Below, one piece after another: positions 1 through 36,886 of a DNA stretch of 36,886 bases. Where the stretch lies: assembly GCF_005930495.1 (NCBI RefSeq), contig NZ_SJEX01000050.1:1-36886 (forward strand), written 5' to 3'. This stretch comes from Modestobacter excelsi. GTDB taxonomy: Bacteria > Actinomycetota > Actinomycetes > Mycobacteriales > Geodermatophilaceae. Position numbers and translations under genes: made by a program. The notes beneath the pieces are model-generated. The model made no database searches. It saw only the letters and a list, made by a program, of their open reading frames with translations, and was not told the DNA's origin. How positions within the stretch are numbered: position 1 is the first letter of the stretch; every line of letters begins with the position of its first letter.

Positions 1-377
1 GGCGAGGGGGCGATGCGGCGGCGGGGATCCGTGCGTCATCGGGAAGTTTCGGGATGCCGCCGCCAGGGCGACGGTCCGGCGGCACGGCGTCTGCGGGCGT
101 AGCTGACCCGCTGCCAAGGTCGTCAGGGCGGCCGGGTACCGCAACCGAGTACAGCGACCGAGTACAGCAACGCGGCGCGGACGGCGCGGCGCCGTACCGA
201 GGCTGACGTTGGTGGACAGAGCACGCTTCTGAGCTGCATGAACGGCACAACGGCGGACGGCAGCGGACACCCCCGCAGGGAGCTGAGGGTCAAGGGGGTC
301 GCGGGTTCAGCTACTGCCCTCGCACCGTCGAAGGCGTCGGGACTGTCCCCGGCGTACTCCGAGCATTCATCGGGTTC
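1..377. other. No gene recognised at left edge
   Basis: No convincing coding region is visible here. A short open frame starts at 238 but has no family resemblance and no ribosome-binding site. The only structured item is the tRNA-Pro-like stretch at 283-310, listed separately. The gene at 378-1436 ends against this region on the minus strand. Confidence 0.5.
283..310 (+). other. Diverged tRNA-Pro 3'-half-like sequence, possible attachment-site remnant
   Basis: The stretch begins CTGAGGGTCAAG and continues through GTCGCGGGTTCA. It matches the tRNA-Pro 3' half at 2684-2711 except for one substitution in the anticodon loop, one inserted G and two or three substitutions in the T-arm. Like that copy it begins at the anticodon loop, but it lacks the T-arm 3' strand and acceptor. 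If real, it and the copy at 2682-2726 would bracket a 2.4-kb segment holding the two-gene module at 378-1873. Chance similarity is possible. Confidence 0.3.
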
Positions 378-1436
378 CTACGGGCCAACGGATGCCCGAC
401 GCCGGGAGACGGTGCGTTTGGTGGTGGCGAGCTGTGCGGCGATGTCGCGGATCGATCTGCCGCGGGTGGTGAGTCGGTGGATGACTTCCTGCTGTTCGGC
501 GCGGGTGAGGTCGTCGTAGCGGATGCCGTCGCCGGTCAGGGCGCGTTCGACGGACATTCCGTCGACGTCGTCCGGCGGGGGAGTGCTGACAGTCGGCTGG
601 GGCATGGGGTCAGTGTCGATGTTGTCCCAGGCGAGCGGTGGATTCCAGCCTTGGCGGGCCGCATGGGCTCGGGCAGCGTTCGCGGTAGCTCGCTGCTCGC
701 CGGTGTCTTGTGGTGGTGGGGGGTTTTCCAGGCGTTCGTAGAGCTCGGCGACGTCGCGCGCGGTGCGTGCGGTGACCGACGGACTGGTCATGCTGCGGTT
801 GAGACTGGCCGGCCGGCGACCGAGTTGGGCGGCAAGGAGCTTGGGTGCCCAGCCGATGGCGGTGAGAGCCTGCAGGCGGCGGTGGGTGCCGGTGGCATCG
901 ACACGGCTGCGGGGCCCGCGGTTGGCGTCGTCGATGTCGATGCTCAGGATCAGGGCGGCCGTGGTGGGACGGACCCGGCGCGTGTCGGTCGAGCTCGTGA
1001 GGGCGCGGTCGGCGATCTCGCGAACGGAGCTGAGGGCCATGTCGGCGAGGTGGGCGATGCGCTCGACGCCGATGCCAGCTGCCCGCAGCGCAGCGATGTG
1101 GTCATGAACGGGGCGGGCGTCGACGTAGGGCTGCGAGCGACCGTAGGTGCGTTCGCGGTTGGCTGGGCGGGAGGCCGCGGTGTTGGCGGCGGTGCAGTCG
1201 GTGCAGCGGCAGCGGTCTTTGACGTAGGCGGCTCTGGTGCCGTGGACGAGGGGGCCACCCGTATGGGTGCACTCGCGACTCACCCGCGTCTGGGCGCAGG
1301 CGGCTCGACGAGCGGCTCGGTCGGCGGCGAGCCGGTGCTTGTCGCAGGAGTGCCGGGGATGATGCGCATGGGCGAGCGGGGCGCTGGCGTAGCCAGCGGT
1401 GTAGCCGCAGCTGGAGCAGGTTCGGGTGACCGTCAT
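378..1436 (-). CDS. Cysteine-motif, multi-helix-turn-helix protein of mobile-element type
   Basis: This is a 352-residue protein with no assigned function. Near the N-terminus there are two cysteine groups that could bind zinc: C7-x2-C10, and a CRCTDC block at about 76-81. Three separate stretches look like helix-turn-helix DNA-binding segments, at about 112-140, 185-215 and 318-348; the last reads RSIRDIAAQLATTKRTVSRR. The ATG at 1436 was chosen over an in-frame ATG at 1601 because its first bases overlap the stop of the upstream gene (ATGA at 1433-1436), a sign of translational coupling. Proteins of this general look occur in actinophages and actinomycete integrative elements, which fits the nearby attachment sites. 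A role as element regulator or DNA-binding accessory protein is inference. Confidence 0.6.
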   Translation of the reverse strand: MTVTRTCSSCGYTAGYASAPLAHAHHPRHSCDKHRLAADRAARRAACAQTRVSRECTHTGGPLVHGTRAAYVKDRCRCTDCTAANTAASRPANRERTYGRSQPYVDARPVHDHIAALRAAGIGVERIAHLADMALSSVREIADRALTSSTDTRRVRPTTAALILSIDIDDANRGPRSRVDATGTHRRLQALTAIGWAPKLLAAQLGRRPASLNRSMTSPSVTARTARDVAELYERLENPPPPQDTGEQRATANAARAHAARQGWNPPLAWDNIDTDPMPQPTVSTPPPDDVDGMSVERALTGDGIRYDDLTRAEQQEVIHRLTTRGRSIRDIAAQLATTKRTVSRRRASVGP

Positions 1437-1873
1437 CGCCGGCGACGTGGCGGCCGGGTCCGGCAGCTGGCGGTTCGCGTGCGGCCGGGAACGCCGGCTC
1501 GGCGCAGTACGTCCTCGATCCAGTCGGTGGGGATCGTGCCGGCGTCTCCGACGTGCTGGTCGAAGGCCATCGCAGTGATCTCTGAGGCGCTGGCAGACCA
1601 CTCGGCGGCTGACAGCGGTCGTTCCAGGTGGGCCTCGATCGTGGGCCGGTCGACGTAGGCCACGCTGGCGCCGAGGTGGTCGGCCAGGTCGGTCAGCAGC
1701 CGGTGGGTGTCGCCGCCGTAGGCGGCGATGAGGGTTTCGGAGGCTACGCGGCGGTCAGCCTGCCGGTCTGGGTCACTCGCGTCGGGCAAGCCTGTCGCGC
1801 CGAGCCGCCGGTGATCGCCGGGATCGACGGTGAACGCATCGACCGGATGTGGCTCTTGGGCGTGGCTCGGCAT
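1433..1873 (-). CDS. Hypothetical protein, first gene of mobile-element pair
   Basis: The 146-residue product has no recognised domain. Its second half contains a stretch of the type FDQHVGDAGTIPTDWIEDVL followed by a basic, arginine-rich tail. The ATG at 1873 is preceded by GGGAGAA at a good distance, so it is preferred to the longer in-frame start at 2029, whose extra N-terminus looks like untranslated sequence. The stop overlaps the start of the next gene by 4 nt, so the two genes form a coupled pair. The position beside tRNA-derived attachment sequences suggests cargo or a regulatory gene of an integrative element. The function is unknown. Confidence 0.5.
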   Translation of the reverse strand: MPSHAQEPHPVDAFTVDPGDHRRLGATGLPDASDPDRQADRRVASETLIAAYGGDTHRLLTDLADHLGASVAYVDRPTIEAHLERPLSAAEWSASASEITAMAFDQHVGDAGTIPTDWIEDVLRRAGVPGRTRTASCRTRPPRRRR

Positions 1874-2556
1874 CGGCGCTTCTCCCGGCAGCTGGTGCTC
1901 TCGCCGGAGGAGGCGCAATTCCTGGTGAGGTGGTGACACCGCGCCCTGGTGTTCCTTGACCGCGAATCGGATCTGACGCGCGTGGCCGCGTCGCCACGGT
2001 GGCTCCGGGATGCCGGCGCCAGCTCGCATGTCGGGAGCGGCGGGCAGGGTGGCTGGCGCACGTGCTGATCGTCATGTGGCTCGCTGCGCCGTGGCGTACG
2101 GCCGCGCGACGGCTGACCGGCCTGGCAGGGGCCCCTGTCTGGGCGGGCGCCGGTCACATGGCGCGCGGTGGGGACCGTGGGCATGGTTGGGATCAGCGTG
2201 GCCGTGGTGGGTGCCTGCAGCAGGGCCACTGCATGGTCGGGGGAGTGCTGGGGGATCTCACGCTGTTTGCGGTGATCTGTCCGGCGGCAGACGTCGCGAT
2301 CTGTTGGCGTGCCGAGTTCTCGGCCGACCGGTGAGCCGCCGATCTCGGTGTCGGTCCGGATCCGGCCACCGCGTGCCGCACACTCAACGATGGGTCGAGC
2401 GTCCCCGTGGATCGTCACGGTGGTTGGCCCAACCCGACTTCCGAGCGACGTGTCAGTGCGCTCCTGACGGCAGCGCCCCCTGGCCTGTATGGCGCCGAAT
2501 CCGCCGCATGCCGATGACTCGGTCCGCTGGCCCAGCGGACCGCAACGGCAGCTCGG
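1874..2556. other. No recognisable gene upstream of the attP-like array
   Basis: Open frames exist on both strands here, for example 2010-2831 plus and 2193-2387 minus. None has a plausible ribosome-binding site, domain or family resemblance. The stretch probably includes the promoter of the minus-strand pair ending at 378. I see no RNA gene in it. Confidence 0.4.
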
Positions 2557-2580
2557 TTGACCACCATTTTGACCACCATT
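2557..2580 (+). repeat. Tandem 12-bp repeat, candidate integrase arm-type sites (left arm)
   Basis: TTGACCACCATT occurs twice in perfect tandem (2557-2568 and 2569-2580). The same TTGACCAC motif recurs as a tandem pair in the same orientation at 2796-2819, on the other side of the tRNA-Pro 3' half. Pairs of direct repeats on both sides of a core site are the usual layout of arm-type binding sites in the attP of tyrosine-recombinase elements. Confidence 0.6.
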
Positions 2581-2681
2581 TGGGTTCGTTCGGGACCGTC
2601 CGCGATGATCCGCGGCGGTACGGCCAGGCCGCTGGCCTGCACGAACGCACATCCGCGAACTCGCCCGAACCCCCAGCCGAC

Positions 2682-2726
2682 GACTGGGGGTCAAGGGGTC
2701 GCAGGTTCAAATCCTGTCAGCCCGAC
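2682..2726 (+). other. 3' half of tRNA-Pro(GGG), attachment-site core
   Basis: The sequence starts at the anticodon loop (CTGGGGG, anticodon GGG) and runs through the 3' anticodon stem TCAAG, the T-arm GCAGG-TTCAAAT-CCTGT and the acceptor 3' strand CAGCCCG. The 5' acceptor, D-arm and 5' anticodon stem are absent, so it is not a working tRNA. Loss of identity at the anticodon loop is what crossover inside that loop would leave, as known for pSAM2-type integration into tRNA-Pro. A perfect 8-bp inverted repeat (ACCCCCAG, 7-nt spacer, CTGGGGGT, 2669-2691) overlaps its left end and could be the recombinase core site. Confidence 0.8.
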
Positions 2727-2742
2727 AGAAGAAGATGCAGGT

Positions 2743-2778
2743 CAGGGGCCGTTCCCGGGAGACCGGGAACGGCCCCTG
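2743..2778. terminator. Strong hairpin, terminator beside the tRNA-Pro 3' half
   Basis: A perfect 16-bp inverted repeat, CAGGGGCCGTTCCCGG with loop GAGA and its complement, begins 16 nt after the tRNA 3' end. A short T-run lies 26 nt beyond the hairpin, inside the right-hand repeats. It could be the original tRNA-Pro terminator carried with the core, or the terminator of the recombinase gene that ends at 2837 on the opposite strand. Confidence 0.75.
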
Positions 2779-2795
2779 CTGGTTCGTCGGACAGT

Positions 2796-2819
2796 TTGAC
2801 CACTTTTTTGACCACCATC
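2796..2819 (+). repeat. Tandem 12-bp repeat, candidate integrase arm-type sites (right arm)
   Basis: TTGACCACTTTT (2796-2807) is followed directly by TTGACCACCATC (2808-2819). Both are in the same orientation as the pair at 2557-2580 and share its TTGACCAC core. The repeats sit between the hairpin and the stop codon of the recombinase gene. With both arms present, the 2557-2819 segment resembles an intact attP rather than the single-armed end expected of an integrated element. Confidence 0.6.
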
Positions 2820-2836
2820 AGCCGACCCTGAGTTGC

Positions 2837-3919
2837 TCAGCACGGCGCCCAGGGTGGCCACCGCGTCCCGGAATTCGTCGGGGAGACGTGGCCGTAGACG
2901 TCGACGGTGATGGCGATCGAAGAGTGGCCGAGGATGTCCGAGACCACCTTGAGCGGGACGCCGTGGGTGAGCATCACGCAGGCCGCCGAGTGTCGGAGGG
3001 TGTGCAGGCTGGCGTCGGGAATGCCCGCTCGTGCGGCTGCCGCCTTGAACGCCCGGAGGGCGTTGCGGGGATCGCACGGTTCACCGGTCCCGGTGGTGAA
3101 CACGAACCCGGTCTCGTGCCAGGTGGAGCCGGCGAGCTGTCGCTCGGTGGCCTGGACGTGCTGCACGTTGCGCAGCAGTTCGGCGGCGGGGTCGGAGAGC
3201 GGTACAACGCGTTGGGACTTCGCGGTCTTGGGCTCGGTCACGAGGAGGGCTCCATCGATGCGCGCGAGCGTTCCCCGCACGCGCAGCGTCCCCCGATCGA
3301 GGTCGACGTCGGACCACCGCAGCGAGAGGGCTTCGCCTCGGCGCAGCCCCGTGTGCACCAGGAGCTCGAAGAGGGTCGCGTAACGGCTCTGGTGCGCGGC
3401 GCTGAGCAGCTCCGCCACCTGAGTCGGAGTCAGATGCGTGGCCTCCTTGCTCTTCACCTTCGGCCGTCTGACGGCCGCGGACGGAGTCGTCGTCATGGCG
3501 CCGTCGCGAACTGCCGTGTCCAGGATTGCGCGCAGGACCGTGTAGGCCGAGCGGATGGTCGACTCCGCCAGGCCTTTACGCAGGAGTTCGACGACCCAGC
3601 CTTCGACATGCGAGGGGCGGATCCTGTCCAGGGTCAAGCGACCGATGGAGCTGGTGAGGATGTGTGTCCGCGCCACCCCGGCACACAGGGTCTCGGTCGT
3701 CTGCTTTCGGTCTGACGCTGCCAGTGACTTTTCGATCCCCCGACATCCATCCCCGGTGTGGGGCCGATTAGTTGTAGCCGCGAAGCCAGGCGAGCACGGC
3801 GACGGCACGGTCGCGTGGTTGCAGTTGTGGTTGCAGTTGTTCCGAATCCAGGTTCGTGCAGGCTTGTCCGCCATGATCCGGCGCATCGTGAATGTGCTGG
3901 TCGGGCCTGTGTCCGACAC
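2837..3919 (-). CDS. Tyrosine site-specific recombinase, N-terminal domain lost
   Basis: From about residue 70 the protein reads as an actinomycete phage/ICE integrase. A core-binding helical domain spans about 70-150, followed by a catalytic domain with all expected residues: R193 in GLRRGE, K231, H306-x-x-R309, H332 in LGHSS and Y342 in VYGHV. Residues 1-65 do not resemble the family's arm-binding domain. Part of them (NNCNHNCNH) is only the translation of a tandem 12-bp DNA repeat at 3816-3839. The start at 3919 is therefore doubtful and the gene is probably 5'-truncated by a later rearrangement. Complete members usually have an extra N-terminal arm-binding domain of roughly 60-100 residues. 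Without it, binding to the neighbouring arm-type repeats is doubtful. The gene ends beside the tRNA-Pro attachment core, as is normal for such integrases. Confidence 0.75.
   Translation of the reverse strand: MSDTGPTSTFTMRRIMADKPARTWIRNNCNHNCNHATVPSPCSPGFAATTNRPHTGDGCRGIEKSLAASDRKQTTETLCAGVARTHILTSSIGRLTLDRIRPSHVEGWVVELLRKGLAESTIRSAYTVLRAILDTAVRDGAMTTTPSAAVRRPKVKSKEATHLTPTQVAELLSAAHQSRYATLFELLVHTGLRRGEALSLRWSDVDLDRGTLRVRGTLARIDGALLVTEPKTAKSQRVVPLSDPAAELLRNVQHVQATERQLAGSTWHETGFVFTTGTGEPCDPRNALRAFKAAAARAGIPDASLHTLRHSAACVMLTHGVPLKVVSDILGHSSIAITVDVYGHVSPTNSGTRWPPWAPC
3816..3839 (+). repeat. Second tandem 12-bp repeat, possible arm-type sites of another element
   Basis: TGGTTGCAGTTG occurs twice in perfect tandem. 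It differs in sequence from the TTGACCACC repeats at 2557 and 2796 but has the same 12-bp tandem design. It lies about 125 nt before a different tRNA 3'-end-like sequence (3964-3997). It falls inside the meaningless N-terminal part of the recombinase frame, so it marks foreign sequence joined to the recombinase gene. Confidence 0.45.
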
Positions 3920-3963
3920 GGTGGCACAGTTCTGCGAACGTGATCATGACGGCCTGGCAGTGT

Positions 3964-3997
3964 GGGGCTCAGGGGTTCGAGTCCCCTCGGCCTTACC
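3964..3997 (+). other. tRNA 3'-end-like fragment, possible second attachment site
   Basis: A perfect T-arm (AGGGG-TTCGAGT-CCCCT, 3971-3987) is followed by CGGCCTT as acceptor 3' strand, an A discriminator and CC. No matching 5' acceptor strand (AAGGCCG) lies within a tRNA length upstream, so this is a 3' fragment only. I cannot name the isoacceptor. It is not the tRNA-Pro copy seen at 2682. Confidence 0.5.
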
Positions 3998-4288
3998 CGT
4001 TGACCAGGCCGTTCTCCGTCCGGGAGAGCGGCTTGAGCTGCTCCTGGTGCCTACCTTGGTGGCTACTTGTGCCGATCCAGTGCCGGCTCAGTCCCGGAGC
4101 GCGCGGCCCACCGATGTGGCGAGTCTGCCTAACGGGAGGGGGTCAGGACCGCGGCGTCCGCCTGACCCATAGCGGTCCCAGAGGGGACACCTCCTCAGCA
4201 GAACGGAATGGGACATGCCTTGAGACTCTCGTCCCTTGCGGCCCGCGACCGGCTGACGCAGTGAGGTGCCACATCCAGAAGACGGCAA
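3998..4288. other. Intergenic, terminator-like inverted repeat only
   Basis: No gene is recognised. At 4140-4168 an inverted repeat pairs GGGTCAGG with CCTGACCC, with an inner GGAC/GTCC continuation. It could end transcription of the hydrolase gene that stops at 4289 on the minus strand, though it lies about 120 nt beyond that stop and has no T-run. Confidence 0.35.
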
Positions 4289-5170
4289 TCAGGCTGCTCG
4301 GCCCGGCAGGTGCGCCCGGAGCCAGCCGATGACGTCGGCGGTGACCTCGTCGCGGATGGTCTCATTGACCAGCTCGTGCCGGGCGTCGGGGTAGAGAGTG
4401 GCCGTGACGTCGGCGAGGCCGGCCGAGCGGTAGCGGTCGGCCAGTGCCATGACATTGCTCCCGCCCGGGCCGCCGACCGGGTCCCGGTCGCCAGAGATCA
4501 GCAGAAGCGGCAGGTCCGGCCGGATCTGCGACGGCTCGGCGGTGCGCTCGGCCTGCCCCAGGACGCCGCCGATGATCGCGTCCTCGGTAGGAAAGCCGCA
4601 AAGCGGGTCGGCCACGTAAGCGTCGACCTCCGCGGGGTCGCGGCTGAGCCATTCGAAGTCGGTGCGCGGCTCGAAGCCGGCGTTGAACGCGGCCAGCCCC
4701 GGCTGGTCGGCGGGCAGGCCGGCAAGGACGCCGCCGAGGCCGTCGAGGGTCGTCGAGCCGCTGAGCACCACGCCGCCGTAGCGGACCGGCTCGGCCAGCA
4801 GCGCGATCTGCATGCCCATCGAGCCGAGCGAGTGGGCGAAGGCGAACAGCGGCACGTCCGGATGCTGCGAGGCCAGCAGGCGCGCGTGCGCGCCGATGTC
4901 GGCCACGAAGCCTTCGACCCCGGCCGCGCCGAAGCTGCCCAGTGGGACATCTTCGGACACCGACGCTCCGTGGCCACGATTGTCGGCGGCCGACACCACG
5001 AACCCGGCCGCGTTCAAGGCCCGGGCGAACCGGTCGTAGCGGGGCCCGTGCTCGGCCAACCCGTGCACCAGCTGGACGATCCCGACGGGCCCGCCCGTGA
5101 CGTCGTCCCATTCGTACGTGGCGATGGCGAGCCCGTCGGCCGGGGACGGGAAGCTGGCGGTGGTCGGCAT
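4289..5170 (-). CDS. Alpha/beta hydrolase, monoacylglycerol lipase type (serine aminopeptidase S33 family)
   Basis: The 293-residue protein carries the marks of the Hydrolase_4/monoglyceride-lipase-like branch. These are an oxyanion HG motif (VHGLAEHGPRYDRFA, about 35-49), a nucleophile elbow FAHSLGS with S114, an acid residue in ISGDRDP (D228 or D230) and a catalytic H265 in DARHE. It probably hydrolyses a carboxylic ester or monoacylglycerol in the cytoplasm; the substrate is not readable. The ATG at 5170 was chosen over a frame extending to 5689 because the protein begins there in family style. The longer extension only reads through a fragment of another esterase (5290-5401). The gene stands alone, with gene debris upstream. 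Confidence 0.85.
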   Translation of the reverse strand: MPTTASFPSPADGLAIATYEWDDVTGGPVGIVQLVHGLAEHGPRYDRFARALNAAGFVVSAADNRGHGASVSEDVPLGSFGAAGVEGFVADIGAHARLLASQHPDVPLFAFAHSLGSMGMQIALLAEPVRYGGVVLSGSTTLDGLGGVLAGLPADQPGLAAFNAGFEPRTDFEWLSRDPAEVDAYVADPLCGFPTEDAIIGGVLGQAERTAEPSQIRPDLPLLLISGDRDPVGGPGGSNVMALADRYRSAGLADVTATLYPDARHELVNETIRDEVTADVIGWLRAHLPGRAA

Positions 5171-5289
5171 GCTCGCATCATCCGAGGGGCGGGCTCTGCT
5201 CGCATCCGGCACGTCACAGGTCCTCCGCTCGCGAGGACGTCGGAGAGCACGACACGCAGGGCGTCGCCCGCCTTGTCGACGGTCGCGCG

Positions 5290-5401
5290 AGCCACACGTC
5301 GCCACTGCGGCCATCCCGAAGAAGGCGCGGCTCATGCCGGCGACGTCCAGCAGTTGGGCGTCGACACCTGCCGCGCGCAGCTTCTCGACTTCACCTGACC
5401 A
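5290..5401 (-). pseudogene. C-terminal fragment of an HSL-type esterase
   Basis: On the minus strand this reads VEKLRAAGVDAQLLDVAGMS followed by RAFFGMAAV. That is the usual C-terminal segment of hormone-sensitive-lipase-family alpha/beta hydrolases (arylesterase/acetyl-hydrolase type), which contains the catalytic histidine region. The normal histidine position before FFGM appears as R here. About 35 residues remain. There is no start, no nucleophile segment and no independent reading frame. It abuts the opposed NmrA-like fragment on the other strand, so the whole 5.2-5.9 kb stretch looks like deletion debris. Confidence 0.55.
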
Positions 5402-5504
5402 ACATGGGAATGAATGTCGACGAATGCTCGCGTACCCCTCAAGCCGCCCTGGGTCGTCCGTTGTCTGGCCGAGGGCGGTGACACCGACCTCAACACGGTC
5501 GGGG

Positions 5505-5899
5505 AGGGAGGACGGCGCCATCCGCGGCCCGGCGGACGACGGGCGGGTGGCGTTTGTGGCCCAGGACGACATCGCCGCCGTCGTCGCCATGCTGCGCGAG
5601 CCCACCGCGCACGCCGGCCGCACGTACGACCTGACCGGGCCGGAGGAGCTGGCGCTGACCGAGGTCGCGGCCGTGCTCACCGCCGTCACCGGCCGGGCGG
5701 TTCTCTACGTGCCGGCGACCGTCGAGGAGGCGTTGGCCTCGCGCGCGTCCTACGGGGCGCCGGACTGGCAGGTCGAGGCCTGGGTGTCGATCTACACCGC
5801 GATCGCGGCCGGCGAGATGGCCGGGGTCAGGCCGCCGTGCCCGACCTGACCGGGCACCCGGCGCGCACGCTGGAGCAGGTGCTGCGCGCTCGGGCCTGA
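5505..5899 (+). pseudogene. C-terminal fragment of an NmrA/SDR-type NAD(P)-binding protein, frameshifted
   Basis: The frame reads VAFVAQDDIAAVVAMLREPT, then YDLTGPEELALTEVAAVL, and ends near WVSIYTAIAAGEMAGV. These are typical C-terminal features of NmrA-like NAD(P)H-binding epimerase/quinone-oxidoreductase proteins. The N-terminal Rossmann domain (GxxGxxG) is missing. Near 5830 the frame shifts: the natural ending, AVPDLTGHPARTLEQVL, continues in another phase to 5899. The fragment is thus both truncated and frameshifted and cannot make a working enzyme. Confidence 0.65.
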
Positions 5900-5958
5900 C
5901 GCCAGGGGTCTGAAGTCACGGGGGGCGTCAGGTGCGGTGGCGCGGGTAGACGACGCTC

Positions 5959-7263
5959 GTGCGCCTGCCCGGTCCCTCGGACCTCCTCGACCTGCCCTGG
6001 ACGCTCGCCGACTCCGTCCGCAGCCTCAGCGCGGCACTGCCGCGCGCCGAGACGCTGCTGCCCCTGGCCGACGACGTCCTGCGCCGCACCCGCTCCCTAC
6101 TCGACGGCGCCGGGCCCGCGGTGGCCCGGGCGGCGGCGGTGGGTCCCGAGGCGGTCGAGGTGGCGGCCGACGTCGTGCGGCGCGTCGCCGCAGTCGCGAC
6201 GCCGGAGCGGGTCGCGACCCTGGGCGCGCTCGTCGACCGGCTCGGCGCCGCGCTGGCGCCGGAGCGGGTCGAGGCGGTCACCCGCGCCGTGGACACGCTG
6301 GGGTCGCGCGCCGACGTCGTGCCACGCGTCCTCGACGCCTTTGACGGCCTGCTGTCCTCGGGCCGGCTGGACCGGCTCGCCGACGGGCTTGACCGGCTGC
6401 TGGCCGCCGACCTGCTGCCCCGCGTCGACCGGTTGCTGGACCACCTGGCCGACGAGCGCGTGGAGCGCGCCCTCGACCTGGCCGGGGACGACCGGGTCGT
6501 GCGGGCCCTCGAGCTCGTCACCGGCGACCGGGTCGACCGAACCCTCGACGTCCTCACCGACGAACGGGTCGACCGGATCCTGGACCTGCTGACCGGTGAC
6601 CGGGTCCAGCAGGCCCTCGACCTGGCCGCCGACGAGCGCGTGCGCACGCTGCTGGACCTCGCGGCCGACGAGCGCGTCCTGCGTCTGCTGGACCGGCTCG
6701 ACGCCCTGCTCGCCGCCGACCGCGTCCCGCGCCTGGTGGACCGGGCTGGCGCCCTGCTCGACGACGAGCGGCTGTCGCGGGTCGGCACCCGGCTGGACCG
6801 GATGCTGTCCGACGAGAACCTCGACCGCACCGAGAGACTGCTCCGGAGCGGGCAGCCGGCCGCGGCCCTCCGCCTGCTGACCCGGCTCGACCGCGAGCTC
6901 ACCGACGACGCGGCCCGTGCGCTGGGCACGCTGCTCGACCGCCGCCTGCCCGCGCTGCTCAGCGAGGAGAGGGCCGCCGCCCTGGCCGCGCTCACCGACC
7001 AGGTGCCGCGGCTGCTGGGCGGACTGGAATCCGGCTCCCTCCCGCGCACCGCCGACCTGGGGCGGGTGCCGACCGACCTGCACGCGATACTCGAGCTCAT
7101 CGACGACCTTCACCAGGTGGTGTCGGGCCTGCCCGGCGCCGGACGCGCCCGCGACCGCGGCGACGACCCGCACCCGCAGGTCGAGGACCCGCGGCCGCCC
7201 GACGACGACGCGCCCAACCGGGAGGCGGAGTCGCCCCAGACACCGACGAAGGGCTACAGCTAG
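5959..7263 (+). CDS. Helical repeat protein with exact 12-residue period, unknown function
   Basis: The 434-residue protein is almost entirely predicted amphipathic helix and rich in D, R, L, V and A. From residue 165 the motif DERVxRxLDLxx repeats every 12 residues: the R-V pair falls at 167, 179, 191, 203, 215, 227 and 239. It then changes to a 16-residue period (255, 271, 287). Looser copies occur at about 84 and 103. The C-terminal 45 residues are proline- and acid-rich and look disordered. There is no signal peptide, membrane segment or catalytic motif. The start is GTG at 5959, with no strong ribosome-binding site. Codon usage is like the neighbours, and the long frame on the opposite strand (5928-7100) is its shadow. 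It could be a solenoid, a coiled-coil scaffold or a lipid/surface-binding amphipathic protein. No family is recognised. Confidence 0.7.
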   Translation: MRLPGPSDLLDLPWTLADSVRSLSAALPRAETLLPLADDVLRRTRSLLDGAGPAVARAAAVGPEAVEVAADVVRRVAAVATPERVATLGALVDRLGAALAPERVEAVTRAVDTLGSRADVVPRVLDAFDGLLSSGRLDRLADGLDRLLAADLLPRVDRLLDHLADERVERALDLAGDDRVVRALELVTGDRVDRTLDVLTDERVDRILDLLTGDRVQQALDLAADERVRTLLDLAADERVLRLLDRLDALLAADRVPRLVDRAGALLDDERLSRVGTRLDRMLSDENLDRTERLLRSGQPAAALRLLTRLDRELTDDAARALGTLLDRRLPALLSEERAAALAALTDQVPRLLGGLESGSLPRTADLGRVPTDLHAILELIDDLHQVVSGLPGAGRARDRGDDPHPQVEDPRPPDDDAPNREAESPQTPTKGYS

Positions 7264-7695
7264 TTCTTCGCGGAGGGCTGTCTCCCGCCGGGAACTGCAT
7301 GCCCACCTGACCGGCGTCTGGCGCGCCTCTCAGCGGTGGACAACCCGTGAGAGTGATACCACTGTCCCCTGATCGTGCGGCAGCCAGCAAGTCGCCGGCT
7401 GCTGGCTCCCCGAACGGTTGGCAACCCCGTCGTGGTCAACGATCGTTCACGTCGGCGGGGTCGTGTGCCGCCGCGCGCGCCGCATCTGTTGCTGACCTGC
7501 GCGACGCGGTTCGTCGCCGACCGGTCCACTTCCCGGCTCGAGGGCCAGTCGACGTGACTTCGTTCCGGCCACGTCAAGGATGCAGAAGGGGTGGAGCGTC
7601 AGCGGTCCCGCACGATGCCTGGCCGGTGGGGCCACGTCGGTCAGCTGGGTGGACCGGGCAGGTGTCCTGCAGACGTCCCGGTGTTTGCGACCCGC
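7264..7695. other. Intergenic, no gene recognised
   Basis: The 432 nt between the repeat protein and the MBL-fold gene contain only short frames without family resemblance or ribosome-binding sites. Both flanking genes end here (convergent), so it should hold terminators, but I find no convincing long hairpin. No tRNA-like structure is seen. Confidence 0.4.
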
Positions 7696-8742
7696 TCAGC
7701 GGGCGGCGGCGGTCCAGGTCGGGACCGCGCCGCCGTCCGTCCGCACGAGGCCCCGGCTGGCCAGCAGCCGCAGGTGGGCGTCGGTCTCCGTGACGGCGAA
7801 GATCCGCATCCGACGCTCGTAGGACGACCACGGCCTGGACCACGTCAGATGTGCGGCGAGCTGCCACGGGGTGCTGTCCGGGTGCGCGCGCACTGCGTCC
7901 AGCAGCTCGGCGAGCCGCTGTTCGTGGTGAGCGAGGAGCTGGTCGGCCCGGTCCGCCAGGCCCGTGAAGCGCCACTCGTGCGCCGGGAGCACCTCGCTGG
8001 GCGCCAGGTCGCGCACGCCGCCCAGCGACTGCAGGTAGGACCGCAACGGGTCCGCCTCGCCTCGCACGCCGGTGGAGATGTTCGGGCTGATCCGGGGCAG
8101 TACGTGGTCACCAGCGAAGAACAAGCCGGTGCGTTCCTCGCTGAAGCACAGGTGGCCGGGTGTGTGACCCGGCGTGTGCACGGCACGCAGCTGCCAGCCG
8201 TCGAAACCGGCGAGGTCGCCGTGCTCGAGTAGGCGGTCCGGGATCGCCATGCTGAGGAAGTGCTCCATCGACTCCGGAGAGCCCACGTCGCTCACCGCGT
8301 CGCTGCGGTCGGCACCCAGACCGACCAGGAAGTCGACCTCCGCGGTCGTTGCGGCGATGCCGTCCTGCCCGTTCATGGCCTCGACCACGGCCGCATCGGC
8401 GGGGTGCATGGCGATCCACGCGCCGGACTCGGCACGCACCCGCCCGGCCAGGCCCAGGTGGTCGGCGTGCAGGTGGGTGACCAGAACTCCGCGCACGTCG
8501 GTCACGTCGGCGCCGATGCCGGCCAGCCCGCTGGTGAGCGCAGTCCAGCTGATCTCGCTGTTCCACCCTGTGTCGACCAGCCCCAGTCCGCCCGGGACGG
8601 CGAAGGCGTAGACGGACACGTAACGCAGCGGGTTGTGCGGGATCGGCACCGGTATCGACCACAGGTCTGGGCGGAGCTGCTCGACGGGCGGGAGCACGCG
8701 GGCCTGCCAAGCCTCGTGTTGCGCCGATCCGGTGATCTCCAC
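7696..8742 (-). CDS. MBL-fold metallo-hydrolase with C-terminal winged-helix region
   Basis: A metallo-beta-lactamase fold is shown by HLHADH (H90, H92, D94, H95), H193 in the TPGHTPGH segment, D212 in AGDHVLP and H255 in PAHEW. Together these form the usual dinuclear metal site. The last 60 residues look like the winged-helix tail found in the LACTB2/glyoxalase-II-like subgroup. The reaction is probably hydrolysis of a thioester or lactone; the substrate is unknown. GTG 8742 (VEITGSAQHEAW) was chosen because family-like sequence starts there. An in-frame ATG at 8847, 14 nt past the stop of acuI, would add 35 unremarkable residues and is the alternative. The gene lies downstream of acuI on the same strand and is probably co-transcribed, which suggests acyl-CoA-related metabolism. 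Confidence 0.85.
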   Translation of the reverse strand: MEITGSAQHEAWQARVLPPVEQLRPDLWSIPVPIPHNPLRYVSVYAFAVPGGLGLVDTGWNSEISWTALTSGLAGIGADVTDVRGVLVTHLHADHLGLAGRVRAESGAWIAMHPADAAVVEAMNGQDGIAATTAEVDFLVGLGADRSDAVSDVGSPESMEHFLSMAIPDRLLEHGDLAGFDGWQLRAVHTPGHTPGHLCFSEERTGLFFAGDHVLPRISPNISTGVRGEADPLRSYLQSLGGVRDLAPSEVLPAHEWRFTGLADRADQLLAHHEQRLAELLDAVRAHPDSTPWQLAAHLTWSRPWSSYERRMRIFAVTETDAHLRLLASRGLVRTDGGAVPTWTAAAR

Positions 8743-8860
8743 GGGCCCGACTCTGCCGTACGACCCGACCAGGTCAGGCGACGGGGCTCGGCGCTCGCCA
8801 TGACATCCGAGGACGCCGACGGTGAGCTCACGGCTGCCCTCCGGCATGGGCGGGCGGGAG

Positions 8861-9859
8861 TCAGCCGATCCGTACGAGTGTGCGCCCCTGCGCGCCGCCG
8901 GACAGGATCCGCTCCAGCGCAGCCGGGACACCGTCCAAGGGCACCTCGTCGGTGGCCAGCTCGTCGAGACGGGGAGGCCGCAGGTCGGTTGCCATCCGCC
9001 GCCAGACCTCCTTCCGGCGGTCGATGGGGCAGCGCACCGAGTCGATGCCGAGCAGTGAGACGCCCCGGAGGATGAACGGGAAGACCGACGTCGCCACGGC
9101 AGTACCTCCGGTGTTGCCCGACGCGGCGACGGCAGCGCCGTAACGCAGCGATGCGACGACGTGCGCCAGCGTCTCGCCGCCGACGCAGTCCACCGCACCC
9201 GCCCACACCTCCTTCTCCAACGGGCGGGAGGACCCGGACACAGCATCGCGGTCGATGACGTCCGCCGCCCCGAGGGACGTGAGCCAGTCCGTTGCCTCGC
9301 TCTTGCCCGTGGAAGCGGTCACCTCATGACCACGCGCAGCGAGGATGGACACCGCGACGCTGCCCACCCCGCCGGTGGCGCCGGTGACGAGCACAGGCCC
9401 GTCGCCCGGACGCAAGCCGTGCTCTTCCAGCGCCAGCACGCTCATCGCCGCGGTGAAGCCCGCCGTTCCGAGGATCATGGCCTGCCGGTCGGTCAGGTCC
9501 GCGGGAAGCGGCACCACCCATTCGGCCGGGACCCGGGCGTGTTCGCTGAAACCACCGTGGTGCGCGACCCCGAGGTCGTAGCCGTGGACGAGCACTCCCT
9601 GCCCGGCTTGCAGGTCTGACGACCCCGGGTCGACGACCACTCCTGCCAGGTCGATCCCGGGCACGAGCGGGGAGATGCGAGCCACCTTGCCCGACTTGCG
9701 GGACGCGAGTGCGTCCTTGTAGTTCACGCTCGACCAGGTCACCTCGATGGTGACGTCTCCGGTCCCGAGGTCCGACAGGGCCAGAGGCCGGCGTTCGAGG
9801 ACCTCGTCGGCACCGGAGTGATCAGCGACGAGTGCGGCAGTGACCGAGGGCAGGCTCAT
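8861..9859 (-). CDS. acuI: Acrylyl-CoA reductase (NADPH), AcuI/YhdH family
   Basis: The 332-residue medium-chain reductase without structural zinc has the AcuI/YhdH look. SSVNYKDALASR appears near the N-terminus, then LVPGIDLAGVVVD, and the NADPH-binding segment VTGATGGVGSVAVSILAARG. Family members reduce acryloyl-CoA to propionyl-CoA with NADPH and relieve acrylate toxicity. Related roles on methacrylyl-type acyl-CoAs are conceivable next to valine genes. The start is ATG 9859, though the ribosome-binding site is weak; an in-frame ATG at 9919 would add residues that do not look coding. It is followed on the same strand by the MBL-fold gene. It diverges from the damaged 3-hydroxyisobutyryl-CoA hydrolase copy on the plus strand. 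Confidence 0.85.
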   Translation of the reverse strand: MSLPSVTAALVADHSGADEVLERRPLALSDLGTGDVTIEVTWSSVNYKDALASRKSGKVARISPLVPGIDLAGVVVDPGSSDLQAGQGVLVHGYDLGVAHHGGFSEHARVPAEWVVPLPADLTDRQAMILGTAGFTAAMSVLALEEHGLRPGDGPVLVTGATGGVGSVAVSILAARGHEVTASTGKSEATDWLTSLGAADVIDRDAVSGSSRPLEKEVWAGAVDCVGGETLAHVVASLRYGAAVAASGNTGGTAVATSVFPFILRGVSLLGIDSVRCPIDRRKEVWRRMATDLRPPRLDELATDEVPLDGVPAALERILSGGAQGRTLVRIG

Positions 9860-9963
9860 GAGGTGATTCTGGACGGAGTGTGCGTCCCCGTGCAGGCTCG
9901 GACCGTCCGCCGGCATCATGTCCGCTCGATGCCACGGCGCGTGGCGAGCACCTGTGCCGCAGA

Positions 9964-10815
9964 GTGGCGGTGCACTGGCCGCTGCCTCGACGCGCCTGCC
10001 CGGTCCACGAGCCCGGTGGCGTCGGTCGCATGACGCTCGATCGACCGGAGGTCCTGAACGCCCTGACGCACGACATGGTCACGACCATGCAGCTCCAGCT
10101 CGATCGCTGGCGAGGTGACGCCGGCGTCCACGTCGTCGAGCCCGACTCGGTGCTGGCCATGCCGGAGATCGCCATCGGGCTGCCCCCGGGCTCGGGGACC
10201 ACGTACCTGCTCGCCCGTGCCCCAGGCCGGGTCGGTGCTCACCTCGCCCTGACAGGTGACCGGATGGACGCCGCCGATGCGCTCTACTGCGGATTCGCCG
10301 ACTCCTGCGTGCCCACCCGGGACCGCTCTACCCTCCTGGACGCCCTTGCCGACAGCACGGTGGACGACGCGCTGGACCTCCTCGATGCCGCACCGCTCCC
10401 CGAGAGCGAGCTCCGCGGCCAACGGCCGTGGATCGATGCCTGCTACGCGGCCGACCGCGTCGAGGACGTCGTGCACCTGCTCAGTGCTTCGGGGAACGCC
10501 CAGGCGCGCGCTGCCGCCACCCGCCTGTCCGAGCTCCCGCCCACCGCGTTCAAGGTGGTCTTCCGTTCATCGCGGGACGCGCAGTCGGACGCGAGTGTCG
10601 CGGAGACACTGCGCCGTGAGTTCCGGGTCGCAACGCGGCTCGTCGTCGGGCATGACGTGCAGAAGGGCATCCGTGCGACGGTCATCGACCGCGACGGGGT
10701 CCCGACGTGGGCGCCCAGCACCTTGGCGGCGGTGAGTGCAGACGAAGTGGACGCCTACGTCGCCCCCCTCGGCCCACACGAGCTCGACGTCACCGACGCC
10801 TCGCCAGGGTCGTGA
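9964..10815 (+). pseudogene. 3-Hydroxyisobutyryl-CoA hydrolase copy with catalytic core deleted
   Basis: The frame is open but the protein lacks about 74 residues found in the intact paralogue at 14671-15762. Sequence runs normally to RWRGDAGVHVV and then jumps to EPDSVLAMPE. This removes the crotonase-fold oxyanion-hole segment (AGGD), the YPKPVVALMDG strand and the GGGVG loop. Without these the thioester cannot be bound or polarised. The remaining E in AMPE and the C-terminal HIBCH-type domain (HWIDACY-like, KVVFRSSRDAQSD, IRATVIDRD) still show the origin. In family sequences VV and VVE-like stretches flank the missing part, so microhomology deletion is likely. The start is uncertain: GTG 9964 is one option, and the upstream frame is open to 9880. 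Confidence 0.7.
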
Positions 10816-10873
10816 GCCCTGCCCGAGCGGTTCCACGAAGAGCGCGGGGCGGGCGCCGGCCGAACGCGCGGGC

Positions 10874-11791
10874 TCAGCGGCGGGTGGCCCCGGCGGGCGC
10901 GGGCAGCGACCCGAACACCCGGTGGCACTGGGCCTCGATCGACGCGGCCACGGCGGCGACCTCGGCACGGCGGAGGTTCTCCGTTCGCGCGGAGAGCCAG
11001 AACGTCAACGAAGCACTTGTCGCATGGGGGAGCACCCGGACGAGTTCGGGGGCGTCGACGGCGAGGAAGACCGGCAGCAGGCCGATGCCTGCGCCACGTC
11101 GCGTCATCTCCAGCTGAGCCAGCACACTGGTCGCCCCCAGCACCTCGGCCCGCCGCGGGAACAACCTGTCGACGAGGTCCAGGTCAGCCACCTGCAGCAT
11201 CGACTCCACGTAGTAGACCGGGTTGTGCTGCGCCAGGTCGGCCAGGGACGACGGCTCCCCGTTCTCGGCCAGGTAGGACGGCGCTGCGAACAGAGCCAGC
11301 TCGTAGTCGACGAGTCGCTTCACCTGGAGCCTGGGTGACGACGGTCGAGTGACACCCACGTCCAGGTCGGCGGCGGCTCCGTAAGCGGGCGTCGGTCGAG
11401 TCACCGACGCGAGTTCGAAGCTGATGCCCGGGTGCTCGCGACGGACCGTCGTCAGCGCCGGCGCCACGACCTTGATGCCGAAGACCTCGGTGCTGTTGAC
11501 GCGCACCAGACCGCGCAGCTGCTGCCGTGACGCGCGCGAGCTGCCGTGGGGCAGGTGGTCGAGCGCTGTCTGGATGGCCTCGGCCGTCGCGAGGACCTCG
11601 CGGCCGGTGGCAGTGAGCTCCCAGCCCCCCGGTGCTGCCACCAGCAGTCGCTCACCCAGCGCCTGCTCGAGCGAGCGGATCCGCCGCGCCACGGTCGTGT
11701 GGTTGACCCCCAGACTCGTGGCCGCTGCGGTGAAAGTCCGGCCCCGCACGACGGCGAGCAGGGCCGTCAGGTCGCCAGGATCCACGGTCAC
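10874..11791 (-). CDS. LysR-family transcriptional regulator
   Basis: The roughly 305-residue protein has an N-terminal winged helix-turn-helix (FTAAATSLGVNHTTVARRIRS) and a LysR-type effector-binding domain from about residue 90. The HTH with NHTTVARRI resembles the AnvR/HTH_1 group that reads single-copy aromatic or amino-acid-derived inducers. The gene diverges from the aldehyde dehydrogenase operon starting at 11931, so it most likely controls that operon and itself. The frame is open to GTG 11815. GTG 11791 or 11785 is preferred because the protein then begins just before the HTH domain and the perfect palindrome at 11793-11808 lies immediately upstream instead of inside the coding region. 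It converges with the damaged hydrolase copy. Confidence 0.85.
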   Translation of the reverse strand: MTVDPGDLTALLAVVRGRTFTAAATSLGVNHTTVARRIRSLEQALGERLLVAAPGGWELTATGREVLATAEAIQTALDHLPHGSSRASRQQLRGLVRVNSTEVFGIKVVAPALTTVRREHPGISFELASVTRPTPAYGAAADLDVGVTRPSSPRLQVKRLVDYELALFAAPSYLAENGEPSSLADLAQHNPVYYVESMLQVADLDLVDRLFPRRAEVLGATSVLAQLEMTRRGAGIGLLPVFLAVDAPELVRVLPHATSASLTFWLSARTENLRRAEVAAVAASIEAQCHRVFGSLPAPAGATRR

Positions 11792-11792
11792 G

Positions 11793-11808
11793 TCTGCATC
11801 TTTGCAGA
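11793..11808. promoter_or_regulatory. Palindrome TCTGCA-N4-TGCAGA, candidate LysR operator
   Basis: A perfect 6-bp inverted repeat with a 4-nt spacer lies at the 5' end of the divergent LysR gene and about 120 nt before the aldehyde dehydrogenase start. Its place in a divergent regulator/operon gap fits a LysR recognition or autoregulation site. No classical T-N11-A box can be assigned with certainty. Confidence 0.45.
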
Positions 11809-11930
11809 ATGACACTGCGAGAGTGGGTATCGACTGATGGCAGACGCACAGCGCAATCTGGGTTCGTCCAACGTCGGACGACCGCCGGAGGGCCAGGCCC
11901 GCCGGCGGAACTCAGTGAAGGGTGCGCCTC

Positions 11931-13478
11931 ATGACCACCACCACAGACCCCACGCCGTCGGCCGGAGGCCACGAGGCTCCCGTCTCCGGTGACGTGCCGA
12001 TGCTCATCGGCGGTGAGTTCGTCCCCGCCGCGGGCGGCCAGTGGACCGACGTCGTCTCCCCGGGTTCGCTGACCGTCATCGGACGCGTCCCCACCGGCGG
12101 CAGCCAGGACGTCGACCGCGCCGTCGCCGCCGCCCGAGCGGCATTGCCCGGTTGGCGCGGGTTGCCCTTCACCGAGCGGCAGCGGGTGCTGCTGGCCATC
12201 GCCGACGCCCTGTTCGCCGCAGCTGAGGAGATGTCCCTGCTGACCGCGGCGGACACCGGCAACGCGCTGCGCACCCAGGCCCGGCCGGAGAGCCAGACGC
12301 TGGCGACCCTGTTCCGCTACTTCGGTGGCATCGCCGGCGAGCTCAAGGGCGTCGTGCTCCCGGCCGGGGAGGGTCAGCTGCAGTACAGCGTCCGGGAGCC
12401 GGTCGGCGTCGTCGGTGCCATCCTGCCGTGGAACTCGCCGCTCATGATCGCCGGCATGAAGATCCCTGCTGCGCTGGCGGCGGGGAACACCCTGGTGGTC
12501 AAGCCGGCCGAGGACGCGCCGCTCACGATCCTCAAGCTGGCCGAGATCTGCGCCCGGTTCCTGCCTGCGGGCGTCCTCAACGTGGTGACCGGTCGTGGCT
12601 CCGTCGTGGGGGAGGCCCTGGTGACCCACGCCGGCGTGGACAAGGTCTCCTTCACCGGCTCCACCGAGGTCGGCCGCGGGGTGGGCGCCAAGGCGGGGGA
12701 GCGCGTCGTCCCCGTGTCGCTGGAGCTCGGGGGCAAGAGCCCGACGATCGTGTGGCCCGACGCGGCCCAGGACGCCTACATCGATGCCACGGTCGACGGC
12801 ATCCTGACCGGCATGCGCTTCACCCGGCAGGGGCAGAGCTGCACTGCCGGGTCGCGCCTGTACCTGCACGAGGACGTCTACGACGAGGTCCTCGACCGCG
12901 TGGTGGCGAAGTTGAAGACCTTCGTCGTGGGCGACCCGCTCGACGAGCGCAGCGACATGGGCGCCCTGATCAACCAGAAGCAGTACGACTCGGTGCGCGA
13001 CTACATCGACGAGGGGCAGAGCCGTTCCGGCGTCGTGACCGCCCTCGACGGCGCTGCTCAGGTCCCGAGCGGGCTGGACGGCTACTACCTCGGCCCGACC
13101 GTGTTCTCCCGGGCCGAGAACGACTGGCGGCTCACCCGGGAGGAGATCTTCGGGCCGGTCATGGTCGTCATCCCCTGGCGGGAGGACGCCGAGGTGCTGG
13201 CGATGGCCAACGACAGCCACTACGGGCTGGCCGCGTTCCTGTGGTGCCATGACCTGGACCGGGCCATCACCGCCGCGAACCGCATCGAGTCCGGCTGGGT
13301 CCAGGTCAACCAGGGCGGTGGCCAGCTGGTCGGCCAGTCCTACGGCGGTCTGAAGGCCAGCGGCATCGGCCGGGAGTTCTCCCTCGAGGGGATGCTCGAG
13401 TCCTTCACCAGCATCAAGCAGATCAACGTCAAGCTGGCCTCGGCTCCTGCCCCCCGGCCCGTCACCCCCGGGCCCTGA
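11931..13478 (+). CDS. NAD(P)-dependent aldehyde dehydrogenase
   Basis: The 515-residue protein has a complete aldehyde dehydrogenase set. Counting from ATG 11931, these are N168 in LPWNSPL, K191 in VVKPAED, the coenzyme loop FTGSTEVG, general base E265 in LELGGKSP, nucleophile C304 in GQSCTAGSR and EEIFGPV near the C-terminus. It oxidises an aldehyde to the acid. It heads an operon whose next genes match valine degradation, where methylmalonate-semialdehyde dehydrogenase (MmsA) would be expected. However, GQSCTAGS resembles non-acylating betaine/semialdehyde dehydrogenases rather than the CoA-acylating MmsA type. The substrate is therefore uncertain. ATG 11931 was chosen over 11922 because of the purine-rich GTGAAGG upstream. 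Confidence 0.9.
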   Translation: MTTTTDPTPSAGGHEAPVSGDVPMLIGGEFVPAAGGQWTDVVSPGSLTVIGRVPTGGSQDVDRAVAAARAALPGWRGLPFTERQRVLLAIADALFAAAEEMSLLTAADTGNALRTQARPESQTLATLFRYFGGIAGELKGVVLPAGEGQLQYSVREPVGVVGAILPWNSPLMIAGMKIPAALAAGNTLVVKPAEDAPLTILKLAEICARFLPAGVLNVVTGRGSVVGEALVTHAGVDKVSFTGSTEVGRGVGAKAGERVVPVSLELGGKSPTIVWPDAAQDAYIDATVDGILTGMRFTRQGQSCTAGSRLYLHEDVYDEVLDRVVAKLKTFVVGDPLDERSDMGALINQKQYDSVRDYIDEGQSRSGVVTALDGAAQVPSGLDGYYLGPTVFSRAENDWRLTREEIFGPVMVVIPWREDAEVLAMANDSHYGLAAFLWCHDLDRAITAANRIESGWVQVNQGGGQLVGQSYGGLKASGIGREFSLEGMLESFTSIKQINVKLASAPAPRPVTPGP

Positions 13479-13519
13479 CCCGCATCGACGCCCGCCCAGA
13501 GCACCGGAGGACGTTCCCC

Positions 13520-14674
13520 TTGTTCACCATCAGCGACGACCAGCGCGACCTGGTCGCGATGGTCGCCGAGTTCACCGCCGACAACATCACCCCGCACGCC
13601 GTGGAGTGGGACCGCGCGCACCGCTTCCCGGCAGACGTCCTGCGCAAGGCCGCCGACCTGGGGATGGGCGGCATCTACGTGCAGGAGTCCTCCGGCGGGT
13701 CCGGGCTCAGCCGGCTCGATGCCGTCCTCATCGTCGAGGCACTTGCCGCCGGCTGTCCGTCCACGGCCAGCTACTTGTCGATCCACAACATGGTCGCCTG
13801 GATGATCGACGCCTACGGGAACGACGAGCAGCGAGCGCAGTTCCTGGCGCCGCTGCTGACCATGGAGAACTTCGGCAGCTACTGCCTCACCGAACCGGGC
13901 GCGGGTTCTGATGCCGGCGCGTTGAGCACGCGGGCGGTGCGGGACGGGGCGGGGGAGGACGCGGACTACCGGCTCACCGGGGTCAAGCAGTTCATCTCCG
14001 GGGCCGGCACGTCACAGACCTACGTGGTCCTGGCCCGGACGGCGGACACCGGGCCGCGGGGGATCACCGCGTTCGTCGTGGACAAGGACACACCGGGGGT
14101 CTCGTTCGGCCCGGACGAGGTGAAGATGGGCTGGAACACCCAGCCCACCCGCCAGGTCATCCTGGAGGACGTCCGGGTGCCGGCGTCCGCCCGACTGGGC
14201 CAGGAGGGCGACGGGTTCAGGATCGCCATGTCCGGCCTCAACGGGGGACGGCTCAACATCGCGGCGAGCTCGCTGGGTGGGGCATCGGCGGCCCTCGCGG
14301 CGTCGATCCGCTACCTGGGGGAGCGACATGCCTTCGGTGGGCCGCTCAGCCGGTTCGAGGCCCTGCAGTTCGACATCGCCGACATGGCCACCGAGCTCGA
14401 GGCGGCACGCACCTTCCTGTGGCGCGCCGCGAGCGCGTTGGACGCCCACGCTCCGGACATGGTGACGTTGTGCGCCATGGCGAAGAGGTTCGTCACCGAC
14501 GCAGGCTTCGAGGTCGCGAACAAGGCCCTGCAGCTGCACGGCGGTTACGGCTACCTCGCCGAGTACGGCGTGGAGAAGATCGTGCGGGACCTGCGGGTCC
14601 ATCAGATCCTCGAGGGCACCAACGAGATCATGCGGCTGATCGTCAGCCGGGAGCTCCTGGGCCGGTCGGCGTGA
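13520..14674 (+). CDS. Acyl-CoA dehydrogenase, probably isobutyryl-CoA dehydrogenase
   Basis: The 384-residue flavoprotein is of normal short-chain acyl-CoA dehydrogenase length. It carries YCLTEPGAGSDAGAL (FAD/substrate signature), QFISGAGTS, and the C-terminal LHGGYGYL...ILEGTNEIMR signature with the catalytic glutamate at about 365. It forms an alpha,beta double bond in an acyl-CoA and passes electrons to ETF. The next genes handle 3-hydroxyisobutyryl-CoA and 3-hydroxyisobutyrate, so isobutyryl-CoA to methacrylyl-CoA in valine breakdown is the likely step; this is inference from context. The start is TTG 13520, placed 9 nt after a GGAGG. The stop overlaps the next start (GTGA), showing translational coupling. 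Confidence 0.9.
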   Translation: MFTISDDQRDLVAMVAEFTADNITPHAVEWDRAHRFPADVLRKAADLGMGGIYVQESSGGSGLSRLDAVLIVEALAAGCPSTASYLSIHNMVAWMIDAYGNDEQRAQFLAPLLTMENFGSYCLTEPGAGSDAGALSTRAVRDGAGEDADYRLTGVKQFISGAGTSQTYVVLARTADTGPRGITAFVVDKDTPGVSFGPDEVKMGWNTQPTRQVILEDVRVPASARLGQEGDGFRIAMSGLNGGRLNIAASSLGGASAALAASIRYLGERHAFGGPLSRFEALQFDIADMATELEAARTFLWRAASALDAHAPDMVTLCAMAKRFVTDAGFEVANKALQLHGGYGYLAEYGVEKIVRDLRVHQILEGTNEIMRLIVSRELLGRSA

Positions 14675-15762
14675 GCGCCGCTGGGGATGATGCGGCTGTC
14701 GAGCCGGCCGTCCTCGTGCGAGTGCACGACGGGCTCGGGCACCTGACGCTCAACCGGCCCCGGTCGATCAACGCGCTGTCGTACGAGATGGTCGAACTGA
14801 TGCAGTCGGCCCTCGACTCGTGGGCGGACGACTCCGCCGTCCGGCTCGTGGTGATCGACGGCGCCGGCGAACGAGGGCTCTGTGCCGGCGGCGACATCGT
14901 GGCCATCTACTCCGATGCACGCGCCGGTGGCACCGCGTCGATCGACTACTGGGCCGCCGAGTACCGGCTGGACGCCACCATCGCGGACTACCCGAAACCC
15001 GTCGTCGCGCTCATGGACGGCATCGTCATGGGTGGCGGGGTCGGCATCTCCACCCACGCTTCCCACCGGATCGTGGAGGAGAACTCCACGATCGCCATGC
15101 CCGAGGTCGGCATCGGCTTCGTGCCCGACGTCGGCGGCTTGTTCCTGCTGGCCCGGGCCCCGGGGCAACTGGGGCTGCACGCCGCGCTGACCGGCGCCCG
15201 CATGGGTCCGGCCGACGCCATCCACCTCGGGTTCGCCGACGCGTTCGTGCCCCGCGGGCAGCGCGGTGAGCTGCTGACAGCCCTGTCGACCGGGGACGTC
15301 GACGGGGCCATCGCCCGGCTGGCGGTCGTGCCCCCGCCGAGCCCGTTGGCGGCCGAGCGGCACTGGATCGATCTCGCATACGACCGCGACTCGATCGAGG
15401 AGGTGCTTGCCGCTCTCGACTCCTTGTCCGGCGACGGCCCGGAGCGCGCCCGGACGATCCTGGCCCGATCGTCACCGACCTCACTGAAGGTGGCGCTGCG
15501 GTCCTTCCGGGAGGCGGCGGCCGACCCCGACCTGCACAGCGCACTTGTCCGTGACCTCCGCATCGCCGCGCGGTGCCTTGCCGGGCATGACTTCACCGAG
15601 GGCATCAGGGCCCAGGTCATCGACAAGGACCGCAACCCCCGATGGCGCCCGGCGACGCTGGCCGAGGTCAGCGCTGCCGACGTCGACGCGTACTTCGCGC
15701 CGCTCGGCGAGCGCGACCTGCACCTCGACCGATCCTCCCCATCGACAGGAGCCAGACGATGA
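14671..15762 (+). CDS. 3-Hydroxyisobutyryl-CoA hydrolase (crotonase superfamily)
   Basis: The 363-residue protein has the long HIBCH-type form of the crotonase fold. It has an oxyanion hole AGGD (about 72-75) and GGGVG (121-125), the catalytic pair E145 in IAMPEVGIGF and D153 in VPDVGG, and the extra C-terminal domain (ERHWIDLAY, SLKVALRSF, EGIRAQVIDKDRNPRW). It hydrolyses 3-hydroxyisobutyryl-CoA to free 3-hydroxyisobutyrate, which the next enzyme oxidises. The start is GTG 14671, overlapping the preceding stop by 4 nt; the frame is open further upstream but only as a shadow. Its own stop overlaps the mmsB start (ATGA). A damaged paralogue lies at 9964-10815. Confidence 0.92.
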   Translation: MSAAGDDAAVEPAVLVRVHDGLGHLTLNRPRSINALSYEMVELMQSALDSWADDSAVRLVVIDGAGERGLCAGGDIVAIYSDARAGGTASIDYWAAEYRLDATIADYPKPVVALMDGIVMGGGVGISTHASHRIVEENSTIAMPEVGIGFVPDVGGLFLLARAPGQLGLHAALTGARMGPADAIHLGFADAFVPRGQRGELLTALSTGDVDGAIARLAVVPPPSPLAAERHWIDLAYDRDSIEEVLAALDSLSGDGPERARTILARSSPTSLKVALRSFREAAADPDLHSALVRDLRIAARCLAGHDFTEGIRAQVIDKDRNPRWRPATLAEVSAADVDAYFAPLGERDLHLDRSSPSTGARR

Positions 15763-16715
15763 CCGACTCGACGACGAGTGCCCCGTCCACGACGACCCCC
15801 CGGCGGGTCGCCATGGTGGGGCTGGGCAACATGGGTGGCCCGATGGCGGCCAACCTGGTCAAGGCGGGTCACTCCGTCACCGGGTTCGACCTGGTGCCCG
15901 CGGCCCTCGAGGCAGCTGCTGCTGCCGGCGTCACGGTCGCCGCCTCTGGAGCCGAGGCGGTTCGTGAGGCCGACATCGTCATCACGATGCTGCCCGCCGG
16001 CCGGCACGTGCTGTCCGCTTACCAGGGATCCGACGGCGTCGAGGGCCTGCTGGCCGCCGCGCAGCCCGGCACGGTGTTCGTCGACAGCTCGACGATCGAC
16101 GTGGCGGACGCGCGGACGGCGGCTGCTGCCGCGGCGGCTGCCGGACACCGCGCCCTCGATGCTCCGGTGTCCGGCGGCACGGTCGGAGCAGCGGCGGGAA
16201 CGCTGACGTTCATGGTCGGGGCCACCGACGAGGACTTCGCCGAGGTCGCCCCGGTCCTGTCAGCGATGGCCCGCAAGGTGGTGCACTGCGGCGCGTCAGG
16301 TGCCGGCCAGGCGGCCAAGGTCTGCAACAACATGATCCTCGGCGTCTCCATGATCGCTGTCAGCGAGGCCTTCGTGCTCGGCGAGGCGTTGGGCCTGACC
16401 AACGAGGCGCTCTTCGAGGTGGCCTCCAATGCGACCGCCCAGTGCTGGGCGCTGAACACCAACTGCCCGGTTCCCGGCCCGGTGCCCACGAGCCCGGCGA
16501 ACCGCGACTTCGCCCCGGGCTTCGCTGCGGCGCTGATGGCCAAGGACCTCGGCCTGGCCGCCAACGCGGTCTCCGCCAGCGGGGTCGACGCACAGCTCGG
16601 TCTGGCGGCCGCGCAGATCTACACGCAGCTGGCCGAGGGCGACCGGGCCGGGCAGGACTTCTCCACGGTCATCAACGTCATCCGCGAGCACAGCGCAGCG
16701 AAGACGACCTCGTGA
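15759..16715 (+). CDS. mmsB: 3-Hydroxyisobutyrate dehydrogenase
   Basis: The 318-residue beta-hydroxyacid dehydrogenase has the NAD(P)-binding VGLGNMGGPMAANLVKAGH near the N-terminus. It also has the substrate-binding DAPVSGGTVGAAAGTLTFMV and the catalytic lysine segment GAGQAAKVCNNMILG. It oxidises 3-hydroxyisobutyrate to methylmalonate semialdehyde in valine degradation. The WALNTNCPVPGP segment in the C-terminal domain is typical of this enzyme. ATG 15759 follows an AGGAG at normal distance and overlaps the preceding stop by 4 nt. Its own stop overlaps the GTG of a truncated enoyl-CoA hydratase, so the operon was once longer. Confidence 0.93.
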   Translation: MTDSTTSAPSTTTPRRVAMVGLGNMGGPMAANLVKAGHSVTGFDLVPAALEAAAAAGVTVAASGAEAVREADIVITMLPAGRHVLSAYQGSDGVEGLLAAAQPGTVFVDSSTIDVADARTAAAAAAAAGHRALDAPVSGGTVGAAAGTLTFMVGATDEDFAEVAPVLSAMARKVVHCGASGAGQAAKVCNNMILGVSMIAVSEAFVLGEALGLTNEALFEVASNATAQCWALNTNCPVPGPVPTSPANRDFAPGFAAALMAKDLGLAANAVSASGVDAQLGLAAAQIYTQLAEGDRAGQDFSTVINVIREHSAAKTTS

Positions 16716-16810
16716 CCGACGGCGTTGCAGAGCAGCGGTTCGAGACGGTGCTGCTCGAGCGCCGTGGCCGCGTGGCCCTCGTCCGGCTGAATCGCCCGAA
16801 GGGCGCGGCG
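16712..16810 (+). pseudogene. N-terminal fragment of an enoyl-CoA hydratase
   Basis: GTG 16712 overlaps the mmsB stop (GTGA) and begins [22 protein letters not shown] after about nine residues. That is the standard N-terminal strand pair of enoyl-CoA hydratases. Normally MNAL follows NRPK; here the sequence breaks after about 33 codons and the frame runs into unrelated DNA. The missing gene would supply methacrylyl-CoA hydration, the one valine-pathway step otherwise absent from this operon. The fragment joins directly to an acyl-CoA dehydrogenase tail in another frame. Confidence 0.75.
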
Positions 16811-16811
16811 G

Positions 16812-16979
16812 GTCTGTGCCATGGCTCGGGACATGCTCGGCGGCAACGGGATCCAGCTGGACCACCACGTCGCCCGCCACCTCGCGGACGTGGAAGCGAT
16901 CTACACCTTCGAGGGCACCGACACCGTGCAGGCCCTGATCGTCGGGCGGGCGATCACGGGTCTGTCAGCCTTCGTCTGA
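16812..16979 (+). pseudogene. C-terminal fragment of a glutaryl-CoA-dehydrogenase-like acyl-CoA dehydrogenase
   Basis: In the frame containing ATG 16821 the sequence reads [20 protein letters not shown], then [20 protein letters not shown] and GLSAFV, then stop. This is the C-terminus of a glutaryl-CoA-dehydrogenase-type enzyme, including the FEGT motif that carries the catalytic glutamate. Everything before it (about 335 residues) is missing. It lies out of frame immediately after the enoyl-CoA hydratase fragment, so one deletion could have fused the two genes. Confidence 0.75.
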
Positions 16980-17096
16980 GTTCTGACCAGAGGAGCTGGT
17001 TCGCCGGCTTGGCGCCCGATCGCGAAGGAAGCCTCCAGAGAACGACGAGTTGCCAACAGGAAACGCGCCAGGGCCGTGCCTGCGCGGCGTGACACC

Positions 17097-17470
17097 TCAG
17101 CTCGACCGTGCCCGACTGCGGGCGCGGCGACGAGCTGGCGCTGTCGGCGGTAGGTCAACCCCAGCGACCACCTGGTTGCGGATGGCGCCGATGCCCTCGA
17201 CGGTCATCTCGACGACGTCGCCGGGCTGCAGCGGCGGGGGAGCGTCGTCGGCGCGGGTGCCCCACAGCTCGGCCAGGCAGCCGCCGTTGCCGCAGGTGCC
17301 CGAGCCGAGCACGTCCCCGGCGCGCACCTCGGTGCCGCGGGAGGCGTAGTTGATGAGCTCCTCGAACGGCCAGCCCATGTTGGACAGAGGTCCTGGCCGA
17401 TCTGCTCGCCGTTGACGCTGACCCGCATGTCCAGCTGCAGGAACCCGTCGTCGCCCCGGTACGGCTCGAG
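17097..17470 (-). pseudogene. C-terminal fragment of an FAH-family hydrolase, frameshifted
   Basis: The minus strand reads LEPYRGDDGFLQLDMRVSVN, GEQIGQDL, then after a 2-nt frameshift near 17385 NMGWPFEELINYASRG, GDVLGSGTCGNGGCLAELWG and GDVVEMTVEGIGAIRNQVVAG. This is the C-terminal half of a fumarylacetoacetate-hydrolase-family protein of the fumarylacetoacetase-like branch that contains GTCG/GCLAELWG. The N-terminal half is missing and replaced by part of a cyclase-family gene. The extra two bases (CTCTGTCC where CTCTCC would restore the frame) break it further. It cannot be functional. Confidence 0.7.
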
Positions 17471-17790
17471 TCGTCGGCGCCGCCGATGCCGTGCGGGAAG
17501 CCCTGCACGCCGCGCTCGGCGTCGGTGCCGGTGTCCAGCATGGTGTGGACGGGGTTGGTGCGCCGCCGCCAGCCCTTCTGCGGGCCGTCCATGTCGAAGC
17601 TCTGCGACAGGGAGAAGCTCACCCCGCGGCGGACCAGCCGGGCACCCTCGACGCGCTTGTCCTCGGTGAGGAAGTTCAGCGTGCCCAGCACGTCATCGGC
17701 ACCCCAGCGGCCCCAGTTGGAGCAGCGCTTGGCGGCGGCCGCGATGGCGCCCTCGGGGTCGGTGCGGTCGAGCCCTGCGTCGGTCGTCAT
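17471..17790 (-). pseudogene. N-terminal fragment of a cyclase-family (kynurenine-formamidase-like) hydrolase
   Basis: From ATG 17790 the protein reads CSNWGRWGADDVLGTLNFLT, RRGVSFSLSQSFDMDGPQ and NPVHTMLDTGTDAERG. This is the N-terminal third of the metal-dependent cyclase family (Pfam cyclase, related to bacterial kynurenine formamidase), which often sits in aromatic catabolic clusters. The metal-binding HxGTHxDxP-like segment is not reached. At about 17470 the reading frame passes into an FAH-family fragment in another phase. It begins 30 nt after the FAD monooxygenase stop on the same strand, so it was the last gene of the leftward operon. Confidence 0.7.
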
Positions 17791-17820
17791 GGATCTCCGT
17801 CCTTGCGCTGCGTGGGAGGC

Positions 17821-19038
17821 TCAGTCGGTGATCAGCGCCAGCTGCTTGTTGATCTCCTTGGGGTTCGTGTCACCCACGACCTTCTGCAGGAACGGGGTGT
17901 GGTCGAACAGGAAGTCGCGGACCGGCTGCAGCAGCCGAGGCGCGTGATGGAACATCTGCCCGTTCTGGTAGGCCATCTTGACCTGGAAGTTCACGTGCGG
18001 CTTCCGCGGCTCCTCGTAGGACTGCAGCGCGCGGGTCACCGCGGCAGGGTCGGTGAGGTCGACACCCCGCAGGGTGCGGCCGATGAAGTAGCCGTCCTCG
18101 ATCGCCATGCCCGCCCCGTACGCCGCATAGGGCGACGTCGCGTGCGCCGCGTCGCCGGCCAGCGTGACGCGCCCCTTCGACCACTGGTCGAGGTAGCCGC
18201 GGTCGCGCAGCACCCACCGCTGGACGTTCTCCCGCTCCGTGCGGGCAATCAGCGCCGGCAGCGGGTGGGGGAAGCCGCGCCCAAGCTCTTCAGCTCGGGC
18301 AAGGAGGTCTGCCGGGGGCGGTACCTGGGGGTCGGTTGCCTCCAGCACCCACCACTGGTAGCCGGCCCGGCCCTTGTACCGGATCGACGTCCAGCTGCCC
18401 TGCACCTCGCGACCGTGCCCGATGACGCACATGCCGGTCTCCCCACCGATGTCGTCGGCGAAGGTGAACCCGGCGATGGCGTGCAGTCGATGTTCGCGGA
18501 TCGGGGTGTCCCCCCACAGCGTGCTGCGGACCAGCGAGTTGATGCCGTCGGCGCCGACGAGCACGTCGGCCTCGTGGGTGCTGCCGTCGGTGAAGTGCAG
18601 CGTCACCGCCCGTTCGTCCTGCTCGATCCGGTCGACCTGCTGGTCGGTTCGCAGGACACCCGGGGGCAACGCGGCCAGCATCCGCTCGTACAGCTCCGGT
18701 CGGAGGAGCCCGATGAAGCCGCCGCCGCGCCCGTAGGCCCGTTCGATCTCGGGGTCGCTCTTCACGGTCGCGCGGACCTTGCCGTTGATGCTGCGGAACT
18801 GCGACTGGCAGGGGGCGCCCAGGTCGGTCGTGTCCACGCCCAGGAGCCCCAGCGCCTTCACCGGCGGAGGCCAGAGGTTGAGCACGTTCCCGGCGGGACG
18901 GGCTTCGTGGTAGCGCTCGAAGGCGACCACGTCGTGGCCGGCCTGGTGGACCGAGAGTGCGGTGGCCATGCCGGCCGGGCCGCCGCCGAGGACGGCGACG
19001 CGCCCGCGCGGGGCTGCTGTGGGGCGGGGGGACGACAT
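17821..19038 (-). CDS. FAD-dependent aromatic-ring monooxygenase (group A flavoprotein)
   Basis: The 405-residue protein has the FAD-binding GGGPAGMATALSVHQAGHDV with a following acidic residue (AFER). It also has the internal ADVLVGADGINSLVR segment (DG motif) and GRVTLAGDAAHATSPYAAYG (GD motif that binds FAD ribityl). These are the hallmarks of single-component PHBH/UbiH-type hydroxylases, which insert one oxygen atom into an aromatic or N-heteroaromatic ring using NAD(P)H. ATG 19038 follows GGAGA. It is downstream of a second monooxygenase (30-nt gap) in the leftward operon and differs from it clearly in sequence, so the two probably act on different substrates or steps. Confidence 0.88.
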   Translation of the reverse strand: MSSPRPTAAPRGRVAVLGGGPAGMATALSVHQAGHDVVAFERYHEARPAGNVLNLWPPPVKALGLLGVDTTDLGAPCQSQFRSINGKVRATVKSDPEIERAYGRGGGFIGLLRPELYERMLAALPPGVLRTDQQVDRIEQDERAVTLHFTDGSTHEADVLVGADGINSLVRSTLWGDTPIREHRLHAIAGFTFADDIGGETGMCVIGHGREVQGSWTSIRYKGRAGYQWWVLEATDPQVPPPADLLARAEELGRGFPHPLPALIARTERENVQRWVLRDRGYLDQWSKGRVTLAGDAAHATSPYAAYGAGMAIEDGYFIGRTLRGVDLTDPAAVTRALQSYEEPRKPHVNFQVKMAYQNGQMFHHAPRLLQPVRDFLFDHTPFLQKVVGDTNPKEINKQLALITD

Positions 19039-19068
19039 CGTTGGTCTCCGTCGGTAGCGGTGGGGTGG

Positions 19069-20199
19069 TCAGGCGGGCTGGCTGACGGCGGCCGCGACGC
19101 GGCGGGTGACCCCGGGGACGTCGCCCTGGACGTGATCGAGGTTCCACTGGGCCATCTGCATGGAGGCGTCGACGACGGTCTTCACCCGGTCGAACCGGCG
19201 GGCGGTGAACGCTGCCCACAGGTCCTCGTCGACTGCGTGCCGGTCGGTCAGCAGCTCGGCGAGCACCGAGGCGTCCTCGAAGCCCATCGCGGCACCCTGC
19301 GCGATGGTCGGCGGGCAGGTGTGCACCGCATCGCCGATGAGCACCACCCGGCCGCGGTTCCACGGGGCGTCGAGGAGGTGGTGTTCGAACCAGGTGTAGT
19401 TCAGCTTCGCCGGGTCGGTGAACGAGTCGCGCACCTCGTCCCAGGGGCCGTGATAGGGGCGACTCAGTTCGAGGAAGTCCGCCAGCCGCTCCTCCGGGGT
19501 CTGGGTGGTGCGGTCCCGCGCCTCCTCGACGAGTGACCAGTAGGCCGTCGTCGGCGAGGTGGGGCAGACCAGGGCCATGTAGGAGGGGCCCCCGAAGATG
19601 GCGTGGAACTCGGTGACGTCAGTCGGCTTGGAACCGAACATCCGGAACGCGCCCATGCCCACGGACTTCGTCTCCAACGGGATCTCCAGGAGCCGCCGGG
19701 TCCAGGAGCGCAGTCCATCGGCCCCGACCACCACGTCGTAGCGAGCAGTGGAGCCGTCCGAGAAGTGGACGTCCACACCGTCGTCGTCCTGGGTGAGGGA
19801 GTCGATGGTCGTGGAGAACCGGAACCGGACGCCGGCCCGTTCCGCCCGGGCCACCAGGATCCTGGCCAGGTCGGGCCGGTACATGCCCACGGTGGAGGGC
19901 AGGTCCGGACCGCCGAACGGGATGTCGTCGACGCGGGCGACGATGGTCGCTGCTGGGTCGGGCAGCCGGATGACGAGCTGGGAGAACGGTTGGCCGACCT
20001 GCAGGCACTCGTCGAGCACACCCAGTTGCCGGAGCACCCGCAGTGCGTTGCCCTGCAGCGTGATGCCTGAGCCCAGCGCGCTCACCTCGGACTTGATCTC
20101 GACCAGGTCGACGGCGACACCAGCATCGGCCAGCAGGGCCGCGGCGGTGGTGCCGGCGGCGCCGGCACCGACGACCAGCACGTTCTTGACAGCGGGCAC
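19069..20199 (-). CDS. FAD-dependent monooxygenase, paralogue of the one at 31359-32489
   Basis: The 376-residue protein has VLVVGAGAAGTTAAALLADAG near the start, VVVGADGLRSWTRRLL in the middle and GRVVLIGDAVHTCPPTIAQG in the FAD-binding C-terminal part. GTG 20199 is preferred to the longer ATG at 20271: a GAGGAG lies at the right distance and the predicted length then equals that of the right-module paralogue (376). The two share long identical stretches such as ALGSGITLQGNALRVLR and MYRPDLAR, so they are products of duplication or recruited from one subfamily. The likely role is hydroxylation of a (hetero)aromatic ring ahead of extradiol cleavage. The substrate is unknown. Confidence 0.88.
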   Translation of the reverse strand: MPAVKNVLVVGAGAAGTTAAALLADAGVAVDLVEIKSEVSALGSGITLQGNALRVLRQLGVLDECLQVGQPFSQLVIRLPDPAATIVARVDDIPFGGPDLPSTVGMYRPDLARILVARAERAGVRFRFSTTIDSLTQDDDGVDVHFSDGSTARYDVVVGADGLRSWTRRLLEIPLETKSVGMGAFRMFGSKPTDVTEFHAIFGGPSYMALVCPTSPTTAYWSLVEEARDRTTQTPEERLADFLELSRPYHGPWDEVRDSFTDPAKLNYTWFEHHLLDAPWNRGRVVLIGDAVHTCPPTIAQGAAMGFEDASVLAELLTDRHAVDEDLWAAFTARRFDRVKTVVDASMQMAQWNLDHVQGDVPGVTRRVAAAVSQPA

Positions 20200-20316
20200 G
20201 GCAGGACTCCTCGTCGAGTGGTGGATCACGTTGGGAACGGCGTGGCTTGTGCGGACATGCGCATCGGACATCGCTCGGATCCATCCGCTCGATGACCGGT
20301 GCAGCAGCTCGCCCGG

Positions 20317-21600
20317 TCAGCCGACCAGCGTCCAGAGCAGGAAGGCGTTCAGGCCGATGATCGCGGCGGCGGCGACGGCGGCGGCCGCGGTCGTCACCGG
20401 CCGGTTGACCAGGTCGCCCATGACCGCGCGACGGCGGGTCAGCAGCACCAGGGGGACCAGCGCGAACGGGATGCCGAAGGAGAGCACCACCTGCGAGGCG
20501 ACCAGGGCGGTGGTCGGGTCGATCCCGATGGTCAGCACGACCAGCGCGGGGGCGAGGGTGAGCGCCCGGCGGCCCAGCAGGGAGATCCGGCGGCGCACGA
20601 ACCCCTGCATCACGACCTGGCCGGCCAGGGTGCCCACCCCCGAGGAAGCGAACCCGGAGGCCAGCAGGGTGAGGGCGAACAGCGTGGCGGCCGGCGCGTC
20701 CAGCGCCCGGGCGAGACCTGCGTGGACGCCCTCGAGGGTGTCGGTACGCGGGATGTCCGAGCCGTGGAACAACCCCGCCGCGACGATCAGCATCGCGGCG
20801 TTGACCAGCCCGGCCAGCCCCATGGCCACGACGACGCCCCGCCGGTGGGCTCGGAGCAGGTGACGCCGTTCTGCCGACGTGGGCGCCTCGTCCCGCCGGC
20901 AGGTGAGCGCACTGTGCAGGTAGATCGCATGCGGCATGACCGTGGCGCCCAGGATGCCCGTGGCCAGCAGCAGGCTGTCGGTCCCGGCGAGGCCGGGCAG
21001 CAGGCCACCGGCCAGGGGCGCCGGGTCCACCGGCACGCGCAGCAGGGTGATCAGGAACCCGACGAGGATGACCGCGAACAGCCCGGTGATCGCCCGTTCG
21101 AAGGGGCGTTGCCCGCGGCCCTCGAGGGCCAGGAGGACGAATGCGACCGCGCCCGTCACGGCTCCGCCGAGCGGGAGCGGCAGTCCGAACAGCAGGTTCA
21201 GCGCGATGGCGCCGCCGATCACCTCGGCGAGGTCGGTCGCGATGGCCACCAGTTCGGCCTGGAGCCACAGTCCCCGGTTGACCGCGGGACGGAACGTGTC
21301 GCGGCAGACCTCGGGCATGCTGCGGCCGGTGGCCAGGCCGAGCTTGGCCGAGAGGGTCTGGACCAGCATGGCGAGCAGGTTGGCCGCCACGATGACCCAG
21401 AGCAGCAGGTAGCCGTGCGCGGCACCGGCGGAGAAGTTGGTCGCGAAGTTGCCCGGGTCCACGTAGGCGATCGCGGCGACGAACGCCGGCCCGAGCATCG
21501 TCGGGAGAGCAGCGCGACGGCCCCCCGTTCGTCGCCGGAGGCCGTGCGGCGTCGGGGACACGGCTGGGGGCGACGGGACGGTGACCTCGATGGTGGCCAT
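20317..21600 (-). CDS. mntH: Nramp-family divalent metal (Mn2+/Fe2+) transporter
   Basis: The 427-residue integral membrane protein has about 11 hydrophobic helices. The Nramp metal-binding motifs are DPGN (residues 48-51, helix 1) and the A-x-x-MPH segment (about 219-224, helix 6, GATVMPHAIYLHS). It should import Mn2+ or Fe2+ with protons. It lies within the leftward catabolic operon, 117 nt before the FAD monooxygenase and 121 nt after the extradiol dioxygenase, an enzyme class that needs Fe(II) or Mn(II). Placement suggests metal supply for ring cleavage; this is inference. The alternative is an unrelated housekeeping transporter that landed here. Confidence 0.9.
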   Translation of the reverse strand: MATIEVTVPSPPAVSPTPHGLRRRTGGRRAALPTMLGPAFVAAIAYVDPGNFATNFSAGAAHGYLLLWVIVAANLLAMLVQTLSAKLGLATGRSMPEVCRDTFRPAVNRGLWLQAELVAIATDLAEVIGGAIALNLLFGLPLPLGGAVTGAVAFVLLALEGRGQRPFERAITGLFAVILVGFLITLLRVPVDPAPLAGGLLPGLAGTDSLLLATGILGATVMPHAIYLHSALTCRRDEAPTSAERRHLLRAHRRGVVVAMGLAGLVNAAMLIVAAGLFHGSDIPRTDTLEGVHAGLARALDAPAATLFALTLLASGFASSGVGTLAGQVVMQGFVRRRISLLGRRALTLAPALVVLTIGIDPTTALVASQVVLSFGIPFALVPLVLLTRRRAVMGDLVNRPVTTAAAAVAAAAIIGLNAFLLWTLVG

Positions 21601-21721
21601 CCGGGTCTTCTTCCTCGTGGTCGGGGCCGCCGCGTCGTCGGCGCGGCGGGTGGTGGGTCGGGAACGCCGGCCCGGGGAGCCCGGTCGTCGTGGCGAGGGC
21701 CGGGATCCCCGAGCGCAGCGG

Positions 21722-22744
21722 TCAGCCGTTGCCGCGCTTGGCGTACGGGTTGATCAACTGGTCCTCGGTGCCCTCGAGCACGCCCTCCTCGGTGGCCGTG
21801 GGGTGACCGGGGTCGGGCGGGAAGGACTCGGTCATCGACATGGGCAGGCTGGCGTTGCGGTAGATGGAGGCCGAGCCCTGCGAGGGCTTCCAGACGGTCG
21901 GCTCCCAGTCGGGTACGTAGTTGCGGTAGCCGCCGGTGTTGAGCTCCACGCGGTACCCGGACGGCTCACGGAAGTACAGGAAGACCTGCTCGCCGATGCC
22001 GTGGATGGAGGGCCCGTACTCGATCATGGTGCCGTTCTCCATGAGCACGTCCGCGGCGTGCGCGAGCTCCTCGTAGGAGTCGGTCCAGAAGGCGATGTGG
22101 TTCGACCGTCCCGGGATCTGAGAGCTGTCCAGCACGATGCCCAGGTCGTGGGACTTCTCGTTGGTGGTGAGCACCCCGAACACGGTGATCGGGGCCTCAT
22201 CGAGCTCGGTGTAGGCCATGATGCGGAAGTCCAGGACCCGGCTGTACCACTCGCAGAACGCGCGGACGTCGGTGGCGGCGATGGTGACGTGGTCGAGGGT
22301 CCGTGGCGCGGCACCGTGGCTGGACTTCTTCTCCGGCCGGTCGGGGAAGATCGAGGCGTTCCCCTCGCCGTGGAAGCGGGGCAGTTCCCAGTACAGCTCG
22401 AGGGTGTGGCCCCACGGTCCGGTGAACTGGTAGGAGCGGCCGTGCCCGCGGCGGGGCTCGTGCCAGCTGCCGGTGATGCCCTCGGCCTCCACCTGGGCCG
22501 CGGCCTGCTCGAGCGCCTCGGCGCTCTGGGTGCGCCAGGCCATGTTGACCAGGGCCGGCTGCTCGCCGGGGGAGATGACGAGGCTGTGGCGGTAGTAGTC
22601 GCCCCAGCACCGCAGGTACACCGAGCCGTCGTCGTCCCGGTCGATGACGCGCAGGCCGAACTGCTTCTCGTAGAAGGCCACGGAGGCCTCCACGTCCGGC
22701 GAGGTGAGCTCCAGCTCGGTGAGCTGGGACAGGTACTTCGACAC
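21722..22744 (-). CDS. Extradiol catechol 2,3-dioxygenase (VOC fold)
   Basis: The 340-residue protein has two vicinal-oxygen-chelate domains. The C-terminal one holds the metal triad H152 (LDHVTIAATD), H216 (SNHIAFWTD) and E267 (GYRVELNTGG). It should cleave a catechol next to the hydroxyls with O2 and Fe(II)/Mn(II). GTG 22744 is chosen because GAAGGAG lies 5 nt upstream and family sequence starts there (SKYLSQLTELELTSPDVEAS); the longer ATG at 22870 adds non-family sequence. The C-terminal tail ends INPYAKRGNG. The gene starts 253 nt after the FAH gene on the same strand, so it may have its own promoter. Confidence 0.92.
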   Translation of the reverse strand: MSKYLSQLTELELTSPDVEASVAFYEKQFGLRVIDRDDDGSVYLRCWGDYYRHSLVISPGEQPALVNMAWRTQSAEALEQAAAQVEAEGITGSWHEPRRGHGRSYQFTGPWGHTLELYWELPRFHGEGNASIFPDRPEKKSSHGAAPRTLDHVTIAATDVRAFCEWYSRVLDFRIMAYTELDEAPITVFGVLTTNEKSHDLGIVLDSSQIPGRSNHIAFWTDSYEELAHAADVLMENGTMIEYGPSIHGIGEQVFLYFREPSGYRVELNTGGYRNYVPDWEPTVWKPSQGSASIYRNASLPMSMTESFPPDPGHPTATEEGVLEGTEDQLINPYAKRGNG

Positions 22745-22997
22745 GACAACTCCTTCATCACAGGGTGGGAACAGGGCTCGGTCGAGCCGGGTGTCGGGCG
22801 TCGGCCAGCCACGGCGTGGAATGGCCTTCTCGGGGCGTGCGTCAGCTGGTAACGGCAGCGGTCTCGCCATTCCCGGAATTGGCTTGAGTCGATGGGATGG
22901 CCCGGGGAATTACCTCGGGAGAAACGCTATGGGGCGCGCAGGAAAGGCGGAAATGCGGAGTGGGAATGCGTGTGATCCAGGTCGTGGATGACGCAGG
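22745..22997. other. Intergenic gap, likely internal promoter region of the leftward operon
   Basis: The 253 nt contain a locally lower-GC stretch (about 22870-22970) and no gene. A short palindrome ATTCC-C-GGAAT lies near 22869-22879. The gap is much longer than others in the operon, so a separate promoter for the dioxygenase-transporter-monooxygenase part is plausible. No clear -35/-10 pair can be assigned. Confidence 0.35.
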
Positions 22998-23972
22998 TCA
23001 CACGTCTTCGGCCACGCAGCGGTTGTGTTGGACGCCCAGCCCCTCGATCGCGGCCGACATGACGTCACCCGGCTGGAGCCACCGCTTCCAGTGCCCGCCG
23101 TTGCCGGCGGGGCTGCCGGTGAGCAGCAGGTCCCCTGGAAGCAGGACTGCTGCCGCCGAGGCCGAGGCGATCAGCCCGGGGACGTCGAAGAGCAGGTTGG
23201 CCGGGACGTCGTCCTGCATGCGCTCGCCGTTGAGGTCGAAGGTGATCCGCAGCTGCCGGTGGTCGGCCACCTGGTCGGCGGGGACGAAGAAGGGCCCGGT
23301 GGGCAGGAACGTCGGCCGGTGCTTCGCCCGCAGCCAGTCGCCGCCCAGCACCCGGTGCTCGGCCGGGAACTGCAGGTCGCGGGCGCTGACGTCGTTGCAC
23401 ACGGTGTACCCGGCGACGGAGTCCATCGCCTGTTCACGCGACACCCGGTGGGTCCGCGCGCCGATCACCACGGCCAGCTCGGCCTCCCAGTCCACCCGGG
23501 CGGCCTCCGGCGGGAGGAGGACGTCGTCGTCGGGGCCGCACAGGGCGCTCGGCAGCCCGACGAAGATGAACGGGCTGCCGCTGCGGACCTTCTGGTCCAT
23601 CTCCTCCTCGGCCGCCCGGCGGAGCTCGTCGTCGGATCGCGGGTCCTCCGGCGCCTTGCCGGACACGATCATCTCCGCGACGTGCGAGCGGTAGTTGGCC
23701 CCGGCCTGGAAGACCTGCCGCGGCTCCACCGGTGCCAGCACCCGCAGGTCGGCGACGGCCGCGCCGGCCGCCGGGGCCACCGTCCGGGCGAGTTCGGCGA
23801 GCCGGGGAGAGATGGTGGCCCATGCCTCGAGCAGGGCGAGGTAGGTCGCTGGTCCGTCGACCAGGTCGCCGTCCCGCAGCCGGTGCACCCGGTCCCCGAC
23901 GACGAGGCCGGGAAACGGCCCGGCGCCGTCGTCGAAGCGGCCCAGGGCGTGCCCGTCCACTGTGCGCATCAT
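22998..23972 (-). CDS. FAH-family hydrolase/hydratase (left module)
   Basis: The 324-residue fumarylacetoacetate-hydrolase-family protein has a metal site E163-x-E165 (DWEAELAVVIG) and D194 (CNDVSARDL). It also has GGDWLRAKHRPTFLPTGP and PGDLLLTGSPAGNG near the C-terminus. Members cleave C-C bonds of beta-diketo acids, hydrate 2-oxopent-4-enoates or decarboxylate oxalocrotonates; in a ring-cleavage operon a meta-pathway step is likely. ATG 23972, an adjacent second ATG at 23969 and AAGGA upstream define the start. It follows the enolase homologue by 16 nt and is a paralogue of the FAH gene at 29396, sharing PVEPRQVFQAGANYR. Confidence 0.88.
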   Translation of the reverse strand: MMRTVDGHALGRFDDGAGPFPGLVVGDRVHRLRDGDLVDGPATYLALLEAWATISPRLAELARTVAPAAGAAVADLRVLAPVEPRQVFQAGANYRSHVAEMIVSGKAPEDPRSDDELRRAAEEEMDQKVRSGSPFIFVGLPSALCGPDDDVLLPPEAARVDWEAELAVVIGARTHRVSREQAMDSVAGYTVCNDVSARDLQFPAEHRVLGGDWLRAKHRPTFLPTGPFFVPADQVADHRQLRITFDLNGERMQDDVPANLLFDVPGLIASASAAAVLLPGDLLLTGSPAGNGGHWKRWLQPGDVMSAAIEGLGVQHNRCVAEDV

Positions 23973-23988
23973 CGTGTCCTTCTCTCGG

Positions 23989-25281
23989 TCAGGCGGAGTG
24001 GGGGAGGGCCGCGGGACCGGCGTACTCGGCGCGCCGGCCGAGCTCCGCGTCGAGCCGCAGCAGCCGGTTCCACTTGGCGGTGCGCTCGGAGCGCATGGTG
24101 GAGCCGACCTTGATCTGGCCGGTGCGCCAGCCGACGGCGAGGTCGGCCAGCCAGTCGTCCTCGGTCTCGCCGGACCGCGCGGACAGCACCGTCGCGTAGC
24201 CGGCGGCATGGGCCGTGCGGACGACGGACCGGGCGGTGTCCAGCGTGCCGATCTGGTTCGGCTTGACCAGGACTGCGTTGCCGACCCCCTCGTCGATCCC
24301 GCGCTGCAACCGGTCGGGGTTGGTGACGAACAGGTCATCACCGAGCAGCTGGCGGCCCTGCAGCCGCTGGGTGGCGGTGCGCCAGCCGGCCCAGTCGTCC
24401 TCGCCGAGCGCGTCCTCGAGGGAGACGATCGGGTAGGCGGCGCACCAGTCGGCCAGTTCGTCGACCAGCTCCTCCGAGGTGAGCTCCCGGTCCTCGGCGG
24501 CGAGCACGTAGCGACCGTCCGCGCGCAGGAACTGGGTGGCCGCGACGTCGACGGCGATGCCGACGTCCTCGCCGGGCCGGAGCCCGGCTCGGGTGATGCC
24601 GGCGACCACCACGTCCAGCGCCGAACGGTTGGTCGGCAGCAGGGGACCCAGACCGCCCTCGTCGGCGACCAGCGCCACGGGCAGTCCGCGGTGGGCGAGT
24701 TCCTCCGCCGCGCCGGCCCGTACCCGGCCGGCCCAGTCGATGGCCTCGGTGAACGAGCTCGCGCCGACCGGGACGGCGAGGAAGTCCTGCACGTCGATCG
24801 ACCGGCCGGAGTGCGCGCCGCCGGAAATGATGTTGACCATCGGCAGCGGCAGCAGCGGGGCCGCGCCGTCGTCGGCGACGGCCTCGTACAGCGGCAGCGC
24901 CCGGGCGGCGGCGGCGGCGATCGAGGCGGCGACGGACACCGCGAGAACGGCGTTGGCCCCGAGCCGGCCCAGATCGGAGGTCCCGTCGAGGTGCCGCATG
25001 GTCCGGTCGAGGCCCGTCTGGTCCGTGGCATCCAGCCCGCGGACCGCGTCGGCGAGCTGGCCGGTCACGTTGGCCACCGCCCGCCGGACACCGTTGCCGC
25101 CGTGGCGGGCCTCGCCGTCCCGCAGCTCACGCGCCTCGTGCCGCCCGGTCGAGGCCCCGGAGGGCACCGTGGCACGGCCGGTCGCGCCGCCGTCCAGGCG
25201 GACCTCGCAGCCGACCGTGGGCTTGCCTCGGGAGTCCAGGGCCTCCCAGGCGAACAGGGAGGCGATCGTCGTGTCGCTCAT
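23989..25281 (-). CDS. Enolase homologue with altered active site
   Basis: The 430-residue protein aligns over its whole length with bacterial enolase. It keeps the mobile loop VPSGASTG, H157 in GGAHSG, E208 (ADEGG), metal ligands D245, E289 (SLED) and D315/316 (GDDLF), base K340 (VLVKPNQIGT), R369-S370 and K391 (GQIKVGS). Two positions differ from what I know of enolase. The SHRSGETED motif reads SARSGETED, so the active-site histidine is A368. The QEF glutamate reads QDF (D166). Those residues take part in phosphate/substrate handling and acid-base steps, so it may act on a PEP or 2-phosphoglycerate analogue rather than serve glycolysis. Its start overlaps the kinase stop (ATGA). A normal glycolytic enolase elsewhere in the genome is expected. 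Confidence 0.85.
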   Translation of the reverse strand: MSDTTIASLFAWEALDSRGKPTVGCEVRLDGGATGRATVPSGASTGRHEARELRDGEARHGGNGVRRAVANVTGQLADAVRGLDATDQTGLDRTMRHLDGTSDLGRLGANAVLAVSVAASIAAAAARALPLYEAVADDGAAPLLPLPMVNIISGGAHSGRSIDVQDFLAVPVGASSFTEAIDWAGRVRAGAAEELAHRGLPVALVADEGGLGPLLPTNRSALDVVVAGITRAGLRPGEDVGIAVDVAATQFLRADGRYVLAAEDRELTSEELVDELADWCAAYPIVSLEDALGEDDWAGWRTATQRLQGRQLLGDDLFVTNPDRLQRGIDEGVGNAVLVKPNQIGTLDTARSVVRTAHAAGYATVLSARSGETEDDWLADLAVGWRTGQIKVGSTMRSERTAKWNRLLRLDAELGRRAEYAGPAALPHSA

Positions 25282-26270
25282 GCGAGCAGCTCCCAGGAGT
25301 CGGTGATCGTGGCGGGGGGATCGGTGAGCAGCCGGCGGGCGAGGTCACGAGTGGTCCGCCGCTGGTCGTCGGTGAGGTAGTCGGCTGGGCTCTTCCCGTC
25401 GACCCGGGCGAGCAGCAGGCAGCCGGTCTGCCGGGTCAACTGGTCGGCGGCGATCCGGACGGCGCCGGCCAGCTCGGCGTCCAGGCCGGCGAGGAAGGCA
25501 CTCGCGGCGGCGGAGTACGCGACGGCGGTGTCCGGACGGTGGATCGACTTCAGCAGCAGGTGGCCGACGGTCCAGGCCGGGTCGAACGTCGGGTCGCCCA
25601 CGTGGGCCACCTCCCAGTCGATGACCCAGGGCTGCCCGCCGGACGGGTCCACGAGCACGTTCTTGGGGGTGTAGTCGCCGTGCACGAGGCACACCCGGCT
25701 GGCCGCCATGTCCTCGACGGTCCGCCCGATCACCCCCGCCAGGTCGGGGTGCCGCTCAGCCACGGTGCGGTGGAAGGGATCGACGCGGAGCTGGGTGAAC
25801 GCCGTGACGTCGTCGAAGTCGCGCGTGACGTCGGCCCGGCCGGCGGTGCTGCGCTGCCACATCCCGAGGGCGTGCCCCAGCTGCTCGGCCACCGACGGGT
25901 CGGCGTCTCCGGCGAGCAGGTCCTCCTTCCAGGTGCGCCAGGAGTCCGGCGCGCGTTCGATGACCAGGTAGCCGTCGGACAGGTCGAGGACCGCCGGGAC
26001 AGCTCCGGGCAGGAGCTGCCCGGCCAGCCGGAGCGCCCGCCCCTCGGTGTCGATGCGGGCCGGGTCGGCCAGCCACTCCTCGGCCACCCGCAGCCGGCCG
26101 AGGGCCTGCTTGACGACCACGTCCAGACCGGGGCCGCGGACGGCGACGACGTCGTTGGAGACACCCCCGGCCAGGGTGCGGACGTCCAGGTCGTCGGCGG
26201 AGGTGGCCAGTCCGCGCCGGACCAGGTGCGCGGTCAGCGCGCCGGTGCCCGGCACCGCGGCGGCGGTCAC
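25278..26270 (-). CDS. Phosphotransferase (APH/choline-kinase fold), methylthioribose-kinase-like N-lobe
   Basis: The 330-residue small-molecule kinase has the Brenner-type loop VHGDYTPKNVLVD (H197, D199, N204) and VIDWEVAHVGDP (D218 metal ligand). The N-lobe segment VVVKQALGRLRVAEEWLADP resembles methylthioribose kinase, with the ATP-binding lysine at about 54. It should phosphorylate a hydroxyl of a small metabolite, not an antibiotic in particular. GTG 26270 overlaps the dehydrogenase stop (GTGA), and its own stop overlaps the enolase-homologue start. Strict coupling with a dehydrogenase and an enolase homologue suggests the product is a 2-phospho-2-hydroxyacid-like compound; this is inference. 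Confidence 0.85.
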   Translation of the reverse strand: MTAAAVPGTGALTAHLVRRGLATSADDLDVRTLAGGVSNDVVAVRGPGLDVVVKQALGRLRVAEEWLADPARIDTEGRALRLAGQLLPGAVPAVLDLSDGYLVIERAPDSWRTWKEDLLAGDADPSVAEQLGHALGMWQRSTAGRADVTRDFDDVTAFTQLRVDPFHRTVAERHPDLAGVIGRTVEDMAASRVCLVHGDYTPKNVLVDPSGGQPWVIDWEVAHVGDPTFDPAWTVGHLLLKSIHRPDTAVAYSAAASAFLAGLDAELAGAVRIAADQLTRQTGCLLLARVDGKSPADYLTDDQRRTTRDLARRLLTDPPATITDSWELLA

Positions 26271-27280
26271 CGCTGCACCAACGGGAAGCGCAGCGCCGGG
26301 CTGCTGAGCACCTCGCGGTTGACCACCGTGGCCGGCACCCGGCCCTGCAGCACGTCGACGACGTTGGTCGCGGCCCTGGTCGCCAGCTCGATGAGCGACC
26401 CGTCGGAGGAGAACGCGGTGTGCGGGGTGAGCACGACGTCGTCGCGGGTGCGCAGCGGGTGGTCGGCCGGGAGCGGCTCGGGGTCGGTCACGTCCAGCGC
26501 GGCGCCGGCGATCCCCCCGGACTCCAGGGCGGCGAGCAGTGCCGCGTTGTCGATCAGCGGTCCGCGGGCGGTGTTGACCACCCACGCGGTCGGCTTCATC
26601 CGGCGGAGCTGCGCGGCGCCGATGAGGTGGTGGGTGCGCGCGGTGAGCGGCACGTGCAGCGAGACCACGTCGGCCTGCTCGAGCAGCTCGTCCAGCGAGG
26701 CCACGGCGCGGCCGCCCGCGGGCGCATGCCCGGACAGGTCGAAGGCGATGACCTCGAGGCCCAGCGCCTGGGCGCGGGAGGCCAGAGCCGAGCCGATGAC
26801 GCCCAACCCCACGAGCCCGAGCACCTTGCCGCGCAGCCGGGTGCCGGCGCCGGGCACGTCCCGGCCCCAGAGCCCGGCGGCGACGTCCCGGGTCAACGGC
26901 AGCAGCCGGCGGGCCAGCGCGAGTATGCCGAGCAGGGCCGAGTCGGCGACCTCGTCGACGCAGTAGACCGGCACGTTGCTCACCACCATCCCGAGCTCGG
27001 TGGCGTGGCCGACGTCGATGTTGTCCACCCCGACGCCGTACCGGGCGACCGTCCGGCAGCGGACCGCGGCGTCGAGGACCGCGGCGGACACCGTGGCGAA
27101 GCAGGTCAGGATCGCGTCGGCGTCCGGGGCCAGCCCGACCAGCTCGGCCTCCTCACCGCTGGGGGCCAGCACCAGTTCGATGCCGGCTGCCACGAGCACC
27201 TCGCGTTCCACCTCGGTGGTCGGCCAGGCGATGTCGGTCACCAGTACCCGGGCCGTCCTGTGCGTGCGGGCGTCGGTCAT
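26267..27280 (-). CDS. D-isomer 2-hydroxyacid dehydrogenase (CtBP-like)
   Basis: The 337-residue enzyme has the NAD-binding GLVGLGVIGSALASRA (G158-x-G160-x-x-G163). Catalytic R239 is in NTARGPLID, E268 in DVTDPEPLP and H287 in TPHTAF. The N-terminal VARYGVGVDNIDVGHA and VSNVPVYCVDEVAD segments are of the C-terminal-binding-protein-like/phosphoglycerate-dehydrogenase type. It interconverts a 2-oxoacid and a D-2-hydroxyacid with NAD(P)H. ATG 27280 follows GAGGAGG. It is the first gene of the leftward operon, divergent from a LysR gene across a 120-nt gap with two inverted repeats. The next gene overlaps by 4 nt. Confidence 0.9.
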   Translation of the reverse strand: MTDARTHRTARVLVTDIAWPTTEVEREVLVAAGIELVLAPSGEEAELVGLAPDADAILTCFATVSAAVLDAAVRCRTVARYGVGVDNIDVGHATELGMVVSNVPVYCVDEVADSALLGILALARRLLPLTRDVAAGLWGRDVPGAGTRLRGKVLGLVGLGVIGSALASRAQALGLEVIAFDLSGHAPAGGRAVASLDELLEQADVVSLHVPLTARTHHLIGAAQLRRMKPTAWVVNTARGPLIDNAALLAALESGGIAGAALDVTDPEPLPADHPLRTRDDVVLTPHTAFSSDGSLIELATRAATNVVDVLQGRVPATVVNREVLSSPALRFPLVQR

Positions 27281-27300
27281 CGCACCTCCTCGTCGAGTCG

Positions 27301-27332
27301 CGGACGACGCTAAGGAGGACCTGCGTCGTCCG
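27301..27332. promoter_or_regulatory. Inverted repeat CGGACGACGC-N12-GCGTCGTCCG in divergent promoter
   Basis: Perfect 10-bp arms separated by 12 nt lie between the dehydrogenase start (27280) and the divergent LysR start (27401). Position and symmetry fit a binding site for the LysR dimer or tetramer controlling both directions. It could also form a hairpin in a leader transcript. Confidence 0.5.
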
Positions 27333-27365
27333 GAAATGCACAGCATGGTTGGCTGCGATCCACCG

Positions 27366-27383
27366 CCGTGATGGCCATCACGG
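27366..27383. promoter_or_regulatory. Perfect 18-bp palindrome CCGTGATGGCCATCACGG before LysR gene
   Basis: The palindrome is continuous, without a spacer, and lies 18 nt before the preferred LysR start at 27401. Perfect 18-bp symmetry is unlikely by chance even at this GC content. It is a candidate autoregulatory operator, separate from the spaced repeat at 27301-27332. It contains an alternative GTG/ATG start (27368/27371), which would place it inside the gene; the start choice at 27401 argues against that. Confidence 0.5.
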
Positions 27384-27400
27384 GCGGGGAGGAGGAACTG

Positions 27401-28354
27401 GTGAAGCTCGGTCAGGTGGACCTGAACCTGCTCGTGGTGCTCGACGCGGTGCTGCGGGAGAAGAACGTCACGCGGGCGGCGGAGAGCCTGCACCTGTCCC
27501 AGCCGGCGACCAGCACCGCGCTGGCCCGGCTGCGGCGGGTGCTGGGAGACGAGCTGCTGTACAAGAACGGCCGGTACATGGAGCTCACGCCCCGGGGGGA
27601 GTCGCTCATCGAGCCGGTCCGCGAGGTGCTGGCGACGATCGAGCAGACCATCGTCCGGCCACCCGTGTTCGACCCGACCCGGGACACGCGCCGGTTCTCG
27701 GTCGTGGCCAGCGACTACGTGGGAGTGACGCTGATCCGGCCGCTCATCGCGCGGCTCTCCGGGCTGGCCACGGACCTCCGGCTGGACGCCGCGCCGGTCG
27801 GCGCGCGGTACCTCGACGCCCTGCAGCGGGACGAGGTCGACGTCGCGATCCTGCCCGACCAGATCGTCGACCAGCGGTCGCTGTCGGACTGCTCGCAGCT
27901 GCCCGTCATCGCCGACCGCTTCGTCGGTGCCGTGTGGAGCGGGCACCCGCGGGCGGGGGACCGGCTCACCGCTGCCCTGCTGGCCGACTCGCCCTACCTG
28001 GAGTACGTCGTGGAGGGGCGCAGGTCCATCGTCGAAGAACAGCTGGACGCAGTCGGGTGCACCCGTCGCGTGGCCGCGACCGCGAGCGGGTTCGTGCCGA
28101 TGCCGTTCATGCTGGCCGGGACCGAGCTGGTCGCGGTGCTGCCGGAGCGGCTGGGCCGGCGGGTCGCCGGCGCTGCGGACATCAGGCTCCTGGAGCCGGA
28201 GATGGACCTGCAGCCGCTGCGACAGTCGGCCTTCTGGCACTCGCGGCGCGACCGGGACCCCGGACACGTCTGGCTGCGCGAGCAGCTGGCCGTGGTGGCC
28301 CGGGAGGAGGGGGTCGAGCTGGCGTCCGGCGTCGTTGGCCCGGGGACTGCCTGA
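27401..28354 (+). CDS. LysR-family regulator of the left module
   Basis: The 317-residue regulator has the NodD-like start VDLNLLVVLDAVLREKNVT, the helix-turn-helix SLHLSQPATSTALARLRR and a full LysR effector domain. GTG 27401 is preferred over 27368 because GGAGGAGGAA lies just upstream and the protein then begins exactly in family style. It diverges from the dehydrogenase-kinase-enolase-FAH genes and so probably senses an aromatic compound or ring-cleavage product and controls them. It is a paralogue of the convergent LysR gene at 28373: both read DLNL.VVL.A.L.E.NVTRA and LSQP.TS.ALARLRR. Confidence 0.9.
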   Translation: MKLGQVDLNLLVVLDAVLREKNVTRAAESLHLSQPATSTALARLRRVLGDELLYKNGRYMELTPRGESLIEPVREVLATIEQTIVRPPVFDPTRDTRRFSVVASDYVGVTLIRPLIARLSGLATDLRLDAAPVGARYLDALQRDEVDVAILPDQIVDQRSLSDCSQLPVIADRFVGAVWSGHPRAGDRLTAALLADSPYLEYVVEGRRSIVEEQLDAVGCTRRVAATASGFVPMPFMLAGTELVAVLPERLGRRVAGAADIRLLEPEMDLQPLRQSAFWHSRRDRDPGHVWLREQLAVVAREEGVELASGVVGPGTA

Positions 28355-28372
28355 GGTGGCCCGGGCTCCGCG

Positions 28373-29308
28373 CTATCCCAGACCCGCCGGCTGCGGCTGA
28401 CCGAGGCCGGCGCTCACCTCCGTGAGGACGTCGACCAGCCAGCGGTGACCGGGGTCGAGGCGCCGGCTGGGGTGTGACCACGCGGTCTCGGTGATCGGTG
28501 GCAGTTCGACGGGCAGCTCGACCACCCGTAGGTCGTGCGCGGTGAGCTCGCCCGCCAGTCGCTCGTGGAAGAGCACCAGCAGTTCGGTCCCCACCACCAG
28601 CCGGTCGAGCAGGCTGAAGCTCTCCACCCGGACGGCGCAGTGCCGGTCGACGCCCAGGGTGGCCAGCGCGGCATCGGCCGGGGAGGCCATGAGCAGCTCC
28701 TGGAAGGGCATGACCCAGCGCGCCCGGCCGACGTCCGCCAGGCTCAGCCGGTCGCCGACGGCGGTGTTGCCCCGCCACGTCGCGCACACCCAACGGTCGC
28801 GGTACAGCTCCACGCTCGGGACGTCGGGCAGCGAGAACAGCCCGCGCGGGACCACCAGCAGGTCGACGTCCCGCAGCAGGGCCAGCGGATCGGTGACCAC
28901 CCGCCTGTCCAGCGACCGGAGGTCGAGGCTCACGTGGGGCGCGGCGCGGGTCACCGCGGCGACCAGCCCCGGACCCAGGACGGTCAGCACCGAGTCCGAG
29001 CAGGCCACCGTGAAGCGCCGGTCGGCGGTGGCCGGGTCGAACCGCGGCTGTGCCGCCAGCACCCGCTGCAGCTGTTCCATGGTCGAGCCGAGCTGACCCC
29101 GCAGAGCCTGCGCCAACGGGGTCAGCTCGTACACCGTGCCCACCCGCTCCAGCAGCGGGTCGTCGAAGTGGCGGCGCAACCGGGCGAGCGCGGAGCTGGT
29201 GCCCGGCTGGCTCAGCCCCACCCGTTCACCGGCCCGGGTGACGTTGCGCTCCTCGAGCAGGGCGTGCAGGACGACGACCAGGTTGAGGTCGAGGCTGGGC
29301 AGCTCCAC
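28373..29308 (-). CDS. LysR-family regulator of the right module
   Basis: The 311-residue LysR regulator has helix-turn-helix ERVGLSQPGTSSALARLRRH and a C-terminal effector domain. GTG 29308 follows AGAGGAGT and gives the family-type start LPSLDLNLVVVLHALLEERN; the longer frame to 30382 is a shadow of the FAH gene. It diverges from the FAH-dioxygenase-monooxygenase genes that start at 29396 and converges on the paralogous LysR gene, with 18 nt between their stops. It likely controls the right module. Relatedness of the two regulators suggests that inducers are similar. Confidence 0.9.
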   Translation of the reverse strand: MELPSLDLNLVVVLHALLEERNVTRAGERVGLSQPGTSSALARLRRHFDDPLLERVGTVYELTPLAQALRGQLGSTMEQLQRVLAAQPRFDPATADRRFTVACSDSVLTVLGPGLVAAVTRAAPHVSLDLRSLDRRVVTDPLALLRDVDLLVVPRGLFSLPDVPSVELYRDRWVCATWRGNTAVGDRLSLADVGRARWVMPFQELLMASPADAALATLGVDRHCAVRVESFSLLDRLVVGTELLVLFHERLAGELTAHDLRVVELPVELPPITETAWSHPSRRLDPGHRWLVDVLTEVSAGLGQPQPAGLG

Positions 29309-29355
29309 CGGGACTCCTCTGTGACCGGCGCCATCAGCGAGCCGGATGGCCAGGC

Positions 29356-29370
29356 ATACCAAAGCGGTGT
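29356..29370. promoter_or_regulatory. Imperfect repeat ATACC-N5-GGTGT, candidate LysR box
   Basis: This A/T-richer spot in the 87-nt gap between the divergent LysR and FAH genes has dyad symmetry (4 of 5 bp paired) and the spacing of a LysR-type half-site pair. It is weak evidence, resting on position and local composition. Confidence 0.3.
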
Positions 29371-29395
29371 TTCCGCTCCGCCCACCGGGCAGCTG

Positions 29396-30388
29396 ATGCT
29401 GGTCATCGTGCCGCTCACCATCGACCATGCCGGCAGTTGGGCTCTCGCGTCCCTGGCGACACCCAACAGTCCTGCCTTCCCCGCGCTCGTCGTCCGCGAC
29501 CGGGTGCTCGACCTCTCCGACCGCCCGGAGCTGGGTCTGCCGTCCTCCACCCGGCAGCTGCTGGACCGGTGGGACGACGCGCGTCCCGTGCTCGAGGACC
29601 TGGCCGGCTCGACGGGGGAGTGGCGGCCGCTGGACGGGCTGACGGTGCTCAGCCCCGTCGAGCCCCGGCAGGTGTTCCAGGCCGGCGCCAACTACCGCAC
29701 GCACGTCATCGACATCGCCGTCGCCCACCACGACGCCTCCGACGGCCGCACGGTCGAGCAGGTGCGGGCCGACGCAGCGGCGGAGATGGACGCCCGGTTG
29801 CAGCACCCGCCCTACGTCTTCCAGGGGCTGCCCAGTGCGATCACCGGTGCCTACGACGACGTCGTGCTGCCCTTCGACGGACGGCAGCCGGACTGGGAAC
29901 TCGAGCTGGCCGCCGTCATCGGCCGCCGCGCCCGCCGGGTGGCGGTCGAGGACGCACTGGACGTCGTCGCCGGCTGGACGATCGTCAACGACCTCACCCT
30001 GCGCGAGCGGATCTTCCGCCGGGACGCCCCGGCGTTGGGCGCCGACTGGCTGGCGGCGAAGAACTCGCCCACCTTCCTGCCCACCGGCCCGGTCCTGGTG
30101 CCGCGCGCCGCCGTCCCCGACCCCTCTGACCTGCGCATCGAACTGCGGCTCAACGGCGAGGTCATGCAGGACGAGTCGACCAAGGACATGCTCTTCGACG
30201 TCGCGCACGTCATCGCCCACTGCTCGACCGTGGCGACCCTGCTCCCCGGTGACCTCGTGCTCACCGGCAGCCCGGCCGGCAACGGCCTCCCACGTGGCCG
30301 CCTGCTGCGCGCCGGCGACCGCATGGACTCCACCATCACCGGCCTGGGCGCCCAGGCCAACCGCTGCGTCTCCGAGGAGCACTCATGA
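29396..30388 (+). CDS. FAH-family hydrolase/hydratase (right module)
   Basis: The 330-residue protein has the metal ligands E168-x-E170 (DWELELAAVIG) and D199 (IVNDLTLRER). It also carries GADWLAAKNSPTFLPTGP and PGDLVLTGSPAGNG, as in the left-module paralogue. It should act on a ring-cleavage product (C-C hydrolysis, hydration or decarboxylation). ATG 29396 is taken as start although the ribosome-binding site is weak; the frame is open far upstream, but that part overlaps the opposite LysR gene. The stop overlaps the dioxygenase start (ATGA), showing tight coupling of the two steps. Confidence 0.87.
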   Translation: MLVIVPLTIDHAGSWALASLATPNSPAFPALVVRDRVLDLSDRPELGLPSSTRQLLDRWDDARPVLEDLAGSTGEWRPLDGLTVLSPVEPRQVFQAGANYRTHVIDIAVAHHDASDGRTVEQVRADAAAEMDARLQHPPYVFQGLPSAITGAYDDVVLPFDGRQPDWELELAAVIGRRARRVAVEDALDVVAGWTIVNDLTLRERIFRRDAPALGADWLAAKNSPTFLPTGPVLVPRAAVPDPSDLRIELRLNGEVMQDESTKDMLFDVAHVIAHCSTVATLLPGDLVLTGSPAGNGLPRGRLLRAGDRMDSTITGLGAQANRCVSEEHS

Positions 30389-31323
30389 GCGACCGTCTGA
30401 TCACCCACCTGCGGCACGTCGACCTGGCGGTGCCGGACTTCGACAAGCAGCGCGAGTTCTACACCACCCTGTGGGGGCTCACCCCGGTCGCCGAGGACAA
30501 CGGCATCGTCTTCCTCGCTGCCGAGGGCTCGCCGGAGCAGTACATCGTGCGGCTGCGCAAGGACGCCGACAAGCGACTGGACCTGGTCTCCTACGGCGCC
30601 GAGTCGCCGGCGGACGTCGACGCCCTGGCCCAGCGGCTGGGCACCGCCGGCGTCCAGCTGGTCAGCGAGCCCGATGTGCTGCAGACGGCCGGCGGCGGCT
30701 ACGGCTTCCGCTTCTTCGACGTCGACGGCCGCACCATCGAGGTGTCCGCCGACGTCGCCGTCCGGCAGCACCGGAAGATCGAGGAGCGCGAGGCCATCCC
30801 CGTCCGGCTGTCGCACGTGGTCCTCAACTCCCCGGATCCGTCGCGCACCCAGGCCTTCTACGAGACCCACCTGGACTTCGCGCTGTCGGACACGCTCACC
30901 CACCCGTTCGGCGGGGACCTGATGAAGTTCATGCGCTGCAACCCGCAGCACCACAGCATGGCGATCGCCAAGGGCCCGCATGCCTCCCTGCACCACGTCT
31001 CCTTCGAAATGCGCGGCCTGGACGAGTACATGCGGGGCACCGGACGGCTGCTGCGCGCGGGGACCCGGATGATCTGGGGTCCGGGCCGGCACGCCGCCGG
31101 CGACAACACCTTCAGCTACTTCCTCGACCCGCACGGCAACACCATCGAGTACACGACCGAGCTGGAGCTGCTGGACGAGGACGCCTGGCACCCGAGCGTC
31201 TACGACGTCTCGCTGCCGGAGAACCAGGACCAGTGGGGGACGGCGAACCCGTTCGGCGAGCTGCTGGCCAAGGAGAGCTTCAACGACGTGGACCGCGGCC
31301 TGTTCGTCGCGCCCCCGATCTGA
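30385..31323 (+). CDS. Extradiol dioxygenase (VOC fold), right module
   Basis: The 312-residue, two-domain VOC protein has metal ligands H144 (RLSHVVLNSPD), H204 (LHHVSFEM) and E255 (NTIEYTTELE), the standard type I extradiol dioxygenase triad. It should open a catechol-type ring using Fe(II) or Mn(II). It is only distantly similar to the left-module enzyme at 21722, so the two may cleave differently substituted catechols. The start overlaps the FAH stop by 4 nt. The C-terminus ends in FNDVDRGLFVAPPI. A 35-nt gap with GAAGGAG separates it from the monooxygenase. Confidence 0.9.
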   Translation: MSDRLITHLRHVDLAVPDFDKQREFYTTLWGLTPVAEDNGIVFLAAEGSPEQYIVRLRKDADKRLDLVSYGAESPADVDALAQRLGTAGVQLVSEPDVLQTAGGGYGFRFFDVDGRTIEVSADVAVRQHRKIEEREAIPVRLSHVVLNSPDPSRTQAFYETHLDFALSDTLTHPFGGDLMKFMRCNPQHHSMAIAKGPHASLHHVSFEMRGLDEYMRGTGRLLRAGTRMIWGPGRHAAGDNTFSYFLDPHGNTIEYTTELELLDEDAWHPSVYDVSLPENQDQWGTANPFGELLAKESFNDVDRGLFVAPPI

Positions 31324-31358
31324 CCCGACCCACCCGTCCCGGACGAAGGAGTCCTCCC

Positions 31359-32489
31359 ATGGCCGCTGTGGACAGCGTCCTCGTGATCGGCGGCGGTGTC
31401 GCCGGCGCCGCCACCGCGATCCTGCTGGCCGACGCCGGCGTCAGCGTCGACCTGGTCGAGATGAAGCCCGACGTGACCGCGCTCGGGTCGGGCATCACCC
31501 TGCAGGGCAACGCCCTGCGGGTGCTGCGCGAGCTCGCGGTGCTCGACGAGTGCCTGGTGCAGGGCTACGCCGCCGACCAGCTGGTGATCCGCGCGCCCGA
31601 CCCGGCGGCCACCGTGGTCGCCACGCTCACCGAGCACAGGTCCGGCGGTCCAGACCTGCCGGCCAGCATGGGGATGTACCGCCCGGACCTGGCCCGCGTC
31701 CTCATGGGCCGGGCCGAGCGGGCCGGGGTCAAGACCCGGTTCTCGACCACGGTGCAGGACCTGGAGCAGGATCCCTCGGGCGTCGACGTCCGGTTCACCG
31801 ATGGCTCGACGGGGCGCTACGACCTGGTGGTCGGCGCCGACGGGCTCCGCTCCTGGACCCGCCGACTGCTCGACGTCCCGCTCGAGACGCGCTCGGTCGG
31901 CATGGGCATCTGGCGGGTGTTCGCGCCTCGGCCGGCCGAGGTGGTCAGCTCCGAGGCGGTCTACGGCGGCCGGTGCTACATCGCCGGGTACACGCCGACG
32001 TCGGAGTCCTCGCTCTACGCCTTCCTGGTCGAGGACGCGCAGGACCGCACCACCATCACCGACGAGGAGAAGGTCGCCGTCGTCCGGGACCTGGCCGGCT
32101 CCTACGGCGGCCCGTGGCGGGAGATCCTCGAGGCGATCACCGATCCCGCCGCGATCAACTACACCTGGTTCGAGGAGCACCTGCTCGACGCCCCGTGGCA
32201 CCGCGGTCGGGTGGTCCTGGTCGGCGACGCCGCGCACACCTGCCCGCCCACCCTCGCCCAGGGCGCAGCTCAGGCCCTCGAGGACGCGGCCGTGCTCGTC
32301 GAGCTGCTCCTCAGCGCCGACGTCCTGGACGACGACCTGCTGTCGGCCTTCACCGCACGCCGGCTGCCGCGGGTGCGTGAGGTCGTCGAGGCCTCCGTGC
32401 AGCTGGCCCGCTGGCAGTTGGCGCACGAGCAGGGCGACGTCCCCGCGCTGATGGGCCGGATCGCGCAGCTCACCAGTACACGAGCCTGA
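31359..32489 (+). CDS. FAD-dependent monooxygenase, paralogue of the one at 19069-20199
   Basis: The 376-residue protein has VLVIGGGVAGAATAILLADAG, VVGADGLRSWTRRLL and GRVVLVGDAAHTCPPTLAQG, the three FAD/NAD(P)H signatures of UbiH/PHBH-type hydroxylases. ATG 31359 follows GAAGGAG at a suitable distance. It closes the right module (FAH, dioxygenase, monooxygenase). It is exactly as long as its left-module paralogue and shares many runs with it. Ring hydroxylation that yields the catechol for the neighbouring dioxygenase is the natural reading; the aromatic substrate cannot be told from sequence. Confidence 0.9.
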   Translation: MAAVDSVLVIGGGVAGAATAILLADAGVSVDLVEMKPDVTALGSGITLQGNALRVLRELAVLDECLVQGYAADQLVIRAPDPAATVVATLTEHRSGGPDLPASMGMYRPDLARVLMGRAERAGVKTRFSTTVQDLEQDPSGVDVRFTDGSTGRYDLVVGADGLRSWTRRLLDVPLETRSVGMGIWRVFAPRPAEVVSSEAVYGGRCYIAGYTPTSESSLYAFLVEDAQDRTTITDEEKVAVVRDLAGSYGGPWREILEAITDPAAINYTWFEEHLLDAPWHRGRVVLVGDAAHTCPPTLAQGAAQALEDAAVLVELLLSADVLDDDLLSAFTARRLPRVREVVEASVQLARWQLAHEQGDVPALMGRIAQLTSTRA

Positions 32490-32558
32490 CCGCACGACGG
32501 CAGAGGGCCACCACCCGCGGGCGCCGTCAGGGACCTGAATGGCCGACCACCGTTCGGC

Positions 32559-32885
32559 TCAGGACCTCCGGTACTGCGTGCGGGCGTAGTCGTCGTAGGG
32601 CGCGGGGTGCACCGTCGCCCTGATCCTGGAGAACCCGAGGGCGGTGTCGGGCGGGGTGCCCGGGCCGGGGTGCTCGCCCCAGACCAGCTCCACCTCGCTG
32701 CCAGGCGCAGCATGCTCGCGATCGATCACCGCGATCGAGAGGATGGCCCCCACGGGGTCGAGATGGGTGGCGTACTCCGACAGTCCGATGAGCTGCGAGC
32801 CCTTCTCCACGCGGTCCTTGCTGTAGCTCAGCAAGAAGTCGCGCTCCGGGCCGAACACCGCCGCGACGTCATCCGCGTCCCACAC
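32559..32885 (-). pseudogene. C-terminal fragment of a LigM/GcvT-like O-demethylase
   Basis: The roughly 108 residues read KDRVEKGSQLIGLSEYATHL, GAILSIAVIDREHAAPGSEV and VELVWGE. This is the C-terminal barrel of tetrahydrofolate-dependent aromatic O-demethylases of the LigM/aminomethyltransferase family. The folate-binding N-terminal and central domains (about 350 residues) are missing. The open frame's own start at 32885 is not a natural one. The remnant hints that the island once handled methoxylated aromatics such as lignin-derived acids. It joins out of frame to an oxidoreductase N-terminus. Confidence 0.6.
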
Positions 32886-32889
32886 GAGG

Positions 32890-33036
32890 GTGACCTTTCG
32901 CCGGTGCCAGGACGTCGTGCGAGTTCACCGACGACGCCGTCACCCGTACCAGGACCTCGTCGTCGGCCGGCTGGGGTCGTGGGACGTCGGCGAACACCGG
33001 AGAGGACGCTGCGGTGGGCAGCACGTAGGCGCGCAT
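32890..33036 (-). pseudogene. N-terminal fragment of a quinone-oxidoreductase-type (MDR) enzyme
   Basis: ATG 33036 overlaps the stop of the FAD monooxygenase (ATGA), so this was a coupled gene. It reads MRAYVLPTAASSPVFADVPR and then EVLVRVTASSVNSHDV, the standard beginning of zinc-free medium-chain NADPH:quinone-type reductases. After about 45 residues the sequence passes into the O-demethylase fragment in a different frame. The catalytic and cofactor domains are gone. Confidence 0.65.
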
Positions 33037-34214
33037 CAATAGGCCTCCTGCGCGATGCGCGCCTGAGCGCCCGGGATGCCCAGACCCAGCAGCTCGGTCT
33101 CCTCGGGGGTCAGGCCCTCACCTCCGGTCTCCTGCTTGAGCAGCGCCAGCGACATGTCCGCGACGAACAGCGCGCGGTCTCGCCTGCGCTCGAACCAGGT
33201 CTGGAGCGCACTGTCCAGGGTCGGGTGCTCGCTGAGGGCGGCGGCGAGTGTGACGGCGTCCTCCACCGCCATGGCCGCGCCCTGCGCCAGGTGCGGGGGA
33301 GCGGTGTGCGCGGCGTCACCGGCGATGGCGATCCTGCCGTGGAACCACGGCTCACGCACGGTCACGTGGTAGAGCGGCGCGTAGCTGACGTAGTTGTCGG
33401 CGGTGATGCTGTCGCGCATCTCCCCGATCCGACCGGAGAAGCCCTGCATCCGCTCCTTCGCGAGGCGGATGAAGTCGGCGGGGTCGAATCTGGGGTTGTC
33501 GGGTTCGGGGGTGACGAGCCCGAAGTACATCTGCTCGTCGCTGATCGGGGTGAGCACCGCCTTCGCCGGGCCACTCACGGCGAAGGCGATGTGCGTGAGG
33601 TCGGCCGGGCGCGGCATGGTGATCCGCCAGCACGCGGATCCGGTGAACCGAGGGGTGTAACGGTCGCCGAAGAGGTGTTCGCGGATCTTGGAGTTGACGC
33701 CGTCGAAGCCGACGAGCAGGTCGTAGCGGTCGCTGCCGGCGCCCCGGTCGCGCACGGGTGGGGTGCGCTTGCCGGTCCAGGTGGCCAGTTCGACCTCGAC
33801 ACCGTCGGCGTGCTCGGTGATGTTCCAGACCGTGGAGCCGGTGCGGATGCGAGCGCCGGCCTTCTCCGCGGCCTCGCGAAGGACGGCGTTGTAGAGGGGG
33901 CGGCTGATCGCGTTGTTCGACGGCGTGCCGTAGCGGCCCTCTGCCGGCGGGATGGACGCCACCTCGACCCCGGCCGGGTTCCAGATGGCCAGCGGCTCGA
34001 ACGGGAAGCCGACCGCCAGGCAGGCGTCCCGGACCCCGATCTCGTCCAACGCGGCCAGGGCGTTGTTCGGCTGGCTGAGCCCCACGCCCAGGACAGCTTC
34101 CGGACCCGACGCCTCTACGACGTCGACCTCGACGCCGCGCTGGCCGAGGGCGGCGGCCAGGGTCAGGCCGCCGACGCCGCCGCCCTGGATCAGCACTCTC
34201 CGGACCGCACCCAT
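33036..34214 (-). CDS. FAD-dependent aromatic monooxygenase
   Basis: The 392-residue flavoprotein hydroxylase has VLIQGGGVGGLTLAAALGQRG with acidic VVEA, the YDLLVGFDGVNSKIRE segment and GRIAIAGDAAHTAPPHLAQG. ATG 34214 follows GGAGA by 6 nt. It differs from the 19069/31359 pair and from the 17821 enzyme, giving four flavoprotein hydroxylases in the island. Its stop overlaps the start of the truncated quinone-oxidoreductase, so a reductase-type partner followed it originally. It points away from the right module's 3' end (convergent). Substrate unknown. Confidence 0.88.
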   Translation of the reverse strand: MGAVRRVLIQGGGVGGLTLAAALGQRGVEVDVVEASGPEAVLGVGLSQPNNALAALDEIGVRDACLAVGFPFEPLAIWNPAGVEVASIPPAEGRYGTPSNNAISRPLYNAVLREAAEKAGARIRTGSTVWNITEHADGVEVELATWTGKRTPPVRDRGAGSDRYDLLVGFDGVNSKIREHLFGDRYTPRFTGSACWRITMPRPADLTHIAFAVSGPAKAVLTPISDEQMYFGLVTPEPDNPRFDPADFIRLAKERMQGFSGRIGEMRDSITADNYVSYAPLYHVTVREPWFHGRIAIAGDAAHTAPPHLAQGAAMAVEDAVTLAAALSEHPTLDSALQTWFERRRDRALFVADMSLALLKQETGGEGLTPEETELLGLGIPGAQARIAQEAY

Positions 34215-34494
34215 CAGCAGTCTCCGAGCGTTGAGGCGTGGTCGTCAGCAGGAGCAGTCATCGAACATCCCATCGGGTGGTGGACCAGGGCGCTGAGGCA
34301 GGGAGGACAGCTCGTCCGTCTCCCGGTCCAGCAGTGCGACCTCTGTTCACGAGCACGCTAGGAACAGTCACGCCGGGCGGAAGTGATTGGTGGTGATCTC
34401 AGCGATTCGCCCGGCGCATGATCGGGGTCACATCCGCGAACAGGGGCAGGCTGAGCCCGGACGCCGGCGGTGGTGTGCGGACAGCGCAGCGCCT
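34215..34494. other. Intergenic region between island and transporter
   Basis: No gene is recognised. The region should hold the promoter of the minus-strand monooxygenase gene starting at 34214, and at its right end the terminator of the transporter gene. A locally A/T-richer stretch at about 34330-34420 is the best place for the promoter, but no -35/-10 pair is clear. Confidence 0.4.
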
Positions 34495-34520
34495 GCCCAC
34501 CCGGCCGGAGCCGGGTGGGC
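34495..34520 (-). terminator. Hairpin terminator downstream of the LIV binding-protein gene
   Basis: GCCCACCCGGC pairs perfectly with GCCGGGTGGGC across a CGGA loop (11-bp stem), 15 nt beyond the stop of the substrate-binding-protein gene on the minus strand. There is no T-run, as is common in high-GC actinobacteria. Confidence 0.75.
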
Positions 34521-34535
34521 GGCGCCGCGGTGCGG

Positions 34536-35762
34536 TCAGCCCTGCGCGAGGTCGGCCGCGTCGACGACGTCGCCGGCGTCCTGCCAGCTGGTCCCGTCGA
34601 ACTGGAGCACCTGGTACTGGTGCACCAGTCGGCTGCCAGGCCCGGCGGTGAGCTGCATGCCGGGCAGCAGCGCCGGGTTGTCGGCGCCGTCGATGGCGTC
34701 CCAGGCCTTGGTGAAGGCCTCGCCACCCTCGCCGTCGGAGTCCTCGAGCGTTGCCACGATGGCCGCGGCCGCCCCGTAGCCCTCGATCGCCAGGTAGCTG
34801 TCGGCGTTCTTCGCGTCGCCGTACTGCCCGATGTCCGTCCGGAAGGCCTTGACGCCCTCGTCCTCGGCCCAGCGCGGGTCGGCCGGGTCCTTGAAGTACT
34901 GGGCGGTCAGGGCGCCGGTCACGTTCGGCAACCCGGCCGGACCGATCGACGTCGCGAAGTCGGAGGCGGCGCTGTAGAGATAGACCTGCGGCTTGTAACC
35001 GATGTCGGCCATCGTGCGCAGGGTGGCCGACTGCGCCGGGCCGACGACCGCGAGGAACAGCGTGTCGACGCCGGCGCCGCGCAGCTCGTTCAGCTGGCTG
35101 GTGAGGTCGACGACGCCGGGAGCGACGGTGAGGACCTTGGCCGGGGCCACCCCGGCGGCGGTCAGGCCCTCGACCTGGCTCGTGGTCAGGTCGTTGTTGA
35201 TGCCGAGCACCCCCACCGTGGCGCCCGGCCCGGCCTCGGCGATGTGCTGTCCGACGACCTGGCCCTCCCAGCTGCCGTCGGGGAACCACCCGCGGGTGTA
35301 GGGGGTGGCGTCGGTGTCGGAGAGCGCCGCCTGGGTGCCGAAGGCGACCTGGGCGACCTTCTGGGCGTTGAGGTACGGCGCGGTCGCCGACGAGATGCCA
35401 CCGAAGGTGAGGACGACGCCCGCGCTGTCCTTCGAGACCAGTTGGCGAGCGTTGTCGGCCTGCCGCGCCGGGTCGTAGCCGTCGTCGAGGAGCTGGTAGT
35501 CGATCTTCCGACCGTTGATCCCGCCGTCGGCGTTCACGTGCTGGAAGTACGCCGAGGCGCCGTCGGCGACGGCTGCGGCCCCCGCGAGCGGCCCGCTGAG
35601 CGGGAAGCTCATCCCGACCACGATCGGCTGGTCCGAACTCGACCCCGAGCCAGATGAGGAGGAGTCGTCACTGCGGCCGCTGCAGGCGGCCGTCAGCAGC
35701 AGGCTGCCGGCCGCCAGCGCGACGACCGCGCGACGAGACCACGGGCCAGTGGCAACGGACAT
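34536..35762 (-). CDS. ABC transporter substrate-binding lipoprotein, branched-chain amino acid (LivK) type
   Basis: The 408-residue protein has a basic N-terminus, a hydrophobic segment and a lipobox LTAAC with the lipidated cysteine at C27. A serine-rich linker follows, then the periplasmic-binding fold IVVGMSFPLSGPLAG of the LIV family (Peripla_BP_6). It should be anchored outside the membrane and deliver ligand to a LivHM permease. LIV-type proteins bind amino acids but also aromatic acids, amides and short acids; next to this island an aromatic ligand is plausible but unproven. It lies 87 nt downstream of livM on the same strand and is the last gene of the transporter operon, with a hairpin after its stop. 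Confidence 0.92.
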   Translation of the reverse strand: MSVATGPWSRRAVVALAAGSLLLTAACSGRSDDSSSSGSGSSSDQPIVVGMSFPLSGPLAGAAAVADGASAYFQHVNADGGINGRKIDYQLLDDGYDPARQADNARQLVSKDSAGVVLTFGGISSATAPYLNAQKVAQVAFGTQAALSDTDATPYTRGWFPDGSWEGQVVGQHIAEAGPGATVGVLGINNDLTTSQVEGLTAAGVAPAKVLTVAPGVVDLTSQLNELRGAGVDTLFLAVVGPAQSATLRTMADIGYKPQVYLYSAASDFATSIGPAGLPNVTGALTAQYFKDPADPRWAEDEGVKAFRTDIGQYGDAKNADSYLAIEGYGAAAAIVATLEDSDGEGGEAFTKAWDAIDGADNPALLPGMQLTAGPGSRLVHQYQVLQFDGTSWQDAGDVVDAADLAQG

Positions 35763-35849
35763 GGGAGTACCTCGCTCTCACTGCAGCGGTGCAGTGTCGG
35801 ACGGGAGGGGACGGCGGTCGCCGGCCCCTGGAACGGGATGGGACGGTGA

Positions 35850-36886
35850 TCAGGGCTGAGGGGTGCGGCGGGTCCGGCGAGGCAGCCGGGCGAACAGCCG
35901 CCCGACCCCACCGGCCACGCCGGACGGGAGGAAGAAGAGGGTGAGCAGCAGCGCCGCGGCGTAGACCAGCTGCGACCACTGCCCGCCGGTGGTGGAGCCG
36001 ATCTGCTGGCTGATCAGGTCGGGCAGGTAGACGATGAACGCCGCGCCCAGCAGGGCACCGGCCCACGTACGGGAGCCCCCGACCACGCACGCCGAGAGCA
36101 GCGTCAGCGAGAAGAACATCGAGTAGCTGTCGGGCACGGTGGAGGCCAGCACCAGACCACCGAGTGCACCACCGAGACCGGCCACCGCGCTGCTGATGCC
36201 GAACACGGTGACCGTGAGCCGGTTGACGTCGACGCCCTCTGACCGCGCCATCAGCGGGTTCACCCGCAGTGCCTCGATCGACCGGCCGAGCGGACCGGTG
36301 CTCAGGTTGCGGAGCACCACCAGGACGACGGTGACCACGAGGACCAGCAGCAGGAACTGGAACTGCTCGGGTGTGAGCCCCCAGGACCCGGGCGGGGTGA
36401 TCGGTGAGCCGGCCAGCTGCAGCCCCACCGTGCCGCCGGTGAGGTCGGCGAACCGGTTCAGCAGCAACGGGAAGACCGCCGCGATCGCGATGGTGAGCAG
36501 GCCCAGGTTGAGCCCGCGGACCCGCAGCGCCGGCAGGCCGATCAGCCAGCCGGCCGCCCCGGACACCGCGACGGCGGCCAGGACCGCCAGGGGCCAGGCC
36601 CAGTCGAGCTCCTTGACCAAGATCATCGCGGTGTACGCGCCCAGCCCGTACAGCGCGCCGTGCCCGGCGCTGATCTGCCCGGCCCGGCCGATGAGCAGGT
36701 TGAGGCCGGCCACCGCGATCGCGATGGTGAGCACCCGGGTGGCCTTGAACAGGTCGTAGTCGCTGATCAGGAAGGGCAGCAGCAGGCCGACGACGAACAG
36801 CGCGGTCCACGCCCACGTGGCCGGGCGCCGCCAGAGCGGCCGGAGGACGACCCGGCCCGGGGTGGTCAGGGCGGTCGGGGCGGTGG
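35850..36886 (-). CDS. livM: ABC transporter permease, LivM type (5' end outside window)
   Basis: The reading frame is open to the right edge, so the start lies beyond it. The last full codon at the edge begins at 36884, giving at least 344 residues. It is highly hydrophobic with about 8-10 membrane helices and holds the LivM signatures AGLNLLIGRAGQISAGHGALYG and GLPALRVRGLNLGLLTIAIA, plus the ABC-ATPase contact region EALRVNPLMARSEGVDV. It forms the channel of a branched-chain-amino-acid-type importer with LivH and the ATPases LivF/LivG, which should lie to the right. The arginine-rich tail is cytoplasmic. Confidence 0.9.
   Translation of the reverse strand, partial: TAPTALTTPGRVVLRPLWRRPATWAWTALFVVGLLLPFLISDYDLFKATRVLTIAIAVAGLNLLIGRAGQISAGHGALYGLGAYTAMILVKELDWAWPLAVLAAVAVSGAAGWLIGLPALRVRGLNLGLLTIAIAAVFPLLLNRFADLTGGTVGLQLAGSPITPPGSWGLTPEQFQFLLLVLVVTVVLVVLRNLSTGPLGRSIEALRVNPLMARSEGVDVNRLTVTVFGISSAVAGLGGALGGLVLASTVPDSYSMFFSLTLLSACVVGGSRTWAGALLGAAFIVYLPDLISQQIGSTTGGQWSQLVYAAALLLTLFFLPSGVAGGVGRLFARLPRRTRRTPQP

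Follow-up and report, generated by a model that had tools for sequence, protein, structure and literature searches.

An APH-family kinase and an enolase paralogue with a remodelled C3 pocket: a conserved gene pair of bacteria and archaea with a candidate role in 2-hydroxyacid catabolism

In ordinary enolase, three residues hold the leaving C3 hydroxyl, Glu168 and His373 among them. A route composed of a glycerate 2-kinase and enolase is part of the serine cycle and of the non-phosphorylative ED pathway, and its logic (2-hydroxyacid to 2-phosphate to enol phosphate) is the one considered here. Carboxyphosphonoenolpyruvate synthase of phosphinothricin biosynthesis is an enolase homologue with another substrate. 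The diketo-hydrolase route of L-rhamnose and L-fucose employs an SDR and an FAH-family hydrolase. The initial annotation of the locus described here knew of no pathway combining a 2-hydroxyacid dehydrogenase, a kinase and an altered enolase. Literature searches for the trio, for L-glycerate with enolase and for methoxypyruvate likewise gave no description of the kinase-altered enolase set, of an L-glycerate-enolase or methoxypyruvate/methoxylactate route, or of a link to porphyran.

The analysed stretch of DNA (the window) comprises 36,886 nucleotides of Modestobacter excelsi (GCF_005930495.1, contig NZ_SJEX01000050.1, forward strand, 1..36,886), and its features are collected in Table 1. The initial annotation proposed a 4-nt overlap at each junction of the three genes and joint production of their proteins. 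Both overlaps were read on the minus strand, as GTGA between dehydrogenase and kinase (plus-strand TCAC, 26267-26270) and as ATGA between kinase and enolase (plus-strand TCAT, 25278-25281), and they support a co-translated set. The FAH-family gene follows as described, with 16 nt between the enolase stop and its start at 23972. Gene order is conserved in four relatives, whose three proteins are 72-92% identical to those of the window. Because the family scores, the order kept in four relatives and the two enolase substitutions kept across phyla all agree, the gene set is more than a chance arrangement. The LysR-type regulator, judged by its position, likely controls the operon; in L031, L032 and L034-L037, LysR homologues are found about 2 kb or less from where the dehydrogenase starts. 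L031 is apparently the same as the relative L004, since contig number and coordinates are identical in G097 and G006.

Table 1. Features of the dehydrogenase-kinase-enolase locus in the window
Feature	Position	Strand	Evidence
D-2-hydroxyacid dehydrogenase (CtBP/glyoxylate-reductase-like)	26267..27280	-	ATG start; Pfam 2-Hacid_dh + 2-Hacid_dh_C
APH-family small-molecule kinase, putative 2-hydroxyacid 2-O-kinase	25278..26270	-	GTG start; Pfam APH 66 bits
Enolase paralogue, C3 pocket remodelled	23989..25281	-	ATG start; TIGR01060 473.5 bits
D166 codon, GAC on coding strand (Glu168 yeast to Asp)	24784..24786	-	sequence read; alignment
A368 codon, GCG on coding strand (His373 yeast to Ala)	24178..24180	-	sequence read; alignment
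FAH-family hydrolase	22998..23972	-	Pfam FAA_hydrolase 202.9 bits
VOC-family extradiol dioxygenase, same gene run	21722..22741	-	TIGR03211 catechol 2,3-dioxygenase 250.9 bits, below cut-off 320.2
FAD-dependent monooxygenase, same gene run	19069..20271	-	NF005313 388.4 bits, above cut-off 372
Divergent LysR-type regulator	27368..28354	+	ORF; homologues in relatives

The window enolase contains both Pfam domains (PF00113 and PF03952), exceeds the TIGR01060 cut-off of 300 bits and yields a predicted model with a mean pLDDT of 91.5; the best 50 solved structures listed as closest to it are all enolases. It shares with the glycolytic enzyme the fold, the metal-ligand motifs, the catalytic lysine, the general-acid glutamate and the phosphate-binding SGAST and RSG motifs. 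Residues K340, E208, D245, E289, D315 and K391 are the same in the housekeeping copy and invariant in 12 aligned sequences; we take K340 to be yeast K345, the catalytic lysine, E208 to be yeast E211, the general acid, D245/E289/D315 to represent the metal-binding motifs and K391 to be the second lysine. What separates it from glycolytic enolase is the C3 pocket. At the positions aligned with yeast Glu168 and His373, the window protein carries Asp166 and Ala368, and the codons bear out the initial reading of a QEF glutamate changed to aspartate and an SHRSG histidine changed to alanine. Among the enolases read in the phylum, the 27 with SHRSG have both Glu and His. An alignment of 79 rows covered 77 kinase-linked enolases together with the window protein and the housekeeping copy; one or both sites were missing in four rows. 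All 75 kinase-linked rows readable at position 168 have Asp there, and none of the 73 readable at position 373 has His (65 have Ala, six Gly, one Thr and one Val). Eight of the 77 enolases come from plasmid loci and the other 69 from the 80 contig loci, including one that lies 9 kb from its kinase; plasmid loci L111-L118 are outside the count. Nine positions set 81 module enolase rows apart from 30 ordinary rows, and four of them are smaller or less polar in the module (window S153, N-to-S/G; D166, E168D; A368, H373A/G; V392, T-to-V/I). The last of these adjoins the second catalytic lysine, and Gly206 to Ala is another separating change. Of the three residues around the C3 hydroxyl, two are thus replaced by smaller ones, and the substrate is therefore probably not D-2-phosphoglycerate.

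The window's genome also encodes an ordinary enolase, which rules out the altered protein as its only enolase, and at least two enolases were found in 34 of 36 kinase-carrying genomes searched. Reading 40 of the 73 enolase matches gave 29 ordinary E/H, 10 D/A and one E/E combination at positions 168/373. As an ordinary enolase accompanies the paralogue here and in the other genomes read, the extra copy calls for another substrate, and plain glycolytic duty, against which the initial annotation had argued, is unlikely. The initial annotation named two outcomes that would refute its proposal, a sole enolase of the genome working normally on 2-phosphoglycerate and a trio conserved nowhere else; a second enolase is present, and the gene set recurs in other genomes. 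In an enolase tree computed with columns 168 and 373 dropped (113 rows kept, six partial rows dropped, seven module enolases included both as contig locus and as re-fetched from the genome; quick search without bootstrap), the 82 module rows group together on a single branch, apart from 31 other enolases, with an SH-aLRT of 100. Thirty of the latter are E/H and one is E/E; none combines Asp168 with a residue other than His at 373.

The kinase had been described as MtnK-like. It shares the APH family with MtnK (S-methyl-5-thioribose kinase) and other kinases, and the MtnK model TIGR01767 is its best NCBIfam match, but at 49.4 bits it falls so far under the cut-off of 275 that we rejected this identity. 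A Pfam scan (E 0.001) returned only APH and a sub-threshold TCAD9 match. The motifs HGD, PKN and GKSP are invariant in 12 aligned sequences, the window included, and GKSP, near the C-terminus, is a further difference from MtnK. The available text of PMC2063504 divides glycerate kinases into three classes and places APH proteins in none, so that on this classification the window kinase falls outside classes I, II and III. The locus differs from the glycerate 2-kinase route in this respect and in its dedicated enolase with an altered pocket.

The pairing of the two genes was evaluated in the best-scoring 80 of 543 kinase loci, which are not a random sample and span many phyla, archaea included. 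At 68 of the 80, an enolase on the kinase's strand lies no more than 700 bp away, and the genes overlap in 46 of the 66 pairs with called gene ends (calls by a simple purpose-made gene finder, with no called kinase in L065 and L091). Viewed from the enolase side, the kinase is nearby in 3 of 3 SARSG loci and 0 of 27 SHRSG loci among the 30 read in the phylum. Twelve of the 80 loci have no adjacent enolase. Three of these stop no more than 330 bp from the kinase; in one the contig does carry an enolase, at a distance of 9 kb; and four others belong to genomes that were searched. Two of these four genomes (L050 and L062) have a D/A enolase elsewhere. The other two (L063 and L081) hold the ordinary enolase only, so the kinase may be used for other purposes too. 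A CtBP-type dehydrogenase gene occurs within 5 kb of the kinase at 18 of the 80 loci, counted without a background set and with neighbours labelled as homologues of annotated plasmid genes or of window genes, which misses other families. The core unit is the kinase and the altered enolase, with the dehydrogenase as an optional feeder; the trio first proposed as a unit holds for the pair and not for its third member.

The window dehydrogenase matches PF02826 and PF00389 (2-Hacid_dh_C 195 bits), and R239 and H287, presumably the catalytic Arg and His, are invariant in nine aligned sequences, the window included. The best NCBIfam match of the window FAH protein is 2,4-didehydro-3-deoxy-L-rhamnonate hydrolase (NF053535), at 157.8 bits with the cut-off of 500 not reached. 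Neighbours in relatives were examined by Pfam scans of 60 hand-picked proteins, not every flanking gene. In three Rhizobium plasmids a PEP carboxylase gene is followed by the dehydrogenase and kinase. In Microbulbifer an aldehyde dehydrogenase gene precedes the pair, with porphyranase-domain and SMP-30-type genes and a weak sulfatase match nearby. Porphyran contains 6-O-methyl-D-galactose and also L-galactose. A LarAH10-group racemase gene comes after the pair in a MAG of the Negativicutes; in the available text of PMC11770544, the main substrates of this group are hydrophobic 2-hydroxyacids, and LarAH10 itself has very weak activity on glycerate. Many relatives are located among sugar-acid genes, some near MR/MLE dehydratases. 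Because relatives adjoin sugar-acid dehydratases, sugar transporters and polysaccharide genes, the restriction to aromatic catabolism in the initial annotation was rejected.

The logic of the initial annotation, which would lead from oxoacid to hydroxyacid, phosphate and enol phosphate, is plausible. The module would be a conserved two-enzyme catabolic unit that feeds a C3-substituted 2-hydroxyacid into central metabolism. In the window operon, ring cleavage by the VOC-family enzyme and FAH hydrolysis would yield a 3-substituted pyruvate, which the dehydrogenase would reduce to the D-2-hydroxyacid; the kinase would phosphorylate the 2-hydroxyl, K340 of the enolase would take the C2 proton, and E208 would expel the C3 substituent to give PEP or a PEP-like enol phosphate. 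We infer both reactions, their order and the substrate. On balance we favour a kinase step followed by elimination on a substrate other than D-2-phosphoglycerate. The leading substrate candidates are 3-O-methylglycerate and L-glycerate, with a 3-O-substituted glycerate such as the former placed ahead; its conversion to PEP and methanol, taken alone, is a tentative proposal. PEP as product suits the PEP carboxylase gene of the Rhizobium operons. The Microbulbifer neighbourhood, given the 6-O-methyl-D-galactose of porphyran, and the LarAH10-group racemase also speak for the favoured reading. The L-galactose of porphyran weighs against it. Strongly charged C3 groups such as 3-sulfolactate were tentatively set aside, as neither Arg nor Lys is the predominant new residue at any of the nine separating positions (81 against 30 rows).

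Several of the sugar contexts, with FAH and SDR or MR/MLE dehydratases, would supply D- or L-glycerate no less naturally than a 3-O-methyl compound. In an L-glycerate route, which we regard as unlikely though worth weighing, the kinase would form L-2-phosphoglycerate and the altered enolase would convert this enantiomer to PEP, with L-glycerate supplied by L-hexonates through the diketo-hydrolase route or by L-glyceraldehyde. The kinase-enolase-FAH-SDR runs of Roseibium and Paracoccus, where sugar transporter genes are also present, fit this supply, as do FAH and SDR without the dehydrogenase in L060, L086 and L106; along its whole length the Roseibium FAH protein is similar to 2,4-didehydro-3-deoxy-L-rhamnonate hydrolase (342 bits), although, like the window hydrolase, it stays under the cut-off, and the module adds a kinase and an enolase to that route. 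The genes for an alpha-L-fucosidase and an aldo-keto reductase that L089 has close to the pair, the aldehyde dehydrogenase adjoining the pair in L075, where a porphyranase-domain gene is also present, and the position of APH proteins outside the described glycerate kinase classes point the same way. Against this, the partner dehydrogenase's family, which we take to be D-specific, would yield D-glycerate, L045 carries a galactonate dehydratase (568.5 bits, cut-off 311), a KDPG-type aldolase and a PfkB kinase that indicate a D-sugar there, and inversion at C2 does not obviously require the loss of both C3 hydroxyl partners.

If the substrate were instead D-glycerate, the kinase would be a further type of glycerate 2-kinase and the paralogue a private 2-phosphoglycerate enolase whose substitutions are tolerated or tune its rate. 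The strong overall similarity (473.5 bits against 300) and the retained metal, base and acid residues agree with such a bypass, and hydroxypyruvate might arise from a ring with an extra hydroxyl; yet the genome already has an ordinary enolase, and substitutions that are invariant across domains are absent from 27 of 27 and 31 of 31 outside enolases, which makes this reading improbable. Least probable among the rivals are 2,3-dihydroxy acids of at least four carbons, bearing an alkyl or hydroxyalkyl group at C3, from which water would be expelled to give a longer enol phosphate and, after phosphate loss, a 2-oxoacid. The room left by His373 and Glu168 could fit a C4 group and a broad hydrophobic-type 2-hydroxyacid racemase lies nearby in L056, but the C3 hydroxyl would still need binding partners and the Rhizobium PEP carboxylase fits PEP itself.

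Enolase is a textbook enzyme that is annotated automatically; of five annotated plasmid copies read with the altered signature, four are called phosphopyruvate hydratase and one enolase, and knowing the substrate would correct such annotations. That these enolases branch apart from the others and are partnered by a kinase in both bacteria and archaea implies that a catabolic step has been overlooked. The substrate's identity would add a route to PEP from unusual sugars and aromatics and would test other leaving groups or enantiomers in enolase chemistry. In its fullest form, which we consider possible but doubtful, the branch would be an enolase subfamily acting on a 2-phosphorylated glycerate derivative, from whose C3 it would eliminate not water but another group, in the simplest case methanol. 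Bacteria and archaea would thereby draw PEP straight from O-methylated sugars and methoxylated aromatics with no demethylase.

The D-2-hydroxyacid dehydrogenase, kinase and enolase genes of the window are joined by the overlaps GTGA and ATGA at their two junctions, and an FAH-family gene, its family also backed by Pfam, lies 16 nt past the enolase.

Positions and family support of the three coupled genes
Gene	Position	Strand	Family support
D-2-hydroxyacid dehydrogenase	26267-27280	minus	Pfam
APH-family kinase	25278-26270	minus	Pfam
Enolase	23989-25281	minus	Pfam; above NCBIfam cut-off

Two parallel sets (19069-23972 and about 28373-32489), each comprising an FAD monooxygenase, a VOC dioxygenase, an FAH hydrolase and a LysR regulator, flank the divergent regulators of the window. 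Their FAH proteins are ~48% identical, and the dehydrogenase, kinase and enolase are present in only one of the two sets. A predicted metal-transporter gene (20317-21600; the NRAMP label is a reading of the translation) sits between a monooxygenase and a dioxygenase gene, is kept at 93% in the related locus L031 and may be the source of the dioxygenase metal.

The kinase was matched at E < 1e-100 in five of the 97 genomes searched (this one, G006, G032, G042 and G090), and all four others show the order dehydrogenase, kinase, enolase and then an FAH start; among close relatives the set is therefore patchy but kept intact. Across the phylum the module, meaning the kinase plus an enolase with Asp at position 168 and a residue other than His at 373 (yeast numbering), is rare, since the kinase profile gave only six matches in 296 genomes: three linked to an enolase with the SARSG motif and three weaker ones (G172, G236, G263), at none of which an SARSG enolase was found. 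Reading of 30 phylum enolase loci located kinase motifs within about 1.5 kb of all three SARSG enolases, our own included, and near none of the 27 SHRSG enolases. The module enolase profile, from whose matches these 30 loci were taken, hit 47 of the 296 genomes at E < 1e-170, a threshold that lower-scoring enolases with Asp and Ala at positions 168 and 373 (D/A) would escape.

A plasmid search with the kinase returned 37 records; 17 regions were examined, and all contain an enolase homologue within the stretch. In 12 of them it adjoins the kinase and shares its strand (including L112, where both genes are in pieces); it occupies a facing operon a few kb from the kinase in three Rhizobium regions, and is divergent on the opposite strand in two Enterobacter regions (in L119 by annotation position only). 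In L112 (Rhizobium sp. RCAM05350 plasmid, about 7953-10270) the kinase and enolase homologues give two matches each, and decay of the locus or a sequencing error may be the reason. The best 80 of 543 relatives kept from a genome-contig scan with the kinase alignment span Actinobacteria, haloarchaea, Acidobacteria, Verrucomicrobia, Armatimonadetes, Chloroflexi, Proteobacteria, Bacteroidota, a spirochaete and Bacillota-type MAGs. A same-strand enolase lies within 700 bp of the kinase at 68 of these 80 loci; in three of the remaining 12 the sequence stops within 330 bp downstream, and in a fourth an enolase lies at a distance of 9 kb. Gene ends were callable for 66 pairs, of which 46 overlap, 13 are spaced by 1-60 nt and seven are wider.

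The 77 enolases linked to a kinase have Asp at position 168 in all 75 rows where this site could be read; of the 73 rows readable at position 373, 65 show Ala, six Gly, one Thr and one Val. In a tree of 113 enolase rows (a quick method without bootstrap, seven rows being duplicates), from which columns 168 and 373 were left out, one branch with an SH-aLRT of 100 splits all 82 Asp168 rows from the 31 others, and the module enolases of bacteria and archaea cluster together. At least two enolases were found in 34 of 36 genomes with kinase loci, and the single enolase of the other two is of the ordinary type in both. Forty of the 73 enolase matches were read, giving 29 with Glu168 and His373, ten D/A and one haloarchaeal enzyme with Glu at both positions; the genomes of L050 and L062, kinase loci with no adjoining enolase, encode a D/A enolase away from the kinase. 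The module enolase is distinct from the housekeeping enzyme. The haloarchaeal exception (L169, in the genome of L069) is a third enolase, with Glu replacing His373, beside ordinary and D/A copies.

One of the six Gly373 rows is the Enterobacter plasmid homologue, whose general-acid motif is gone as well; it forms a very long branch. This protein (L029, 6205-7476; L119, 6205-7476, by annotation position) is 31% identical to the window enolase, reads AGRSIDS and CEKGG versus SHRSGET and GDEGG in others, and is annotated as a hypothetical protein. In L029 it is oriented divergently from the APH kinase, and the genes after that kinase (U32 peptidase, aminotransferase, iron-containing redox enzyme, M14 peptidase and MFS) look like a biosynthetic cluster. 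Elsewhere in the 17 plasmid regions the module enolases bear the annotation phosphopyruvate hydratase or enolase; L028, L030 and L112 differ in listing no gene at the enolase position. No description of the module was found in the open-access literature searched, which is weak evidence of absence as subscription journals fell mostly outside that scope.

Yeast enolase uses Lys345 to remove the C2 proton, and its Glu168, Glu211 and His373 are grouped around the C3 hydroxyl or the product water. The window enolase is 51% identical to the ordinary enolase of the same genome and shares its metal-ligand motifs, catalytic lysine, general-acid glutamate and phosphate-binding motifs, but carries SARSG and QDF in place of SHRSG and QEF. 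Its predicted model (mean pLDDT 91.5) has only enolases among the 50 best solved structures listed, with TM-scores over the model of 0.91-0.96. In this protein and 11 aligned relatives Glu211 and Lys345 are retained, while Glu168 and His373 are exchanged for smaller side chains. Nine positions separate 81 module from 30 ordinary rows; at four the side chain shrinks or loses polarity (Asn to Ser/Gly, Glu to Asp, His to Ala/Gly, Thr to Val/Ile), a fifth changes from Gly to Ala, and none has Arg or Lys as the common new residue. Judged from these sequences, we infer that the module enolase would keep elimination at C3 and accept a C3 substituent of greater size, or one without the hydrogen bonding that a free hydroxyl offers.

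Neighbour families within 5 kb of the kinase were counted descriptively, by homology labels, at the best 80 of 543 loci: dehydrogenase at 18, FAH at 15, SDR at 13, sugar-type ABC parts at 10, flavin monooxygenases at seven, MR/MLE dehydratases at four and VOC at three. Three contexts recur. In Actinobacteria, Rhizobium and Sphingobium a dehydrogenase accompanies FAH and/or VOC genes, and three Rhizobium plasmids carry a PEP carboxylase gene ahead of the dehydrogenase. A second is the run kinase-enolase-FAH-SDR with sugar and tricarboxylate transporters; the Roseibium FAH scores 342 bits against a diketo-sugar-acid hydrolase model, below its cut-off of 500. The third is a polysaccharide or sugar-acid setting. 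Microbulbifer has an aldehyde dehydrogenase, porphyranase domains, an SMP-30-type gene and a weak sulfatase match; an Opitutaceae MAG has an aldo-keto reductase and an alpha-L-fucosidase; a Streptomyces carries galactonate dehydratase, KDPG-type aldolase and PfkB kinase; and haloarchaea have MR/MLE dehydratases. At other loci the surrounding genes show no obvious connection, for example TPR, M48 peptidase, helicase and guanylate cyclase genes. In Streptomyces triticirhizae (L045, 4641-6860) a gene near galactonate-dehydratase genes overlaps the kinase start; its 739-residue predicted product has no Pfam match at E 1e-8. Two haloarchaeal loci (L023, 11041-12036; L024, 10696-11724) carry a ketol-acid reductoisomerase homologue amid sugar-acid genes near the pair, perhaps, as a guess, an oxidoisomerase of a branched sugar acid. 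In a Negativicutes MAG the pair is followed by a LarAH10-group racemase and a lactate-type permease; the substrates described for this racemase group are mainly hydrophobic 2-hydroxyacids (PMC11770544).

Because the C3 substituent would be larger or less hydrogen-bonded, a 3-O-substituted glycerate is favoured over acids with charged C3 groups. The diketo-hydrolase and L-sugar contexts agree better with L-glycerate, which we consider rather unlikely, than with 3-O-methylglycerate, but L-glycerate is mismatched with the D-specific dehydrogenase. Plain D-glycerate is a further, unlikely candidate, as are longer 2,3-dihydroxy acids. Our tentative leading candidate, 3-O-methylglycerate, would unite methoxylated aromatics, 6-O-methyl sugars, the D-specific dehydrogenase family, the racemase group with hydrophobic substrates and the absence of two partners of the C3 hydroxyl.
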